Shown here: one piece after another, positions 1 through 64,000 of the stretch
How the letters are laid out: each line of letters starts with the position of its first letter
Numbering within the stretch: position 1 is the first letter of the stretch
Assembly (NCBI GenBank): GCA_025384855.1
Contig: JALAHT010000001.1
Span: 62,001 to 126,000 of the forward strand
Reading direction: 5' to 3'
Length of the DNA stretch: 64,000 nucleotides
Origin: Luteirhabdus salina
GTDB taxonomy: Bacteria; Bacteroidota; Bacteroidia; Flavobacteriales; Flavobacteriaceae
Notes under the pieces: model-generated
The model's input: only the letters and a program-made list of their open reading frames with translations
The model's database searches: none
What the model was told of the DNA's origin: nothing
Position numbers and translations under genes: made by a program

Positions 1-270
1 TCGCATGGCTTTGGTGGATCAAAGTCAGTGCTGCTTTATTGTATCATACTCTTACTAAGTGTTTTATATAGCTATAAAACATCAAATGTGTGGTCGCATA
101 GCATCCTTCTATTGGTATCTGCAACCTTTGGAAATATAGTATTGATTGCCGTCGGCATGCATACGGTCGACCGATTTACCTTCTATAACGATTGGGTGTT
201 GTTCCTAATTATCTTTATTTTGCTGAACCAAATTAACATCAATCCCGCTGTAGATGAAGCCCGAACTTAG
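1..270 (+). CDS. C-terminal part of an unknown membrane protein (5' truncated)
   Basis: The reading frame is open from the first base of the window, so the start lies outside. The visible 89 residues contain two or three hydrophobic segments (around residues 10-25, 33-50 and 62-76) and end in a short hydrophilic tail. It overlaps the start of the next glycosyltransferase gene by 17 nt on the same strand, so it is probably the upstream partner in an envelope polysaccharide or lipid glycosylation operon. A multi-pass GT39-type or polymerase-like protein would fit the setting, but nothing catalytic is visible and no function is assigned. Confidence 0.6.
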   Translation, partial: SHGFGGSKSVLLYCIILLLSVLYSYKTSNVWSHSILLLVSATFGNIVLIAVGMHTVDRFTFYNDWVLFLIIFILLNQININPAVDEART

Positions 271-1405
271 TGTAGTCATGCCTTGCCTCAATGAAGCCGA
301 AACCTTGGCTGTTTGTATAAAAAAAGCGCAAGGTTTTTTTGAAAGGGAGCAAATTGAAGGTGAAGTCATAATTGCCGATAATGGCAGTACGGATGGCTCA
401 CAAGATATCGCGCGAAAATTAGGCGCTACGGTACAGCCGGTTTCGGAAAAAGGATACGGAAATGCCCTGAAAGGTGGAATAGCTGCTGCCAATGGCACTT
501 ATATTATGATGGGCGATGCCGACGATAGCTACGATTTCTCGAATATGATGCCCTATGTCGAAAAACTTCGAGGAGGTTATGACTTGGTTATGGGGAACCG
601 TTTTAAGGGCGGAATTGAAGAGGGTGCCATGCCGTTTCTTCATAAATATCTCGGGAATCCAGTACTATCCTTTATCGGGCGCTTATTTTTTGGATTGAAA
701 ATAGGCGACTTCCACTGTGGGCTTCGCGGATTTAGTAAGGAAGCCTACAACCGAATGGAATTGCGTACTAGTGGAATGGAGTTTGCCAGTGAAATGGTGG
801 TGAAGGCGGGATTGAAGAATATGAAAATCGCGGAAGTACCTACGACTCTTTCAAAAGATGGTCGCTCACGCCCTCCGCATTTAAACACTTGGAACGATGG
901 TTGGCGACATTTACGTTTTTTACTTTTATATAGTCCAAAGTGGTTATTTCTTCTGCCGGGAAGTCTCGCCATGCTTACCGGTCTCATATTTTCGGCAATT
1001 TTATTCACGGGTCCGGTAACATTTCTCAATGTTACATTCGACGTGCATACGCTATTATTCTCTACAGGGTTATGTTTAACCGGATTTCAATTGGTCCTGT
1101 TTTATGGACTGACGAAAGTGTATACTGTAGAAAATGGTTTGCTTCCGAAATCGAAAAAATATGACCGCCTTTTCAACATACTGAATCTAGAAAAAGGATT
1201 ATTGCTCGGTGGCTTCTTAATTCTTATTGGTATTATGCTCGCCTTGATCGCCTTCTTCAACTGGAAAGAACTCAATTTCGGAAATATTGAAAACCATGTT
1301 ACCATGCGAATGGCTATTGGGGCGGTAACTGCAATTCTCTTCGGTGTACAGACAGCGCTGTTTAGTCTGTTTTTTAGCATACTTGGGTTGAAAAAAGCCC
1401 ATTAG
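254..1405 (+). CDS. Family 2 glycosyltransferase with C-terminal membrane helices
   Basis: A 383-residue inverting glycosyltransferase of the GT-A fold. The N-terminal half has the nucleotide-binding start ELSVVMPCLNEAETL, the NGSTDGS loop and the metal-binding DADD at residues 88-91. The region MGNRF and the GLRGF stretch match the dolichyl-phosphate-mannose-synthase-like branch that uses polyprenyl phosphate as acceptor. About four hydrophobic helices follow from residue 235 to the end, which would place the catalytic domain at the cytoplasmic face of the inner membrane. It overlaps the preceding membrane protein and is separated from the next glycosyltransferase by a repeat-rich spacer. 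Sugar and acceptor are not predictable from the sequence. Confidence 0.88.
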   Translation: MKPELSVVMPCLNEAETLAVCIKKAQGFFEREQIEGEVIIADNGSTDGSQDIARKLGATVQPVSEKGYGNALKGGIAAANGTYIMMGDADDSYDFSNMMPYVEKLRGGYDLVMGNRFKGGIEEGAMPFLHKYLGNPVLSFIGRLFFGLKIGDFHCGLRGFSKEAYNRMELRTSGMEFASEMVVKAGLKNMKIAEVPTTLSKDGRSRPPHLNTWNDGWRHLRFLLLYSPKWLFLLPGSLAMLTGLIFSAILFTGPVTFLNVTFDVHTLLFSTGLCLTGFQLVLFYGLTKVYTVENGLLPKSKKYDRLFNILNLEKGLLLGGFLILIGIMLALIAFFNWKELNFGNIENHVTMRMAIGAVTAILFGVQTALFSLFFSILGLKKAH

Positions 1406-1476
1406 TCGTTAGTCTTTAGTCGGTAGTCCTAATGTAAAGTGAAAAACTAAGGGCCAAGAGCTGGGTGCTGGATGCC

Positions 1477-1516
1477 AGAAGCTAGAAGCTAGAAGCTAGA
1501 AGCTAGAAGCTAGAAG
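1477..1516. repeat. 7-bp tandem repeat (agaagct)
   Basis: Five full copies of agaagct plus a partial sixth, directly after the glycosyltransferase gene. The copies are identical, which suggests recent slippage or expansion. Confidence 0.95.
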
Positions 1517-1708
1517 TAAAATAACACATTGGAGCAATAGTATCAAATTCCAAATCGCAAATCACAAATTCCAAACTCTAAATTCTAAATTCTAAAGGTG
1601 AATCTTATTAGTTGATAGCCATCTGTAAAAATTCTCAGCTCATTTCCTAATTTTCAACTTTCCTCCTTACGCCATTATCTAATTTTCAAATTGGCAAATT
1701 ATTCCACA

Positions 1709-1825
1709 CAGCATCAACAGTAACAACAGCATCAACAGTATCAACAGTATCAACAGTATCAACAGTATCAACAAAATCAACAGTATCAACAAAATCAACA
1801 GTATCAACAGTATCAACAGTATCAA
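1709..1825. repeat. 9-bp tandem repeat (cagtatcaa), 13 units
   Basis: Thirteen contiguous 9-bp units. Eight are exactly cagtatcaa; the others are single or double variants (cagcatcaa, cagtaacaa, caaaatcaa). The two caaaatcaa units alternate with cagtatcaa, so part of the array looks duplicated as a block. Noncoding minisatellite upstream of the promoter at 1926. Confidence 0.95.
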
Positions 1826-1925
1826 ATTCCAAATCACAAATTCCAAAAGCAATGATTGCAACTATCAAATTCATCTTCACCCATAATTAAAAGCATGCTT
1901 CTTTCATAGGTTCGCTGAAATAAAA

Positions 1926-1933
1926 TACTTTTG
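1926..1933 (+). promoter_or_regulatory. Bacteroidota -7 element TACTTTTG
   Basis: Perfect match to TAnnTTTG, 20 nt before the ATG at 1954. No clear TTG -33 element is visible. It probably drives the operon 1954-4917. Confidence 0.6.
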
Positions 1934-1953
1934 CCCCAACAAGCGCCAATCGT

Positions 1954-2664
1954 ATGTACGAATTTACTATCATCGTTCCCGTTTATAATGAAGAGGAAAA
2001 TCTCGAAAGGGTTGAGAAAGAATTACTTTCCTATGTTAAAAAAGCCCCTAAAAAGACAGCCATTCTCTTTGTAAACGATGGTTCGAGCGATAACAGTCAG
2101 CAGCTAATTGAAACCATCTGCCAGCGACAAGAACATTTTCAGTTTATATCCTTTGTTGAAAACCGTGGCCTTAGTGCTGCCATTAAAGCTGGATTCGACA
2201 CGGTGACTTCTCCATTAGTTGGGTATATCGATAGCGATTTACAAACCCATCCAGAAGATTTCAACTTATTGCTGGAGCATATAGAGGAATACGATTTGGT
2301 AACGGGTGTACGTGCCGATAGAAAAGATTCGTTTGTAAAGAATATGTCATCAAAAATAGCGAATGGTATTCGTAGGGCATTCACACATGACGGCATGGAT
2401 GATACCGGCTGTCCGTTAAAGGTCATTAAAACCGAATATGCAAAACGAATTCCTATGTTCACAGGACTTCATCGTTTTTTACCCGCCATGATTCTTCTTC
2501 AGAATGGAAAAATAGTGCAAATTCCGATTCGGCATTTCCCAAGAACGGCGGGAACCGCAAAATATCATTTGTGGAACCGATTGTTTGGTCCGTTGGTCGA
2601 TTGCTTCGCCTACCTTTGGATGAAGAAAAAATACATCAATTACGAAGTTGAGAAAAAAGGATGA
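1954..2664 (+). CDS. Polyprenyl-phosphate glycosyltransferase (DPM1/ArnC-like, GT2)
   Basis: A 236-residue GT2 enzyme resembling dolichol-phosphate mannose synthase and ArnC. The start IIVPVYNEEENL, the NDGSSDNS loop at 41-48 and the DSD metal-binding motif at 93-95 are intact; HFPRTAGTAKYH is the usual C-terminal acceptor-loop signature. There are no C-terminal membrane helices, unlike its upstream neighbour. It overlaps the next gene by 4 nt and is followed by a lipid-A-synthase-N-domain protein and an ArnT-like transferase. That order suggests it loads a sugar on a polyprenyl phosphate which the GT39/GT83-type enzyme downstream then transfers to an envelope lipid; this route is inference. 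Confidence 0.88.
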   Translation: MYEFTIIVPVYNEEENLERVEKELLSYVKKAPKKTAILFVNDGSSDNSQQLIETICQRQEHFQFISFVENRGLSAAIKAGFDTVTSPLVGYIDSDLQTHPEDFNLLLEHIEEYDLVTGVRADRKDSFVKNMSSKIANGIRRAFTHDGMDDTGCPLKVIKTEYAKRIPMFTGLHRFLPAMILLQNGKIVQIPIRHFPRTAGTAKYHLWNRLFGPLVDCFAYLWMKKKYINYEVEKKG

Positions 2665-3299
2665 TCGAGCAGTTAAGCTATATCACCCTCATCGGTTTTT
2701 TAGGGCAAGGGCTATTTTTCTCGCGCTTTTTGGTACAATGGCTCCTATCCGAAAAACACAAAAAGGTTATTACTCCTTCTGTCTTCTGGAAACTGAGCCT
2801 GCTAGCCTCCATTATTTTCTTTATTTATGGCTACTTACGGGAAGATTTTGCCATCATGCTCGGGCAATCGCTTACCTATTTCATATACATCCGAAACCTT
2901 CAACTGCAGGGCGAATGGCAAAAAATGCATCGCGTATTTCAATGGCTATTCTTTGCGTTTCCGTTATTCATCGTAATTTATTCCTACAATAATGGTGAAT
3001 ACGATTTAAAACAGTTTTTCAGTAGCGATAATATCGCGCCGTGGTTGCTGCTATTAGGAATCGTGTCGCAATTGGTTTTTATCTTTCGATTCGTGTTTCA
3101 ATGGTTGGTAAGCGAACGAAGCAAAACGTCGCAACTCCCCTTAGGATTTTGGGCCATTAGTCTCACTGGGTCGTTACTGATCCTGCTATATTCCATTTTC
3201 CGTCAGGATATTGTGCTATTTTCAGCCCATAGCATCGGAATGATTGTGTATATTAGAAACATAATAATCTGGAGAAAAGAACGTCGCACCCATGCGTAA
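2661..3299 (+). CDS. Duplicated lipid-A-disaccharide-synthase N-terminal domain (LAB_N) membrane protein
   Basis: A 212-residue membrane protein made of two homologous halves. Each half has the pattern RFxxQWLxSE followed by a small-residue helix, a YGxxRxD/YSxxRQD segment and a final xYIRN motif (roughly residues 20-75 and 130-200). This is the LAB_N family, found alone or fused to LpxB. Such proteins sit between polyprenyl-phosphate GTs and ArnT-like transferases in many Bacteroidota, and a role in moving or presenting a polyprenyl-linked sugar is plausible but unproven. The gene overlaps both neighbours (4 nt and 8 nt), indicating translational coupling. Confidence 0.8.
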   Translation: MIEQLSYITLIGFLGQGLFFSRFLVQWLLSEKHKKVITPSVFWKLSLLASIIFFIYGYLREDFAIMLGQSLTYFIYIRNLQLQGEWQKMHRVFQWLFFAFPLFIVIYSYNNGEYDLKQFFSSDNIAPWLLLLGIVSQLVFIFRFVFQWLVSERSKTSQLPLGFWAISLTGSLLILLYSIFRQDIVLFSAHSIGMIVYIRNIIIWRKERRTHA

Positions 3300-4917
3300 A
3301 TACCAATATTTCATCTTATTGGCCTTTACCTGCCTGACTGTTTATTTTTCGAACCTCAATATGTTACCCGTGAACATCATGGAGGCACGAAATTTTATCA
3401 CGGCTCGGGAAATGGTAGACGATGGAAATTGGCTACTCACTACTCTCAATGGCGAACCACGCTACGAAAAACCACCATTACCAACTTGGCTTACCGCTGT
3501 TTCAGGAATGGTATTCGGTTTCGACAACCAGGCCGGTTTACGACTCCCTGCTTCGCTTATAACTATAGTGCTACTATTGTTATTCTATAAACTTTCGGAA
3601 CGCATTACGAAGGATATGGAAGTTGGCCTTATCGCTTCACTCGTACTAGCCACCTCCTTCTACATGGTGTTTGCCGGTAGAAACGGTCAATGGGACATCT
3701 TCACCCATGGGTTTATGATGATCGGCATCTATTCTCTCTATAAACTCTTCACCCAAAAAACAAAACGCTACTCCTTCGCCCTTTTGGCTGGTTTAGGTAT
3801 TGGCGCTTCGTTTATGAGTAAGGGCCCTGTTTCATTTTATGCCTTATTACTACCATTTTTAATCGCTTATGGTTTCGTTTTGAAAGGAAAGGAAATCAGA
3901 AATCGGATTGGTCCGCTGTTAGTTGTCTTATTAGTAAGCGTAATTGTTTCCGGATGGTGGTATGGATACGTATATTGGAAAGATGCAGAGCATTTACTTG
4001 CAATAACTGGTGAAGAGACCGACAATTGGACCAGCTATAACATTCGGCCTTTTTATTACTATTGGAGCTTTTTTACCCAGAGCGGCATCTGGACTATTCC
4101 TGCCTTCATCAGTTTGTTGTATCCTTATTTGAAGGATAGGGTGACGAACAAAAAAGTCTATACCTTTAGTTTGCTTTGGACCCTGGCTTCAGTGGTGTTG
4201 CTCTCGATTATTCCAGAGAAGAAATCGCGCTATCTATTGCCTGTTCTAATACCATTGGCATTGAATATTTCTTTCTATATTCAGTATTTGATTCACAATT
4301 TCAAGGACATTAGTTCAACACTCGAAAAGATTCCAATTTACCTTCACTTCGGCTTGGTAGGGTTAATCGGTATCGCATTCTCTTTTGGCGGCTATTTATA
4401 CCTACAAGACAAGGTGGATGGCTTTTGGGTGTGGTATTGTTTGCTAGCTATTGCATTATTGGGATTTGGTATTTTTATACTGAAGAATTTGTTTCAGAAG
4501 AATATCCGTTGGGCTTTTTATTATACGGTTCTTTTCGTTTGTTCGATATTGATTTTCGGATTACCGATGACGAATACCCTTCTTCATAATGAAAACTATC
4601 AATCCATTTCAGCATTAAAGGAAACCGCTCCCGTGAAAGACCTCAACATTTATGAATACAATGAGTTCTCGCCTGAAATTGTATGGAACTATAAGGCACC
4701 TACGCCAGTGTTGAAGTCGAAGGTTAAATTAGAACTACCTTCGGAAGAAACCTTTGGTGTTTTAGTTCGGGATCAGGCATTAGAAAATTTTGAACAGGAT
4801 TTTCAAGGTTTTTCAGTCGAAAAACTTGGTGAAGTAGACATGAACGCTACAAGTCCTGGAAGCCGTTCGCATCGCAAGCGGCTAGTCCGAACGTTGTATA
4901 AAATCTCTAGAAAATAA
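3292..4917 (+). CDS. ArnT-like membrane glycosyltransferase (GT39/GT83 type)
   Basis: A 541-residue polytopic protein. After the first helix comes a periplasmic loop with the acidic E(A)R motif and the YEKPPLPTWL signature that is characteristic of ArnT and other GT-C enzymes using polyprenyl-phosphate sugars. About ten to twelve hydrophobic segments run to residue 440, followed by a soluble C-terminal domain. It is the last gene of the 1954-4917 operon, and with the DPM-like enzyme upstream would form a two-step donor synthesis and transfer system acting on lipid A or another envelope lipid. The exact sugar cannot be read from the sequence. Confidence 0.85.
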   Translation: MRKYQYFILLAFTCLTVYFSNLNMLPVNIMEARNFITAREMVDDGNWLLTTLNGEPRYEKPPLPTWLTAVSGMVFGFDNQAGLRLPASLITIVLLLLFYKLSERITKDMEVGLIASLVLATSFYMVFAGRNGQWDIFTHGFMMIGIYSLYKLFTQKTKRYSFALLAGLGIGASFMSKGPVSFYALLLPFLIAYGFVLKGKEIRNRIGPLLVVLLVSVIVSGWWYGYVYWKDAEHLLAITGEETDNWTSYNIRPFYYYWSFFTQSGIWTIPAFISLLYPYLKDRVTNKKVYTFSLLWTLASVVLLSIIPEKKSRYLLPVLIPLALNISFYIQYLIHNFKDISSTLEKIPIYLHFGLVGLIGIAFSFGGYLYLQDKVDGFWVWYCLLAIALLGFGIFILKNLFQKNIRWAFYYTVLFVCSILIFGLPMTNTLLHNENYQSISALKETAPVKDLNIYEYNEFSPEIVWNYKAPTPVLKSKVKLELPSEETFGVLVRDQALENFEQDFQGFSVEKLGEVDMNATSPGSRSHRKRLVRTLYKISRK

Positions 4918-5481
4918 TTAGGCCCACTTTCGATTGGCCCATCGCTGCAGTCCGTAGGCACCCCATCCAATCCAAGCCCCGAAAAACATTCCGGTTATGA
5001 TATCCAACGGATAGTGAACCCCAAGATAAATCCTACTGTAGGCTGTTCCGATTGCCCAAACTAATAGTAAAAAGGGAAGATAATAATACCGTTTACGCAA
5101 TAATAGTCCCATAAACACCGCTGCGGCCATGCTACTCGCTGCATGGGCCGAAAAATAGCCATAGCGTCCACAGCGTTCTGCGGCAAAGCGCATTTGATTT
5201 TGTAGTACTTCCACCTGACACGGACGTGGCCGTTCGAAGCCATGCTTAAAAAGGTTTGAAAGTTGATCCGTTGCGGTAATCATCAGTGCGGCAGCAACTA
5301 AGATGACACCCGTTGCTTTCCAACCGTATTCGCGATAAATTAAAAATAGCATGAGGGCATAGAGTGGAATTGACGACCATTTTTCGGTGACGAAGTTCCA
5401 AAACCCATCCCAAGAAGTATTTCCCAAGCCGTTTAGGAACAGAAATAATTCGGTGTCGTATTCCAGCAGCTGATCAATCAT
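4918..5481 (-). CDS. PAP2-family membrane phosphatase
   Basis: A 187-residue integral membrane acid phosphatase of the PAP2 superfamily. The three motifs are present: KxxxxxRP at 79-85, the SAHA variant of PSGH at 111-114, and SRxxxxxHxxxD at 149-160 with the histidine and aspartate expected for catalysis. Likely substrates are undecaprenyl pyrophosphate or phosphatidylglycerol phosphate at the outer face of the inner membrane. It converges with the ArnT-like gene with no gap between the stops, and its start overlaps the preceding small gene by 8 nt. Confidence 0.88.
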   Translation of the reverse strand: MIDQLLEYDTELFLFLNGLGNTSWDGFWNFVTEKWSSIPLYALMLFLIYREYGWKATGVILVAAALMITATDQLSNLFKHGFERPRPCQVEVLQNQMRFAAERCGRYGYFSAHAASSMAAAVFMGLLLRKRYYYLPFLLLVWAIGTAYSRIYLGVHYPLDIITGMFFGAWIGWGAYGLQRWANRKWA

Positions 5482-5704
5482 CCTCGTAGCGTGCTACTTC
5501 TCGGTCGTAGAATTCGGTGGCTTCTCGAATAAAGTTTTCGGTTTCACTTTCGAGTTCTTTCTGATCGTGTGAGTCGAATTCTTCTAACCATTCTACTTCA
5601 TCATTCGCTAGGTTGATGATAAAACGAGGAAATTCTGTATGAATGACAAAAACCGCATCTGGAAAATCGGTGTTATCGCCAAGTAGGTATTCTGGTATGT
5701 CCAT
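5474..5704 (-). CDS. Small acidic conserved hypothetical protein
   Basis: A 76-residue, strongly acidic soluble protein (many Asp and Glu, one short hydrophobic strand region AVFVIHTEFPRFIINL). I do not recognise a characterised family; similar short acidic proteins occur beside PAP2 genes in flavobacteria. It overlaps the PAP2 phosphatase start by 8 nt, so the two are translationally coupled, and it begins 48 nt after the 3' end of the MATE gene, so it may belong to the same transcript. Confidence 0.65.
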   Translation of the reverse strand: MDIPEYLLGDNTDFPDAVFVIHTEFPRFIINLANDEVEWLEEFDSHDQKELESETENFIREATEFYDREVARYEDD

Positions 5705-5752
5705 ATTCTTTAGTGTTTGTCTTGCAATGCGAAAAATTAAAAATACTATAAT

Positions 5753-7135
5753 TTATGCCAATGCCGCATCCCTAAGGATAAGTCGGTTCGACAATTTGTG
5801 AAAACGAATAAACAGCAAAACGCCCGAAGCAGTCAGTCCCGCCAACAGTCCAATCCAAATACCACTACTTCCGTACTCTTCATGCATACTCAGGTAGTAG
5901 GAAATCGGAAAACCGATGGCCCAATACGCTATAAAGGTTATGACCGTTGGAATTTTTACATCCTGCATGCCTCGCAAGGCACCTAAGGCTACCACTTGAA
6001 GCGTATCCGATATTTGGAAAATAGCTGAAATCAATAATAATTGGGCCGCAATTGTCGCCACTTCCAGGTTATCTAGTCGTTCTGCCACATTATCGTAATC
6101 CAAATACAATTTCGGAAGAGCATCTTTAAAAATTACAAATAATAGGGCGAAAACAACAGCCAACAGTATTGAAAGGAGAAATATTGAAAACGCTATTCGC
6201 CTGAGTTCCCGAAATCGCTGTAATCCTTTTTGATTTCCCACCCGAATCATCGCTACTACACTGAACCCTGTCGCCACCATAAAAGTCATGGAAGAAAGGT
6301 TGAGCGCAATCTGATTGGCCGCTTGTGGGTTCTTTCCCAAAATTCCCGACAACCAAATGGCTGCAGTAAAGATTCCGACTTCAAAAAACATCTGTAGGGC
6401 TGAAGGCATGCCCAGGTTCATCAACTTTTTGAGTTCAGTTTTGGCAAGCTCGAAGAACTTTATGTCTAAAACGAAAGGCCTCGATTTCTTCTTTCGACTG
6501 AGCATATACCACAAATAGGCCACCATAACCACTCTCGACGCTAAGGTTCCGATGGCTGCCCCTACGATTCCAAGCTGGGGCATACCCCATTTTCCGAAGA
6601 TGAAAATATAGTTCAGAAAAACATTCACTATGTTCGCAACGATGGTCGCATACATGGGATATCGCGTAAGAGAAAGTCCATCGCTAAATTGCTTAAATGC
6701 CTGAAAAACGATCATCGGCAAAAGAGACACAGCAACCAAGTTTAGGTATGGCATTGCAAGCTCCACAACTTCCGGCGGTTGGTTCATGGCATACATCAAC
6801 GGTTTACCGGCAAATACCAAAGCGACTAAAAGAATTCCGAGTACCGTACATAAAAAAAGGCCGTGCTTAAAGGCCGATTTTCCCTTGGCAAAGTTTCCTT
6901 CACCATCTGCCTCGGCAACTAGCGGTGTAATCGCCGTAGAAAAACCAATCCCGAAGGACATCGCAATAAACATAAAGCTATTCCCCAGCGATACCGCAGC
7001 TAACTCGGCAGTACCCAATTGCCCAACCATAATGTTATCGACCAGGGCCACAACGGTATGGCCGAGCATTCCCAGAATAACCGGCATGGCTAGGCGGACG
7101 TTATAGCGAAACTCTTTGGTGTATTGCTGCAGCAC
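5753..7135 (-). CDS. MATE-family multidrug/Na+ antiporter (NorM-like)
   Basis: A 460-residue protein with twelve hydrophobic segments in two similar halves, the usual size for the NorM branch. The start region contains the conserved AMPVILGMLGHTVVALVDN segment, and the second half carries the matching FFEVGIFTAA and GALRGMQDVKIPT segments. It exports cationic drugs or metabolites in exchange for Na+ or H+ across the inner membrane. A -7 element lies 18 nt before the ATG. The gene converges on nothing and is followed by the small acidic protein on the same strand. Confidence 0.9.
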   Translation of the reverse strand: MLQQYTKEFRYNVRLAMPVILGMLGHTVVALVDNIMVGQLGTAELAAVSLGNSFMFIAMSFGIGFSTAITPLVAEADGEGNFAKGKSAFKHGLFLCTVLGILLVALVFAGKPLMYAMNQPPEVVELAMPYLNLVAVSLLPMIVFQAFKQFSDGLSLTRYPMYATIVANIVNVFLNYIFIFGKWGMPQLGIVGAAIGTLASRVVMVAYLWYMLSRKKKSRPFVLDIKFFELAKTELKKLMNLGMPSALQMFFEVGIFTAAIWLSGILGKNPQAANQIALNLSSMTFMVATGFSVVAMIRVGNQKGLQRFRELRRIAFSIFLLSILLAVVFALLFVIFKDALPKLYLDYDNVAERLDNLEVATIAAQLLLISAIFQISDTLQVVALGALRGMQDVKIPTVITFIAYWAIGFPISYYLSMHEEYGSSGIWIGLLAGLTASGVLLFIRFHKLSNRLILRDAALA

Positions 7136-7152
7136 TGCGGAAAAATTTTTGG

Positions 7153-7160
7153 CAAAGGTA
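7153..7160 (-). promoter_or_regulatory. -7 element TACCTTTG for the MATE gene
   Basis: Perfect TAnnTTTG on the minus strand, 17 nt upstream of the start at 7135. No TTG at the expected -33 distance. Confidence 0.5.
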
Positions 7161-7257
7161 GAAAAGTGGTGCTAGGAAGTCATTGTGAATCCAGATTATT
7201 TCTCTGGTAAAAACAGTATACTACAGATATTAGCAGGCTTCACTCCAAAAAACAAAA

Positions 7258-7284
7258 CCCACCCTCAATAAAATCAAGGGTGGG
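7258..7284 (-). terminator. Rho-independent terminator of grpE-dnaJ
   Basis: An 8-bp stem CCCACCCT/AGGGTGGG with an 11-nt loop; on the minus strand it is followed by a T-rich run. It lies about 90 nt after the dnaJ stop. Confidence 0.75.
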
Positions 7285-7376
7285 AAAAAAATTGCTATGA
7301 AAAAGAAAAATTATCGCACAAAAGATTGTTGCGACATTTCAAATATAGGGAAAAATATGAGAATATTAACTTTTAA

Positions 7377-8498
7377 TTAAGAAAACATATCTTTTACTTT
7401 CTCAAAGAACGACTTATCCTCGTGTTTAGGCTGTGGTTCGAAGTTTTCGTCGTTATGCATTTTTTCAAAAAATTCGCGTTGTTCCTTTGTCAATGCCTTC
7501 GGTGTCCAAACATTTACATGAACTAATAAATCGCCTGTACCATATCCATTAATACTCGGAATCCCTTTATTTCGTAAGCGAAGAATCTTTCCACTTTGCA
7601 CGCCAGGTTCTACTTTAATACGAACCTTTCCGGTAACGGTATCAATTTCTTTACTGGCTCCCAAAGCAGCTTCAGAAAAGCTTATATATAAATCGTAGTG
7701 AAGATTATCGCCTTCCCGTTGTAAGGTTGGATGGTCCTGTTCTTCAATGGCGACCAATAAATCGCCAGGAATACCGTTACCAGGAGCATCGTTTCCTTTT
7801 CCGGATACTTTTAATTGCATGCCATCTACGACACCAGCCGGAATTTTTATGCTTACGGTATCTTCAGTAGTAATCATACCATGTGCATCGGCATTGCCGG
7901 GCTTCTTATCGATAGTCTGTCCGGCTCCACCACACGTACTACAAGTTGTTGCGGTTTGCATTCGCCCCAAAATGGTATTCTGCACTCGGGTAACTTGACC
8001 CGTTCCGTTACAAGTACCACAAGTAGAGTAGGTAGTTCCTTCTGCTACTTTCTTTCGTTTGACCTTGATTTTCTTTTCAACGCCATTTGCTATTTCATCT
8101 AAGGTCAATTTTACGCGAATACGAAGATTGCTTCCCTTTACGGTTCTGCGACCACCGCCACCAAAACCACCGAAGCCACTAAATCCGCCTCCGCCTCCGA
8201 AAGCACCACCGAAGATATCGCCAAACTGACTGAAGATATCGTCCATATTCATGCCTCCGCCGCCGAAGCCACCGCCTTCAAAGGCTTGATGACCAAAACG
8301 ATCGTATTTTGCCTTTTTCTCGGAATTGCTCAATACCTCATACGCCTCGGCTGATTTCTTAAACATCTCCTCAGCCTTGTCGTCTCCAGGATTCTTGTCC
8401 GGGTGGTATTTGATTGCCATCTTCCGATAGGCTTTCTTTATTTCCGTCGCACTGGCATTTTTATCAAGTCCCAGTATCTCGTAATAATCTTCCTTCAT
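7377..8498 (-). CDS. dnaJ: Chaperone protein DnaJ (reduced zinc finger)
   Basis: A 373-residue type-I Hsp40. The J-domain with YHPDKNPGD fills residues 4-70, followed by a Gly/Phe-rich linker, a cysteine-rich segment and two C-terminal beta domains. The zinc-finger region has only two CxxCxGxG units (CGTCNGTG and CSTCGGAG) instead of the four of canonical DnaJ, so only one zinc site can form. It delivers unfolded clients to DnaK and stimulates its ATPase. The gene begins one base after the grpE stop, so the two are co-expressed. Confidence 0.97.
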
Positions 8499-8499
8499 A

Positions 8500-9057
8500 C
8501 TATTGTCCTGTTACCACTTTTGGATAGCGAATAATGCGATCTCCTAATTTGTATCCTGTTTCGATGACATCGATAATTTTTCCTTTCATTTCATCATTAG
8601 GAGCCGGCACTTGTGTAACCGCCTCATGAATGTCAGCATCAAAGGTATCTCCCACCTGTGTTCCGATAGGTTCCAATCCTTTATTTTTTAGCGTTTCGCG
8701 TAATTTATTACTGATGAGTTTCACACCTTCATACAAACCATCGTCGCCAGACTTTTCAATTTCCTTCAACGCACGATCGAAATCGTCGATTACCGGAAGT
8801 AAAGCCGTCATGACTTCTTGTCCAGCCGTTTTGAAGAGATCCATCCGTTCGCGGCGGGTTCTATTTTTATAATTTTCAAATTCAGCAAAAAGACGCAGAT
8901 ATTTATCTTTTTCCTTTTCATATTCTTCGCGAAGTTGATCCAATTCACTCAACTCCTCGCCTTTTTCCTGCGTGTTTTCAGCAGTAGTAGCTTGCTCTTG
9001 CTCTTTTACAGCCACTTCCTCCTCCTGCTTTTTATCTTTTTTATCCTTTTTACCCAT
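8500..9057 (-). CDS. grpE: Nucleotide exchange factor GrpE
   Basis: Taking the ATG at 9057 gives a 185-residue protein starting MGKKDKK. The open frame runs to 9123, but a promoter (9092-9123) lies inside that extension, so the upstream start cannot be used; an ATG at 9069 is the alternative. An acidic, lysine-rich disordered N-terminus (to about residue 45) precedes the long coiled-coil helix and the C-terminal beta domain with the [14 protein letters not shown] signature. It releases ADP from DnaK and partners the DnaJ encoded immediately downstream. Confidence 0.95.
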
Positions 9058-9091
9058 AAATGAGAACATTAAATTTTTTAGTTCGAGGGTG

Positions 9092-9123
9092 CAAAAGTAC
9101 TGCCATTTGGTATATAATGTCAA
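9092..9123 (-). promoter_or_regulatory. Promoter of grpE-dnaJ (TTG-N21-TACTTTTG)
   Basis: On the minus strand a TTG at 9121-9123 and a perfect TAnnTTTG at 9092-9099 are 21 nt apart. Transcription should start near 9085, which excludes the longer grpE frame. No CIRCE-like repeat is seen. Confidence 0.75.
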
Positions 9124-9177
9124 AATGTCACAGCTTTATTTTAATAGTATTTTAAGAATAAATGAGCGGCGGCTCTC

Positions 9178-9185
9178 TATTTTTG
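9178..9185 (+). promoter_or_regulatory. -7 element TATTTTTG for the YceI gene
   Basis: Perfect TAnnTTTG, 28 nt before the ATG at 9214. The -33 region has no clear TTG. Confidence 0.6.
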
Positions 9186-9213
9186 CAGAAACCAAGAAAT
9201 TTTATAAAAAACA

Positions 9214-9888
9214 ATGAGAAAGACCATCAAACATTTAGCACTAGCACTTATTATTGCTACTGGCGCAGTTTCTTGTAAAGAAGGCGCAAAAGAGGCAGAA
9301 ACTTCAGAAGCCCAAGAAGCAGCAGAAGCTTCCGATATGGCTGTAAACTATTCTGTAGATACTGATAACTCAAGAATTCTGTGGGAAGGCAGCAAGCCTA
9401 CTGGAAAGCATAACGGATATGTAATGCTTTCTTCAGGTGAGTTCAGCATGAAGGACGATATGATCGAGGCTGGAAAATTCGAAATCGACATGAATACTAT
9501 TACCGATGAGGATTTAGAAGGCGAACAAAAAACGAATCTTGAGAATCACCTGAAAGGAACTGTTGAAGGAAAAGAAACAGACTTCTTCAATGTGAAGGAG
9601 TATCCTACCGCAAACTTTGAATTGACAGGAATGAATCAGAAAAAAGGAAAAACGATTGTTAGCGGAAACCTTACGATTAAAGACCAAACGCATAACATTC
9701 AATTTCCTGCTACGCTAACCAATATGGATGATAAAATCCGTTTGGAGAGTGAACCATTCGCTATCGACCGTACAAAATGGAACGTAAATTATGGATCCAA
9801 ATCCGTATTCGATGACTTAGGCGATAAGTTTATCAGTGATGATATGGTTATAACCATTAATCTAACTGCTAATAAAACAGGAGCGTAA
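9214..9888 (+). CDS. YceI-family lipoprotein
   Basis: A 224-residue lipoprotein: signal peptide with lipobox ending GAVSC at residue 21, an alanine/glutamate-rich linker to about residue 42, then a YceI domain (lipocalin-like beta barrel that binds isoprenoid lipids) from 44 to 220. Typical YceI elements are IDMNTITDEDL, HLKGTVEG.DFFNVKEYPTA and the SGNLTIKDQTHNIQFP strand. The protein should be anchored in the outer or inner membrane facing the periplasm. It is monocistronic, between a promoter at 9178 and a strong terminator at 9914. Ligand unknown. Confidence 0.88.
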   Translation: MRKTIKHLALALIIATGAVSCKEGAKEAETSEAQEAAEASDMAVNYSVDTDNSRILWEGSKPTGKHNGYVMLSSGEFSMKDDMIEAGKFEIDMNTITDEDLEGEQKTNLENHLKGTVEGKETDFFNVKEYPTANFELTGMNQKKGKTIVSGNLTIKDQTHNIQFPATLTNMDDKIRLESEPFAIDRTKWNVNYGSKSVFDDLGDKFISDDMVITINLTANKTGA

Positions 9889-9913
9889 GCAATATTGCTT
9901 CATAAAAGCAAGG

Positions 9914-9939
9914 AAGCCGGCGGTTGCCGGCTTTTTTTT
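9914..9939 (+). terminator. Rho-independent terminator after the YceI gene
   Basis: Perfect 8-bp stem AAGCCGGC/GCCGGCTT with a GGTT loop and eight T residues. It abuts the 3' end of the convergent epimerase gene. Confidence 0.92.
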
Positions 9940-10840
9940 ATATAAGGTCACGAAGCGCGGTTTCAATATTAACGTACTGAAATTCGTAACCGGTCTTTTC
10001 AATTTTTTTACAACTGACCAATTGTCCTTCTAGCACTAAAATAGCCATTTCACCTAAAATCAACTTCAGCATAAAGCTCGGAACGTTCGGCAGCCAGAGC
10101 GACTTGCCCACTTCCTTCGCTATTTTTTGCGTCATTTTTTGATTGGTAACAGGATTGGCCGCTACGGCGTTAAATACGCCTTCCAATCCGTTTTGTAAAA
10201 TATGGTAGTAGATACAGCAGATATCGTTCAGGTGAATCCATGAAATCCATTGCCGGCCGCTTCCCAGCGGAGCACCAACTCCATATTCTATGGGTTTCAC
10301 CATTTTAGACAAAGCTCCATCCTCTTCGGAGAGCACGACACCGGTTCTCACTTTGGCTACCCGAATGCCTAAATTTTTGAATTGGTCTGCTGCTGCTTCC
10401 CAAGCCACCACTACTTCTGCTAAAAAAGTATTGTCTACCTGTGTATTTTCTTCCGTATACATTTTCACCTTGGAATTCGGATAAATACTAATACCACTCG
10501 CTGAAATGAGATGCTGTACTGAATGGTCGATTTCCTGTAAGGTTTTATACAGTAGATTGGCAGAACTTGTCCTACTTTCAAGAATTGTTTTCTTATAACT
10601 TTTGGTCCATCGCTTCGCAATAGAAGCCCCAGCTAAATTGATAATGGCCAACACACCCTCAAAGGCTTTTTTATCTATTTCACCTTCTTTAGGGTTCCAG
10701 TAAAAACCTCTATAGTTTTCACTATCTTCAATCTTATCTTTGCTTGTGGTCAGATAATTGACTGGAATTCCTCCTACATGTAACTCCTTCACAATACGAC
10801 TTCCGATAAGGCCTGTCGCACCAGTAATTAATACTCTCAT
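9938..10840 (-). CDS. TIGR01777-family NAD-dependent epimerase (SDR39U1/YfcH-like)
   Basis: A 300-residue atypical short-chain dehydrogenase with the N-terminal NAD(P)-binding motif GATGLIGSRI at residues 6-15, then the family markers NLAGASIAKRW, the SASGISIYPN segment in place of the usual YxxxK site, and the C-terminal DUF1731-like NVPSFMLKLILGEMA. The cellular substrate of this family is not established. The gene stands alone between the YceI terminator and a short spacer; a TATTTTTA near-match to the -7 element occurs just upstream. Confidence 0.88.
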   Translation of the reverse strand: MRVLITGATGLIGSRIVKELHVGGIPVNYLTTSKDKIEDSENYRGFYWNPKEGEIDKKAFEGVLAIINLAGASIAKRWTKSYKKTILESRTSSANLLYKTLQEIDHSVQHLISASGISIYPNSKVKMYTEENTQVDNTFLAEVVVAWEAAADQFKNLGIRVAKVRTGVVLSEEDGALSKMVKPIEYGVGAPLGSGRQWISWIHLNDICCIYYHILQNGLEGVFNAVAANPVTNQKMTQKIAKEVGKSLWLPNVPSFMLKLILGEMAILVLEGQLVSCKKIEKTGYEFQYVNIETALRDLI

Positions 10841-10946
10841 ACCTTTAATACTTCTAAAACTTCATTATAAAAATACCCAGTATGAGTTGGAATGCCATAG
10901 CACTTAACGCAACCTTATGAATAAAGGGAAAACTTTATGAGAATGC

Positions 10947-11630
10947 TTATAAATCGCTTTTTTTCTTAATCGCTCGAAGCATATGGCGCTTTCCAGGAGG
11001 ACCCGCCAAACGCGTTACTTCAAAGCCTAATTCTGGAAGCAAGCGCTTTACACTTCCTTTAGAAGAATAGGTTACCAAAACTCCTCCAGGCAATAAAGCA
11101 TCGTACATTTTCTGAAAAATATTCTTTTCCCAAAGTTCGGGTTGCACACGAGAACCAAAGGCGTCAAAATAAATGAGGTGAAAACTATTCTGATCGGAAA
11201 TAGCCTCGAACTTCTGTTCTCTTTTCTGAAGGGTGAAGAAGGATGTTACCTTATGTGACGTTTCCCAGGAGAGGGTGTGAATTTTCTGAAACAGGGTAGC
11301 GTCAGTAGACAGTAGCTGCGGGTAATTAAGTTGTTTTACTTCGTCTTCAGTTACGGGAAACCCTTCCACGCCAGTATAATCGATTTTCTTTTGATGTTTC
11401 TCAGCCTCCAATAACGTTAAAAAGGCATTTAGCCCGGTGCCGAAACCTATTTCTAAAATGGCAAGCGACCCTGATAGCTTTTCATGTTCCCAAAAATAGT
11501 GAAGCCCTTGATCGATAAACACATATTGTGCTTCGACAAGGGCTCCATGTTTGGAATGGTATTGTTCATTCCATTCTGGAATGTGTAGGGTTACCGAACC
11601 ATCATCGGTGGTACGGATTTCTCGTTTCAT
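10947..11630 (-). CDS. mnmD: tRNA (mnm5s2U34)-methyltransferase, MnmD type
   Basis: A 227-residue SAM-dependent methyltransferase of the DUF752 family. It has the SAM-binding EIGFGTGLNAFLT motif near residue 60, the YFDAFGSRVQPELW segment and the GGVLVTYSSKGSVKR core seen in the N-terminal half of E. coli MnmC. The FAD-dependent C-terminal half of MnmC is absent, so it should do only the final methylation of nm5s2U34 in tRNA. Its ATG follows the stop of the DUF4920 lipoprotein gene with no gap, so it is the second gene of that transcript. Confidence 0.88.
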   Translation of the reverse strand: MKREIRTTDDGSVTLHIPEWNEQYHSKHGALVEAQYVFIDQGLHYFWEHEKLSGSLAILEIGFGTGLNAFLTLLEAEKHQKKIDYTGVEGFPVTEDEVKQLNYPQLLSTDATLFQKIHTLSWETSHKVTSFFTLQKREQKFEAISDQNSFHLIYFDAFGSRVQPELWEKNIFQKMYDALLPGGVLVTYSSKGSVKRLLPELGFEVTRLAGPPGKRHMLRAIKKKSDL

Positions 11631-12179
11631 CTATTGTTCCATTTCCATTTCTGGAAGCAATACACCATGTGAAATTACGGTATACGTAAGATCGGTTTCA
11701 GTAATGGCAGCGATTTCTTCTTCACTTTTACCGGCATCTTGAGCGAAGTGCTTTAAATCTTCTACTGAAGTTTCCTCGACATATGCTTTACCGGCAACGA
11801 TCGCTTCTTGATCCGCAATATCCTTTGGCATGAAGAATCCATAATCCTTGAATTTTACAAAGGCCTCGTCGTTTTCACCAACTTTCAAGCGCATCCAGCA
11901 GCCTTTCTTCTGACAAACAGAATTTACTTTCGCCTTAAATTTTACGTCGACCGTATCGCCAGGCTTCATACCTTGGAACTTCTTGAACATTTCTTCAGAA
12001 GTAAGCACTTCGGTATCATTGATCTTTTCACCGAAAGAAGCGAAAGCCATATCGGTATCTGAAGCTTCTTTTTCAACTACTACTTCCTCTTCACTCATTG
12101 CGGCCTCTTCGTTTTTATTCTCTTTACAGGCTACAACGGCCAATGCCATGAAGAGAACACCTAAAATTGATTTTTTCAT
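11631..12179 (-). CDS. DUF4920-domain lipoprotein
   Basis: A 182-residue lipoprotein with signal MKKSILGVLFMALAVVAC (lipobox cysteine at 18), a glutamate-rich linker and a DUF4920 domain from about residue 45. The domain has the VNSVCQKKGCWMRL segment with two conserved cysteines in a CxxxGC-like arrangement and the FVKFKDYGFFMPKD strand pair, an OB-like fold. Its function is unknown; the cysteine pair hints at metal or redox chemistry, which is inference. It is directly coupled to mnmD, although no functional link is evident. Confidence 0.85.
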   Translation of the reverse strand: MKKSILGVLFMALAVVACKENKNEEAAMSEEEVVVEKEASDTDMAFASFGEKINDTEVLTSEEMFKKFQGMKPGDTVDVKFKAKVNSVCQKKGCWMRLKVGENDEAFVKFKDYGFFMPKDIADQEAIVAGKAYVEETSVEDLKHFAQDAGKSEEEIAAITETDLTYTVISHGVLLPEMEMEQ

Positions 12180-12233
12180 TGTATAGAATCGATTAATTTA
12201 TTGTATCTTATTGACTGCAAGTTTACTAATTTT

Positions 12234-12266
12234 TTGAGAGTTTTTAGGCCTTTTTGCCTATTTTTG
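12234..12266 (+). promoter_or_regulatory. Promoter of ilvE (TTG-N22-TATTTTTG)
   Basis: TTG at 12234-12236 and a perfect -7 TATTTTTG at 12259-12266. Because it lies inside the longest open frame, the ilvE start must be the ATG at 12291. Confidence 0.75.
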
Positions 12267-12290
12267 CAGCGTTCTAAAACATCCTATTCC

Positions 12291-13367
12291 ATGAGTATTA
12301 CCACCAATAAGCATATAACGGTTGATAAGGCAGACACCTCACGAATTGCAGAGGTCGATTTTGAAAACTTAACGTTCGGAACCGCTTTTACCGATCATAT
12401 GTTTGAATGTGATTATAAAGATGGAAAATGGCAAAATCCGACGATTAAACCTTACGGGCCATTGACGATTTCTCCTGGTGCCAAGGTCTTTCATTATGGT
12501 CAGGCCGTTTTTGAAGGAATGAAAGCATACCGCGATGACGAATCCGGTCGTGTCTTTTTATTCCGCCCAGAGGAAAACTTCAAACGAATGAACATTTCCT
12601 CAAAGCGTATGGCCATTCCAGAGTTTCCAAAAGAGTACTTTTTTGAAGCCCTTCATACATTGTTGGAACTAGATCGCGAGTGGGTGAAGTCTGGGGAAGG
12701 AAACTCCCTTTACATCCGCCCGTTTGCCATGGCGACACAGGTAGGTGTTTCTGCAGCACCTTCCAATGAATACAAATTCATGATTTTGATGGCACCGGCA
12801 CAGGCCTACTATACAGGCGATGTACGGGTTGTTATCGCGGAAAACTTCAGTCGTTCTGCCGATGGCGGGGTTGGTTTTGCAAAAGCTGCTGGAAATTATG
12901 GCGCACAATTTTATCCTACCAACCTGGCAAGGGAGAAAGGATTCGACCAAGTTATCTGGACAGATAGCAATGAACATAAATATTTGGAGGAAGCAGGTAC
13001 GATGAACGTTTTCTTCCGAATAAATGATACGCTCATCACGGCGCCAACAAGCGATCGCATTTTGGACGGAGTTACCCGAAAAAGTGTATTGTCATTGGCC
13101 GAGCACGAGGGAATCGATCATGAGGTTAGAAGAATAACGGTTGAAGAACTTGTGAATGCTGCGAAGGATGGTTCGTTGAAGGAAATATTCGGTTCGGGAA
13201 CCGCTGCGGTTATCAGTCCGGTAAGCGCATTTAGCTATAAAGAGCAAACCTATGATCTTCCCAAACTGTCTGCGGAAGAAAGCTATTCAAAACGCTTTAA
13301 AAAGCAGTTGATGGACATTCAACAAAATCGTGCCGAAGATCCGTTTGGATGGCGGTATGAGGTGTAG
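12291..13367 (+). CDS. ilvE: Branched-chain amino acid aminotransferase
   Basis: Starting at 12291 the protein is 358 residues, normal for the eukaryote-like BCAT group; the longer open frame starting at 12201 crosses the promoter and is rejected. The catalytic lysine lies in GFAKAAGNYGA, where PLP is bound; YGQAVFEGMKAYR, SLYIRPFAMAT and the FGSGTAAVISPV segment contact cofactor and 2-oxoglutarate. It interconverts leucine, isoleucine and valine with their 2-oxo acids in the cytoplasm. The gene is monocistronic and followed by a 7-bp repeat array. Confidence 0.96.
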   Translation: MSITTNKHITVDKADTSRIAEVDFENLTFGTAFTDHMFECDYKDGKWQNPTIKPYGPLTISPGAKVFHYGQAVFEGMKAYRDDESGRVFLFRPEENFKRMNISSKRMAIPEFPKEYFFEALHTLLELDREWVKSGEGNSLYIRPFAMATQVGVSAAPSNEYKFMILMAPAQAYYTGDVRVVIAENFSRSADGGVGFAKAAGNYGAQFYPTNLAREKGFDQVIWTDSNEHKYLEEAGTMNVFFRINDTLITAPTSDRILDGVTRKSVLSLAEHEGIDHEVRRITVEELVNAAKDGSLKEIFGSGTAAVISPVSAFSYKEQTYDLPKLSAEESYSKRFKKQLMDIQQNRAEDPFGWRYEV

Positions 13368-13373
13368 CTGGTT

Positions 13374-13413
13374 GTAGGATGTAGGATGTAGGATGTAGGA
13401 TGTAGGATGTAGG
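13374..13413. repeat. 7-bp tandem repeat (gtaggat)
   Basis: Five exact copies of gtaggat and a partial sixth, seven bases after the ilvE stop. Same unit length and copy number as the agaagct array at 1477. Confidence 0.95.
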
Positions 13414-13501
13414 TTAAAAGATATTAGAATTAGTATGCTCTCATAATTCTGAATTCTTCATTCTCTGCTTCTTTGCGCCTTTTACATCTCTGCTACTTCT
13501 T

Positions 13502-13885
13502 TCATTTCAGTATTTCCGAAATATTTGGTTTAAAATAATTTGGACCTTTCAACACTTTGCCGTCTTCGCGATAGATTGGTTTACCATCATTATCCAATTT
13601 ACTCATATTACTGCGTTGGATTTCCTCGAAGACTTCTTCAATTTTATACTGCATACCATGTTCCAAAATCGTTCCGCATAAAATATAGAGCATATCGCCT
13701 AAGGCGTCGGCTACTTCAACTAAATCATTATTGTTCGCGGCCTCGAGGTATTCTTCATTTTCTTCGCGCATTAGTTTATATCGCAACAAATTTTTAGCTT
13801 TCCCTAGGTCGGCAGTGGGATTCTCTTTAATTCCTAATCCGAATGCGGCATGAAATTTATGGACGGCGTCAAGCTTGTTCTTCAT
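13502..13885 (-). CDS. MazG-like nucleotide pyrophosphohydrolase
   Basis: A 127-residue all-alpha NTP pyrophosphatase of the MazG/PRA-PH superfamily. The Mg-binding pattern ExxE...ExxD is seen as REENEEYLEA followed by LVEVADALGDMLYI near residues 39-68. The C-terminal stretch (KLDNDGKPIYREDGKVLKGPNY) is the tail of a subgroup common in Bacteroidota and phages. It probably hydrolyses noncanonical or excess nucleoside triphosphates. It is divergent from the small membrane protein at 13942. Confidence 0.85.
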   Translation of the reverse strand: MKNKLDAVHKFHAAFGLGIKENPTADLGKAKNLLRYKLMREENEEYLEAANNNDLVEVADALGDMLYILCGTILEHGMQYKIEEVFEEIQRSNMSKLDNDGKPIYREDGKVLKGPNYFKPNISEILK

Positions 13886-13913
13886 CGGTATCGTTTATAT
13901 TAAGTAGAGGTTG

Positions 13914-13921
13914 TATTTTTG
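13914..13921 (+). promoter_or_regulatory. -7 element TATTTTTG
   Basis: Perfect TAnnTTTG, 20 nt before the ATG at 13942. Confidence 0.55.
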
Positions 13922-13941
13922 TGCCCTAAAACTACACATTT

Positions 13942-14130
13942 ATGTTTTCTACCGGTCAATTAATTTTTGCTGCGCTCTTCGTTGTTGCATTTGTTATAAT
14001 AATGATTGTAATGTACCGAAAAGACAAGAAGTTGCATCGCAAGCAGTATAAGGGCAGCGTTTGGATCTTGGTCGGATTTATCATTTTTGTATTGCTATTA
14101 TTGGCAGCGAAATATTTCTTCAAACAATAA
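13942..14130 (+). CDS. Small two-helix membrane protein
   Basis: A 62-residue protein with two transmembrane helices (about residues 5-25 and 41-60) joined by a basic loop, so both ends probably face the periplasm by the positive-inside rule. I do not recognise a characterised family; similar short proteins are common in flavobacteria. A good -7 element precedes it, which supports expression. It converges with the M49 peptidase gene. Confidence 0.7.
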   Translation: MFSTGQLIFAALFVVAFVIIMIVMYRKDKKLHRKQYKGSVWILVGFIIFVLLLLAAKYFFKQ

Positions 14131-14133
14131 AAA

Positions 14134-14163
14134 AACCTCCCACGGCAGTGCCAATAGGAGGTT
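14134..14163 (-). terminator. Terminator of the M49 peptidase gene
   Basis: Stem AACCTCC/GGAGGTT with a 16-nt loop; on the minus strand it runs into a T tract. It also lies just after the convergent small membrane protein gene. Confidence 0.75.
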
Positions 14164-14185
14164 CCCAATCAGTAACAAAATTGCA

Positions 14186-16225
14186 TTAATTTTCTGCGGG
14201 CAAATTGCTATAGTTATCGGAATAACGAAGCATCTGCTCTTCAAACGTTTCAGGTTGGTAAATGGTGAAACCCGTAATTTCACCGTTATCGTCCATTGTC
14301 GGACGAATTTCTGGGTTAACAAATCCACTATATGGAGCGGCTTCAAACTGCTTGTTTCGATCCAACACCTGTTTGTGAAGCTCTTGATCTACCTTCACCC
14401 CATAATCCTCTACTAGGTTTTTTGCAGCTTCATAGTCCCCTTCAGAAGTAATACGCTGAGTTTCGCGTAACAATTCACCAAACAACTCACGAAGACGCTG
14501 ATAATCCTTGATATCGTAATAGGTCTTTCCGTCGCGTGTTACCTTTTCAATAACACCTTCATCTTTACCTTTTTCATACACCCAAGCGCTCACCCACTGA
14601 CGGTTACGCATGTGCGCTTCCTCTACATCGTCTCCTAATTCCAAACGAACCAACTGACCTACAAGACCGTTTCGGATATAGCCATCATAAGCAGCCTTTC
14701 CAGTTTTTTCCCAGTCTTCAACAAGTCCAAGTTCTTCCAATTTTGGATCCATCAAATAATACAATCCAAAAAGATCGGCACGACCTTCCTCGATGGTACT
14801 CTTATAGCTTTTCAAGGTTTCTTTTGGTGTGCCCACGCCTGGATTAATCTGACCAGAAGCATGTCCTACCACCTCGTGAAGTGCCGTATGCAATTTATCG
14901 GCATTCTTACCGTATTTTTCTTCCAATTCGATTTCTTCTTCATCGTGGGCGAATTCTTTCAAACGACCACTTCCACCAGCATTGTTATACGCATTGATGA
15001 TGTTTCCAAGTGAAACCGACTTACTTCCGTGCGCCTGACGAATCCAGTTATTGTTCGGAAGGTTTACACCAATTGGCGTACTTGGTGAAGCATCGCCAGC
15101 CTCTCCGGCAACGATTACGGTTTTATAGGATACTCCTTTTACGCTGTCTTTTTTATGCTCTTCCATCAACGGGCTGTTATCTTCGAACCACTGCGCTTCT
15201 TTCGAAAGCACAGCCATTTTCTTCGACATATCAAAATCCTTAATTTCTACAATGGTTTCGTAAGAGCCTTTATACCCTTTTGGGTCGTTATATACTTCAA
15301 TAAAGCCGTTGATCCAATCGATATCGCCTTCGGTGCTTTCCACCCAAGCCACAGCATAATCGTCCCAAATATTTAGATCGCCCGTTTTGTAATATTCGAT
15401 GAGCAACCCTAAGGCTTTTGCTTGTTGTTCATCTTCAGCAACACCCTTGGCCTTTTCCAACCAACTGATAATCTTATCGATGGCTGGGCCATACATACCG
15501 CCACTTTTGTATACTTTTTCAACCAACTTTCCATTCTCCTTTACCAATTTGGAGTTCAGTCCAACTTCGATGGGCTCATCGGCATCTACTTCGATCGCTC
15601 CATAATAGTTTTCCACGTCGGCTGTAGTAACATCCGGTCCGTAGAAATTAATGGCGCTTTCCTTGACGATGTCGGCATCCTTACTAAGGTTCACTTTTTT
15701 GCTATCCGCATCATTGAAAAGCACCTCTAGCGCTTCACCGCTAAGATCAGAATTGGTGTCTGATAACAACTGCTGAAGATATTCCTTACTGAAATCCGGC
15801 TTCATCTTCGCATTGCTATAATGGTGGTGGATTCCATTTGAAAACCACATACGCTTCATATAGATTTCGAAATTTTTCCAGTCTTCACTATCCTTATCAC
15901 CTTCATAGTTTCGATAAATATTCTCGAAAGCCTTACGAATTTTCAAGTTATGGCGATAGTTTTGGTCCCACATGATGTCGCGACCTTCCAAACCAGCTTG
16001 GGTAAGGTAATACACCAGTTTCTGCTCCTTTAGGGAAAGATCTTCCCATCCAGGAATTTGATATCGCAGTATGCGTAGATCGGCGAATTGATCGACTTTA
16101 TAATCAAAATCATCTGTCTGCTCTGCCATGGCTACCTCCTGTTCCTTTGGTTCCGACTTGTCTTCTCCACAGGAGAAAAAAAGTAAACCGCTAAGGGCGA
16201 AAGAGATAAATACAGTTTTTTTCAT
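14186..16225 (-). CDS. M49-family metallopeptidase (dipeptidyl-peptidase III-like) lipoprotein
   Basis: From the ATG at 16225 the protein has 679 residues; the frame upstream of it contains the promoter. The signal MKKTVFISFALSGLLFFSC is a lipobox (cysteine 19), so the enzyme should be membrane-anchored in the periplasm or on the surface. The six-residue zinc motif HEVVGH at 450-455 defines family M49, and EEGRAD about 35 residues later gives the third zinc ligand. Family members release dipeptides from the N-terminus of short peptides. The gene is monocistronic. Confidence 0.92.
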   Translation of the reverse strand: MKKTVFISFALSGLLFFSCGEDKSEPKEQEVAMAEQTDDFDYKVDQFADLRILRYQIPGWEDLSLKEQKLVYYLTQAGLEGRDIMWDQNYRHNLKIRKAFENIYRNYEGDKDSEDWKNFEIYMKRMWFSNGIHHHYSNAKMKPDFSKEYLQQLLSDTNSDLSGEALEVLFNDADSKKVNLSKDADIVKESAINFYGPDVTTADVENYYGAIEVDADEPIEVGLNSKLVKENGKLVEKVYKSGGMYGPAIDKIISWLEKAKGVAEDEQQAKALGLLIEYYKTGDLNIWDDYAVAWVESTEGDIDWINGFIEVYNDPKGYKGSYETIVEIKDFDMSKKMAVLSKEAQWFEDNSPLMEEHKKDSVKGVSYKTVIVAGEAGDASPSTPIGVNLPNNNWIRQAHGSKSVSLGNIINAYNNAGGSGRLKEFAHDEEEIELEEKYGKNADKLHTALHEVVGHASGQINPGVGTPKETLKSYKSTIEEGRADLFGLYYLMDPKLEELGLVEDWEKTGKAAYDGYIRNGLVGQLVRLELGDDVEEAHMRNRQWVSAWVYEKGKDEGVIEKVTRDGKTYYDIKDYQRLRELFGELLRETQRITSEGDYEAAKNLVEDYGVKVDQELHKQVLDRNKQFEAAPYSGFVNPEIRPTMDDNGEITGFTIYQPETFEEQMLRYSDNYSNLPAEN

Positions 16226-16249
16226 AAGAGTAATCGGTTTTGTTTTCAA

Positions 16250-16257
16250 CAAATGTA
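16250..16257 (-). promoter_or_regulatory. -7 element TACATTTG for the M49 peptidase
   Basis: Perfect TAnnTTTG on the minus strand, 24 nt before the ATG at 16225; supports that start. Confidence 0.5.
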
Positions 16258-16317
16258 GCAAAATATCTGCTGCTAATTTTAGTATCTTTATAACCCAACC
16301 AAAACCTTCGCTATATA

Positions 16318-17379
16318 ATGAAACTACTCAAGTACCTATTCTTACTCATATTAATCGTAGTAATTGGTGCCGCTATTTATTTTGCCACCAAAGATGGTTC
16401 CTTCGATGTTGCTGCTACCAAAACCATGGAGGCGCCACCGGAAGTAGTTTATAATCAGGTGAAGGATTTTAAGGATTGGCCAGAATGGGGTCCCTGGATG
16501 GCCGAGGATCCTGATATGCAAATAGATTATGCTGAAAAAACCGAAGGAGAAGGCGCTTCCTATTCCTGGAACAGCGAAAAAGTTGGCGATGGCTCTATGC
16601 GCACTACTAAAGTGATTCCTGCTAAGGAAATTGAACAGGAAATAACCTTCAACACTCCCATGGGCGATAGCGACAGCGATATTTATTGGAAGTTCGAGGA
16701 AACCGATTCGGTTGGAATGACAAAAGTGACCTGGGGCATGAAGGGCGAACAATCCTTTATGGAAAAAGTATATATGAGTTTCCAGGATGAAGACTTTGAA
16801 ACTACATTGAAGACGATGTTCGATACCGGCTTGAACAATTTAGAGGAAGTGGTAGAAGAAAGCATGGAAGCCTATTCCATCAATGTAGATGGTATAACCG
16901 AATATGGTGGAGGCTACTATATGTTTGTATCGCAAGCCAGTAGTAGAAATGATCTCGGAGCTAAAATAGGACCAATGTTCGGACAAGTTATGCAATATAT
17001 GCAACAAAACAATCTGCAGCAATCGGGACAGCCTTTTGCTATCTATAATCAGGTGAATGAAGAGAGTAACTCGGTTATTTTTTCCGCTGCCATTCCCGTA
17101 AAGGAACGTGTGGTTGTCCCACCTGGTAGCAGTGTACAAAATGGATTTATGGAACCTGTAACGGCTCTGAAGGTAACGCTGAAGGGGAATTATACCAATA
17201 TTCCTGAAGCCTACGAAAAGGCCAATGCCTATATGGCTGAAAACGGATTGCAGCCAAATCAGGATCGAAACATGTTCGAAATTTATGCGAACGATCCTGG
17301 GAACGTTCCAAACCCTGCCGACTACCTTACTGAATTATATCTACCCGTTCAGAAACCTAAAGCGCCAGAACTTCCTTAA
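16318..17379 (+). CDS. SRPBCC domain plus GyrI-like domain protein, membrane-anchored
   Basis: A 353-residue protein with one N-terminal helix (3-24) acting as an anchor. Residues 30-175 form an SRPBCC (START-like, polyketide cyclase type) domain that begins AATKTMEAPPEVVYNQV and contains FKDWPEWGPWM. Residues 195-345 resemble the GyrI-like small-molecule-binding domain (GGYYMFV, GNYTNIPEAYEKANAYMAENG, YANDPGNVPNPADYLTELYLPV). Both domains bind hydrophobic ligands in known families, so a lipid or xenobiotic sensor or carrier is plausible, without proof. The crcB start follows its stop codon immediately. Confidence 0.82.
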   Translation: MKLLKYLFLLILIVVIGAAIYFATKDGSFDVAATKTMEAPPEVVYNQVKDFKDWPEWGPWMAEDPDMQIDYAEKTEGEGASYSWNSEKVGDGSMRTTKVIPAKEIEQEITFNTPMGDSDSDIYWKFEETDSVGMTKVTWGMKGEQSFMEKVYMSFQDEDFETTLKTMFDTGLNNLEEVVEESMEAYSINVDGITEYGGGYYMFVSQASSRNDLGAKIGPMFGQVMQYMQQNNLQQSGQPFAIYNQVNEESNSVIFSAAIPVKERVVVPPGSSVQNGFMEPVTALKVTLKGNYTNIPEAYEKANAYMAENGLQPNQDRNMFEIYANDPGNVPNPADYLTELYLPVQKPKAPELP

Positions 17380-17745
17380 ATGAAACAAGCAGCCTTGGTT
17401 TTTTTGGGAGGCGGATTGGGAAGTGTTCTCCGCTATATTATAGGAATATACCTCAACAGCACCAAAGATGGTATTCCGTTTGGTACTTTTCTAGCCAACA
17501 TTCTAGGAAGTTTGCTAATCGGATTGGTATTGGGATGGTCGCTCCGCAGCGAAACGCTTTCGCAAAATACTGTACTATTTCTCGCCACTGGCTTTTGTGG
17601 CGGCTTTACAACGTTCTCGGCCTTTGCCTATGAAAATCATGTCTTTTTAAAATCAGGCGACTTTATGACCTTTGCCCTTTATACGATAGGAAGTTTCTGC
17701 ATCGGTTTTTTGGCGGTCTTTGCGGGCATGTGGATGGTTCGCTAG
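17380..17745 (+). CDS. crcB: Fluoride channel CrcB/Fluc
   Basis: A 121-residue, four-helix protein of the Fluc family, which forms dual-topology dimers exporting fluoride. Signatures: GGGLGSVLRYIIG near the N-terminus, GTFLANILGSLLIG at about 43-56, and GFCGGFTTFSAFAYE at about 71-85, which holds the Phe-box and central Na+-site residues. The ATG directly follows the preceding stop, so expression is coupled to the SRPBCC/GyrI gene. No fluoride riboswitch is visible. Its last 4 nt overlap the convergent DUF1684 gene. Confidence 0.95.
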   Translation: MKQAALVFLGGGLGSVLRYIIGIYLNSTKDGIPFGTFLANILGSLLIGLVLGWSLRSETLSQNTVLFLATGFCGGFTTFSAFAYENHVFLKSGDFMTFALYTIGSFCIGFLAVFAGMWMVR

Positions 17746-18350
17746 TCTTTTTTGAACGCCTTCACTCCTGCTTCAATTCGAATGGCTAAATCGTTTTCCT
17801 CTGGAGGGATGGGACAGGAGTAGTTTGGATTATAGGCACAATACGGATTATACGCCTTATTGAAATCCAATACTATTGTGTCGCCTTCCGGAATATACGT
17901 ATCTAAAAACCGGCCACCACCATAACTACCATCGCCATTGGTTTCATCGGTAAAAGGTAAAAAGAGATAGTCTTTGTATTCCGGGTCTTCGTAGGGAGTA
18001 GTATTTTGATATAGATTTAGCTTTAACTTCTGACCTTTTATAGTGAAGTGGGCTTCCCCATACTTCACATACTCAGGTAGCCTAGCTGTTGTCGTTGGCA
18101 TTAAAAACGGTTCTTCATCGGGTGTTCGAATGAAAGTAGCGGTTACACGGTAGGTTTCGTCAATGGGAAAAAATTTTAAACCCTCGAATGATTTAAAATC
18201 CTTCGCTGTTAGAATCGTTGTTTCGGCAGTTCCAAACTCTTTATTTTCCTTTTCTTGATAGTCCTGAATACTTTGTATGTAGGTTTCAGCATCTTGTGAA
18301 TATGAAATGAATGAAATCGATAGCAGTACTAAGAGCGCGATACTTTTCAT
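17742..18350 (-). CDS. DUF1684-family secreted protein
   Basis: A 202-residue protein with a Sec signal (MKSIALLVLLSISFISYSQ, cleaved near residue 19) followed by a DUF1684 domain. The family markers are the YRVTATFIR strand, the KLNLYQNTTPYEDPEYKDYLFLPF segment and the metal-site-like C-terminal portion DFNKAYNPYCAYNPNYSCPIPP with two cysteines. The biochemical role of the family is not established. It converges on crcB with a 4-nt overlap. Confidence 0.85.
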   Translation of the reverse strand: MKSIALLVLLSISFISYSQDAETYIQSIQDYQEKENKEFGTAETTILTAKDFKSFEGLKFFPIDETYRVTATFIRTPDEEPFLMPTTTARLPEYVKYGEAHFTIKGQKLKLNLYQNTTPYEDPEYKDYLFLPFTDETNGDGSYGGGRFLDTYIPEGDTIVLDFNKAYNPYCAYNPNYSCPIPPEENDLAIRIEAGVKAFKKD

Positions 18351-18450
18351 ATGAATTCGTTTGCAGCAAGATACAATTCTACTTCATTTTAAAGAAAAAA
18401 AGGCTTCAATTAAAAAAATTGATTACTTTTACTTCAAATAAAAATCCGTG

Positions 18451-18525
18451 ATGAACACTCGTCAATATATTCGTATCCAACAAGTTGTGACCAAGGGTCA
18501 TAACTTCGGGAGTGCTGTATATTGA
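18451..18525 (+). CDS. Possible 24-residue small ORF in an orphan leader
   Basis: An ATG at 18451 opens a 24-codon frame (start MNTRQYIRIQQVV, end GSAVY) that stops at 18525, 27 nt before a strong terminator. A TACTTTTA near-match to the -7 element sits at 18424-18431. Nothing else on this strand lies between the promoter-like site and the terminator. It could be a leader peptide for the MFS gene, the remnant of a gene, or chance inside a small RNA. Confidence 0.3.
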   Translation: MNTRQYIRIQQVVTKGHNFGSAVY

Positions 18526-18552
18526 TATTGAAACATAATAACAATCAATAGT

Positions 18553-18587
18553 AAAACGTCCCGATCAACATCGGGACGTTTTATTTT
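18553..18587 (+). terminator. Strong terminator upstream of the MFS gene
   Basis: A perfect 13-bp stem AAAACGTCCCGAT/ATCGGGACGTTTT with a CAAC loop and a downstream T tract. It ends 13 nt before the MFS ATG, while no annotated gene precedes it on this strand, so it terminates an otherwise unseen transcript or acts as an attenuator. Confidence 0.92.
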
Positions 18588-18600
18588 TATATACCATCAG

Positions 18601-19839
18601 ATGAAAACGCTGTACCTACAATACCTGAGGAATTTTGAAGGCCTATCGAAAGAAATATGGCTCTTATCGCTTATTACCTTTATCAATCGTGCGGGTGCGA
18701 TGGTCATCCCCTTTCTATCGTTGTACCTGGTGAATGCGAAGGGTTTTACGCTACCCCAAGTGGGATGGATTATGAGTGCCTTTGGATTGGGTTCCTTACT
18801 TGGAACGTATGTTGGTGGACGACTAACCGACACAATCGGATTCTATAAGGTAATTACGGTCAGTCTCTTTTTAGGAGGTATCGGTTTCATTTTACTTCAA
18901 TTTATCGATAGCTTCTACAGCTTCTGTTTGGGCATCTTTGCACTCATTTTTGCAGCCGATGCGTATCGACCGGCCATTTTTGTTGCTTGTGAAGCATATA
19001 GTAAGCCGGGAAATGTTACGAGAAGTATTACCCTTATCCGATTGGCCATTAATTTGGGGTTTTCAATTGGGCCACTTATCGGAGGAATTATTATCGCTAG
19101 TATTAGTTACCGGTCTCTGTTTTGGATAGATGGCATTACGTGTGTTTTGGCGGCCGCCGTACTATTCTTCACCTTAAAACCAAAAAAAATCGTTCAGGAA
19201 GAAACCGTAAAACCAATCGCGAAGGAAGGAGTCCCGCCAACGCGAAATCCTTTATTCCTATTGTTGATTTTTATCATGATCGCAAATACCGCTGCGTTTG
19301 TACAGTATTTTTCGGTAGTTCCACTGTATTATGAAAAGGAATATTTGCTAACAGAAGATTTGATCGGCTGGCTGCTGTTTCTGAATGGAGCGCTTATAGT
19401 TTTATTTGAAATGCCATTGGTGGGTTGGCTCGATAGACGAAATATCTCGAAGACGAAAGCGACGCTGTGGGGTATTTTACTATTGGCAGCTAGTTTTTGG
19501 GTGCTTAATCTTGGCTATACTATATGGCTATTAATCCTTGGGATGATTCTAATGACGTTAGGAGAGATGATAGGTTCACCGTTCTCTAATGCCTTAGCAC
19601 TGGAGATGGCTCCGAAGGGAAGAAAGGGAAGTTACATGGGATTATACAGCATGAGCTTTTCGGTATCTCATATGGTAGGTCATTCGAGCGGGATGAATCT
19701 CGCCGATGGCTATGGGTTCGGCAGTACGTGGACGATTCTTTCGTTATTCTTGGTAGGAATCGCAGGTATTACGTTTTGGCTTCATATATTGTTGAAGCGA
19801 AAATCTACACTAACTGAGAACTACTTATCCAATGGCTGA
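18601..19839 (+). CDS. Major facilitator superfamily transporter
   Basis: A 412-residue, twelve-helix MFS protein. The loop between helices 2 and 3 has the GTYVGGRLTDTIGFYKV signature (GxxxDrxGrk), and the second half repeats it more weakly at GWLDRRNISK. The family resembles the YdhP/multidrug DHA1 group. A substrate cannot be named. Directly upstream is a strong terminator, so the gene either has a very short leader or is expressed by read-through. Its 3' end overlaps a convergent small gene by 19 nt. Confidence 0.85.
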   Translation: MKTLYLQYLRNFEGLSKEIWLLSLITFINRAGAMVIPFLSLYLVNAKGFTLPQVGWIMSAFGLGSLLGTYVGGRLTDTIGFYKVITVSLFLGGIGFILLQFIDSFYSFCLGIFALIFAADAYRPAIFVACEAYSKPGNVTRSITLIRLAINLGFSIGPLIGGIIIASISYRSLFWIDGITCVLAAAVLFFTLKPKKIVQEETVKPIAKEGVPPTRNPLFLLLIFIMIANTAAFVQYFSVVPLYYEKEYLLTEDLIGWLLFLNGALIVLFEMPLVGWLDRRNISKTKATLWGILLLAASFWVLNLGYTIWLLILGMILMTLGEMIGSPFSNALALEMAPKGRKGSYMGLYSMSFSVSHMVGHSSGMNLADGYGFGSTWTILSLFLVGIAGITFWLHILLKRKSTLTENYLSNG

Positions 19840-20060
19840 TCGTTGTTGCTTTTTTCTCGAATCGGTTCCGGTTGCTGTTGAAGTGCTCGTTTTTGGCGTC
19901 TAGATAGCAGAACGGAATCTAAACAAGATAATATTAATCCAATTCCTGAAATTAAACAGATTATTCTTATAAGCATTCCGCCGATAAGATCTAATCCTGA
20001 AAAGCCTAGTAAGGCAGTTACTGCTGTTAATATTAAAAAATGAAGTGTATAATTTTTCAT
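19821..20060 (-). CDS. Small membrane protein, DUF1328-like
   Basis: A 79-residue protein with two hydrophobic segments (8-26 and 29-49) followed by a charged, glutamine-rich tail. The LTAVTALLGFSGLDLIGGM stretch resembles the GF(S/G)G pattern of the DUF1328/YtjA family of small membrane proteins, but the match is short. It overlaps the MFS gene end by 19 nt in convergent orientation. Confidence 0.55.
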   Translation of the reverse strand: MKNYTLHFLILTAVTALLGFSGLDLIGGMLIRIICLISGIGLILSCLDSVLLSRRQKRALQQQPEPIREKSNNDQPLDK

Positions 20061-20143
20061 GATAATACGATCTTTTCATGCAATATAGAAAAGGATACGG
20101 CCTATCATTATTAAGGAACTCCCAATTAAAATTCCTTTAACGA

Positions 20144-20587
20144 CTAGGAAACTGGGCGAATTTCATTGTTGGCCACCACGTGAGACAGCACTATCTGTGT
20201 CTTACACTCCCCATACACTATTAATTGATCGATAAAACTCTCTAGATGTTGACGATTCTTTAACACCACTTCCATCACGATATTTTCATTCCCCGTTATA
20301 CGGTAGCAGTTTAGCACCTCATTATAGGTCTGTACCTTTTCCAAGAATGGTTTCAATTTCCCCATAAAGGCTCGAATAGTAATAATTGCCTTAAGCTGAT
20401 AACCGCATTCAAACGGAGAAACTACCGTTCTATATCCATGAATAAGTCCCGCATCTTCCATCTTTTTAATTCTTTCCGAAACCGCTGGGCTACTTATCCC
20501 TACCTTTCGACCAATGGCAGCGTTCGAAAGCCTAGCATTCTCCTGGAGTAAGTGAAGGATTTTGTGATTTATCGCATCTATTTTCAT
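20144..20587 (-). CDS. Lrp/AsnC-family transcriptional regulator
   Basis: A 147-residue regulator: N-terminal helix-turn-helix at residues 1-50 (IDAINHKILHLLQENARLSNAAIG, with GISSPAVSERIKKMEDAG as recognition helix) and a C-terminal RAM/AsnC effector domain (TGNENIVMEVVLKN). Lrp-type proteins form octamers and sense amino acids. It diverges from the gene at 20717 with a 129-bp shared upstream region, so it may control that gene or itself. The target is not known. Confidence 0.9.
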   Translation of the reverse strand: MKIDAINHKILHLLQENARLSNAAIGRKVGISSPAVSERIKKMEDAGLIHGYRTVVSPFECGYQLKAIITIRAFMGKLKPFLEKVQTYNEVLNCYRITGNENIVMEVVLKNRQHLESFIDQLIVYGECKTQIVLSHVVANNEIRPVS

Positions 20588-20656
20588 ATTAAATATTTTA
20601 TGCTAAAATAACATTAAATTTAAAGTATAATCAAATATTGTCTTTAATTTCATTAG

Positions 20657-20685
20657 TTGAAATGTATTTCCGCTTAGTAAATTTG
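20657..20685 (+). promoter_or_regulatory. Promoter TTG-N18-TAAATTTG
   Basis: TTG at 20657-20659 and perfect -7 at 20678-20685. It lies in the divergent region next to the Lrp gene and should serve the 131-residue gene at 20717. Confidence 0.7.
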
Positions 20686-20716
20686 GAGTACGAATTTTAC
20701 AATACCCCAAGCTACA

Positions 20717-21112
20717 ATGGTACCGCCATTTCCAAACAAATTACCGCATTCTCCTGTGCTTCAGAAGGCTCAGGAAATCTTTACGTTGTCGCGAAATATC
20801 TCTCACTATTTTGTCGACGATTTAGCACCATTACGAACAGATGGTACGGAAGATCCTGATATTTATTTTAGCGGCGATATCGTTCAACAATCGGAATCGT
20901 TGGCGCCGGAAATTATGAAAGCGGAAAGCCATCCCTTTGCCGAGGCAAAACACCGGCATGCTGCTTCCGTGGCGCGGCTTACCAATATGTTATATCGCAA
21001 TTGTGAACGTTTGGAACGCTCGAACACCAACGGAAAAGAGTTTGTTCGATTATTACGTGATGAGTTGAAAAAATTTCGTCGCCTGCAACGCACTTGGACG
21101 CTCACACTATAA
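20717..21112 (+). CDS. Conserved alpha-helical hypothetical protein
   Basis: A 131-residue soluble, mostly helical protein with no signal. It carries several conserved-looking charged stretches (HFPEAKH-like HPFAEAKHRHAASVARLTN, NCERLERSN, and a basic C-terminus LRDELKKFRRLQRTW). I do not recognise a characterised family. It has a good promoter, is divergent from an Lrp regulator and precedes the ligD cluster by 85 bp, but a role in DNA repair is only a positional guess. Confidence 0.65.
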   Translation: MVPPFPNKLPHSPVLQKAQEIFTLSRNISHYFVDDLAPLRTDGTEDPDIYFSGDIVQQSESLAPEIMKAESHPFAEAKHRHAASVARLTNMLYRNCERLERSNTNGKEFVRLLRDELKKFRRLQRTWTLTL

Positions 21113-21197
21113 AAATTCCCTTTTTATTTACACTTTTTAAAACGGCCTTAACAGCCTAACTTCCTATTTGTGTGTACCTTCTCCATAAAAATTTAGC

Positions 21198-21794
21198 ATG
21201 GGGAAAGATAATTACACCAATAAACGCGACTTCAATAAAACGAAAGAGCCAAAGGGAGGTTTGAAAAAAGGAAATCCTGACACACCCGCGTTCGTAATTC
21301 AAAAGCATGATGCTACCAATCTTCACTACGATTTCCGTTTAGAAATTGATGGTACACTGAAGTCATGGTCTGTACCAAAAGGCCCCAGCACCGATCCTTC
21401 AGTAAAAAGAATGGCTATTCCCACTGAAGACCACCCCCTAGAATACGCCGATTTTGAAGGTACGATTCCGGAAGGTGAATATGGTGGTGGAACTGTCATG
21501 ATTTGGGACCGTGGGACTTTCAAAAATATCAAGAAGAATGATGAAGGTGAAGAAATTGATCTATTGAAATCATACGACATGGGTACCGTTGAAGTTTCTC
21601 TCCAGGGTGAAAAATTGAAAGGGGCCTATGCGTTGATTAAAATGAAGAGTGGCAATATGAAAGGAAACTGGTTGCTGATAAAACAAGATGATGAGGAGGC
21701 GGATGCCAGACGAAATCCAACAAGCACTCAAAATAAAAGTGTGGTTAGTAACCGAATCATGAAGCAAATCGAAAAAGAAGATTCCGCCAAATGA
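21198..21794 (+). CDS. LigD 3'-phosphoesterase domain protein
   Basis: A 198-residue stand-alone copy of the phosphoesterase (PE) module of bacterial NHEJ ligase D. The active-site residues are visible: H37 and H43 with D45 in the QKHDATNLHYDF motif, and H79 in EDHPLEYADFEG; EGEYGGGTVMIWDRG is the family's glycine-rich strand. It trims 3' ribonucleotides and phosphates at break ends. Its stop overlaps the ATG of the ligase gene by 4 nt, and the polymerase follows, so the three modules are made as separate but coupled proteins. Confidence 0.9.
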   Translation: MGKDNYTNKRDFNKTKEPKGGLKKGNPDTPAFVIQKHDATNLHYDFRLEIDGTLKSWSVPKGPSTDPSVKRMAIPTEDHPLEYADFEGTIPEGEYGGGTVMIWDRGTFKNIKKNDEGEEIDLLKSYDMGTVEVSLQGEKLKGAYALIKMKSGNMKGNWLLIKQDDEEADARRNPTSTQNKSVVSNRIMKQIEKEDSAK

Positions 21795-22798
21795 AGTCGC
21801 TAAAACAAATACTTTCAGAAAAAGCATATACTAAATGTGCGTCAGAATCTTTTCCTGGCTTTGTTTCGCCTATGCTAGCCACTTTGACCGATGATTATTT
21901 TGATGATGAAGATTGGATCTACGAACGCAAACTGGACGGAGTTCGCACCTTAGTCACACTTAAAGATGGCGTTGCTACCTTATGGTCACGAAATGACAAG
22001 AAGCTTTCCAACAGTTATCCAGAAATTGTGGAAGCCTTTGAAAATGCAAAATTACCAAACCTCATTATTGACGGTGAAATTGTTGCCTTTGAAGGAAATG
22101 TAACGAGCTTTAGCAAATTGCAGAATAGAATGCAGATCAGCGACCCTGAAAAAGCGCGAAATACAGGAGTGAAAGTCTATATCTACATATTCGATATTCT
22201 CTATTACGATTCATACGACCTCACCGAACTTTCACTACTGAACCGAAAAAAGGTACTTCGAGAGGTCATGCCGTTCGATGATCCTATTCGGTATACTTCC
22301 CATAGGAAAAAAGATGGAATCGAATTTCATAAGGAAGCCTGCAAAAAAGGATGGGAAGGAATTATCGCTAAGGACAGTCAAGCTACCTATGTCCATTCGC
22401 GAAGCAAGAAATGGTTGAAATTCAAGTGTAGTAAAGGTCAGGAATTGGTCATTGGTGGTTTTACGGAACCAGAAGGAGAGCGTGTTGGCTTTGGCGCCAT
22501 GCTGGTGGGCTATTATGAAGAAGGTGTACTTCACTATGCAGGCAAGGTAGGAACCGGTTTCGATGATGCGTTTCTTCAGAAATGGCGAAAAAAGTTTGAT
22601 GCCATTAGCCGAAAAACGAGTCCGTTTGAGAATTTCGACGAAGACAATCAAGGGAAAAACCATTGGATTTCTCCGAAGTATGTAGGTGAATTTGGCTTCA
22701 CCGAATGGACAAATAGTAACAAATTACGTCACCCGCGATTTTTAGGAATGCGAAAAGATAAAGCAGCAAAGGAAGTAACCAAAGAAGAACCAACATGA
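21791..22798 (+). CDS. ligD: ATP-dependent DNA ligase (LigD ligase module)
   Basis: A 335-residue ATP-dependent ligase. Motif I is ERKLDG with the adenylated lysine K47; DGEIVAF is motif III-like, GWEGIIAKD motif IV and KWLKFKCSKGQELVIGGF motif V; the C-terminal part is the OB-fold (VGKVGTGFDD-like). It seals breaks in the end-joining pathway. ATGA overlaps of 4 nt connect it to the PE gene before and the polymerase gene after. No Ku gene is present in the window, though Ku may be elsewhere. Confidence 0.93.
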   Translation: MKSLKQILSEKAYTKCASESFPGFVSPMLATLTDDYFDDEDWIYERKLDGVRTLVTLKDGVATLWSRNDKKLSNSYPEIVEAFENAKLPNLIIDGEIVAFEGNVTSFSKLQNRMQISDPEKARNTGVKVYIYIFDILYYDSYDLTELSLLNRKKVLREVMPFDDPIRYTSHRKKDGIEFHKEACKKGWEGIIAKDSQATYVHSRSKKWLKFKCSKGQELVIGGFTEPEGERVGFGAMLVGYYEEGVLHYAGKVGTGFDDAFLQKWRKKFDAISRKTSPFENFDEDNQGKNHWISPKYVGEFGFTEWTNSNKLRHPRFLGMRKDKAAKEVTKEEPT

Positions 22799-23604
22799 AA
22801 ATAGCTGGCGTTGACATTTCACATCCCGACAAAATTCTGTTTCCAAAGAAAGAAATTACCAAAGCCAATATGGTGAAGTACTACGCTTCCGTAGCGGATA
22901 AAATGCTTCCCTATTTGAAGGATAGACCACTAACCTTACGACGCTTTCCCGATGGTATTGATACCGATGGATTCTACCAAAAGAACGCATCGGATTACTT
23001 TCCCGATTTTATTAAAACCGTACAGATAGAAACGAAAGAAGGTAGTAACACACAAGTATTTTGCAATTCAAAAAAGAGTTTGATTTATCTGGCAAATCAA
23101 GGCACGATTTCCTTTCACATCTGGCTATCGAAACGCGACAAGCTGGAAAAACCCGACAAGGTGGTTTTCGATTTAGATCCCCCTGCCAATAGTTTTGACA
23201 AAGTGAAAAAAGCTGCAAAAAAAATAGGAGATTTTCTAAAAGATAAAGGCAAAGACTCAAATTTAATGACCACTGGGAAAAGTGGCTTTCATGTTTGGTA
23301 TACCGAGCGCCGCACTCAAACCTTCGATGAACGTCGAGAAAATGTAAAGGCCTTAGCCGAAGAAATGGAACATGCCTTTCCAGAATTGCTTACCACTGCT
23401 ACGCGGAAAAACAAACGAGATGGAAAGGTATTTATCGATTACCTTCGCAATGCCTATGGCCAAACGAGTGTCTGTCCCTATTCGATTCGAGCTACTTCGG
23501 AAGCTGGTATCGCCACCCCGATTGGCTGGGATGAGCTTTCAAAAATAGAAAGTGCTTCACATTATAATTTTGAGAACATTCAACGACGCTTAGGACAGCT
23601 TTGA
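22795..23604 (+). CDS. LigD polymerase module (archaeo-eukaryotic primase type)
   Basis: A 269-residue LigD-type polymerase. The catalytic pair D126/D128 lies in VVFDLDPP, and the family motifs [26 protein letters not shown] and [10 protein letters not shown] are intact. It adds nucleotides, often ribonucleotides, at break ends for gap filling in NHEJ. The length equals the polymerase domain of fused LigD, so it is complete. It is the last gene of the cluster and overlaps the convergent alanine symporter gene by 15 nt. Confidence 0.92.
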
Positions 23605-25131
23605 TATTCCTTTAATTACATTCTTATATCGAGATAGTTCATCCCACACCTTCTTCCGCAAAAGAAACAATCCGATCATATTGGGAACCAGCATAGCAAA
23701 AATCATCGCATCGCTAAAATCGGTAACTGCTCCCAATGTTGCTGCAGCCCCAACAACGGTAAAGCAACAGAATATAATTTTATAGGTGTATTCGGTTTTT
23801 TTACTTCTCCCAAACAAATAACTCCATGCCTGGTATCCATAATAGGACCAAGAAATCATTGAAGAAAATGCAAAAAGGATTACGGCAAAGGACAGTAAGT
23901 ATGGAAACCAAGAAATTCCCGTTTCTAAGGCCGTAGCCGTTAAGACCACTCCCTCTTCATCACTAAGCTGTGCCCCCACCTCTAATTGTCCGGTAATTAT
24001 AAGCACCAATGCTGTCATGGTACAAATTACTACGGTATCGATAAAAGGTTCCAATAGCGCTACCAGACCTTCACTCGCTGGATATTTGGTTTTTACGGCG
24101 CTGTGTGCTATTGAGGCGGAACCAATACCTGCCTCATTGCTAAAGGCTGCTCTTTTAAAGCCCTGAATAAGCACTCCGATAAATCCGCCCACTATTCCTT
24201 GAGGGTTAAAAGCACCATTCCAAATTTCCCCAAAGGCATTAGGAATTTGTTCGTAGTTCAAGGAGAGAACCGTCACGCTAGCCAAAATATACATGACCAC
24301 CATGGCAGGTACGACCTTGTCGGTTACTTTGGCAATCTTCTTTATACCGCCAATAATTACGACTCCGACAAAAATGGCCATGATTACTCCGAAGATCCAT
24401 CCCTTCCCACTAATAAAACTGTTTTCACCTCCCGTCACATATTCAAAAAGCTGAAATGCCTGATTTACTTGAAACATGTTGCCACCTCCAAACGAACCGC
24501 CAATACACATCACAGCGAAAACAATGGCTAAGAGTTTTCCTAACTTTTTTAGTCCCTTTTCCGATAGCCCTTTGCTTAAATAGTACATTGGACCGCCAAA
24601 AATTGTCCCGTTGGCGTTTACTTCGCGATATTTCACACCGAGGGTGCATTCCACGAATTTTGAAGACATTCCAAGTAATCCGACTAAGACCATCCAAAAT
24701 GTGGCTCCCGGTCCACCGATGGAAAGTGCGATGGCTACTCCAGCAATATTACCAAGACCGACCGTAGCAGAAACCGCAGCCGTTAATGCTTGAAAATGAC
24801 TGACCTCTCCTTCACCCTCTACCCGAATCGTGTCCGGATTGTCGCCTTCAACTGTAGCGACAGTAGTAGACGCTTCAACATGTTCATTTTTTTCAAATTC
24901 ATCATAATCGCCCTTCACTACTTTTATAGCTGTTAAAAAATGTCTGAAATTGACAAATTTGAAATAAAGGGTAAAAAAGCCAGCCCCTACAATTAATACG
25001 ATCAGTACCCAGGGAATCCCTACTTCTTCAGTAATCGGTATTTCAGCAAAAATGCCATCGACAAACCAACCGGTGGCCGCATCGAACGCTTGATTTATTT
25101 TTTCATCTAAGGTAAGTTCTTGAGTAACCAT
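23590..25131 (-). CDS. Sodium:alanine symporter family protein (AGCS)
   Basis: A 513-residue transporter with about eleven hydrophobic segments. The AGCS signatures are present: [41 protein letters not shown], and [21 protein letters not shown] in the second half. It imports alanine or glycine with Na+ at the inner membrane. It has an N-terminal extension of about 45 residues before the first helix. A LuxR-type regulator gene sits just upstream on the same strand, 96 nt away, but ends before this promoter region. Confidence 0.92.
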
Positions 25132-25227
25132 GGAGAAAGTATTTGTTTTCCGTCAAATTCTTTCAAAACGATTACAAAGAAAAGGTTAACCACTGCTTTA
25201 AATTTTCAGCCCCTATGGTTAACCATA

Positions 25228-26349
25228 CTATTTTTGACTCTTTTCTGAAGTGATGGAATCGGTCAATTTATTTTTGTGGGCGAAGGCGATAAGTTGCTGT
25301 TTTCCGCCTGTTCCACTGATATTGAGGATTTTCTTTATCTGGTGAATATGCGTTTGGAATCCATCTAGACTGATGTGCATTTCCGCAGCAATTTCAGGAT
25401 AAGATTTCTCCTTTCCATATACCCCAAGATATCCCAATACCTCTTTTTGACGATCGCTAAGTACTACTTTTGAACTTTCCTTCAGCTCAGTAAGCTCTTT
25501 TTTCATAGTTGCAATCGTATCTAAATGGCTTTCGGAACTAAGCTTAACGCGTTTTAATTCTTCTGATAGCGCATTATTTTCCTTTGTCAATTTTATGGCA
25601 AGTGATTGCTGGGCTTCCGTTTCTGATAAAAACTTCCAACTGTATAGCAAAATGGAGAAAAGTAGAATAAATAGGAATTTAAAGGAAATAGCGGTAATAC
25701 TGCCGGCCATGGCCCAAAACCGTTGATCAACAACTTGAACAGCCCTGTCTTGCGGTATAATTCGATATGAAATGGCTATCAGTATCAATGCAAATAATGA
25801 AAGCGTTGGCAGATACATAAATTTCATATTCCGATCTGCGAATGCCTTGTTCAGTTCACTTAGCAGTGCGAGTGCTACCAATACTGAAATGGGAATATCG
25901 ATCAACCATATAAAATTGTTACTAATTTCAGCATTGTTATAGGAAGTTGCTATAAAGACAAAAGCAATCATCCCCAATACTGCGCAATAGATTCCGATAA
26001 ATTCGCGGGTGGTGAATCGCTGTACGGTTCGAACCAAAATGTTTCGAGATCGGTTATGCTCGATAGAGGGTAAGGACAAAATAATGAAGAGTGAATTCGC
26101 TAGCGATATAAAGACACCCCAATAAATAATAAGTTGAGAATGCTCAGGAACGTTCCAAACCGTTACCAGTAGAAAATTCACAAATGCTCCAATTCCCCAT
26201 GAAAAAATAGCCAGTCCGAACCACTTGATACCGCCTATTGAACTCGCATCGACCGTTCGTCGGCTTTCTTTCCTGAAGATGCGCTGTATAATGACCGCCG
26301 ATAAAAGGCAAACAATAGCAGTAACCGAATATTCAATAGTGGAAAGCAA
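25228..26349 (-). CDS. Seven-helix membrane protein with C-terminal LuxR-type DNA-binding domain
   Basis: A 373-residue protein in three parts: seven predicted transmembrane helices (about 7-25, 43-65, 73-92, 113-133, 145-165, 177-195, 215-240), a coiled coil (about 245-300), and a LuxR-type helix-turn-helix (about 302-360; LSDRQKEVLGYL, SYPEIAAEMHISLDGFQTHIHQIKKIL). It has neither receiver nor PAS domain, so signals would be sensed in the membrane and passed through the coiled coil. This makes it a one-component membrane-bound regulator. Ligand and targets are unknown. It lies between icmF and the alanine symporter on the same strand. Confidence 0.82.
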   Translation of the reverse strand: MLSTIEYSVTAIVCLLSAVIIQRIFRKESRRTVDASSIGGIKWFGLAIFSWGIGAFVNFLLVTVWNVPEHSQLIIYWGVFISLANSLFIILSLPSIEHNRSRNILVRTVQRFTTREFIGIYCAVLGMIAFVFIATSYNNAEISNNFIWLIDIPISVLVALALLSELNKAFADRNMKFMYLPTLSLFALILIAISYRIIPQDRAVQVVDQRFWAMAGSITAISFKFLFILLFSILLYSWKFLSETEAQQSLAIKLTKENNALSEELKRVKLSSESHLDTIATMKKELTELKESSKVVLSDRQKEVLGYLGVYGKEKSYPEIAAEMHISLDGFQTHIHQIKKILNISGTGGKQQLIAFAHKNKLTDSITSEKSQK

Positions 26350-26390
26350 AGTTGTGTTTTGCTTTAAAGATATTGAAAAAATCCCGTTGC

Positions 26391-29300
26391 CTACATATTT
26401 CTTCGGTACTGCCCTCCTACTTCAAACAAGGCTTCGGTAATCTGACCTAAGGAGCAAACTTTAGTCGCTTCCATCAGCATTTCAAACATGTTTTCATTCT
26501 GAATCGCTGCGTCTTGTACACTTTCCAGGGCTTCTATTGCTCTACTCTCGTAAGCTTTATGCAACTTCTGAAGGGTTTCAATCTGCGATTTCTTTTCTTC
26601 CTCTGTTGCTCGAATAACCTCTTTAGGTTGAATTGTCGGTGACCCTTTACTGCTTAAGAAAGTATTCACTCCAATAATCGGATATTCACCTGTATGCTTT
26701 AAGGTTTCATAGTGAAGACTTTCCTCCTGTATCTTACTGCGTTGGTACATGGTTTCCATGGCACCCAATACACCACCTCTTTCGGTAAGCCTATCGAATT
26801 CTTTCAATACGGCTTCTTCAACCAAATCGGTCAGTTCTTCAATAATGAAACTACCTTGTATTGGATTTTCATTCTTTGCCAATCCAAGTTCCTTATTAAT
26901 AATTAATTGAATGGCCATCGCTCGGCGTACACTTTCCTCTGTCGGTGTTGTAATGGCTTCATCATAGGCATTGGTGTGAAGCGAATTACAGTTATCATAA
27001 ATCGCATACAAGGCCTGAAGCGTAGTTCGGATGTCGTTGAAGTCAATTTCCTGTGCGTGAAGCGAACGACCAGAGGTTTGAATATGATATTTCAGCATCT
27101 GCGCTCGTGGGTTGGCACCATATTTATCGCGCATGGCTTTGGACCATATTTTACGTGCTACACGTCCGATAACGGAATATTCTGGATCCACCCCGTTACT
27201 GAAAAAGAACGAAAGGTTTGGTCCGAATTTGTTAATATCCATTCCTCGGCTCAAATAATACTCTACGTAGGTAAACCCATTTGCCAAGGTAAATGCCAAT
27301 TGCGTAATCGGGTTTGCTCCTGCTTCAGCAATATGATAGCCACTAATAGAAACGGAATAGAAATTCCGTACTTTCTGCTCGATGAAATATTCCTGAACAT
27401 CTCCCATCAATCGCAAGGCGAATTCGGTTGAGAATATACAGGTATTTTGCGCTTGATCCTCTTTCAGAATATCGGCCTGTACCGTACCCCGAACCTGTTT
27501 CAAGGTTTCGGCTTTAATTTTCTCATACACCTCGGAAGGAAGCACCTGATCGCCGGTAACGCCGAGCAACATCAATCCGAGACCATTGTTTCCTTCGGGT
27601 AAATCCCCAAGGTATTGTGGTCGTTCTAGATCGTTTTCGGCATAAATTTCCTTGATTTTCCGTTCCACTTCATCTTCCAAACCGTTTTCCTTGATATACT
27701 TTTCACAGTTTTGGTCGATGGCAGCATTCATAAAAAAGCCTAGTAACATCGGTGCCGGTCCATTAATTGTCATACTAACGGATGTAAGCGGATCGCTAAG
27801 ATCGAATCCAGAATACAGTTTTTTGGCATCATCCAAGCAGCAAATGCTTACGCCCGCATTTCCAATTTTTCCATAGATATCGGGACGATGATCCGGATCG
27901 TTACCATAAAGCGTTACACTGTCGAAAGCTGTTGAAAGTCGCTTTGCCGGCATGTCGAGACTCACGTAATGAAATCGTCGGTTGGTTCGTTCCGGTCCGC
28001 CTTCACCCGCAAACATACGGGTTGGATCTTCACCTTGACGTTTAAAAGGATATAAGCCTGCGGTATACGGGAATTCTCCTGGTACATTTTCCTGTAGTGT
28101 CCATTTCAGTATATCGCCCCAACCTTGGTATTTAGGAAGGGAAACCTTTGGAATCTGACTATGGGAAAGGGATTCTGTATGGGTATCTATCTTGATTTCC
28201 TTATCGCGAACTTTAAAGGTATAAACGGGATCGTTATAGCGTTGTACTTTTTCGTCCCAACCGATGATAACCTCCCAGTTGTAGGGGTCGAGGTCCATTT
28301 TTACACGGTCGAATTCCTTCTTTAGCAATGAAAGCAATTCTTCGTTCTTTTCAGAACTGGCCGCTTCTAGGCTATCCTCGTCGATACCATTTTTGGTTAG
28401 TGCTATTTTTGTATTCGAAACCGTTTCCATGGTTTTGAAGATACCATATAGTTTTTGGGCCGTTTCGGCTTGTTCTGCTGCTTTTTTATCGTAGTGACGG
28501 TTATTTTCTGAAATTTCAGAAAGATAGCGTGTCCTTGCTGGTGGGATGACGAAAACCTTTTCGGACATTTCATCGGAAATCTCGTACGAACTATTCAGGT
28601 CGGACTTGGTTTTTTCTACAATCAGATCCATCACCGACTTATACAGCTGGTTCATTCCTGGATCGTTAAATTGTGAAGCGATGGTTCCAAAGATAGGAAG
28701 ATCCTCGTCTGAAGTTTCCCAAAGTTGATGGTTACGTTTATATTGTTTTTTTACATCACGAAGGGCATCCTTTGCCCCTCGCTTATCGAATTTATTAATG
28801 GCAACAAGGTCTGCAAAATCGAGCATATCGATTTTTTCCAATTGTGTTGCGGCACCAAATTCAGGCGTCATAACATATAATGAAACGTCACTATGGTCCA
28901 GGATTTCGGTATCGCTTTGCCCGATACCCGAAGTCTCTAAAATGATAAGGTCATAATCGGCTGCCTTTAGCACTTCAACGGCTTCCTGCACATGTTTTGA
29001 AAGAGCGAGGTTACTTTGTCGCGTCGCCAGGCTTCGCATGTATACTCTTGGAGAATTGATAGCGTTCATACGAATGCGATCGCCTAAAAGGGCTCCTCCT
29101 GTTTTCCGTTTAGAAGGATCTACGGAGATCAGTCCTATGGTTTTTTCAGGGAAGTCGATTAGGAAACGGCGCACCAATTCGTCGACTAACGACGATTTAC
29201 CAGCGCCTCCTGTACCGGTGATACCAAGAACTGGAATGCTTTTCTTTTTATTTTCAACATGTATTTTGTCAAGCGCCTCTTTTATCGTTTCAGGGAAATT

Positions 29301-29822
29301 TTCTGCTGCCGAAATCATTCGTGCGATAGCGTTAGGACGTTTTTCCTTAAGTTGAGCTACTTCACCATTTACACCTTCACCTATAGGGAAGTCCGCAGTT
29401 TTCACCAAATCGTTAATCATTCCCTGAAGTCCCATTTCGCGTCCATCATCGGGAGAATAGATTCGAGTAATACCATAGTTATGCAATGCCTCAATCTCTT
29501 CCGGAAGAATGACGCCTCCGCCACCGCCAAAAATCTTGATATGGCTAGCTCCCTTTTCCTTAAGCAAATCATACATATACTTGAAGTATTCATTGTGACC
29601 GCCTTGATAGCTTGTCATTGCGATAGCATTTGCATCTTCTTGAATAGCAGTATTCACTACTTCCTCCACGCTTCGATCATGACCAAGATGTATTACCTCT
29701 ACTCCAGTTGCTTGAATAATTCGGCGCATAATATTGATGGCTGCATCGTGACCATCGAAGAGTGATGCGGCTGTTACGATTCGTACTTTATTTGTAGGCT
29801 TATAAGGTGTTTCTTGTTTCAT
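26391..29822 (-). CDS. icmF: Fused isobutyryl-CoA mutase/G-protein chaperone (IcmF)
   Basis: Beginning at the ATG at 29822 (a promoter at 29845 rules out the longer frame) the protein is 1143 residues. Order: B12-binding domain with DGHDAA at 23-28 (base-off histidine), a MeaI-type GTPase with P-loop [12 protein letters not shown] at 200-211, a linker, and the catalytic mutase TIM barrel ([37 protein letters not shown]). This order is that of IcmF, which interconverts isobutyryl- and n-butyryl-CoA (or related acyl-CoAs) and carries its own reactivating chaperone. It needs cobalamin, and no cobalamin riboswitch is visible. Confidence 0.93.
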
Positions 29823-29844
29823 TTCAAAATATATTCTAGGCACG

Positions 29845-29852
29845 CAAATTTA
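29845..29852 (-). promoter_or_regulatory. -7 element TAAATTTG for icmF
   Basis: Perfect TAnnTTTG on the minus strand, 22 nt before the ATG at 29822; sets that start. Confidence 0.6.
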
Positions 29853-29932
29853 CGTAAAAAGTGCCGAAGTACGATTATTACTGAGAACTATCAATCTTGA
29901 AAAAACCTTATGCATGGTTTAATCTTTATCAA

Positions 29933-29940
29933 TAATTTTG
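29933..29940 (+). promoter_or_regulatory. -7 element TAATTTTG
   Basis: Perfect TAnnTTTG, 40 nt upstream of the ATG at 29981 of the T9SS cargo gene. Confidence 0.55.
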
Positions 29941-29980
29941 TATATTGCGTAGTCATATAATCAATAAAAAACTACTTATT

Positions 29981-30880
29981 ATGAGAAAATTTTACTTACT
30001 AGCAGTAATTGCGATAGGCTTTGCTTTTTCAGCTAGCGCGCAATTTACTGATGACATCGAATCTTATTCTACTGGTCCCATCTTTACCGATCGTTGGACA
30101 ACTTGGGATGGAAGTAATGATGGCTCACAAAACGCTATTGTTTCTACAGATCAGGCCCTTTCTGGTTCGCAGTCAATTTTCATCGGCCCATCATCAGGTG
30201 GTCAGGATGCTGTTTTAGATTTCCAAGGTGCTGCAAATTCTGGTGTTTGGAGTTCTCTATTTTACATGTATATTCCATCAGGACAATCTGCATACTTTAA
30301 CGTTCAGGGTAATGTTGAGCCTACTGCTAATGATAATTTACAGTTTTTATCTGGAGATATTTACTTCAACGAAGGTGATGCTTCACCAGGTGAAGGTAGT
30401 GATGCTAACTCTAATCTTGAACAAACTTTTACTTTCCCACATGATGAATGGTTCCCAGTTGCAATCCGTGTAGATATGGATGCTCAAACTTATCAATTAA
30501 CTATTGCTGGTAATGTAGTTCCTGAAATCGCATATAATGCATCTGCCGATCGTTTCGCAGGAATTGATTTTTTCGCAGCAGAAGCACAAACTACTTATTA
30601 TGTAGATAATGTACAATTAGTACAAGGAGAACTTGGAGCTGAAAGCTTCTCTTCTGATGTATTTAGCGTATATCCTAACCCAGTAAAAGACTTCTTAACA
30701 ATTGAATCTTCTGAGGTTGTTGATGCTGTTGTTGTTTATGATGTACTTGGAAAAGCTGTTTTGCAAGCTAGCCCAGATCGCATCTCTCCAAAAATTGATA
30801 TGAGCGGACTTTCTTCTGGTGCCTATATGGTGAAGGTTACTATTGGAAATGCTTCTAAAACAATTAAGGTTCTTAAATAA
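29981..30880 (+). CDS. LamG-like secreted protein with type IX secretion sorting domain
   Basis: A 299-residue secreted protein starting MRKFYLLAVIAIGFAFSASAQ (signal, cleaved about residue 21). Residues 25-215 look like a beta-jelly-roll of concanavalin/LamG type (DIESY start, ALSGSQSIFIG, DEWFPVAIRVDMD, YYVDNVQL), which often binds glycans. Residues 225-299 are a Por/type A C-terminal sorting domain: FSVYPNPVKDFLTIES, VYDVLGKAV, ISPKIDMSGLSSGAYMVKV. It should therefore pass the outer membrane by type IX secretion and be attached to the surface or released. Monocistronic, with its own terminator. Confidence 0.88.
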   Translation: MRKFYLLAVIAIGFAFSASAQFTDDIESYSTGPIFTDRWTTWDGSNDGSQNAIVSTDQALSGSQSIFIGPSSGGQDAVLDFQGAANSGVWSSLFYMYIPSGQSAYFNVQGNVEPTANDNLQFLSGDIYFNEGDASPGEGSDANSNLEQTFTFPHDEWFPVAIRVDMDAQTYQLTIAGNVVPEIAYNASADRFAGIDFFAAEAQTTYYVDNVQLVQGELGAESFSSDVFSVYPNPVKDFLTIESSEVVDAVVVYDVLGKAVLQASPDRISPKIDMSGLSSGAYMVKVTIGNASKTIKVLK

Positions 30881-30900
30881 GAAAAACCTTATATTTAAAA

Positions 30901-30935
30901 AGAAAAGCCCCCATTTGAGGGGCTTTTCTTATTTT
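30901..30935 (+). terminator. Terminator after the T9SS cargo gene
   Basis: An 11-bp stem AGAAAAGCCCC/GGGGCTTTTCT with a CATTTGA loop and trailing T tract. Confidence 0.92.
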
Positions 30936-30955
30936 TAAGCCTAAACTTTGTTACG

Positions 30956-31663
30956 ATGAAACGAATTATTATCCTTTTTCTGTCTATTTCTCTCTTCTCT
31001 TGCAACGAACTTCAGCAAGTAGTGAACAACCTCCCGAATACTGGTGGCATCGGAACGGACCCAACGATGATTGCCAATGGTTTAAGACAAGCTCTTGATT
31101 TCGGTATCGACAAACAAGTGTCTAAGCTTACGAAGACAGATGGCTTCTATAAAAACCAATTAGTTAAAATTCTTCTACCCGAAGAACTTCAAAAAGTAGA
31201 TCGTGCTTTACGTGATATCGGACTGGAAAGTTTAGCTGATGAGGGATTAAAATTAATGAACCGAGCAGCAGAGGATGCTGTTAAGGAAGCGACACCCATA
31301 TTTGTTGCTGCCGTAAAGGATATTACCTTCAATGATGCTAAGAATATTTTATTAGGGCCAAACAATGCCGCCACTAGCTACTTGGAAAATAAAACTGACA
31401 ATGCTCTCTACTCAAAATTTAATCCCGTTATCCAAAATTCATTTTCAAAAGTTGGCGCCGATCAAATCTGGACCGAAATTATTAGTCGGTATAACGCTAT
31501 TCCTTTTGTAAACAAAGTTAATCCCGATTTAACCGACTATGTCACCAATCAAGCCCTACATGGGGTCTACACAATGATCGCTGTTGAAGAAAAGCGTATC
31601 CGTGATAATATTTCCGCACGCACCACACCCCTTCTTAAACAAGTCTTCGCATTACAAGACTAA
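30956..31663 (+). CDS. DUF4197-domain lipoprotein
   Basis: A 235-residue lipoprotein with the short signal MKRIIILFLSISLFSC (lipobox cysteine 16). The rest is a DUF4197 domain: ANGLRQALDFGIDKQVSKL, the ILLPEELQKVDRALRDIG segment, the FNDAKNILLGPNNAATSYL motif and a helical C-terminus. The family is widespread in Gram-negative bacteria and uncharacterised. It begins just after the terminator of the preceding gene, so it needs its own, unrecognised, promoter. Confidence 0.85.
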   Translation: MKRIIILFLSISLFSCNELQQVVNNLPNTGGIGTDPTMIANGLRQALDFGIDKQVSKLTKTDGFYKNQLVKILLPEELQKVDRALRDIGLESLADEGLKLMNRAAEDAVKEATPIFVAAVKDITFNDAKNILLGPNNAATSYLENKTDNALYSKFNPVIQNSFSKVGADQIWTEIISRYNAIPFVNKVNPDLTDYVTNQALHGVYTMIAVEEKRIRDNISARTTPLLKQVFALQD

Positions 31664-31758
31664 TTGTTTTATAGGTTTTTAGGGATTAACACCCTTTACT
31701 ATCAATAGATTATGATTGTATTAACCATATGTTATGACAATCCTAAGCATACGTCCAT

Positions 31759-31766
31759 TATTTTTG
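31759..31766 (+). promoter_or_regulatory. -7 element TATTTTTG
   Basis: Perfect TAnnTTTG, 23 nt before the ATG at 31790. Confidence 0.6.
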
Positions 31767-31789
31767 TCAATAGATTAATGTAAAGGATC

Positions 31790-31975
31790 ATGTTTGAATT
31801 ATTTCACAAGAAAACAAAACTCGAAAAATTAAAGGCTAAATATTCGCTACTTATGCGTAGATCGTTCAATTTAGCGATAACGGATAAAGAAGAAAGCGAT
31901 CGAATACATGAAGAAGCGAAAAAAGTCTTTGAAGATATAAAAGCTTTTTCCGAACTTGAGAAATCAAGTGCGTAA
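31790..31975 (+). CDS. Lacal_2735-family small protein
   Basis: A 61-residue charged helical protein starting MFELFHKKTKLEKLKAKY and continuing with the LMRRSFNLAITDKEESDRIHEEA segment that marks the Lacal_2735 family of flavobacteria. Two antiparallel helices are likely. Function unknown. It has a good promoter and overlaps the end of the convergent metal-receptor gene by 12 nt. Confidence 0.8.
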   Translation: MFELFHKKTKLEKLKAKYSLLMRRSFNLAITDKEESDRIHEEAKKVFEDIKAFSELEKSSA

Positions 31976-32746
31976 TTTCTTTTGTAGCGTCCAAAAATAG
32001 TCGAAAGCTTTGCTTAGTCGACTACCATACCAACTAAAATACTCTCCATCTACCAAGGCTACTTTTCTACCAATTTTAGATTCTAAATCTACTTTATCCT
32101 TCTCCTTGAAAGGAAAGGGCTCGGTAGAAAGCAATACAATATCTGCTAGCCGTAAACGCTCTATAGAAATTTCAGGATATCGATCTTCAAGCAAGATATT
32201 GTCAAACTTATTTAGGCGAAGTAAATAATCTATAAAAGTGTCTTTTCCCGCAGCCATATATGGCTTTTTCCAGATAAGGTATACTACTTTTTGCGTTGAA
32301 TACTTCTTCATCTTTAAAGTAAAAGCTCTTACCTCTGATTGAATAGTTTCGCGAATGCTTGAAGCCTCGCTTTGCCTTGAAAATAAGATGCCAAAATCCT
32401 CTATCATTTCTAAACAATCTGCAATTGAAGCGATATCGCTAACATATACAGAAGCAATTGTTTCGCAGGATTCAACAATTTCCTCTGTGTTTTCTTCCTT
32501 ATTGGCAATAATGATATCTGGAGATAGGGCTTTGATTTTTTCAACCGAAATATTCTTAGTTCCACCAACGACTGTCTTTAACCTCCGAAGATTATGTGGG
32601 TGTACGCAAAATTTGGTCACTCCCATCAACTGGTCTTCAAGGCCCAGATCTACTAAAAGTTCGGTAATAGACGGGACCAATGAAATGATTCGAAGTGGCG
32701 TTTTCGAAATAGTTATCGACCTTCCTATTTGGTCCTTATAAAGCAT
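31964..32746 (-). CDS. Helical-backbone metal receptor (BtuF-like), no signal peptide
   Basis: A 260-residue protein of the class III solute-binding fold used for cobalamin and Fe-chelates: [29 protein letters not shown] at residues 18-46, the [17 protein letters not shown] segment, a long backbone helix, and the second lobe with [18 protein letters not shown]. No signal peptide or lipobox is present, unlike transport BtuF, so it appears cytoplasmic. It overlaps pyrF by 11 nt and is the third gene of the prfA-pyrF transcript. Ligand unknown; a corrinoid or metal-chelate role would be inference. Confidence 0.8.
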
Positions 32747-33548
32747 TTAGAAAAGGCTTCATTTGCTGCTGTAGCTTTTGAGCTTCTATTCTTGAAGCAG
32801 TGGCAAAATCCTTATCATTCGCAGCATAAATTATTCCGCGTGAGGAATTAATGAGCAAGCCAATTTCATTGGTTAAACCATATTTACAAACTTCCTCTAA
32901 ACTTCCTCCTTGAGCCCCTACACCTGGCACCAATAAAAAGCTGTCGGGAACAATAGTCCTAATCTTTTTGAAATAGGAAGGTTTGGTAGCGCCAACCACA
33001 TACATCAATTGGTCTGAATTGGCATAGGATTGTGAAACCTCTAGCACTCTTTCGTACAATTCTGGAGCTTCACCAGTTTGAAAATCGGATGATCCGGCGT
33101 TCGATGTTAGCGCTAGTAAAATTGTAAACTTATCTTTGAATGCAAGGAAAGGCTCCACTGAATCTCGCCCCATGTATGGTGCTACTGTAATAGAATCGAA
33201 TCCTAAGTCATCGAAAAAGGCTGAAGCGTACCGAGAAGCTGTATTTCCAATATCGCCGCGTTTCGCATCCGCAATGGTAAAAATTTCCGGATGGTGCTTG
33301 TTAAGATAGTGAATCGTCTTTTGTAACGCCTGCCAACCTTTTACTCCATATGCTTCATAGAAAGCTATATTTGGTTTGTAAGCAACTGTAAATTCATGTG
33401 TGGCATCGATAATTGCTTTGTTAAAGCTAAAGATAGGATCTTCTTCCTCTAGCAGATGAGAAGGGATCTTTGCTAGGTCCACATCCAATCCTATACAGAG
33501 GAAGGATTCTTTACGTTTAATTTCTGAAATCAGGGAATCTCGATTCAT
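32736..33548 (-). CDS. pyrF: Orotidine 5'-phosphate decarboxylase
   Basis: A 270-residue enzyme of the type 2 (longer) OMP decarboxylase group. The active-site signature [11 protein letters not shown] near residue 92 provides the Lys-Asp catalytic pair, with CIGLDVD at the N-terminus and VPGVGAQGG for phosphate binding. It makes UMP from OMP, the last step of pyrimidine synthesis. It starts 1 nt after the prfA stop and overlaps the metal-receptor gene, so all three are coupled. Confidence 0.95.
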
Positions 33549-33549
33549 A

Positions 33550-34626
33550 CTAGAAGGTTTCGCCTGCTTCTTTCAACTTTTCAGTATTGCTTACTAGCTG
33601 CAATTCGTCAATTATTTTTTGGATATCGCCATCGATAATATTGCTTAAATCATAAAGCGTAAGGTTAATTCGATGATCGGTTACCCTCCCCTGTGGATAA
33701 TTATACGTTCTAATCTTCGCGCTTCGGTCGCCACTGGTAACCATACTGCCTCTCTTTTCGGCATCCTCGGCCTGCTTTTTAGCCAACTCTAGATCGTATA
33801 AACGGGAACGTAATACTTTAAATGCTTTTTCTTTATTCTTATGCTGCGACTTCTGGTCTTGACACTGCGCTACCAATCCGGTAGGTTCGTGGGTTAGTCG
33901 TACTGCCGAATAGGTAGTGTTTACAGACTGCCCACCTGGTCCAGAAGAACAGAAATAGTCGATGCGGACATCCTTGGGATCGATCTCGATATCGAATTCC
34001 TCTGCTTCAGGAAATACCATAACAGTAGCGGCACTGGTATGAACTCTTCCCTGGGTTTCTGTTTGCGGTACCCGTTGCACACGGTGTACACCGGCTTCAA
34101 ACTTTAAGATTCCATATACATCATCGCCTTCTACCTCAAACTGTATCTCTTTAAATCCACCGCTAGTACCTTCACTATAATCTACGGTATTTACCTTCCA
34201 ACCTTTACTCTCGCAATATTTGCTATACATTCGGTATAAATCTCCAGCAAAAATACTGGCCTCATCGCCACCTGTACCGGCACGGATCTCCATCACTGCA
34301 TTTTTCGCATCTTCCGGGTCTTTCGGAATAAGAAGGAATTTGATCTCCTCTTCAAGTTTAGGAAGTTTCTCTTTGGCTTCTTCCATCTGCATTTTAGCCA
34401 TCTCAATCATCTCATCGTCGCCACTTTCCTTGATGATTTCTTTGGCTTCATCGATACGATTTTGAATGGTAAGGTACTCTTCACGTTTATCCATCATAAC
34501 GCGAAGGTCCTTGTATTCCTTATTTAATTGAATGTAGCGTTTTTGATCGCTAATAATTTCTGGTTGAATAATAAGGTCGCTTACCTCATCGAACCGTTGT
34601 TTTACTATTTGAAGTTTTTCTAACAT
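33550..34626 (-). CDS. prfA: Peptide chain release factor 1
   Basis: A 358-residue class I release factor. The GGQ motif in [17 protein letters not shown] hydrolyses peptidyl-tRNA; the codon-reading tripeptide is PQT in [19 protein letters not shown], which fits the PxT of RF1 (UAA/UAG) rather than the SPF of RF2. It is the first gene of the prfA-pyrF-metal receptor transcript. Confidence 0.96.
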
Positions 34627-34642
34627 AGGTATATTAATCGTA

Positions 34643-34650
34643 CAAATTTA
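34643..34650 (-). promoter_or_regulatory. -7 element TAAATTTG for prfA
   Basis: Perfect TAnnTTTG on the minus strand, 16 nt before the prfA ATG. Confidence 0.55.
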
Positions 34651-34699
34651 GAATAAAATAGCAAAACGAGCGACTAGAATTGTCGGTATCTAGGAGGAA

Positions 34700-35431
34700 T
34701 TATAGGAGATACTCTCTTTCCTTCATCGCTTTTCCCAAAGCCTTGTCTTCTGCCGTATTTAAACTGAAGCGGACCAATAGGACCAAGGCAAATAAATAGA
34801 AAATTCGTTCTGGAAAAAACGCAGCTTCAGCGCCATAGTAATAAGCTGCCAATCCGAAACAATCGGAAAGCACAAAACTAAAAGCCATTAGTAAGTAATA
34901 CAAAGACGTTTTCCCTTCATATAAATCATTAAAAAGAAACCCAACGATTCCTAAAACCAAAAGCATCCCACCCTGAATAAAGAACAGGTTATATTGAAGT
35001 TCGTTATTTAATTGTGCCATCACAATATCCGAGAGATAATAAACATTAAAGATGTTCAAAAGAACTAAAACCAATCCTATACCGATTAAAGCAGGCGTAG
35101 ATTTTTTCAATTTAAGAGAAGGCGCAATAGCCAAACACAACACGCCATAGGAAAGAATCGTAAAGATAAAGGAGGCGGTCTTATTTAAGCTTACCTCATA
35201 TTGGATAATAAAAACATCTCGGAAGAGAAAAAATACAAAGGCAAGAAGTAGTGATTTTTTCCAAAATCCTTGGCGATTCATGAAATAAGCAAAAAAGATA
35301 AATGTCGACAATAGTCGAATTACTCGACTCGTACCCATTGATGTAAATTGGATAACGAGGATATTAAGAATGATTAGCACAGCACATAACCACAGTAGCA
35401 GATATTTTCTGCCCTTCAAATTGAGAAACAT
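34700..35431 (-). CDS. Multi-pass membrane protein of unknown function
   Basis: A 243-residue protein with about eight hydrophobic helices and a short charged C-terminal tail (LNTAEDKALGKAMKE). The pattern of small paired helices with conserved polar spots (SDCFGLAAYYYG, DVFIIQYE) is vaguely like YhhN/lysoplasmalogenase proteins, but the key residues cannot be confirmed by eye. It stands alone between prfA and purM. Confidence 0.6.
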   Translation of the reverse strand: MFLNLKGRKYLLLWLCAVLIILNILVIQFTSMGTSRVIRLLSTFIFFAYFMNRQGFWKKSLLLAFVFFLFRDVFIIQYEVSLNKTASFIFTILSYGVLCLAIAPSLKLKKSTPALIGIGLVLVLLNIFNVYYLSDIVMAQLNNELQYNLFFIQGGMLLVLGIVGFLFNDLYEGKTSLYYLLMAFSFVLSDCFGLAAYYYGAEAAFFPERIFYLFALVLLVRFSLNTAEDKALGKAMKEREYLL

Positions 35432-35473
35432 AGTAATTTGATTTAAAAGGGGAAGGGTCTGCTACTTAAAAAG

Positions 35474-36652
35474 TCAAAAATACGTAAATTGACCATATTC
35501 TGAGTCAATGGTCAGCTTCTTTTCGCTTAATGGTAATACTTTTCCTACGACCTGCGCATCCACACCAAAGCTTTGTGAAATTTTTATAATTTCTTCTGAA
35601 ATTTCCTCAGGCACGTACAGTTCCATTCGATGCCCCATATTGAATACTTGAAACATTTCCTTCCACCCTGTACCACTTTCTTGTTGTATCATTTTGAAAA
35701 GCGGCGGTGTATCGAACATATTATCCTTCACGATATGAAACTGATCTATAAAGTGAAGAATCTTGGTTTGTGCTCCACCACTACAGTGTACCATTCCATG
35801 GATTTCTTTATTGCTAAATTGTGAAAGAATCTTTTTAATAATGGGAGCATAGGTTCGGGTAGGCGACAATACCAGTTTTCCAGCGTCCAATGGCGTATCT
35901 GTTGTGTCGGTCAACGATTTCGACCCTGTATATAACAAGTTTTCTGGAACCGACGGATCGAAACTTTCAGGGAATTTTTTAGCTAAGTCTTTCTCAAAAA
36001 CGTCGTGCCGTGCCGAGGTTAAGCCATTGCTTCCCATTCCACCATTATATTCCTTTTCATAGGTAGCTTGACCATACGATGCTAGTCCGACGATTACATC
36101 GCCTGCCTTAATATTTGCATTGTCGATTACTTTAGAACGTTTCATTCGAGCCGTTACGGTAGAATCTACGATAATACTTCGCACCAAATCGCCAACATCG
36201 GCCGTTTCGCCTCCTGTGCTATGAATAGACAGACCAAATTCGTTCAATTCGGCGATGAGTTCCTCCGTACCATTAATCAAGGCTGAAATCACTTCACCTG
36301 GAATTACATTTTTATTTCTTCCTATGGTTGAAGAAACCAAAATATCATCTACTGCTCCTACACACAACAAATCATCGATATTCATGATTAATGCATCTTG
36401 AGCAATCCCTTTCCAGACAGAAAGGTCGCCCGTTTCCTTCCAATACATATAGGCTAGTGAAGACTTCGTACCTGCACCATCGGCATGCATGATTAAACAA
36501 TAATCCTCATCTTTGGTAAGATAATCGGGAACAATTTTGCAGAACGCGCGAGGGAATAATCCCTTATCTACATTTTTAATAGCGTTATGAACATCTTCCT
36601 TTGAGGCGGAAACGCCTCTCTGGGCATATCGTTTGGAAACTTCTTCACTCAT
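35474..36652 (-). CDS. purM: Phosphoribosylformylglycinamidine cyclo-ligase (AIR synthase)
   Basis: A 392-residue AIR synthase of the long type found in Bacteroidota. The N-terminal YAQRGVSASKEDVHNAIK and the GAGTKSSLAYMYW motif, NIDDLLCVGAVDDILVSS and the HSTGGETADVGDLVRSI loop belong to the ATP-binding half; GMVHCSGGAQTKILHFI and FNMGHRMELYVP lie in the C-terminal half. It closes the imidazole ring in purine synthesis (FGAM to AIR). A promoter at 36672 and a terminator at 36688 separate it from the curli operon upstream. Confidence 0.94.
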   Translation of the reverse strand: MSEEVSKRYAQRGVSASKEDVHNAIKNVDKGLFPRAFCKIVPDYLTKDEDYCLIMHADGAGTKSSLAYMYWKETGDLSVWKGIAQDALIMNIDDLLCVGAVDDILVSSTIGRNKNVIPGEVISALINGTEELIAELNEFGLSIHSTGGETADVGDLVRSIIVDSTVTARMKRSKVIDNANIKAGDVIVGLASYGQATYEKEYNGGMGSNGLTSARHDVFEKDLAKKFPESFDPSVPENLLYTGSKSLTDTTDTPLDAGKLVLSPTRTYAPIIKKILSQFSNKEIHGMVHCSGGAQTKILHFIDQFHIVKDNMFDTPPLFKMIQQESGTGWKEMFQVFNMGHRMELYVPEEISEEIIKISQSFGVDAQVVGKVLPLSEKKLTIDSEYGQFTYF

Positions 36653-36671
36653 AGTGTGGATTTCAATAGTG

Positions 36672-36679
36672 CAAAAATA
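36672..36679 (-). promoter_or_regulatory. -7 element TATTTTTG for purM
   Basis: Perfect TAnnTTTG on the minus strand, 19 nt before the ATG at 36652. Confidence 0.6.
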
Positions 36680-36680
36680 G

Positions 36681-36714
36681 GAATAAAAAAACGTCCTAGC
36701 ACTTAGGACGTTTT
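36681..36714 (-). terminator. Terminator of the csg operon
   Basis: An 11-bp perfect stem AAAACGTCCTA/TAGGACGTTTT with a 5-nt loop; the minus-strand side runs into a T tract. It lies 24 nt after the stop of the beta-propeller lipoprotein and before the purM promoter. Confidence 0.9.
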
Positions 36715-36737
36715 CTGTTTTTTAATCTATTATACTT

Positions 36738-38246
36738 CTATTCCCAATCAGGCATAAAAGCATTTGTAAATAGCAATTGCCTATTGTCGGCATCGTCATC
36801 CAGCACAGTTCTATAGATATTTCGTTGAGAAACATTATCGTTGGAAGTATTCACATAAATCACAGAGCCTTCATCAGGCGCAAATCTCGGATCTAAATCG
36901 TTGGTACCAGCAGGTTTGTCCGTATCAATCTCAGTACTCGTATCGCTATCGAAATCATAGATAAACAATTTCGTATCTAATTGACGGTACGTACCGTTTT
37001 CAAATCCTGAAACATCCTGCGTGAATAATAATTGGCTACCATCGATAGAATAGTCTAAACCACCGAGCGCACCATTTACGTTTTCAACGATTACATCGAC
37101 TTCCATCCCTGTATCTGGATCCAAAATGAAAATTCTCGCTTCATAACCATTTGCATTATTTGTCTTAACAGCTATAAGTGAATTGGTTTCATTTGCATCA
37201 ACCTCCGTAATAAATGTTCCTGAAGGCGCTTCATATATCAATTCCGTACCTGTACCATCGCGATTCACACTATATAACTTATTGAAATTAGGATAGTAAA
37301 GCCGCGCTCCATCATCGTACCAAGTGAAATCCAGTTCATCCTGTCGAAATCCAGCAATAGGAATCGCATTTGTAATTTGGTCGATCGCTGTCCCATCATA
37401 GTTCATGGTAAACAGTTGATAGGCGGCTCCAACAGATCGAATAAATGCAATTTTACCAGCTGTACTGTTTGCTCTTGGACGGAAACTGTTTTCGGATGAT
37501 GCCGTTAACCGTAATTCATTCTGATTAGTTTCATCCCCATCGGGTTCATCGCCTGAATAAATGACGTTATTACCTTCTTCATTTCGCACATAAAAGAAAC
37601 GGTTTGAATTAATTGGGACAGTTGTAAAGCTGGAGATATTGCTTAACACTGATGGATTAATATTATCATCGACGGTTACCTGCCAAAAGTAGGTGGTTGA
37701 CTGCTGAAGATTTTCCACGGTAACCGTTGTATCTTGAATTTCCTCGAAGAGTGTTGTTTCATTCGTTGCAGCATTTCGCAATTCCAGCGTATAGGATAGC
37801 GGATCGTTATCCTCATCGGTTGCGGTCCATACAAAATCGGTCGTTAACGGAACATCGGTAGCATTATCTGCGGGACTCAATAACTGAATGGTAGGTGCTT
37901 CATTATTCGCAATCGATTTGTCAAGTTCAAAAATTACATTGGTTGTTTCGTTATCTTCGACAATTGCCGACTCGAAAGTAGTCGTATACTCGGCAAGCGA
38001 TGCCTGTACGGCATATTCGCCCTCGTTAATGTCGTCGATCTTAAAAGTACCATCGCCTCGCGTAAGAACGCTACTAGACAATGGTTGCGTCGAAATTTGA
38101 ACATCAGCCAGCGGTTCATTAGTGACAGCATCGTAAACTATACCTGTTAGTGTCCCTGATCCTACGCTTTCAATTTTATCCTCACTACAAGATAGTATGG
38201 CTAACGTAAGACAAGTTAGATACATATATGTTAATACTCGTTTCAT
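36738..38246 (-). CDS. Lipoprotein with CNA-B-like, FN3-like and TolB-like beta-propeller domains, last gene of csg operon
   Basis: Starting at the ATG at 38246, seven bases after the csgG stop, the protein is 502 residues. The signal MKRVLTYMYLTCLTLAILSC has a lipobox (cysteine 20). Order: a carboxypeptidase-regulatory/CNA-B-like domain (about 30-105, LTGIVYDAVTNEPLADVQIS, GDGTFKIDDINEGEY), an FN3-like domain (about 115-205, PTIQLLSPADNATDVPL, TTYFWQVTVDD), then a WD40-like/TolB-like propeller (about 210-502; repeated NYDGTAIDQIT, NRDGTGTELIY, SIDGSQLLFTQD). It would be exposed at the outer membrane. The tight spacing to csgG suggests a curli accessory role, unproven. Confidence 0.82.
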   Translation of the reverse strand: MKRVLTYMYLTCLTLAILSCSEDKIESVGSGTLTGIVYDAVTNEPLADVQISTQPLSSSVLTRGDGTFKIDDINEGEYAVQASLAEYTTTFESAIVEDNETTNVIFELDKSIANNEAPTIQLLSPADNATDVPLTTDFVWTATDEDNDPLSYTLELRNAATNETTLFEEIQDTTVTVENLQQSTTYFWQVTVDDNINPSVLSNISSFTTVPINSNRFFYVRNEEGNNVIYSGDEPDGDETNQNELRLTASSENSFRPRANSTAGKIAFIRSVGAAYQLFTMNYDGTAIDQITNAIPIAGFRQDELDFTWYDDGARLYYPNFNKLYSVNRDGTGTELIYEAPSGTFITEVDANETNSLIAVKTNNANGYEARIFILDPDTGMEVDVIVENVNGALGGLDYSIDGSQLLFTQDVSGFENGTYRQLDTKLFIYDFDSDTSTEIDTDKPAGTNDLDPRFAPDEGSVIYVNTSNDNVSQRNIYRTVLDDDADNRQLLFTNAFMPDWE

Positions 38247-38253
38247 AGCCCGA

Positions 38254-39669
38254 TCAGTTAATAAATTTGTCTTTTCGTTTGTTTCGTCCAAAGCCGAAGT
38301 GATAGTTAACCCCAAATCCTACATTATAGTAGAAGTCGTCTCTTTGCCCTTGTACCTCATTATCAATTTTATCAGAGAAAACCCGGTTTAATTCACCATT
38401 TAGTTCCATAGAAATTCTCTCTGAAAATTTGTACACCATCCCGACACCTGCTTTCACCTTAAAAAAGGTATCCAATTCCTGTAAAAATTTACTCGGTGAA
38501 TTATCTACAAAGGTCATGAACCCAGGACCAGCATATAGGATTGGACTAAGCTTATCATGTGGAAGTACTTTAAACTCAAGATTTACATTTTCAGAAAGCC
38601 AAAAATATCGCCTATTAGAATTAGAGAAAAGCCTAAAAAATTGGACATCGCCACGAATGGCAAAGGATGGGTTAAGATGATATTTATACCCTAGTTCTGA
38701 TTTGAAATCTGGTTGCTCATCAGCAAAATCGCCGTCGATGGTTGTGGCTCCTATCGCAAGACGTAAGGTGCTTTTATGATCATTTTCTTGATATTCTCGC
38801 CCATACAGCCCGGTAGCCTCTTCCATTTCTTTTTCAGCCAAATAGTTTTCGACAAGTTCCTTATTCTTTTCGGCGCCTTCTTTAGTTGACCAAAGCTTAT
38901 CTTTTATTCCTTCTACTATTAGACTTTCTACCGCTTTTTCAATGGCGGCTTTAACGGCGAGTTGTGTTGGCTCATTCTTTGTAAACCCGGTTTCTGCTTC
39001 TAGTAAACGCTGAAAGTTTACATAGCGGAAAATACCAGCATCTAACGCTTGCGAAAGAATTGTTTTGGAAACATATACGGTTTTGATAATCTCTCCAGTA
39101 GAGGTGGACACAGCGCGAAGATATACGGTAATTCGATCTTGTCTATACTGAACCGAACCGCCAACGCCAAAGTACCTAGCACCCGCTCCACCGGTAAGTA
39201 AGTTGGTGTCGTAAGAGATAATTCCCCCTTCCAATAAAATTCCCGCAAAAAGGAGTGGTTTGATTTTAGGAATATTGGCATTTGTTGCTTTTCTGTATTC
39301 ATCGCGGGTTGAACGTATGATATTTCGCTCGTTGGTAAGATTTTGAAGGTTTTCCCGTTCAACAGCTTTAAACCACTTTGAGTCCTCCAATGCCTTTATC
39401 AGGATAGTCGTGGCGCCCTGTGTTACAGCGGTACTAAACGTACTTGCTCCCTCAGACGGTTTGTACTGTCCAGTTTGATCTCTAAAATTGTAAACCCCTG
39501 CAACAATTGGCTCATTGGGCTCAGGCAAATCGTATAATGTCTTTGTCGCTTGCGTTATCTCACCAATCCTCGCGTCACCTTGCGAAACGGGTTGATTCCA
39601 ATAAGCCCCGCAACTAAACAGAAAAAAAGGCAGGGTCAATATTGCGACCTTTTTCAAAAGTTTCGTCAT
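38254..39669 (-). CDS. csgG: Curli secretion pore CsgG with extra C-terminal beta-barrel-like domain
   Basis: From the ATG at 39669 the protein has 471 residues; an upstream TTG at 39681 is possible but gives a poorer signal. The lipobox LPFFLFSC matches lipoprotein CsgG. Residues about 20-265 align throughout with E. coli CsgG: GVYNFRDQTGQYKPSE, FSTAVTQGATTILIKALEDSKW, ENLQNLTNERNIIR, GGIISYDTNLLTGGAGARYFG, VSKTILSQALDAGIFRYV. Then comes an extra portion of about 185 residues (from about 285) with eight alternating beta strands like a small outer-membrane barrel. E. coli CsgG ends at 277 residues. The stop of csgF overlaps or abuts this start (8 nt gap). Confidence 0.95.
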   Translation of the reverse strand: MTKLLKKVAILTLPFFLFSCGAYWNQPVSQGDARIGEITQATKTLYDLPEPNEPIVAGVYNFRDQTGQYKPSEGASTFSTAVTQGATTILIKALEDSKWFKAVERENLQNLTNERNIIRSTRDEYRKATNANIPKIKPLLFAGILLEGGIISYDTNLLTGGAGARYFGVGGSVQYRQDRITVYLRAVSTSTGEIIKTVYVSKTILSQALDAGIFRYVNFQRLLEAETGFTKNEPTQLAVKAAIEKAVESLIVEGIKDKLWSTKEGAEKNKELVENYLAEKEMEEATGLYGREYQENDHKSTLRLAIGATTIDGDFADEQPDFKSELGYKYHLNPSFAIRGDVQFFRLFSNSNRRYFWLSENVNLEFKVLPHDKLSPILYAGPGFMTFVDNSPSKFLQELDTFFKVKAGVGMVYKFSERISMELNGELNRVFSDKIDNEVQGQRDDFYYNVGFGVNYHFGFGRNKRKDKFIN

Positions 39670-39677
39670 AAGTACTA

Positions 39678-40082
39678 TCAATTTGGGACGATAATTTGAG
39701 TTTGCTCTCCCGTAGTTGTATCTAAAATATTTATTACCAGTCCTTCGTCCGATTCAAAAACCTCTAGCGATAAGGTTCCAAAATTAAAGGTTCCTTCCTG
39801 CAATCCTTCCTCCCCTAGCTGAGAAGTTAGGAGCGAGCGTGAAATTTGACTTAACAATTGTCTATTTAAGCTTTCGGCAAATTGATCTATCTCCGATTGC
39901 TCATTATCCTGAGCATTTGGATCCGTAAAAGAGTTCTGAGCATTTGCCGAACTCAATAACCATTGATAGTTAAAGGTATCGCCACCGAAATTAGGGTTCT
40001 TCGGCTCGTAAACCAATTGTTGCGCCATTCCTGTAATGCAGAAACCTAGCAATAAAAGGGTTAAGTAAACATTTTTCATCAT
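39678..40082 (-). CDS. csgF: Curli assembly factor CsgF
   Basis: Two adjacent ATG codons at 40082 and 40079 give 134 or 133 residues; the longer open frame to 40214 overlaps csgE and lacks a signal at its start. A signal peptide is cleaved after CITGMAQ. The mature N-terminus QQLVYEPKNPNFGGDTFNYQWLL.SANAQNSF is the CsgF signature that inserts in the CsgG pore and couples secretion to nucleation. A helical middle and a C-terminal beta hairpin follow. It starts 8 nt after csgE and lies 8 nt before csgG. Confidence 0.92.
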   Translation of the reverse strand: MMKNVYLTLLLLGFCITGMAQQLVYEPKNPNFGGDTFNYQWLLSSANAQNSFTDPNAQDNEQSEIDQFAESLNRQLLSQISRSLLTSQLGEEGLQEGTFNFGTLSLEVFESDEGLVINILDTTTGEQTQIIVPN

Positions 40083-40090
40083 CTTCCTAT

Positions 40091-40894
40091 TTAATATCGA
40101 ATAAGATTTTGTTGGTTTCTTTCCTTTAAAATAAAGTATCTTCGAACCCGTGCTATCGCAATATCCGACATTTGTTTTAAATAATCCAATTTTGTTCGGG
40201 CAAAAAATTGCCAAACCAATGTATTTCCAACGAGTACTTTAATTTTTGTACTACGTCCAAGCGCTGCTTCCTCTGTGATGGAAACCACTTCATCGCCCTG
40301 AATTTTTTCAAGTCTATAGGCCGAGGAGAACGCTACATAAAAATCGCGTCCTGCCTTTGTTTTCGTGTCTTCCGTTACCAATCCTCTAAACGACATTCCT
40401 CCGTCACTCTCATTGGCTTTAGCAGTATTCGACTGCGATTCCTGTTTTAACTTTTCCAATAAACGCATCTTCACGGCAATATCCGACGTTGAAGATTCGT
40501 CTGGATTCAGCTCAACTCTATCGCTTGCAACGACTTCATCATCTAAATTGTAAATAAGCAGCAGGAGTACAACATTCTGTTGGATATCGGAATTAACCGT
40601 TGTTTTAGCCAAGGTACCTTGTTGAAAGGGCTTTAACGTGAAACGAGCTGATTGATCATTTTTTGCAGCATTATTTAAGGAGTCTTTCTTTATAGTTGAA
40701 AAGACATAGCGAAGATTTTGAGGCACTTCCAGTTTATTTAAAACGGTTGCAGAAAAGGTCTTAAATTCCTGATTATCGGAAACTTCTATGTTAGCCTCTA
40801 TAGCATCATTGGCAGGTTCTTGCGCAAGGATTGAAGGTAATGCACAAAATAAGATACAGAACGTCATAAAAACGTTTGTAAACTTTAGAACCAT
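40091..40894 (-). CDS. csgE: Curli secretion specificity factor CsgE with N-terminal CsgH-like domain
   Basis: A 267-residue secreted protein; E. coli CsgE has 129. After the signal (to residue 25, PSILAQ) residues about 32-130 form a beta-sandwich-like domain with the pattern LRYVFSTIKKDS, an N-rich spacer, TLAKTTVNSDIQQNVVLLLLIYNLDDEVVASDRVEL, which resembles CsgH, a periplasmic curlin chaperone of alphaproteobacteria. A linker with Lys/Gln leads to the CsgE domain (about 170-267): GLVTEDTKTKAGRDFYVAFSSAY, VLVGNTLVWQFFARTKLDYLKQ, IARVRRYFI. CsgE caps CsgG from the periplasm. The N-terminal identity is inference. Confidence 0.88.
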   Translation of the reverse strand: MVLKFTNVFMTFCILFCALPSILAQEPANDAIEANIEVSDNQEFKTFSATVLNKLEVPQNLRYVFSTIKKDSLNNAAKNDQSARFTLKPFQQGTLAKTTVNSDIQQNVVLLLLIYNLDDEVVASDRVELNPDESSTSDIAVKMRLLEKLKQESQSNTAKANESDGGMSFRGLVTEDTKTKAGRDFYVAFSSAYRLEKIQGDEVVSITEEAALGRSTKIKVLVGNTLVWQFFARTKLDYLKQMSDIAIARVRRYFILKERNQQNLIRY

Positions 40895-40923
40895 AACATG
40901 ACAAATTTGGGGAATTGGTATTC

Positions 40924-41457
40924 TTAATTAAAATTCCGGATAATGATAGAGGAATCATCACCCTGCATATTCACTTTCAGTTTTTCTGAAATAGAATTGC
41001 TACCAAACCTTGTGAACGTCTGGTTATCGCCATCTTGAATAACCTCCGTACCGTGGTATTGAGACCGGAATACTCCGAAATCCATGAAAATATTATCATC
41101 ACCATTTTGTACCACTCGATTTTCTATGGTAGTGGCATTAAGGTTTAAATAAGAATAATTACGATCGCCCAATTGAATGATATCAACATCACTTTGTTGC
41201 GATTGTGTTCTTGAAACGGCCGTATTATAATCACCTACCTGGCGAATAAATACGCTATTCTCATCTTGAACAGCATTGTTTTGGTTTGCTCGTTGGGAGT
41301 TTTCTTGAGAAGCTAAAAAATTAAGGCGCGACTGGTTCGTATCGAAACTTGAGAGTTCTGTAGTTTCGGTAGCAGAATTGTCATTTTGAGCCATCCCGAC
41401 TGAGATTATGAACATGCAAATAACAATTGCGAAGTATTTTAAAATTGAAATTTTCAT
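40924..41457 (-). CDS. csgB: Minor curlin, CsgB-like nucleator
   Basis: From the ATG at 41457 it has 177 residues; the open frame further upstream carries no signal. The signal MKISILKYFAIVICMFIISVGMAQ ends near residue 24. A Ser/Gln/Asn-rich N-terminal part is followed by about five irregular curlin units (VFIRQVGDYNTAVSRTQ, VDIIQLGDRNYSYLN, NRVVQNGDDN, TEVIQDGDNQTF) ending LKVNMQGDDSSIIIRN. The units are less regular than in the large curlins and carry more Arg and Lys, as in CsgB. It heads the csgE-F-G operon (29 nt to csgE), suggesting it nucleates fibres. Confidence 0.8.
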   Translation of the reverse strand: MKISILKYFAIVICMFIISVGMAQNDNSATETTELSSFDTNQSRLNFLASQENSQRANQNNAVQDENSVFIRQVGDYNTAVSRTQSQQSDVDIIQLGDRNYSYLNLNATTIENRVVQNGDDNIFMDFGVFRSQYHGTEVIQDGDNQTFTRFGSNSISEKLKVNMQGDDSSIIIRNFN

Positions 41458-41566
41458 AGGTCGCTTATTTGTTGTTGAAAGATACAAATTATTCTTTAGA
41501 AGAATCGAGATTACGCTAGGTATTTTGCAGTTCTTCAACCTTGTATTCTTAGTTTTATAATGAAGC

Positions 41567-41593
41567 ATAAGGGCACTTTTTAGATGCCCTTAT
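41567..41593 (-). terminator. Hairpin after the 433-residue curlin gene
   Basis: A 9-bp stem ATAAGGGCA/TGCCCTTAT with a 9-nt loop, 57 nt after the stop; the T tract is weak, so it may be an attenuating hairpin. It overlaps the region upstream of csgB. Confidence 0.5.
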
Positions 41594-41649
41594 ACCCCAT
41601 TTAAATCAAATATTCCTGAAGGTTAATCCCTCACAAAAGGAATACAGGA

Positions 41650-42951
41650 TTAGTTATTTTGAATAACAGAAGAAATGTTTCCGTTACCAATTTGGTCTAC
41701 ATCACTGATGTGTCCGTTTCCTCCTTGGCCTACAGCACTTGTGTTACCGTTTCCTTGTTGAAGTACAGAAGAAACATGGTCGAAACCTACCTGTGCAACG
41801 GCACTAACGTTCGTATTCCCATCCTGCTCAACGTCAGAAGTGTTAGTATTACCTAACTGTAGAACAAGGCTGTTGTTATCAGCACCATCCTGTAAAACAG
41901 TACTTACGTTGTCATCACCTTGTTGCTGTACTACGCTAGTGTTGTTGGTTCCAATTTGGTCAACATCGCTATCGTTGTTGTTTCCGATTTGAGCAACACC
42001 TGAACCGTTAAGCGTTCCGATTTGGTCAACCATTGACATGTTGTCATCACCAGTTTGGACAACGTTCGAGTTGTTAGAATCTCCAGATTGAAGAACTCCA
42101 GAATCGTTGTTGTTTCCAGTCTGATCAACATTAGAGATATTAGTGTTACCATACTGCTCAACGATAGAATAGTTATCGTCACCAATTTGGTCTACAGTAG
42201 AAATGTTTCCGTTTCCAACCCATCCTTGGTATGTAAATGAAGTGTTGTCATTTCCGTCTTGGTTCGTAGAAGCATCGTTGTCGTCACCCCACTGATCTGT
42301 CCAAGAAATGTTGTCATCTCCGTTTTGGTCTACATCACTTTCGTTAGTATTACCAGTCTGCCATACATCATTGAAGTTATCATTTCCGTTTTGGAAAACA
42401 TTAGAGTCGTTCCCATCTCCTCCATCTTGATCAACGTCAGAGTAGTTAGAATCACCATTCTGCTCAACGTAAGAGTTGTGGTCGTTACCATCTTGGTCTA
42501 CTAGACTTGTATGGTTATTACCTTGATACCCTTGGAAAGTGTCAGAATTGTTATCGTTACCAGTCTGGGCAACATCACTTGTGTTGCTATCTCCCCACTG
42601 ATCTAGGTAAGCATCGTTACCATCACCATCTTGGTCTACTACAGATGAGTTTGAGTTACCATCTTGCCAAGAAAAGTTACCGTTGTCGTTACCGTCCTGG
42701 TCGATATCACTAACGTTATCGTTTCCTGTAGTACCTTGCCACAACGTAGATGCGTTATTGTCTCCATTTTGGTCTACTGTGGAAGTGTTGGTATCACCAT
42801 CCTGTAAAACGTAAGAATCGTTTGTCATACCAGTTTGGTTTACAGACGAGTTATTACCCGATCCGAACTGATCAACGTCACTGTTGTTCATTTGCGCGAA
42901 CAACGCTGCACTACACATTAGCGCCGCTGCGCTTAACATTACTTTTTTCAT
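41650..42951 (-). CDS. Large curlin A (433 residues, acidic CsgA-like amyloid subunit)
   Basis: A 433-residue secreted protein. Signal MKKVMLSAAALMCSAALFAQ, then almost only curlin half-repeats of about 11 residues, NxSxVxQxGxx. I count 37 of them, the last ending IQNN; three are longer and carry Trp or Tyr (WQGTTGND, FQGYQGN, YQGWVGNG). E. coli CsgA has 5 repeats of about 22 residues (10 half-repeats). In the mature part I see no Lys, Arg, Pro or Cys, so it is strongly negative. It begins with a repeat directly after the signal, without the CsgA N22 targeting segment. A box TACGTANNTACACGTA lies 251 bp upstream. Confidence 0.93.
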   Translation of the reverse strand: MKKVMLSAAALMCSAALFAQMNNSDVDQFGSGNNSSVNQTGMTNDSYVLQDGDTNTSTVDQNGDNNASTLWQGTTGNDNVSDIDQDGNDNGNFSWQDGNSNSSVVDQDGDGNDAYLDQWGDSNTSDVAQTGNDNNSDTFQGYQGNNHTSLVDQDGNDHNSYVEQNGDSNYSDVDQDGGDGNDSNVFQNGNDNFNDVWQTGNTNESDVDQNGDDNISWTDQWGDDNDASTNQDGNDNTSFTYQGWVGNGNISTVDQIGDDNYSIVEQYGNTNISNVDQTGNNNDSGVLQSGDSNNSNVVQTGDDNMSMVDQIGTLNGSGVAQIGNNNDSDVDQIGTNNTSVVQQQGDDNVSTVLQDGADNNSLVLQLGNTNTSDVEQDGNTNVSAVAQVGFDHVSSVLQQGNGNTSAVGQGGNGHISDVDQIGNGNISSVIQNN

Positions 42952-43194
42952 AATAGTTAAAAAATTTAGTTACTAATTGATTTATATTGGTTAAAATTTC
43001 CAAGTTAAGAAGCACTGTTTTTGTTTTTCATTCCATACAGTACATACCTATTCTTAGAATGCTTTGGTTCAAATGTTTCAAATAACGAATTATTTGGTAT
43101 AAAATATTTTGATTCGGGGATGTTGAGGAGAGTTGTGCTTCAAAGTTTGCTTTCAAACACATTTCAAATATGCGAAGAAATTTCAGATTACATA

Positions 43195-43210
43195 TACGTG
43201 TAACTACGTA
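43195..43210 (-). promoter_or_regulatory. Curlin box, copy A
   Basis: Reading the minus strand: TACGTAGTTACACGTA. It differs from the copies at 47037 and 49652 by one or two bases in positions 7-8 only. It lies 251 nt upstream of the ATG of curlin A. The two halves are imperfectly inverted, so a dimeric regulator is likely. Confidence 0.75.
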
Positions 43211-43631
43211 AGGCCTAGCGGTTAATAATTAAAAGTAAGTATTCTCCTACATATTTCTTTATAAGAATAAGACGTTATACCGAAAATATCGTTCAAATAC
43301 ATCACACATAGTAATATGAGTAAATGTTAATTATTTGTTAAAATTTTAAGATAATTTTGTAGGGTACTTCGCTCAGGCTTTAAATAGGAAAAACCCTGTT
43401 ATAAAAACCGAGCAACCACCCCCTAACAAACTGTAATATTGAATGTTAGAAAGAATACCTTTTCATAAAATACACCATAATTTCCAATGTTCTTACCATG
43501 TATTCTTATAATTACCTATCCACCCCTTTCGCATTCTTCATCTACCATTTCAAGTTTCAAAAACCAAGATTTCAGTTTTTCCATTTAGATCCATTTCTGG
43601 ATTTCTTGAAAAACGTTGTCAACCAAAGAAA

Positions 43632-43657
43632 AAGGCGCATCAAAATAGATGCGCCTT
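43632..43657 (-). terminator. Terminator of curlin B
   Basis: A 10-bp stem AAGGCGCATC/GATGCGCCTT, loop AAAATA, followed on the minus strand by a T tract; 65 nt after the curlin B stop. Confidence 0.9.
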
Positions 43658-43722
43658 CTAACATTCAAACCAAATAGGGAATGCAACAAAGTATATTGCT
43701 ACAGTCCTATTATTCTCAAATA

Positions 43723-46700
43723 CTAGTTTTCTTGATGAACAGTACTTATATTATTAGTTCCATTTTGAGTAACCGTACTCATGTGGTTTTCGCCATCTTG
43801 AAGAACATCACTTGTATTCCATTCTCCTGTTTGTGTTACTTCAGAAATATTCTGATCTCCAAATTGTGATACACGAGATACGTTATGGTCACCCGTCTGA
43901 AGCATCGTGCTCTCATTCAGGTTTCCTACTTGACCACCATCGATTAATACACCGGTGTTATTATTACCGTACTGCTCGATAGAATTCTCGTTGTTGTTTC
44001 CTTCAGATCGGGCATAGGCATTGTTATCATTACCTTCCTGAACAATATCAGATTCGTTCATGTTTCCAACTTGAGCTGTTTTGGCACTGTTGTCGTCTCC
44101 ACTAGTACGGATATAACTATTATTGTCATCTCCTACTTGAACAATCTCAGCAGTGTTATCATTTCCTATAATATTGATTCCTTCTCCTGGAAGAAAATCA
44201 TCGTTGGCATTGTTACGGTCGCCAAATTGACGAACATCAACATCGTTGCTATCGCCATTTACGTCGATTAGCATTCCATTGTCATCACCAACTTGCTCGA
44301 TATCGACCATATTAAAGTCGCTTCCACCACTTCCTGAAATTTCTGTAACTGAATTGTTGCGATCTCCAAGCTGAATAAGCGAAGTAGTATTATCACTTCC
44401 CCCGATACGAAGAATTCCGCGGTTATCATCACCGTCCTGATCTATATCAGAATCGTTGTTATTTCCGTTTTGGCGTACAGATGATAGGTTTGCATTTCCA
44501 GTTTGGTACACTTCAGCTGTGTTATCATCACCATTTTGGATGGTTTCCTCGTCATTCAAGTCACCTGTCTGGATTCCAACACTTCGGTTATCATTTCCAT
44601 TTTGGGTAATGGCTACATCGTTCATGCTTCCATTCTGGTTATGGTTACTGATGTTATCATCACCTGTTTGGGAAATTGTTCCCATGTTATCATCACCTTG
44701 ACGTTGGCGCAACTGACTGTTATTTCTGTCACCAGATTGATCCACATCGGCATCATGATCAGATCCACGCTGGAATACAAAACTATCGTTATCATCGCCA
44801 ACTTGATTCACATTGCTAGCGTCGTTAGTTCCCGCAGCTTGGTTTACACGAGAATCATTTCCATTACCTTCTTGATATACTACAGAACTATGATCGTTGT
44901 TTTGTTGCCATACATCAGAACTATTGCTGTCGCCAGTTTGGGTTACCATCGACTCGTTATTGTCGCCTTCCTGTAATTCTTCAGAAACGTTCATCGCACC
45001 TTGTTGGTCAACTACAGCACTATTCCCGTTTCCAGTTTGTGTTTGGAACACTACGTTATCGAGGCTAGTTCCAGCAAACGTCCCATCCTGATTACTATCG
45101 GCAAAGTTATTATCGCCCATCTGGGTTTGGGTAGCTTGATTGTTATCGCCTTGCTGTCTAGATGTAGCAACATTCTCATTTCCTGTCTGCGTTTGTGTCG
45201 CTTCAGAATTAGTCGTCGTGATGAGCTGACGCGCCGTGGCCATATTGTCATCCCCTGTTTGGGTTTGTATAATGGTATTGTCGGTCGTTCCAGCACCTCC
45301 ACCAGATCCTTGTACCGCCAGTGCATCGTTATCATCACCCGTTTGCAATTGGGTGATGGTGTTACGAGCGGCAGATGTCTGTTGTTCAGCATTTGCTACG
45401 TTATCATCTCCAATTTGGTCCTGATCGATATAATTTCCATCACCAAGTCCTAAGAAGCCACCGCCACCTTGGGTTGCATTGGCAAGGTTGTCATCTCCTT
45501 CTTGGTACTGATCTATTTCATTATCGGTACTATTGGTTGTTTGGAAGAATCCAGGGAATAGCTGCAATACGCGCCCTTGATTAGCATTAGCTTCATTACG
45601 ATCGCCAGCTTGTGTTTGCGTTACCGTATTGTCATCACCGATAGTTGTAGTTGTCGCTTCATTGAAGCTACCTGTTTGAGAAGTAGTCGCGGTATTTCCG
45701 TCAGAGCTAGCAGAAGAAGTTCTGGTATCACCTTGATTTATAATAGCAGCGTTGAAGTTTCCTTCTTGTGAAACAGTAGCATCGTTATCGTTTCCAAATT
45801 GGTTTACATCCGATTCGTTTCGTACGTTCGCTGCTCCTGCTTGCGTCACCGTTGCGGTATTATCATTCCCCAACTGATCTACTGTTGCTGTTTGAATAAC
45901 TCCGTCCTGCATTACTGTCGATGTATTGGAATCGCCTTCCTGGTTTACAGAAGAATCGTCCTGAACACCCGTTTGCGTAACGGAAGAAGTATTTAGGTCG
46001 CCATCTTGGTTTACAGAAGAAACATTTTGCGTTCCATCTTGAAATACATCAGAATCATTGGATGTTCCGTTTTGAACCACCATCGATTCGTTTGCACTTG
46101 AACCTTGTTCTACAATCGAGTTGTTTGAAGTTCCATCTTGGTCTACATCAGAGTCGTTTCCGATACCATCTTGGAAACTCGTTGAAATATTAGAATCGCC
46201 GTTTTGGTCGACATTCGCCATGTTTCCAATACCGCCTTGTTCGATGTCTGCATCGTTAGAAGTTCCATTTTGAACAGCGGTTGAAACATTGTTCTGACCT
46301 CCCTGCAAACTCGTTACGATATTTGAGTCGCCCGTTTGGGAAATATCGGAAGTATTGTTAATACCGGTTTGATCGACTTGTGAATCGTTCATATTTCCAT
46401 CTTGAACGACTGTCGTAGTGTGATCGAAACCACTTTGGTTTCCTACTGAAATGTTTTCGTCGCCCGTTTGGGTTACATCAGAATCCTGACGAAAGTCAGA
46501 TTGGTTTACATCGGCATCATTCGATGTGCCATCTTGCGATACAGTTGAAATATGATCGAAACCATTCTGGTTCACGTCACTCATATTTGTTGTACCCGTT
46601 TGGTCCACATCGGATGTATGGCCATCATTGTTTTGAAGCACTACCGATTGATTGCTGGTGCCGTTCTGATCTACTGTTGAATTGTTTTCGTCGCCATCTT

Positions 46701-46848
46701 GGTCGACATCAGAATTGTTTGTTATTCCCGTTTGGTTGACCGTGGAAGCATTATCGCTTCCCTGCTGATCAACAGCACTGGAATTGTTTTGGGCAAACAG
46801 ACATGTTGCGAACATGAAAGCTGCCACACTTAGCATTTTCTTTTTCAT
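43723..46848 (-). CDS. Giant curlin B (1041 residues)
   Basis: A 1041-residue secreted protein, signal MKKKMLSVAAFMFATCLFAQ. It consists of about 90 half-repeats of 10-13 residues. The N-terminal third is regular (NxSDVDQxG); the middle (about 380-580) uses the variant TQTQTGDxNxA with Gly-rich insertions and a LFPGFFQ loop; the C-terminal 215 residues match curlin D nearly unit for unit, including the FLPGEGINIIG insert. Its DNA has no long perfect tandem repeats, which argues against a recent array expansion. It is alone between a 453-bp regulatory region (curlin box at 47037) and a terminator. Presumably a major fibre subunit exported via CsgG. Confidence 0.93.
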   Translation of the reverse strand: MKKKMLSVAAFMFATCLFAQNNSSAVDQQGSDNASTVNQTGITNNSDVDQDGDENNSTVDQNGTSNQSVVLQNNDGHTSDVDQTGTTNMSDVNQNGFDHISTVSQDGTSNDADVNQSDFRQDSDVTQTGDENISVGNQSGFDHTTTVVQDGNMNDSQVDQTGINNTSDISQTGDSNIVTSLQGGQNNVSTAVQNGTSNDADIEQGGIGNMANVDQNGDSNISTSFQDGIGNDSDVDQDGTSNNSIVEQGSSANESMVVQNGTSNDSDVFQDGTQNVSSVNQDGDLNTSSVTQTGVQDDSSVNQEGDSNTSTVMQDGVIQTATVDQLGNDNTATVTQAGAANVRNESDVNQFGNDNDATVSQEGNFNAAIINQGDTRTSSASSDGNTATTSQTGSFNEATTTTIGDDNTVTQTQAGDRNEANANQGRVLQLFPGFFQTTNSTDNEIDQYQEGDDNLANATQGGGGFLGLGDGNYIDQDQIGDDNVANAEQQTSAARNTITQLQTGDDNDALAVQGSGGGAGTTDNTIIQTQTGDDNMATARQLITTTNSEATQTQTGNENVATSRQQGDNNQATQTQMGDNNFADSNQDGTFAGTSLDNVVFQTQTGNGNSAVVDQQGAMNVSEELQEGDNNESMVTQTGDSNSSDVWQQNNDHSSVVYQEGNGNDSRVNQAAGTNDASNVNQVGDDNDSFVFQRGSDHDADVDQSGDRNNSQLRQRQGDDNMGTISQTGDDNISNHNQNGSMNDVAITQNGNDNRSVGIQTGDLNDEETIQNGDDNTAEVYQTGNANLSSVRQNGNNNDSDIDQDGDDNRGILRIGGSDNTTSLIQLGDRNNSVTEISGSGGSDFNMVDIEQVGDDNGMLIDVNGDSNDVDVRQFGDRNNANDDFLPGEGINIIGNDNTAEIVQVGDDNNSYIRTSGDDNSAKTAQVGNMNESDIVQEGNDNNAYARSEGNNNENSIEQYGNNNTGVLIDGGQVGNLNESTMLQTGDHNVSRVSQFGDQNISEVTQTGEWNTSDVLQDGENHMSTVTQNGTNNISTVHQEN

Positions 46849-47036
46849 ACTTTAAATGAATATTAATTAATAATTCGATTAGCATGCCCAATTGGTAAAA
46901 CCAGGCAATAATTTAGAGGTGCCACCTTGTATAAAAAGCAGCCATAAACGCAATTTTTTCTTGAAGTTTTTTGTTAGATAGCAAAGGATAAACTCCGCTA
47001 TAACTTAAAGATGCAGAGAATAAAGAGGTTCTGAAA

Positions 47037-47052
47037 TACGTACTTACACGTA
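47037..47052 (+). promoter_or_regulatory. Curlin box, copy B
   Basis: TACGTACTTACACGTA on the plus strand, 197 nt upstream of the ATG of curlin B (46848). Its left flank shares TTCTGAAA and AATAAAGA with the copy at 49652. Confidence 0.75.
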
Positions 47053-47197
47053 GGGATAAAATAACTGTAGTAGAATACTTACATATAATTCATTATTGCG
47101 TTCAATTACGAGTAGCATCGATGAAGGGCAGGAAAGATTAACAGAAAGAAAAAGTTAAAATTTCAAGAAGTTTGACTTTGAAATTCATTCAAATAAA

Positions 47198-47230
47198 AAA
47201 CCAACCGAATGGCAAGCATTCGATTGGTTT
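47198..47230 (-). terminator. Terminator of curlin C
   Basis: A 14-bp stem with one mismatch (AAACCAACCGAATG with CATTCGATTGGTTT), loop GCAAG, T tract on the minus strand; 72 nt after the stop of curlin C. Confidence 0.88.
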
Positions 47231-47301
47231 CAAAAAAGCTATCCTTTATAATTCTCCTACTAACGGAGAAGGGTAGTTACACCCTAAAGGATTTATTTTG
47301 A

Positions 47302-48156
47302 TTAGTTACTCTGGAATACAGCTGAACCGTTTCCGTTTCCAATTTGGTCTACGGTGCTCATATGGTCTTCTCCTAATTGCAGAACACCGCTTGCATTTCC
47401 GTTACCATCTTGAAGAACAGTACTCATGTTTCCTTCACCTACTTGAAGAACACCAGAAAGGTTACCGTCGCCATTTTGCGTTACAGTACTCTCGTTTTCT
47501 TCACCGAACTGAGCTACTCCAGAAATATTCCCATTTCCTGTTTGGTACATTTCAGAACTGTTGTCCATACCGCTTTGGTAGGCACCTGCAACGTTACCGT
47601 CACCCGTTTGCTCAATTTTCGAGTAGTTGATTTCGCCTACTTGGTAAGAAGCAGCGACATTGCTATCTCCTATCTGATCGATATCGATTACGTTGTTAGG
47701 CTCAGTGCTTCCCGCGTCACCATCCTGGTTTGCGATTGCAAGGTTACCATTACCGTCTTGATCGATATTGGTAAGGTTCGAAGAACCTGTTTGGAATACA
47801 TCAGATACGTTATTGTCTCCCAATTGGTTTACAAACGCAATCTCGTCGTCCAATTCCTGAACAACATACGATTCGTTGTCGTTACCCTCTTGGTCTACAT
47901 ACGCTTCACTATTACGATTTTCACCGTTATCGCCATCATTCTGATCTACGAAAGAATAGTTAGACGTTCCATCCTGAGTTACCTCAGCCAAGTTCGAATT
48001 TCCATCCTGATCTACATCAGAATCGTTAGTAGCTCCAGTTTGTGATACGATAGCATCATGGTCGTTTCCGTTTTGGTCGACATCGCTATCATTCATTTGT
48101 GCAAACATGATCGTTCCACAGAACAAGGCTGCTGCACTTAATATTACTTTTTTCAT
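47302..48156 (-). CDS. Curlin C (284 residues)
   Basis: A 284-residue secreted protein, signal MKKVILSAAALFCGTIMFAQ followed by about 23 half-repeats. The N-terminal half is acidic and irregular (an EELDDEIAF unit replaces a canonical one, and a short insertion GSTEPNN is present); the C-terminal half is regular with NGNxSGVxQxGE units ending VFQSN. It follows curlin D by a 34-nt gap with no terminator between, so the two are co-transcribed. Only a few Lys, Arg and Pro are present. Presumed fibre subunit or length regulator. Confidence 0.92.
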   Translation of the reverse strand: MKKVILSAAALFCGTIMFAQMNDSDVDQNGNDHDAIVSQTGATNDSDVDQDGNSNLAEVTQDGTSNYSFVDQNDGDNGENRNSEAYVDQEGNDNESYVVQELDDEIAFVNQLGDNNVSDVFQTGSSNLTNIDQDGNGNLAIANQDGDAGSTEPNNVIDIDQIGDSNVAASYQVGEINYSKIEQTGDGNVAGAYQSGMDNSSEMYQTGNGNISGVAQFGEENESTVTQNGDGNLSGVLQVGEGNMSTVLQDGNGNASGVLQLGEDHMSTVDQIGNGNGSAVFQSN

Positions 48157-48190
48157 AATAAATTGCTCTTTATTTGGTTAAAAAATACTT

Positions 48191-49426
48191 TTAGTTGCTT
48201 TGGTGAACGTCACTCATATTATTGTTCCCCATTTGGTCTACTGTACTCATGTGGCTTTCTCCCTCTTGAAGAACATCACTTACGTTCCAGTCTCCAGTTT
48301 GAGTTACTTCAGAGATATTTTCATCTCCAAATTGAGAAACACGAGACGTGTTATGGTCACCTGTTTGAAGCATAGTGCTTTGGTTCAAGTCACCTACTTG
48401 TCCACCACCAATCAATACACCCGTATTGTGGTCTCCGTACTGCTCGATAGAGCTAGTATTGTTGTTTCCTTCAGAACGCGCGTACGCATTGTTGTTATCA
48501 CCCTCTTGAACGATATCAGATTCATTCATGTTTCCAACTTGTGCCGTTTTAGCACTGTTGTCATCGCCTGTTGTACGGATGTAACTGTTGTTATCATCTC
48601 CTGATTGAACGATTTCAGCAGTGTTGTCGTCACCAATAATGTTGATCCCTTCACCTGGAAGGAAATCATCGTTAGCGTTGTTACGATCGCCATACTGACG
48701 AACATCTACGTCGTTAAGGTCGCCGTTTACGTCGACCAACATTCCGTTGTCGTCGCCCACTTGATCGATATCAACCATATTGAAGTTACTTCCACCTGGT
48801 CCAGAGATTTCGGTAACAGAGTTGTTACGATCTCCAATTTGCTCAAGGGTAGTGATATTTCCATCGCCTCCAATTCTCAATACCGAACGGTTTAAGTCTC
48901 CCATCTGAGAAACTTCAGAATTGTTAAGGTCGCCACGCTGACGCAAATTTGAAAAGTTATCGTTTCCTTCAACCCAAGTATCGCCGAAGTTATCGTCTCC
49001 ATCTTGGTTTAGGATCGCTTCATTACCATCTCCGGTAATGTTTACACCTGCACCTGGTAAAAACTCATCACCTGCGTTGTTGTTGTTTCCGTCTTGGTCA
49101 ACGTCAACAATGTTAGAGTCACCACTAACATCTACTAAGATGTTGTTATCATCTCCTCCAAACTGATCAACATTCACTAGGTTGTCGTCGCTACCACCAG
49201 GAGAACCTGCTAGTTCAACAACTGAGTTGTGAGAAGTTCCTGTTTGATTTACAAATGTCCCGTTGTCGTCGCCAAAGGCACGAACTCTAGAACGGTTCTC
49301 ATCACCTGTTTGTGTTACAATGTTGTCATTGTCGTTACCGCTTTGAGTAACTTTACTGTCATTTGATTGTGCGAAGAGTGTCGCTCCACAGAATAATACT
49401 GCAGCACTTAGAATAACCTTTTTCAT
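48191..49426 (-). CDS. Curlin D (411 residues)
   Basis: A 411-residue secreted protein, signal MKKVILSAAVLFCGATLFAQ. Its half-repeats are more varied than those of A and B. It contains two copies of a roughly 100-residue block (about residues 73-175 and 205-305), each with a GPGGS/SPGGS loop, a VDQxGDDNxxLVDVxGDxN unit and an insert FLPGxGxNI(I/T)G. The C-terminal 215 residues match the end of curlin B. It is the first gene of the D-C transcript, with a curlin box 234 nt upstream. More Arg is present than in curlin A, so its charge differs. Confidence 0.93.
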   Translation of the reverse strand: MKKVILSAAVLFCGATLFAQSNDSKVTQSGNDNDNIVTQTGDENRSRVRAFGDDNGTFVNQTGTSHNSVVELAGSPGGSDDNLVNVDQFGGDDNNILVDVSGDSNIVDVDQDGNNNNAGDEFLPGAGVNITGDGNEAILNQDGDDNFGDTWVEGNDNFSNLRQRGDLNNSEVSQMGDLNRSVLRIGGDGNITTLEQIGDRNNSVTEISGPGGSNFNMVDIDQVGDDNGMLVDVNGDLNDVDVRQYGDRNNANDDFLPGEGINIIGDDNTAEIVQSGDDNNSYIRTTGDDNSAKTAQVGNMNESDIVQEGDNNNAYARSEGNNNTSSIEQYGDHNTGVLIGGGQVGDLNQSTMLQTGDHNTSRVSQFGDENISEVTQTGDWNVSDVLQEGESHMSTVDQMGNNNMSDVHQSN

Positions 49427-49651
49427 TGATAGATTTTAAATTACTAATTCGATTTAAATGTTTGAAATTCACACAGGACCTTCACACTGAGAAACAATCG
49501 CCGTTGCTCACAGTTCAGTTTTGTAAACTATTTTAAAGGCTTTAAGACACGAATGGTCTTTATGTAATGAGGAGTTATTTTTCGATTCTCAAGAGCTCTA
49601 GCTCCGTGCGAATTTCCTTTCAAAAATGTGAATAAAGATTGGCTTCTGAAA

Positions 49652-49667
49652 TACGTACATACACGTA
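49652..49667 (+). promoter_or_regulatory. Curlin box, copy D
   Basis: TACGTACATACACGTA on the plus strand, 234 nt upstream of the ATG of curlin D; flanking ATACGT and ACGTAT form a perfect inverted repeat with 6-nt spacing. Confidence 0.78.
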
Positions 49668-49826
49668 TGTCCTTGATTACCAACTACATATTGTAATCTA
49701 TTTCCTACATTTTTTAAGTTCTTGTCGATAAGCTGTTTCTATAAATCGACCAACCGCAAAAAAATTTAACAGGTTAAATTGTATTAAATAATTGTTAAGG
49801 CACTTCAAAATTCTAAACATTCCTAC

Positions 49827-49865
49827 AAAAAAAACCGTCATGAGTACATAACTCTGACGGTTTTT
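49827..49865 (-). terminator. Terminator of type III glutamine synthetase
   Basis: Stem AAAAACCGTCA-GAGT with ACTC-TGACGGTTTTT (one bulged base), T tract on the minus strand, 20-60 nt after the stop at 49885. Confidence 0.85.
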
Positions 49866-49884
49866 CCTACAGTTTTTAATGTAA

Positions 49885-52071
49885 TTACTTGGTAAACAGC
49901 AACTCACGGTATTTAGTAAGTGGCCAAATTTCATCGTCTACCAACAATTCAAGTTTATCGCAATGGTATCGAATTACTTCGAAGAATGGTTTCACCTCGT
50001 TACAATATTCTTTGGCACGTTTCTCAGCGTCTTCAATTTTGTTTGCTTTCTTCCGCGCTTCAATCATATCGGTAATACCTTTATTGATGTTAGCTATATG
50101 CTCTGAAATCTGTTCCACAAGATTCATTTGCTCTGTTGCATACGACTTGAAATCTTTTCCATAGATTTCTTTCAATCCACGAACATTCTTAATCAAAATG
50201 TTTTGGTATCGAATAGCCGTTGGTATTACATGGTTACGCGCGATATCGCCCAGCGTACGGCCTTCAATTTGGATACGCATGGCATATTCCTCCATCTCGA
50301 TTTCGTATCGCGCCTCCATTTCAACCTTACTCATAATATTAAGGTCTTCAAATAGAGAAATAGATTTCTTATCAATTTTCGCCTTTAAGGCTTCAGGAGT
50401 CGTTTTGTTATTGCTTAGACCACGTTTCTTCGCTTCTTTTTCCCAAGCTTCACCATATCCATCTCCTTCAAAACGGATTCGCTTACTATCTTTAATATAT
50501 TCACGCAACACGTTGAAGATCGCATCGTCCTTCTTCATTTTCTTCCCTTTAATAAGGCCATCTACTTCCTCTTTAAAGTCCTTCAATTGCTTTGCCATAA
50601 TCGCATTCATTACGGTCATCGGGTTTGCACAGTTGGCGTACGATCCTACGGCACGGAACTCAAATTTATTTCCTGTAAAGGCGAATGGCGACGTACGGTT
50701 ACGGTCGGTATTATCCAATAGAATCTCAGGAATTTTACCGACAACGTTCAATTTAAGGTCTGTTTTATCTTCTGGCGAAAGCTTTCCGCTCTTCACTTTT
50801 TCCAACTGATCGAGTACTGAAGTGAGCTGCGATCCGATAAAGGCAGAGATGATCGCTGGTGGTGCTTCGTTAGCCCCTAATCGGTGATCATTACTTGCAC
50901 TACCGATAGACGCTCTTAATAACTCCTCATATTCATTTACCGCTTTTAGGGTATTGATAAAGAAGGTAAGAAACTGTAAATTTTTCATCGGCGTGCTGCC
51001 AGGACCTAACAAGTTTACGCCAGTGTCGGTTGCCAATGACCAGTTGTTGTGTTTTCCACTACCATTTACTCCTGCAAAAGGCTTTTCGTGGAATAATACT
51101 TTAAAATTGTGGCGATCGGCAATTTTATCCATCACATCCATAAGGAGTGAGTTATGGTCAACGGCTAGGTTCGCTTCCTCAAAAATTGGAGCCAGCTCGA
51201 ATTGATTTGGTGCCACCTCGTTATGACGTGTTTTTACCGGAATACCGAGCAACATACACTCATTTTCCAAATCGCGCATATAATTAAGGACACGTGACGG
51301 GATCGAACCAAAATAATGATCATCCAATTGTTGCCCTTTTGCAGAGGAATGCCCTAAAAGCGTTCGACCTGACAAGGTAATATCGGGGCGAGACGACGCC
51401 AAGGCTTTATCTATCAAGAAATATTCCTGTTCCCATCCAAGGGTAGCATTCACTTTCGTAACGTTCTTATCAAAATATTTTGCAACAGCAGTTGCTGCCT
51501 TATCCACTTCTTGAAGCGCTCGAAGCAAGGGTGTTTTATAATCCAATGCTTCACCTGTGTAGGCTACAAAGATTGTTGGAATACATAAGGTCGTTCCATA
51601 TACGAATGCTGGAGACGTTGGGTCCCAAGCGGTATAACCACGTGCTTCAAAAGTATTTCGAATTCCGCCGTTAGGAAAACTTGAGGCATCCGGCTCTTGT
51701 TGAACTAGCTGTCCACCGCCAAATTTTTCGATAGCTTGTCCGTCGCCTGTTGTTTCGAAGAAGGCATCGTGCTTTTCGGCCGTCGCTCCTGTAAGCGGCT
51801 GAAACCAGTGTGTGTAGTGAGTAGCTCCCTTGCTAATAGCCCATTCCTTCATTCCTGTTGAAATGTGGTCGGCTACATCACGGTCTATCTTTTCTCCTTT
51901 TTCAATCGCAGCCATGACTGCATTGTAAGAAGATTTGGTAAGGTACTGACGCATGGCGCCTTGGTTGAAAGTGTTACTTCCAAAGACGGCTGAGCGTCTC
52001 TCCGCTTCCGTTACGAGTTGGGGTTTTCTGTTAAAGGTTTCTGCAATTGCTTTAAATCTAAGCGTTGCCAT
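49885..52071 (-). CDS. glnN: Glutamine synthetase type III
   Basis: A 728-residue enzyme, the size of GSIII from Bacteroidota. The N-terminal domain has the GSIII markers FNQGAMRQYL, HYTHWFQPLTG and KHDAFFE; TLGWEQEYFLID binds ATP and metal; KTRHNEVAPNQFELAPIFEEAN and GVNGSGKHNNWSL are catalytic segments; NRTSPFAFTGNKFEFRAVGS is the glutamate-binding loop. It forms dodecamers and assimilates ammonium. It is monocistronic, with a -7 element 27 nt upstream and a terminator downstream. Confidence 0.96.
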   Translation of the reverse strand: MATLRFKAIAETFNRKPQLVTEAERRSAVFGSNTFNQGAMRQYLTKSSYNAVMAAIEKGEKIDRDVADHISTGMKEWAISKGATHYTHWFQPLTGATAEKHDAFFETTGDGQAIEKFGGGQLVQQEPDASSFPNGGIRNTFEARGYTAWDPTSPAFVYGTTLCIPTIFVAYTGEALDYKTPLLRALQEVDKAATAVAKYFDKNVTKVNATLGWEQEYFLIDKALASSRPDITLSGRTLLGHSSAKGQQLDDHYFGSIPSRVLNYMRDLENECMLLGIPVKTRHNEVAPNQFELAPIFEEANLAVDHNSLLMDVMDKIADRHNFKVLFHEKPFAGVNGSGKHNNWSLATDTGVNLLGPGSTPMKNLQFLTFFINTLKAVNEYEELLRASIGSASNDHRLGANEAPPAIISAFIGSQLTSVLDQLEKVKSGKLSPEDKTDLKLNVVGKIPEILLDNTDRNRTSPFAFTGNKFEFRAVGSYANCANPMTVMNAIMAKQLKDFKEEVDGLIKGKKMKKDDAIFNVLREYIKDSKRIRFEGDGYGEAWEKEAKKRGLSNNKTTPEALKAKIDKKSISLFEDLNIMSKVEMEARYEIEMEEYAMRIQIEGRTLGDIARNHVIPTAIRYQNILIKNVRGLKEIYGKDFKSYATEQMNLVEQISEHIANINKGITDMIEARKKANKIEDAEKRAKEYCNEVKPFFEVIRYHCDKLELLVDDEIWPLTKYRELLFTK

Positions 52072-52097
52072 TTGTTATATTTTAAGGTTGAACGAAG

Positions 52098-52105
52098 CAA
52101 AAATA
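52098..52105 (-). promoter_or_regulatory. -7 element TATTTTTG for glutamine synthetase
   Basis: Perfect TAnnTTTG on the minus strand, 26 nt before the ATG at 52071. Confidence 0.6.
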
Positions 52106-52226
52106 AACTTTTTTAACCACCACCCCCTAAAATTTACTGTTAAGTTATTGATAAATTGAATTTAGCTGTTAATAACCCACCCGATAACACCCCTTGAACC
52201 GTAAAATTTCAATTCTATCCCAGAAT

Positions 52227-52249
52227 CACCCCTTTTTAAAATGGGGGTG
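52227..52249 (-). terminator. Weak hairpin after the Na/Ca antiporter gene
   Basis: Six-pair stem CACCCC/GGGGTG with an 11-nt loop, 2 nt after the stop; no good T tract, so termination is uncertain. Confidence 0.4.
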
Positions 52250-52251
52250 CT

Positions 52252-53205
52252 TTAGTAAATAAAAGCCAAACTAATAAAAATACCATACGCTACTACGATA
52301 AGAAGCCCTTTGAATCTTCCTATTTCAAAACGCTTCGGAAGAAATGCCAAAGGCAGCAAGACGGCTGCAAATCCAAGCATCCAAAAAATATCGCTTGATA
52401 CGACTTCTGGGCTCTTCGCAAAAATTGGCTGAATGAGCGATGTTATTCCAAGTACAGAAGCAATATTGAAAATATTAGAACCGATTAGATTCCCTAACGA
52501 GATAGCCTTTTCCTGTTTAGCAGCGGCAATAACCGATGCGGCCAACTCGGGAACACTCGTTCCTACAGCTATCATAGTGACGGCAATGACCCTTTCGGTA
52601 ACGCCCAAGGCCAATGCTAGATCTACGGCACCCATCACTAACAATTCCGATCCGCCCCAAAGCGCAACGCCACCTATAATGAGCCATATAATTATTTTGA
52701 AATTAGAAGTGTCGGAAAGACTATCATCTACTTCTTCAGAAGCGCCTTCCGCCTTACGCTGTTTTTTTGCACGTTGTAACAAGAAAAATAGATAGGCGAA
52801 TAAGGATAGCAGCAGCAGTCCTCCTTCCATCCTAGTGATATCGCCGCCATTCTTCAACAACATATAGAATAGGAGTGACAACAACATCATGGCGGGCCAA
52901 TTGAACTTATAAAAATCACGATCGATAGAGAGCGGGCCGATTAACGCTGTTACGCCGAGTACTAAACCAATATTCGCGATATTGGAACCGATTACATTTC
53001 CCAATGAGATATCCGAAAAACCATCAAGCGCGGCCTGAACACTAACCAATAATTCAGGAGCAGAAGTTGCAAACGATACGACCGTTAGTCCGATGACCAT
53101 TTTCGACAACCGTAGCTTGAAAGACAATCCCACGGAAGCGCGAACCAAAAACTCTCCCCCAACGACCAATAAAACCAGTCCGATAAATATAAACAGTATG
53201 CTCAT
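52252..53205 (-). CDS. Sodium/calcium antiporter, CaCA/YrbG family
   Basis: The ATG at 53205 gives 317 residues beginning MSILFIFIGLVLLVVGGE, the usual start; the open frame before it is not typical. Two inverted repeats are visible, each with the ion-binding alpha motif: SAPELLVSVQAALDG...SLGNVIGSNIANIGLVLG and SVPELAASVIAA...SLGNLIGSNIFNIASVLG. It exchanges Ca2+ for Na+ or H+ across the inner membrane. It diverges from the BlaI-type repressor gene, so the operators at 53339 could also affect it. Confidence 0.9.
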   Translation of the reverse strand: MSILFIFIGLVLLVVGGEFLVRASVGLSFKLRLSKMVIGLTVVSFATSAPELLVSVQAALDGFSDISLGNVIGSNIANIGLVLGVTALIGPLSIDRDFYKFNWPAMMLLSLLFYMLLKNGGDITRMEGGLLLLSLFAYLFFLLQRAKKQRKAEGASEEVDDSLSDTSNFKIIIWLIIGGVALWGGSELLVMGAVDLALALGVTERVIAVTMIAVGTSVPELAASVIAAAKQEKAISLGNLIGSNIFNIASVLGITSLIQPIFAKSPEVVSSDIFWMLGFAAVLLPLAFLPKRFEIGRFKGLLIVVAYGIFISLAFIY

Positions 53206-53338
53206 TTCAACTAATAAGGTAGCGAAGATACTAATTTGTAGCACCTTTTCCGAACACAAAGAAATTGGCTTTAAAACTAAAGAATGATGCAATAAATAGC
53301 TACAATAGCACAATAAAAACTACATTTTTCGTTATATA

Positions 53339-53372
53339 ACTACAGAATTAGTTGTATAACTATGAAAATAGT
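53339..53372. promoter_or_regulatory. Two BlaI-type operator dyads
   Basis: Two dyads ACTA-N6-TAGT at 53339-53352 and 53359-53372, with centres 20 bp (about two helical turns) apart. The half-sites extend to ATAACTA on the left. They lie 33 nt upstream of the BlaI-type ATG, as expected for autoregulation. Confidence 0.65.
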
Positions 53373-53404
53373 TTTATGTTTGAAGTCCAATTTTAATAAA
53401 ACAC

Positions 53405-53761
53405 ATGGAAAAATTGACCAATAAGGAAGAAGAAGTGATGCAGGCGCTTTGGAAACTTGGCAAGGCCTTTGTTAAAGAGCTAGTAGCAACGCTTCCTTCT
53501 GATAATCATTATAATACTATTTCGACCATTGTTCGAAATTTGGAGGAAAAAGGCTATGTTTCCTATAATGCTTATGGAAAAACGCATCAATATTATCCCA
53601 TTATAAGCAAGGAAGCGTATACAAGAACATTTATGCAGCATGCCATGAAGAAATACTTCAACAATAATTATATGAATGTTGTTTCCTTTTTTGCTGAAGA
53701 GGAAAAGATTTCTGCCGACGAACTGCGTGAAATTTTAGCCATCATAGAAAACAAGTCGTAA
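53405..53761 (+). CDS. BlaI/MecI/CopY-family repressor
   Basis: A 118-residue winged-helix repressor: LTNKEEEVMQALWKLGKAFVKELVATL, then the recognition helix YNTISTIVRNLEEKGYVSY, followed by a dimerisation domain. Its last base is shared with the next gene's ATG, so both are translated together. In this family the membrane partner senses an inducer and leads to repressor cleavage. The cleavage site is not obvious by eye. The two dyads upstream are the likely operator. Confidence 0.92.
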   Translation: MEKLTNKEEEVMQALWKLGKAFVKELVATLPSDNHYNTISTIVRNLEEKGYVSYNAYGKTHQYYPIISKEAYTRTFMQHAMKKYFNNNYMNVVSFFAEEEKISADELREILAIIENKS

Positions 53762-55566
53762 TGGAACTATTTTATCCCATGTTGAAATCGGCCCTAGTGC
53801 TATCACTCTTTTTAGGAGTTTATCAGCTTTTCCTGAAGCAGGATACGCACTTTAGTCTTCACCGTTGGTTCCTTCTATCGGGGATAGCGGTCTCCTTCAT
53901 TTTGCCGTTCCTCATTTTTGAAACGGTGGTCCAGAAAGACCTTCCTGCAGAATTTCTGATACAACAAGGATCAGAAAATTATTCTTCCGATGTCGAAGAA
54001 ACGGCTATAGTTTCTTGGGCAACTATTGGACTTTATTCCTACCTTATTATAGTAGCAGCGTTTTTCATTCGAATGCTTATGCAAATAGGAGGCCTTTTAA
54101 ACCTCTTAAAAGATATCCGTAGCGTTCGCAAAGGCATGATTGTTTATCATATCACGAATCGTTCGCTCGCCCCTTTCTCCTTTTTCAACCACATAGTTTA
54201 CAATCCTAAGCAACATAGCAATGCTGAAATACAGATGATTATAGCGCACGAAACTGCACATGCGCGACAATTTCACTCGATAGACATACTAATAGCCAAT
54301 CTTCTTGTTTGTCTACAATGGTTCAATCCGTTCGTATGGATCTATCGAAAGTCTATTATGACCAACTTGGAATATTTGGCCGACCGCGAAAGTATTTCAG
54401 TGGCTCCTTCCCCGAAAACATATCAATTGGCAATGGTGAAGAACGCCTTACCGCTATCTACGCCAGCGCTTGCCAGTACCTTTTATCAATCAAATATCAA
54501 AAAACGAATTATTATGCTAAACAAAAACAGTTCTAATAGGTTCCACAAATTCAAGATCATTGCTATCCTTCCCTTATTGGCAATCTTCTTTTGGAGTTTT
54601 AATGTGAAAGAAAGAATCGAATGGAATAGTATCAATACGAATACTTCCGACGGCACCCCTACTACTGTTTCAGAAATTGGTGATGAAACCGTACCTAAGG
54701 AGCCAGATACCGCAACCTCTTCAAAAATTGAAAAGGAGGCTGCCACGAATGAAGAGGTTTCCCCCTATAATGAAAGTGAAGAACTCGTTTCTACTTCAGT
54801 ACAGGAAACTCAGGAGCTCGTTCATGTAACTATTACCAAAAATTCTTCGGATGCCGACCTGGATCAAATGAAACGGATGTTATTGGATGAGCATAATATT
54901 GAATTCGGTTTTAAAAGAGTAAAGCGCAACGCTGCAGGTGAAATAATCGGCATTCGTATTGTGGTTGAAGACGAATTTTCTGGAAATAAATCGCAATACC
55001 ATACCAGTAGCGACTCACCGGTTAATGACATTCACATTATTCGTAAGGCAAATGGGGGCCTTTCCATCGGAAACCTTAAATCGAAGGCTGAAGCAAACGC
55101 TTCGATGGAAGAAGTGGAGCAACAGATGGCGGAACGCAGGGAAGAAATGGAAATGCGTCGGAAAGAAATGGATGAGCGCCGTGTCGAAATGGAGGTGGAA
55201 AGAGAAGAACGTCGTCGAGAAATGCGCGAGGAAATGCGAGCAAGACGTGAAGCCATGCGAGACGAAATGCATGAGAAACGCGATTCGCTTCGTCACTACA
55301 AAGGTCGTGTTCGTTCACGAAACATGAACGATTCCATCCATATTGTGCGAAACCGAAATGGCAATGTCGCTTTTGGAGTACGCCAGCCAGCCGATAATGG
55401 TCAGCCGCTTATCGTCGTAGATGGAAAAGTACGCGAGCGAGATGCCTTACAAGAGCTCTTACCGGAACAAATTGAATCCGTTAATGTTATAAAGGGTGAA
55501 AAAGCGGTTGACAAATATGGTCCGAAGGCTATGGATGGTGTCATTGAAATAAAAACTAAGAATTAG
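53761..55566 (+). CDS. BlaR1/M56-family membrane metallopeptidase with MER-rich helix and TonB-plug-like tail
   Basis: A 601-residue sensor. Four helices in the first 270 residues surround the zinc motif HETAH (about 163-167) and the second ligand in LEYLADRES. There is no penicillin-binding sensor domain. The extracytoplasmic part has a Thr/Ser/Glu-rich linker, a repeated beta region, then a helical coiled coil of about 70 residues rich in Met, Glu and Arg (448-515), and a C-terminal piece (about 550-601) like a TonB-receptor plug: QPLIVVDGKV, IESVNVIKGEKAVDKYGPKAMDGVIEIKTK. What is sensed is unknown. The upstream gene is its repressor partner. Confidence 0.88.
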   Translation: MELFYPMLKSALVLSLFLGVYQLFLKQDTHFSLHRWFLLSGIAVSFILPFLIFETVVQKDLPAEFLIQQGSENYSSDVEETAIVSWATIGLYSYLIIVAAFFIRMLMQIGGLLNLLKDIRSVRKGMIVYHITNRSLAPFSFFNHIVYNPKQHSNAEIQMIIAHETAHARQFHSIDILIANLLVCLQWFNPFVWIYRKSIMTNLEYLADRESISVAPSPKTYQLAMVKNALPLSTPALASTFYQSNIKKRIIMLNKNSSNRFHKFKIIAILPLLAIFFWSFNVKERIEWNSINTNTSDGTPTTVSEIGDETVPKEPDTATSSKIEKEAATNEEVSPYNESEELVSTSVQETQELVHVTITKNSSDADLDQMKRMLLDEHNIEFGFKRVKRNAAGEIIGIRIVVEDEFSGNKSQYHTSSDSPVNDIHIIRKANGGLSIGNLKSKAEANASMEEVEQQMAERREEMEMRRKEMDERRVEMEVEREERRREMREEMRARREAMRDEMHEKRDSLRHYKGRVRSRNMNDSIHIVRNRNGNVAFGVRQPADNGQPLIVVDGKVRERDALQELLPEQIESVNVIKGEKAVDKYGPKAMDGVIEIKTKN

Positions 55567-55592
55567 GCATCCTCAATTCTTATATTATTCTT

Positions 55593-55620
55593 AAACCTCT
55601 CGTTGCTTATCGGGAGGTTT
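55593..55620 (+). terminator. Terminator after the BlaR1-like gene
   Basis: Stem AAACCTC/GAGGTTT with a 14-nt loop and a T-rich tail, 27 nt after the stop. Confidence 0.7.
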
Positions 55621-55637
55621 CTTATTTTTAAAGAGTT

Positions 55638-55799
55638 ATGGGATTAAAACGAACATTCTTTAAAGGACTCGCGAAGCTGAATAAGAAAGTGCTACCCAGC
55701 TTCACCAAAAAGGATGTCGACCTATCCAAAGCGTCGAAAATACAGCTTGCCTTGTTTGCCTATAAAATGTGGGTGACAAAAAATGCGGTAAATCAGTAG
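55638..55799 (+). CDS. Small basic flavobacterial protein (53 residues)
   Basis: A 53-codon frame beginning MGLKRTFFKGLAKLNKKVLP and continuing with LSKASKIQLALFAYKMWVTKNA. It is basic and helical with an aromatic C-terminal half. Proteins of this type are common in flavobacteria and often carry an unsupported SsrA-binding label; I assign no function. The stop overlaps the convergent apt gene by 7 nt. A possible ribosome site AAAGAG lies upstream. Confidence 0.65.
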   Translation: MGLKRTFFKGLAKLNKKVLPSFTKKDVDLSKASKIQLALFAYKMWVTKNAVNQ

Positions 55800-56302
55800 C
55801 TTATTAGTGACCGAACTTCGTACTTCTTTAATTTTTCACTTCCTTTAAGAAACTCTAGTTCTATTAGAAAATTACATTGAACAATTGTCCCGCCAAGCTG
55901 TTCGATTAGTTTACACGCAGCTCTAGCAGTCCCGCCGGTAGCTAGCACGTCATCATGTAAAAGCACTTTTTCTCCTTCTTGAATAGCATCCTCGTGGATT
56001 TCCAGCGCATCCATCCCATATTCCAAGGTATACGGCTGTTTCAGGGTCTGAAACGGCAGCTTCCCTCCTTTCCGAATGGGTACAAAGCCTGCATTCAATT
56101 CTTTTGCCAATAGACTGGCGAAGAAAAAGCCACGTGATTCAATTCCAACCACTTTATCTATTTTAGCATCAGCCAATAACGCAAGTTGCTCGAGACAGTA
56201 TTGTAATGCCTCGGCATCTGCCAAAAGAGGCGTAATATCCTTAAAATCGACACCAGGTTTCGGAAAATCGGGAATGGCACGAATGTATTTTTCTAAATCC
56301 AT
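55793..56302 (-). CDS. apt: Adenine phosphoribosyltransferase
   Basis: A 169-residue type I phosphoribosyltransferase. The PRPP-binding motif VLLHDDVLATGGTA is near residue 117, with the N-terminal FPKPGVDFKDITPLL hood and GIESRGFFFASLLA segment typical of APT. It salvages adenine to AMP. It diverges from the tRNA promoter at 56324 with only 22 nt between. Confidence 0.95.
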   Translation of the reverse strand: MDLEKYIRAIPDFPKPGVDFKDITPLLADAEALQYCLEQLALLADAKIDKVVGIESRGFFFASLLAKELNAGFVPIRKGGKLPFQTLKQPYTLEYGMDALEIHEDAIQEGEKVLLHDDVLATGGTARAACKLIEQLGGTIVQCNFLIELEFLKGSEKLKKYEVRSLISY

Positions 56303-56323
56303 ACTATTTTTTTGAAAAGTGCT

Positions 56324-56354
56324 TTGTCTATAAAGGTAAAAAGAAATATATTTG
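56324..56354 (+). promoter_or_regulatory. Promoter of tRNA-Arg (TTG-N20-TATATTTG)
   Basis: TTG at 56324-56326 and a perfect -7 at 56347-56354, 50 nt before the tRNA. No other gene on this strand is nearby. Confidence 0.8.
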
Positions 56355-56403
56355 CACCCCGAAACAAAGCATACTTTATTCTATGCCAAGTTTTGAAAAA
56401 TAA

Positions 56404-56477
56404 GGCCTCGTGGCGCAACTGAATAGCGCATCTGATTACGGCTCAGAAGGTTCCAGGTTTGAATCCTGGCGAGGTCA
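56404..56477 (+). tRNA. tRNA-Arg(ACG)
   Basis: A 74-nt cloverleaf: acceptor GGCCTCG with CGAGGTC (one G-T wobble), D-arm stem GCGC/GCGC, anticodon arm TCTGA-TTACGGC-TCAGA (anticodon ACG, presumably edited to ICG), a 5-nt variable loop, T-arm CCAGG-TTTGAAT-CCTGG, discriminator A. CCA is not encoded. Confidence 0.96.
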
Positions 56478-56490
56478 CTTAACTCGCAGA

Positions 56491-56514
56491 CCCTGCATGA
56501 AAATGCAGGGTTTT
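56491..56514 (+). terminator. Terminator of tRNA-Arg
   Basis: Perfect 8-bp stem CCCTGCAT/ATGCAGGG with a GAAA loop and TTTTGTATTTT tail. Confidence 0.9.
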
Positions 56515-56629
56515 GTATTTTAGAATTGTGTGTAAGCTTGCTTATCTGAACAATTTGTAAATGCAAAACCACAGCGCAAAAGCGATGTAGGACTGCATTT
56601 TCAGGCGTGTGCGTAACAGGAAATATAAT

Positions 56630-56642
56630 CTGGCGAGGTCAC
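56630..56642 (+). repeat. Direct repeat of the tRNA-Arg 3' end (att-like)
   Basis: CTGGCGAGGTCAC is identical to 56466-56478, which spans the T-arm 3' strand, acceptor strand and discriminator. The copies are 164 bp apart. Confidence 0.85.
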
Positions 56643-56659
56643 AATAAATAGTTCCATAA

Positions 56660-56693
56660 GAAAAAAACGCCAAGCTTGCTTGAGCGTTTTTTT
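56660..56693 (+). terminator. Second terminator after the repeat
   Basis: Stem AAAAAACGC-AAGC with GCTT-GCGTTTTTT and a T run. It follows the copied tRNA end, as if it closed a lost RNA gene. Confidence 0.8.
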
Positions 56694-57010
56694 GTTTGAA
56701 TTATTTTCAAAGCGGAGGTTTGTCAGATTGTAGAACAAAGTGTAACAATCTTGGCGAGCCTGCCTGCTGGCAAAGGCAAGGGAGCAGTAAATAGTTCAAA
56801 GAAGAATTCTGGAAAGCAAAGAGGGTAACGCCAATCCTTGCGAACTTACAATACCAATATACCATACCCAAAACCTAGGGTTTTTATCTTAAGAGCCTTC
56901 CAGTTCACCTAAATCTTTAGCTTCTTCCCATACCCCCAAAATAATCTGTTAAAAAGGCTAAAAAAATCAGATTTCCTTTAATATCTTATAGCCTTAAAAT
57001 TTGAACATAG

Positions 57011-58666
57011 ATGAAGACACCTAAATTTCTCCAATTAAACAATCTAAAAGGCGATATCATGGGCGGGCTTGTCGCCGGTGTGGTAGCACTTCCATTAGCG
57101 TTGGCTTTCGGCGTGCAGTCCGGAATGGGCGCTACAGCAGGACTCTACGGCGCTATTGCAATCGGAATATTCGCAGCAGCTTTCGGAGGTACCGAAACAC
57201 AAGCAAGTGGGCCCACTGGTCCGATGACCGTGGTTTCAGCTGCATTGGTTGCTGGAGCCATTGAGGTTACCGGTAGCCTAGAAGCGGGAATGGGCATAAT
57301 ATTAGCTTCCTTTCTTCTAGCAGGTCTCTTGCAAATTGTCTTTGGTTTTTTAAATATTGCAGGCTACGTTAAATACTTTCCGTATCCCGTAATATCAGGG
57401 TTTATGAGCGGGGTCGGATTAATTATCATCATCTTACAAATATTCCCTTTTGCTGGATTAGACTCTCCGAAATCAACTGTAAAAGTAATTAAGGATATGC
57501 CTAGGTTATTGGAGGAGTATAACTTACAAGCGATGTTACTGGGAGCTATAACCGTTGTAGTATATTTCATTTGGCCAAAGATCACCAAAGCTATTCCAAG
57601 TGCTTTGGTCGCACTTATCGTTGCCACACTTATTGGGTATTTCTTCAACATGGACATCCCGGTTATCGGAGATATTCCTAGCGGATTGCCAGCGCTTCAG
57701 ATTGGCACGATTATGAGCATCGAAAGCTCTTCCTATACACTAATCATAGAGTATGCTTTCGTTTTAGCAATTCTAGGTAGTATCGATTCCTTGCTAACGG
57801 CAGTTATTGCCGACAATATGACCAAGACAAAACATAATTCAAATCGTGAATTGATCGGTCAGGGAATCGGTAATACGATTGGCGCCTTAATCGGAGGTAT
57901 TCCCGGCGCTGGAGCAACAAAAGGTACGGTTGTAAATATTAATGCCGGAGGAAGAACCCGTCGTTCGGGTATGCTTCACGGTACCTTCTTATTGGCTGTG
58001 CTATTGGGACTAGGGTCATTGGCTTCGCATATTCCACTCTGTGTATTGGCAGGATTACTGATTCCTATCGGATTTAAGATTATCGATGTGAAAGGTTTAA
58101 AGCATTTATTAAAGGTACCGAAATCGGATGCCGTGGTTATGGTTATCGTACTCTTGATGACCACCTTTGGTAGCTTAATCCAAGCAGTAGGAATTGGTGT
58201 CGCCTTAGCATGCCTGTTGTTTATGAAGAAGTCGGGCGATATGAGTGAACGCGGACTTGAAGTCGGTAATGTTTCTGATTTGGATGAAACACCTTGGGAA
58301 GACGAAGGCGAATTCTATAAAACATATAAGGACAAGGTACTTATCAAACGCCTATATGGCCCGCTGTTTTTTGGCTTTACCTCCTATTTCAAGGATCAGG
58401 TGAAGAAACACGCCATCGATGTCGATGCTGTTATTTTCAGAATGGATCGGGTCCCATATATCGATCAATCAGGAATTTATACGCTGGAAGACATCATCTT
58501 TGATCTACGGTCTAGGGATATTGAAGTGATGTTTGTCGGTCTTCAAGACCAACCTAGGGATATGCTGGAAGCGGTGGATGTCGTTCCCGATTTGGTTCCT
58601 GAAGAAGATATTTTTTCAACCATTTATGATTGCTTGGATTATCTTAAGCTTCGGTTGAGTTCATAA
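57011..58666 (+). CDS. SulP-family inorganic anion transporter with STAS domain
   Basis: A 551-residue SLC26/SulP protein with about twelve membrane helices in two inverted repeats (GLVAGVVALPLALAFGVQSG, GSIDSLLTAVIADNM, GIPGAGATKGTVVNINAGGRTRRSG) and a C-terminal STAS domain (about 440-545). Bacterial members carry sulfate, bicarbonate or dicarboxylates; the substrate cannot be chosen by eye. It is monocistronic on the plus strand. Confidence 0.9.
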   Translation: MKTPKFLQLNNLKGDIMGGLVAGVVALPLALAFGVQSGMGATAGLYGAIAIGIFAAAFGGTETQASGPTGPMTVVSAALVAGAIEVTGSLEAGMGIILASFLLAGLLQIVFGFLNIAGYVKYFPYPVISGFMSGVGLIIIILQIFPFAGLDSPKSTVKVIKDMPRLLEEYNLQAMLLGAITVVVYFIWPKITKAIPSALVALIVATLIGYFFNMDIPVIGDIPSGLPALQIGTIMSIESSSYTLIIEYAFVLAILGSIDSLLTAVIADNMTKTKHNSNRELIGQGIGNTIGALIGGIPGAGATKGTVVNINAGGRTRRSGMLHGTFLLAVLLGLGSLASHIPLCVLAGLLIPIGFKIIDVKGLKHLLKVPKSDAVVMVIVLLMTTFGSLIQAVGIGVALACLLFMKKSGDMSERGLEVGNVSDLDETPWEDEGEFYKTYKDKVLIKRLYGPLFFGFTSYFKDQVKKHAIDVDAVIFRMDRVPYIDQSGIYTLEDIIFDLRSRDIEVMFVGLQDQPRDMLEAVDVVPDLVPEEDIFSTIYDCLDYLKLRLSS

Positions 58667-58725
58667 AGCTGATAAAAATATATATTGGATTTGGTTTGAA
58701 AGGCATAGATATGTTTTTCAAACCA

Positions 58726-59166
58726 TTAATTCTCTGAAAGTGCCTTAACCTTTCGTAGGGCTTTGCCCCAAAGTTCTTTAAAGGTTTCAACATGCTTATC
58801 GTCCATTTCCATCTGAACTTGAAGAAGTGTGGTGCCATCTTTCTCCGTCAAAAAATATTGTTCTTTGGAGGGTGCCCATTCCTTCACCTTTTCACTGGTA
58901 GTATCTTCTACCCCATCCTCAACAATTCCAATATGCTTAAAAAACATTTTGGAAGGGACTTCTTTCTTTTCAATTATCGCAACCATCCCAGAACCCTTTG
59001 GGTCCAAAAAGTGAATTTTACTTCCCTCCCGCCAATCGCTTTTGGCATGCGAGCCCTCTGTAAATACTGACGTCCATTCTCGGTAGGTCCTGTCATTCCA
59101 AAGAACAGCCCAGACACTTTCCCGTTTCGCTTCAATTTCAATTTGAAAGGTTTGATTTTTCATCAT
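58726..59166 (-). CDS. SRPBCC/AHSA1-family protein
   Basis: A 146-residue START-like protein of the Aha1-C-terminal type: FQIEIEAKRESVWAVLWNDRTYREWTSVF at the start, a beta-sheet cavity (GSKIHFLDPKGSGMVAIIEKKE) and the C-terminal long helix (HVETFKELWGKALRKVKAL). Two initial Met codons (59166 and 59163) are both possible. Such proteins bind small hydrophobic ligands; the ligand is unknown. It converges on the SulP gene. Confidence 0.88.
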   Translation of the reverse strand: MMKNQTFQIEIEAKRESVWAVLWNDRTYREWTSVFTEGSHAKSDWREGSKIHFLDPKGSGMVAIIEKKEVPSKMFFKHIGIVEDGVEDTTSEKVKEWAPSKEQYFLTEKDGTTLLQVQMEMDDKHVETFKELWGKALRKVKALSEN

Positions 59167-59332
59167 CGTATTGGTTTATTGCGTTTTACTTCCTAGGAAA
59201 CTATTAAATGTCTTGAGAAAAACCTTACATGGATGGATAATCATTCAAACCTAACCCCTTCAAATTAAATCCATTGCATAAACCATCCGTCTCTATAAAT
59301 TTACAAAAACCTTTGAAATCGATTTAAAAAAC

Positions 59333-60010
59333 CTAGTGTGGATTGAAATAACCGTATAGCTGGTACACAAACAATCCTATTCCAGCTATAATCAGATAAT
59401 AATTAGCAGCTTTGTAAAAAGCAGTATAACTCGATTTTGACTGCCATTGGGTAATCAGAAAAACGATGGGAATTAGCGCCAACACCTGTCCCAGCTCAAC
59501 ACCCACGTTAAAGCTAACAATCTTCGCCAAAAATTGATCGGAACCAACATTGAAGGATTGCAATCTTGTTGAAAGGCCTAAGCCATGAATCAACCCAAAA
59601 CCAAATACCATCGCCAAAAGGTTGGGTGCTTTAATGTTCATCTTTGAAAAACCACCAATGTTTTCAAAGCCTTTATAGAACACGCTCAAAGCGATTATCG
59701 CATCGATAATATGCTCGTTTACACGGATTCCGGCATACGTGGCTCCGATTAAAGTAATACTGTGACCTATTGTGAAAATCGTAATAAATTTTACGATATC
59801 CTTAAAGCCCGTTAGGTAAAAAACCACTCCCGCCAGAAAAAGAAGGTGGTCGTATCCCGTAACCATATGTTTGGCACCCACATATATATAGGAAAGCAAA
59901 CCGCCAGCATCTAAAATTGCCTGATCTGAATCGCTTACATCATGAGCGAAAACCATAATAGGCGATAACAAACAAAATAGCAGCAACGTTTTCTTCAGGT
60001 TACTATGCAT
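59333..60010 (-). CDS. HupE/UreJ-family membrane protein
   Basis: A 225-residue protein with a signal-like first helix (MHSNLKKTLLLFCLLSPIMVFAH) and about six further helices. The family motif is KHMVTGYDHLLFLAGVVF, with IGHSITL and the GFGLIHGLG segment. Conserved His and Asp suggest Ni2+ or Co2+ handling, as for HupE. It follows the His-rich DUF4198 gene by 3 nt, so the two form an operon for metal uptake. Confidence 0.88.
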   Translation of the reverse strand: MHSNLKKTLLLFCLLSPIMVFAHDVSDSDQAILDAGGLLSYIYVGAKHMVTGYDHLLFLAGVVFYLTGFKDIVKFITIFTIGHSITLIGATYAGIRVNEHIIDAIIALSVFYKGFENIGGFSKMNIKAPNLLAMVFGFGLIHGLGLSTRLQSFNVGSDQFLAKIVSFNVGVELGQVLALIPIVFLITQWQSKSSYTAFYKAANYYLIIAGIGLFVYQLYGYFNPH

Positions 60011-60013
60011 TTC

Positions 60014-61201
60014 CTATTTCTTCTTATTAAACCAAAGAAATAGCCCGCCTACTATGAGTAAACTAACTAACCAAAAAACGTAGGATGGAATCCCACCATC
60101 TTCCTCATGCGTATGATCCACTCCATCTTCAGTATCATGGGAGTGGGTGATTTCAAATGTCAAGGTAGCCCAATTGGATTCGTGTGTAAGATCGGCTTCG
60201 TCGGTGGTGACCAAATGAATGGTACGCAAGTACCAGATGCCGTCTTCGGAAAGCCTTACGTTAACGATCCCCTCATTATTTGTTCGTAATTCCTGCCCCG
60301 TAGCGTGGGTATGACTTTCTGAAACAGTGGCTTCTTCACTTGATTCGTGAGAATGATTCTTTGTTGAAGCATCATGATGATGATCGTCATTCGTTGATGC
60401 AGGTTCATGCGAATGTACCGTACCATCTTCATGTTCATGGTTATGACCGTGAGCTGAATCGGTAGTTTCCTCATCTCCATGAGAGTGATCTGTTTCTTGG
60501 TGTGAATGTTCGCTCGTATCGTGAGAATGATCTTCGGAAGCATGTGAGTGCTCCTTGTTTGTATGGGAATGCCCATGCTTAGCTGCTACATGGTCAGCAT
60601 ACACTAGTTGGTTAACCAGAGGTTTCCCGTCACGTAGTAGTTTTACTGCTAACGTATCTCCTGTGTGAAGGTCATATGGATTCTTCAACGGAATAAATTC
60701 GATGGGATAGCCTAATGAAGTGCTCCAATCATACGTCCTTTTATCACCCACTTGAAAAATAGCCTTGACGTGTTTGGAATATTTTTCAACTGCATCTTGG
60801 TCCATGACATTGTTTTCACGACGCCATTCCAGCATATCGGTCACCCCATCATGTTCTAAATAATTATTGAAATCTTCCGCACCTAACTCAATGCTTCTAG
60901 CTTTGGTAGAGACTCCAGCTACCCAGGTTCCACTTTCACCAGAAACAAAGTTTAATATTGTAATGCTATCCTTTTCGGTCCACTGATCATCGGTAATTTT
61001 AAAACGCTTTCCATTCCCTAGTAAACTTGCATCCAACATACGATCGCGATCGATTACATTTTCACTCCTCTCGAATGTTCCATTGTAAAGGTGAATCGTT
61101 GCCTCTTCATTAGATTCGATAAAATATCCTTCCATTTTAAGATACATATCATGACTGCATAACAGTACAAGACATAACAAGACAATCAGTTTTATTTTCA
61201 T
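60014..61201 (-). CDS. DUF4198-like periplasmic protein with long histidine-rich insert
   Basis: A 395-residue protein with an N-terminal signal or anchor (4-16), a DUF4198-like domain (about 17-205; HDMYLKMEGYFIESNEEATIHLYNG), a His-rich insert (209-299, 24 His, mostly as HSH, HSHE and DHHHD), the end of the DUF4198 fold (about 300-355), a further HSHDTE segment, and one C-terminal transmembrane helix (about 373-391). The His-rich insert should bind Ni2+, Co2+, Zn2+ or Cu2+. With HupE 3 nt downstream it looks like a metal-capture and transport pair. A -7 element precedes it. Confidence 0.85.
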   Translation of the reverse strand: MKIKLIVLLCLVLLCSHDMYLKMEGYFIESNEEATIHLYNGTFERSENVIDRDRMLDASLLGNGKRFKITDDQWTEKDSITILNFVSGESGTWVAGVSTKARSIELGAEDFNNYLEHDGVTDMLEWRRENNVMDQDAVEKYSKHVKAIFQVGDKRTYDWSTSLGYPIEFIPLKNPYDLHTGDTLAVKLLRDGKPLVNQLVYADHVAAKHGHSHTNKEHSHASEDHSHDTSEHSHQETDHSHGDEETTDSAHGHNHEHEDGTVHSHEPASTNDDHHHDASTKNHSHESSEEATVSESHTHATGQELRTNNEGIVNVRLSEDGIWYLRTIHLVTTDEADLTHESNWATLTFEITHSHDTEDGVDHTHEEDGGIPSYVFWLVSLLIVGGLFLWFNKKK

Positions 61202-61224
61202 AGCAATTAATTTCAGTGAAAGCG

Positions 61225-61232
61225 CAAAAATA
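61225..61232 (-). promoter_or_regulatory. -7 element TATTTTTG for the DUF4198-HupE operon
   Basis: Perfect TAnnTTTG on the minus strand, 23 nt before the ATG at 61201. Confidence 0.6.
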
Positions 61233-61339
61233 CAGAAGTTTGGCTATTAGAAGTAGCTATTTACCGTCTTTCTAGATCTGTGATCCGTATGGTTGAAAAC
61301 TATTTGAATATTTCGTACCTTAGAGAAAAAGCTTAGAAA

Positions 61340-61804
61340 ATGAAAATGTCCAAACGTTTTGACAGTGCCGTAAACAAACTTTATACTGCTTTCCATGGTG
61401 GTACTTTACAACCGGAATGCTGTAAGCAATGTGCTGTCGGAAATATTATGGACAACACGGATAGCTGGAAACATCTTACACAACAACATGGTGGACTTCA
61501 ATTAAGCTATGTCGGAACCGTTCACGAACGTTTGGGAAGGCGATTTAATGGGTATCTTCCAAGCGAACTACTTCAACTGGAAGCTGAATTTTTAAGAGGA
61601 TGTGGTTATAAACTCCCATTTCACCATAAGAATCAATCTCAAAACATAAAAATTTCGCAGGATATGCTATTCGAAGGACTTTGCTCCTGTGTTACATACT
61701 TGAGCAGACTTGAAGGCATAGCTGATGCCTTGGATTATTCTGCCTTATTTCAATATTCCCCTTCAACAAAGTTTTCAGAAGAAAAAGAAACAGCACTCGT
61801 ATAA
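61340..61804 (+). CDS. Conserved Cys-containing flavobacterial protein
   Basis: A 154-residue soluble protein with the fixed motif CCKQCAVGN (Cys 27, 28 and 31), the DNTDSWKHLTQQHG segment and later Cys residues (GCGYKLPF, GLCSCVTYL). Related proteins in flavobacteria are often labelled Na+-NQR subunit F, but nothing here resembles NqrF (no ferredoxin or FAD domains), so that name is not used. The Cys cluster suggests metal or iron-sulfur binding. It diverges from the DUF4198-HupE operon. Confidence 0.75.
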   Translation: MKMSKRFDSAVNKLYTAFHGGTLQPECCKQCAVGNIMDNTDSWKHLTQQHGGLQLSYVGTVHERLGRRFNGYLPSELLQLEAEFLRGCGYKLPFHHKNQSQNIKISQDMLFEGLCSCVTYLSRLEGIADALDYSALFQYSPSTKFSEEKETALV

Positions 61805-61832
61805 CTAACTATTTCAACCATTTTATACATAC

Positions 61833-61858
61833 AAAAACCCGGCTTCAACCGGGTTTTT
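61833..61858. terminator. Bidirectional terminator
   Basis: Perfect 10-bp stem AAAAACCCGG/CCGGGTTTTT, loop CTTCAA; T tracts in both directions, between the convergent genes ending at 61804 and 61883. Confidence 0.9.
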
Positions 61859-61882
61859 GCGTTCCAATAAACTATATCTTGA

Positions 61883-62740
61883 CTAGTACATATTTTGTAA
61901 AGCAGTGATATCGTTGTTGTTGAATTCACCATCTTCACTTGCACTAAAACAAGCTAGCATGATAGAAGTTGGATCGTATCCCGTGGGCGTTCCACTTACA
62001 TGGTTGGCACCAACGCTTCCAGCTCCTTCATTTACGTTTTGACCACAGCTCTGACGGCTGAACCAGTCGGTATGACGGAATCCTACGGAGTGACCAATTT
62101 CATGTGTGATAACATGTTCGTTCACATTCGTATCGTATCCATTCAGACCGTAGATCTGAACAAATTTATGCGGTAGTCCGTTGTAGGTTGGAAATCCAGC
62201 ACTTCCACCAGCACCACTAGGGTTATTAACCGTATTATCGTATACCACCATATCCTTACTTTGATAATTTGTACCAAAGGTTAAGGTAAAGCTGATGGAT
62301 ACTCCGCTTAATCGATTATAATTGTTAACCGCCCATTGTAAGGCTGTTTGCCCTTTACTGGACAACGCCTGGCTTCCACCGGTATATCCGATGATAGATA
62401 TATTTCTACCTTGGCTTACTAAGTAATTCGTACTGTATTGACGGTCGCCATCGGCATTTTTAGCCGCTTCGGCCATCTGAAGAAGTTGTTCTTCGGTCAT
62501 TACGATGTCCTCTTCAATAAAAACACGCTGCTCGGTGGTTCCATCTGGAAAATGAAACGTACCATAGCGCACAAAGTTATCGTTGAGTTCGAGGGTTCTG
62601 ACAGCATCCATTACCGCTTCGGGGATTTCTTGGGTAAGGTTTTGCTCTTCAGATTCTGGGGATTCTTCGTCCTTGGAACAGGACAAGAAGGTTAGGCTAC
62701 AGGCAAGCATGCCCATGAGCCCATACTTAATGGTTCTCAT
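61883..62740 (-). CDS. M57-like zinc metalloprotease lipoprotein (HEIGH motif)
   Basis: A 285-residue lipoprotein with signal MRTIKYGLMGMLACSLTFLSC (lipobox cysteine 21). The metzincin-type zinc motif is THEIGHSVGFRHTD, HEIGH at 213-217 with the third histidine at 223, and the downstream TSIML region offers the Met-turn. The IPEAVMDAVRTLELND segment and FVRYGTFHFPDGTTEQRVFIEEDI resemble the family's propeptide. This is the dual-action HEIGH/M57 family of Bacteroidota. It should act at the cell surface or in the periplasm. Confidence 0.9.
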   Translation of the reverse strand: MRTIKYGLMGMLACSLTFLSCSKDEESPESEEQNLTQEIPEAVMDAVRTLELNDNFVRYGTFHFPDGTTEQRVFIEEDIVMTEEQLLQMAEAAKNADGDRQYSTNYLVSQGRNISIIGYTGGSQALSSKGQTALQWAVNNYNRLSGVSISFTLTFGTNYQSKDMVVYDNTVNNPSGAGGSAGFPTYNGLPHKFVQIYGLNGYDTNVNEHVITHEIGHSVGFRHTDWFSRQSCGQNVNEGAGSVGANHVSGTPTGYDPTSIMLACFSASEDGEFNNNDITALQNMY

Positions 62741-62889
62741 AGTTATTAGGTTTGTATTAGTAAATAGTTTGTTAGGTTAACCTGAGATAAAAATAACGAA
62801 AAAAATATGAACTATTCAAAAAAATAAAGCATTAATTGTCAATATGACAACAAATGCTTCAAATAATAGCGAAATGTTAATATTGTAAC

Positions 62890-63165
62890 TTAAACTAACT
62901 CAGCGCTTAAGCCAGCATCGAGCAATAAACTACACCTCGGTTTTAAATCGTCATAGGAACCCGTTTTTACGGTGCATTTTCCTTTATAATGGACAATTAT
63001 CGAACATTGCTCGGCTTGTTCGGGAGTGTGGTCGCATACGTGAATCAAGGTATTGATAACGTGGTCGAAGGTATTCACTTCATCATTAAACAATACAATC
63101 TGATTCTCTTTTTGCTCTAGTTCGGCGACCGATGATTCTTCCTGTATTCTCTCTTTCGTACTCAT
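62890..63165 (-). CDS. clpS: ATP-dependent Clp protease adaptor ClpS
   Basis: The ATG at 63165 gives 91 residues (MSTKERIQEESSVAELEQKE); the longer frame starts inside prmA. The fold residues are QIVLFNDEVNTFDHVINTLIHVCDHTPEQAEQCSIIVHYKGKCTVKTGSYDDLKP: the NDEVNTF start and H of VCDHT line the N-end-rule pocket. It delivers N-degron substrates to ClpAP/ClpCP. Its ATG overlaps the prmA stop by 4 nt (ATGA), so the two genes are coupled. Confidence 0.93.
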   Translation of the reverse strand: MSTKERIQEESSVAELEQKENQIVLFNDEVNTFDHVINTLIHVCDHTPEQAEQCSIIVHYKGKCTVKTGSYDDLKPRCSLLLDAGLSAELV

Positions 63166-64000
63166 ACTGCTAAAGTTACAAATTTTGCTGCAATCCAATC
63201 GTTTCGTTGTTTATTTCCAACGTATTGAAGTCCGTTCTTATTGCAAACTTCCTTGATATCTTCTAGGTCATCTTTGTAAAAACCACTAAAGTAAATGACA
63301 CCCCCATCCCTTAGACATTTTGAATATGCTGGAATATCCTGTAACAATATATTCTTATTGATGTTTGCGAGGATGATGTCAAATTGCGGATTCGGTGGTA
63401 ATACTGCAGCATCGCCCTGCTTGACCGTGATGTTTTTACAATTATTTAGTTTGATGTTTTCTTCTGAATTCTCTACGCACCAATCGTCAATATCGATGGC
63501 CATTACCTCGGTAGCGCCTTTCAGCTCCGCCATAATTCCCAAAACTGTTGTACCACAGCCCATATCCAACACTTTCTTTCCGGTGAAATCGTCCTTCAAA
63601 ATATACTGCAACATCATGAAAGTGGTTTCATGGTGACCCGTTCCGAACGACATTTTGGGTGAAATAATAATCTCGTAAGGAACATCGAACGATTTATGAA
63701 ACGGAGCTCTGACAGCGCAAATATCGTCAACCGTAATCGGACTAAAATTCTGTTCCCAGGCCTCGTTCCAATTGATTTGCTCTATTTCTGAATGCGAATG
63801 TTGAAAGGTGAACTCCTTAGAATTCAATATTGAAACATCCTTTAGCACGCTATCTGTCCATTCTTCCTTTTGGATATACGCCTGAAGCCCAGTTTCTGTT
63901 TCTACAAAGCTTTCAAAACCTACCTCGGCCAGCTGTGCGATTAATATTTCAACCGCGGGTTGAAGGGGTGTAACAGTGAAATCGTATTCGATATAACTAT
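63162..64000 (-). CDS. prmA: Ribosomal protein L11 methyltransferase, 5' end beyond the window
   Basis: The frame continues without stop to the window edge (start SYIEYDFTVTPLQPAVE on the coding strand), so the beginning is missing by a few codons. The SAM-binding motif VLDMGCGTTVLGI, the SFGTGHHETT loop and the NIN(K)N segment mark PrmA, which trimethylates L11. A GTG at 63848 is an internal codon. It overlaps clpS by 4 nt. Confidence 0.93.
   Translation of the reverse strand, partial: SYIEYDFTVTPLQPAVEILIAQLAEVGFESFVETETGLQAYIQKEEWTDSVLKDVSILNSKEFTFQHSHSEIEQINWNEAWEQNFSPITVDDICAVRAPFHKSFDVPYEIIISPKMSFGTGHHETTFMMLQYILKDDFTGKKVLDMGCGTTVLGIMAELKGATEVMAIDIDDWCVENSEENIKLNNCKNITVKQGDAAVLPPNPQFDIILANINKNILLQDIPAYSKCLRDGGVIYFSGFYKDDLEDIKEVCNKNGLQYVGNKQRNDWIAAKFVTLAV

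Follow-up and report, generated by a model that had tools for sequence, protein, structure and literature searches.

Curlins have been surveyed across a broad range of sizes. One published survey describes proteins of 4 to 62 repeats as a continuum of solenoid lengths, and sets out the idea that more repeats give a longer solenoid monomer (PMC10192328); a second reports 3 to 52 repeats. E. coli CsgA, a protein of 13.1 kDa, has 5 repeats, a non-centrosymmetric core and an N22 targeting segment (PMC10192328). The CsgA of Pontibacter korlensis (R15.5, PDB 8c50), a member of the Bacteroidota, has 15.5 repeats. The longest surveyed curlin, WP_189563214.1, has 62 repeats (PMC10192328). The same survey recognizes a degenerate (D) class with insertions after motif a or b, incomplete motifs or both, and the D-class curlin of Sediminicola sp. 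YIK13 (A0A0S1S4K2) is described there as a 10-stranded solenoid that has Arc-2 insertions and deviates from the motif at its N and Q columns. Against this background, the 1041-residue curlin that we describe here stands out by its length, but its protein family is known and already includes published very long curlins.

The long curlin is encoded in a 64,000-nucleotide stretch of DNA (the window) from Luteirhabdus salina, a member of the Flavobacteriaceae. Its gene (43723..46848, minus strand) runs from an ATG at 46848 down to 43723 through 1041 codons without interruption; on the plus strand of this interval, frame 1 is interrupted by stops and the other frames hold only shorter open frames. 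Pfam Curlin_rpt (PF07012) matches the protein in 14 stretches (E 3.1e-88, 289.8 bits vs a cut-off of 20.7). Among NCBIfam-type models, the CsgA equivalog PRK10051 scores 230.1 bits vs 160 in 10 stretches and the CsgB model 319.7 bits vs 165 in 14 stretches. Since the CsgB model outscores the CsgA model, the equivalog name is uninformative for a repeat protein of such length. We trained a position-specific parse on the four curlins of the window, the long curlin included. It recovered 86 eleven-residue half-repeats, or about 43 turns, beginning at residue 22, with spacings of exactly 11 residues in 70 of 85 cases; shuffled sequences (n=200) never exceeded 16 half-repeats or 2 such spacings. Half-repeat 36 was placed 5 residues off by the parse, its true place being residue 418. 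The strict motif N-x-[ST]-x-[VI]-x-Q-x-[GD] occurs 22 times, compared to a mean of 0.06 and a maximum of 2 in shuffles (n=1000). An earlier note on this DNA had put the protein at about 90 half-repeats, within 5% of our count. It had also called the sequence almost wholly NxSxVxQxGxx, which holds for the relaxed motif but not for the strict one. The protein carries the tandem N-x-Psi-x-Psi-x-Q-x-G-x-x half-repeats of curlins.

The protein divides into four segments, all encoded on the minus strand. Residues 1-20 (46789..46848; MKKKMLSVAAFMFATCLFAQ) form an N-terminus that, from the translation by eye, resembles a signal peptide, with a helix at residues 4-13 in the AlphaFold model. Residues 21-354 (45787..46788) make up a mostly regular array of 30 half-repeats by the parse. 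Residues 355-619 (44992..45786), delimited by a four-genus alignment, are a loop-bearing module of TQTQ type, and residues 620-1041 (43726..44991) duplicate a neighbouring paralogue in full. Outside residues 407-598 the parse is mainly regular, with inserts also within residues 831-977, and the C-terminal signature is that of most other curlins we collected. The half-repeat, with inward N, Psi1, Psi2 and Q, is like that of P. korlensis CsgA, which has 15.5 repeats to the roughly 43 here and is highly regular, the absence of the module from it being judged by its description in the available text of PMC10192328. WP_189563214.1 exceeds the long curlin when the two are compared by repeat count only. 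E. coli CsgA belongs to the same motif family (PDB 8enq, the major curlin subunit, is matched at E 8.6e-5), but the long curlin, whose repeats begin at residue 22 and make ~43 turns, does not combine an N22-like segment with about 5 repeats as CsgA proper does.

From shallow input alignments of sequences from the window and related loci (8 and 2 rows; sparse alignments are published as a possible source of wrong handedness), AlphaFold predicted a beta-strand about every 11 residues throughout the full-length protein, with a best mean pLDDT of 80.8. The five full-length models disagree (mean pLDDT 80.8, 80.4, 68.5, 57.5 and 51.7), and the module models reached 71.4, 63.9 and, for the other three, values near 30; pTM of the two models was 0.62 and 0.69. 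By sequence, the long curlin matches 8c50 at E 2.1e-39, the best stretch being residues 121-353. By structure, the module model has its highest-Z match in 8c50 (Z 27.0, rmsd 8.4 A, 260 residues aligned), followed by a beta-helical antifreeze protein (Z 19.7, rmsd 2.7 A over 240 residues). Foldseek alone found nothing in the PDB at E<=0.001 with the full-length or the module model, ranking 8c50 14th for the module model at E 4.7, and the 14 chains with which the full-length model was compared, 8c50 not among them, were other beta-helices and repeat proteins. The proposal that two units make one beta-solenoid turn, with structure prediction as its check, gains from the continuous strands and from the highest Z going to 8c50, but not from Foldseek alone. 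With a rise of 4.8 A per turn, a stack of 43 would be about 20 nm long. The earlier note's suggestion of a long pre-formed protofilament, which might alter nucleation and length control, survives as a predicted long solenoid, though "pre-formed" calls for caution: passage through CsgG is held to occur in the unfolded state (PMC10192328, PMC7304575), which would leave rod formation until after export.

We estimate a probability of roughly 75% for the explanation as a whole, in which the long curlin is a secreted curli subunit that folds as one ~43-turn beta-solenoid, docks with other curlins and owes its length partly to fusion. The chain would be exported by Sec and then, still unfolded, traverse the CsgE-CsgF-CsgG channel, whose components are encoded in its own cluster. 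After secretion, each half-repeat pair would form one turn of the predicted fold, to about 20 nm in all, with residues 355-619 as part of the same solenoid, and the subunit could join other curlins end to end, the contacts being made by end repeats of one type. CsgE has been proposed to confine substrate in the CsgG chamber (PMC6957492); we could find no CsgG-CsgE chamber volume in the available text of PMC7304575 or PMC6050966. At 107 kDa, about 8 times the mass of E. coli CsgA, the mature chain is unlikely to be enclosed whole in that chamber. With its exactly conserved length and its shorter relatives nearby, the predicted ~20-nm subunit is a natural system in which to ask what curlin length does to nucleation, elongation and export.

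The long curlin looks like a fusion because residues 620-1041 correspond to the whole neighbouring paralogue (a 443-aa gene in Luteirhabdus pelagi), with 78% identity over residues 619-1041, and, judging from sequence comparison, its length appears to have arisen partly by fusion of curlin genes. This duplication also speaks for a neutral account, in which curlins grow by fusion and recombination and one of 1041 residues does nothing beyond one of 400. The published continuum of 4-62 repeats (PMC10192328) and the wide range of lengths that we observed point the same way: 74 complete curlins, a set biased in that most loci were chosen by similarity to the long curlin and several came from one genome, span 240-1041 aa, with the two 1041-aa orthologues the longest and the next at 758. 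What speaks against neutrality is the comparison with L. pelagi. There, the orthologue has the same length and 991/1041 identical residues (95%), or 992/1042 once the stop is counted, at dS 0.275 and dN/dS 0.087, though the adjacent 411/443-aa paralogue was rearranged between the two species over the same time span. We consider the neutral account a somewhat improbable one that still deserves weight beside the fused solenoid subunit that we prefer. Changes in the long curlin fall less often on inward-facing residues (7/344) than on outward-facing ones (19/258; Fisher p 0.002, one species pair).

Several smaller observations concern length and conservation in this region. The argument from kept length covers two species, and the 433-aa and 284-aa curlins likewise kept their lengths in L. 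pelagi. We dropped genome-wide open-frame lengths (up to 1191 aa) as a length survey: the loci in G293 and G206 hold curlins of only ~500 aa each, so the open-frame lengths may join genes across stops. We also dropped recent DNA-level repeat slippage in the long curlin gene, since no tandem array above threshold lies within it; the two reported are both in the 433-aa curlin gene. Unusual intergenic conservation was set aside as well, with 95.3% and 97.4% identity beside the long curlin vs 93.3% and 98.8% (twice) in other short intergenic stretches; upstream of the 411-aa gene identity was 81.9%.

The middle of the protein departs from the regular array. The earlier note had described a TQTQTGDxN section at about residues 380-580 with Gly-rich inserts; the section is real and such inserts are found at about 461-471 and 514-523, but the conserved module is better bounded at 355-619. 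Residues 407-598 have the features of the degenerate class as defined in the available text of PMC10192328 and resemble the Sediminicola curlin, with which the long curlin was compared by description only. Half-repeats there alternate between a strand with an extra inward glutamine (I/V/A, Q) and a small-residue strand (A, A/S), and each of the six inserts follows the second, small strand of a pair, which would place a row of loops along one fibre edge, plausibly for binding or lateral contact. Glutamine at Psi2 also occurs outside the module, with three or more such half-repeats in 17 of 74 curlins. A profile search matched the module in 5/299 family genomes at E<=1e-30, the same five that seeded the profile, with one copy per genome across four genera; these carriers scored 413-451 bits and the next best match 68. 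At that threshold no other of the 299 family genomes had the module, including, presumably, G064 and G284, which belong to the same genera as two carriers and are absent from the matches. Among 395 genomes across the phylum, it was found in the window's own genome only. Both genome sets are samples drawn from larger groups. Identity of the module to that of carrier G279 (63%) is similar to the identity of CsgG (65%) and CsgF (68%), which makes vertical descent with loss a possibility alongside horizontal transfer.

A different role for the long curlin would be that of a minor specialised subunit, in which the module would nucleate, anchor or adhere and the repeats would do no more than hold it in position within the fibre. 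Each of the five carrier genomes has a single copy, and in the two whose csg clusters were read (the window and G279) several ordinary curlins lie alongside. The module is 56-63% identical between genera, loops included, while the proteins that bear it measure 533, 558, 758 and 1041 aa. Within the genus, however, it is not more conserved than the rest (15/265 differences vs 17/334 and 18/422 in the other segments). Its absence from the matches in 294/299 family genomes at E<=1e-30 also counts against this role, and argues that it is no general nucleator. In two carrier genomes (loci L069 and L070) the module-bearing gene lies in surroundings without csg genes, which is likewise unfavourable. 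We regard a specialised subunit as unlikely next to the solenoid subunit built partly by fusion. A related and equally doubtful proposal is that the module is a dedicated functional element, kept as a unit while ordinary flanking repeats were added, lost or fused: a solenoid segment with a glutamine ladder facing small residues and one-sided conserved loops, which might display a ~4-nm binding or cross-linking patch at a defined position along the rigid 20-nm subunit. The conserved module is also a candidate natural scaffold for loop display on amyloid fibres.

Transcription signals bear on the specialised role in both directions. The long curlin gene looks like its own predicted transcription unit, in keeping with such a role. 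An inverted-repeat site, TACGTGTAAGTACGTA, lies 204 bases upstream of its start codon (47037..47052, minus strand; also in L. pelagi), and intrinsic-terminator-like hairpins stand between the 284-aa curlin and the long curlin (47197..47231, minus strand; 15 pairs plus a T tail, conserved in L. pelagi) and downstream of the long curlin (43630..43659, minus strand; 12 pairs, 6 of them G-C, with the stem kept and the loop changed in L. pelagi). The terminator-like scan as a whole gave 8 sites vs a shuffle mean of 9.1, and the region holds no excess of terminator- or promoter-like sites over shuffles. The inverted repeat recurs upstream of the 433-aa curlin (43195..43210, plus strand) and of the 411/284-aa curlin pair (49652..49667, minus strand), placing the TACGTGTANNTACGTA site upstream of all three curlin units. 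Against a specialised role, in the other three genera the site is missing upstream of the gene that carries the module. A Bacteroidota-type promoter pattern did not match the curlin region at all, and window-wide it was no commoner than in shuffles; no known RNA element reached threshold within 36000-54000.

That the protein is a solenoid adhesin or another beta-helix protein merely resembling curlins is scarcely credible: most of the weak Foldseek hits are beta-helix enzymes, tailspikes, autotransporters and leucine-rich repeats, and the antifreeze protein fits the module model at lower rmsd, but the curlin Pfam and NCBIfam matches, the N and Q motif positions, the curlin-type C-terminus, the sequence match to a solved curlin, the curlin as highest-Z structure and the csg cluster all stand against it. 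In that cluster, csgE, csgF and csgG lie on the same strand as the long curlin, along with three more curlins. These are paralogues of 411 aa (48191..49426; PF07012 E 2.2e-45, 77% identical to the long curlin over its residues 761-1041), 284 aa (47302..48156; E 4e-39) and 433 aa (41650..42951; E 2.9e-45), all on the minus strand. A small curlin-like gene of 214 aa or shorter (40924..41568, minus strand) has no Pfam match and scores 25.7 bits vs a cut-off of 160 with the CsgA model (E 8.7e-6); it is possibly a nucleator. The minus strand further carries csgE (40091..40894; PF10627 E 5.4e-10), csgF (39678..40214; PF10614 E 6.7e-39) and csgG (38254..39681; PF03783 E 9.8e-67), the last with a C-terminal outer-membrane beta-barrel-like domain (PF13505 E 3.8e-8). 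The csgF frame is counted from an upstream TTG; its true start is probably an internal ATG giving ~134 aa, the length of a relative in genome G001. The layout is shared with L. pelagi between glnS and csgG, and with G001 between glnS and purM.

The 1041-residue curlin is most likely a working curli subunit. It is encoded by a single ORF that starts with ATG and runs for 1041 codons on the minus strand, from 46848 to 43723, and frame 1 of the plus strand at 43723-46848 is interrupted by stops. The protein matches one Pfam family only, Curlin_rpt (PF07012, E 3.1e-88), in 14 stretches. A repeat parser whose training set was the four curlins of the window, including the long one, found 86 half-repeats (11-residue curlin units) with exact 11-residue spacing in 70/85 cases, whereas in 200 shuffles of the protein's residues there were never more than 16 half-repeats or two exact spacings. 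One unit was placed five residues off by the parser; its correct position is 418. There are 22 copies of the strict motif N-x-[ST]-x-[VI]-x-Q-x-[GD], compared with a maximum of 2 in 1000 shuffles. These results confirm the earlier note's description of a 1041-residue curlin with about 90 half-repeats; with two half-repeats to a solenoid turn, the count is better put at ~43 turns than at 45.

Such an array is long, though inside the known range. A survey of 201,210 genomes gives 4 to 62 repeats per curlin and a continuum of solenoid lengths (PMC10192328), a later analysis gives 3-52 repeats (PMC12822426), and an earlier analysis, which describes curli systems in Bacteroidetes, gives no more than 22 (PMC3521004). 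By the first two of these ranges, a curlin of ~43 repeats is not beyond known lengths. Within our own collection of 74 complete curlin ORFs, gathered mostly by similarity to the long protein, this protein and its orthologue are the longest.

The gene sits in a csg cluster that is conserved between species. The genes downstream of it on the same strand encode a 433-aa curlin, a small curlin-like protein with no Pfam hit, CsgE, CsgF and CsgG; those upstream, also on the same strand, encode curlins of 284 and 411 aa. Luteirhabdus is a genus of Flavobacteriaceae, and the same gene layout is found in Luteirhabdus pelagi (L009) and in G001, a genome of the same genus, which we took as one species and hence as one comparison. 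The L. pelagi orthologue of the long protein is also 1041 aa, with 50 residues changed and no length difference (dS 0.275, dN 0.024, dN/dS 0.087). Nearby genes gave dN/dS values of 0.077 (433-aa curlin), 0.017 (284-aa curlin), 0.016 (CsgG) and 0.010 (a 728-aa glutamine-synthetase-like neighbor, named by eye). A solenoid model predicts fewer changes at inward-facing positions (N, Psi1, Psi2 and Q), and this is what we see: 7/344 changed, versus 19/258 outward-facing positions (Fisher p 0.002, from one species pair, with positions picked by the curlin motif itself).

Structure prediction gives some support to the beta-solenoid proposed in the earlier note. An AlphaFold2 model of the full-length protein, built with 8 aligned sequences (mean pLDDT 80.8, pTM 0.62; five models from 80.8 to 51.7), places a strand roughly every 11 residues between residues 21 and 1040. 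Confidence is low in the signal region and at 427-440, 463-468 and 886-888, the last three being inside inserts. A fragment of residues 330-649, modeled with 2 sequences (mean pLDDT 71.4 and 63.9 for two models and near 30 for the other three), likewise has low-confidence stretches coinciding with inserts. Foldseek alone returned no significant PDB match for the full-length model or for that of the fragment. By VIA-align 2, the fragment's model, which covers the module (the loop-bearing TQTQ section at residues 355-619), has its highest Z with the Pontibacter korlensis curlin structure 8c50 (27.0, 260 residues), but at an rmsd of 8.4 A; next come a beta-helical antifreeze protein (Z 19.7, 240 residues, rmsd 2.7 A) and then other beta-helices. 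When the full-length model was compared with 14 chains, 8c50 not among them, the matches were other beta-helices and repeat proteins. Sparse alignments can yield right-handed models of left-handed curlins, according to PMC10192328, and the module model's good fit to other beta-helices may be such a handedness artefact.

The long protein would be exported unfolded through the neighboring CsgG, whose E. coli channel has an eyelet of ~12 A (PMC7304575). It would then fold outside the cell into a rigid rod of ~20 nm, a length that is arithmetic from 43 turns and the published 4.8 A, and would join fibres together with other curlins, with one stretch decorated. The earlier note's hypothesis is that such a length would change nucleation and length control. 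For E. coli CsgA, a CsgE-capped chamber enclosing the substrate has been proposed (PMC6957492). The mature long chain is 107 kDa and is unlikely to be enclosed whole in such a chamber, so that its export would have to be progressive. In the window's cluster, CsgE (40091-40894, minus strand, 267 aa) has its family match confined to residues 170-261 and thus carries a long N-terminal extension; 267-aa relatives occur in two other genera. At its C-terminus CsgG (38254-39681, minus strand) has an outer-membrane beta-barrel-like domain (PF13505, E 3.8e-8, residues 298-462) with weak PorG similarity; E. coli CsgG is not known to have such a domain. CsgG genes of two other genera (501 and 490 aa) align over 467 and 474 residues.

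The chain's end appears to be shared with shorter curlins. In 60/74 complete curlins, two half-repeats are followed by a stop within six residues. The penultimate half-repeat begins with H instead of N in 49/60, versus 68/1015 interior half-repeats; because the set is biased and includes paralogues from a single genome, the nominal p-value of this comparison should not be relied on. The long protein carries the H-type end too (43726-43785, minus strand). The H-type half-repeat is a possible conserved C-terminal cap, and its distribution supports an end that long curlins have in common with short ones, which end-to-end docking would require.

The C-terminal part has close relatives next door. 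Residues 619-1041 of the long protein are 78% identical to a neighboring 443-aa curlin of L. pelagi, a match that covers nearly all of that curlin's mature length, and the window's corresponding 411-aa curlin (48191-49426, minus strand) keeps 77% identity over residues 761-1041. On these matches, the long protein looks like a complete curlin fused to the end of another before the two species split. In 7/8 alignment segments of 60 columns each, the long protein and its orthologue resemble one another more than they resemble either paralogue; in the segment at columns 300-359 all the sequences are about equally close (55-57 of 60), possibly through later exchange between copies. Relative to the 443-aa gene of L. 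pelagi, the 411-aa gene is rearranged, with a portion of the N-terminal half matching the long protein's residues 785-909 at 54%.

In curlins from three other genera the module has counterparts at 56-63% identity; the alignment extends through the loops and has one short gap. At E<=1e-30, a profile built from five sequences returned those same five carriers among 299 family genomes (4/236 genera), one copy each, and none beyond them. Even with the threshold eased to 1e-6 the next-best match scored 68 bits versus 413-451 for carriers, a gap that marks the module as discrete. Across 395 genomes of the phylum, it was present in the window's own genome only. Its position along the chain varies: 54 residues precede it in proteins 533 and 558 aa long, 299 in a 758-aa protein and 354 in the long protein. 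The module-bearing gene lies inside the csg cluster in G279, a genome of another genus; in genomes G040 and G074 (loci L069 and L070) no other csg genes occur in the 20-kb stretch that holds it. Within the module, the half-repeats from residue 407 to residue 598 alternate strictly between I, V or A with Q at Psi1/Psi2 and A with A or S. All six inserts of this stretch follow the second strand kind, and the loops should therefore leave the same edge; a further insert follows the half-repeat at 366, ahead of the alternating stretch. Half-repeats with glutamine at Psi2 are not confined to the module: 17/74 curlins have at least three of them. A degenerate curlin class, with an example from Sediminicola, has insertions after motif a or b (PMC10192328). 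Searching open-access literature by topic, rather than by the module's sequence, we found no description of it.

Terminator-like hairpins lie between the 284-aa gene and the long curlin gene (47231-47197, kept in L. pelagi) and after the long gene (43659-43630, in L. pelagi with stem intact and loop changed). The hairpin scan overall gave no excess (8 sites versus a shuffle mean of 9.1), so the weight of these two rests on position and conservation. An inverted-repeat site, TACGTGTANNTACGTA, occurs once per presumed curlin transcription unit: upstream of the long gene (47037-47052, about -204), the 433-aa curlin (43195-43210, about -259) and the 411/284-aa pair (49652-49667, about -241). These are the only sites in the whole window at <=3 mismatches (0, 0 and 1 mismatch), for a pattern derived from two of its three places, and 13/100 shuffles reach at least three such matches. 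The L. pelagi locus has the site three times. In G279, it is found with 0-2 mismatches within 600 bases upstream of 6/11 curlin genes of the csg cluster, which is independent support. Upstream regions of the module-bearing genes of G279, G040 and G074 lack it, as do most others among the 31 scanned; one good match is in locus L075. We infer that the curlin units carrying the site may have a common regulator.

The window's genome has one more curlin gene (379 aa) outside the csg cluster, at 9101-10240 of locus L077, with a helicase-like gene (identified by eye) and a gene whose product begins MAELI nearby. Relatives of these two genes also lie near the module-bearing 758-aa curlin of G040 (L069, 9085-11361).
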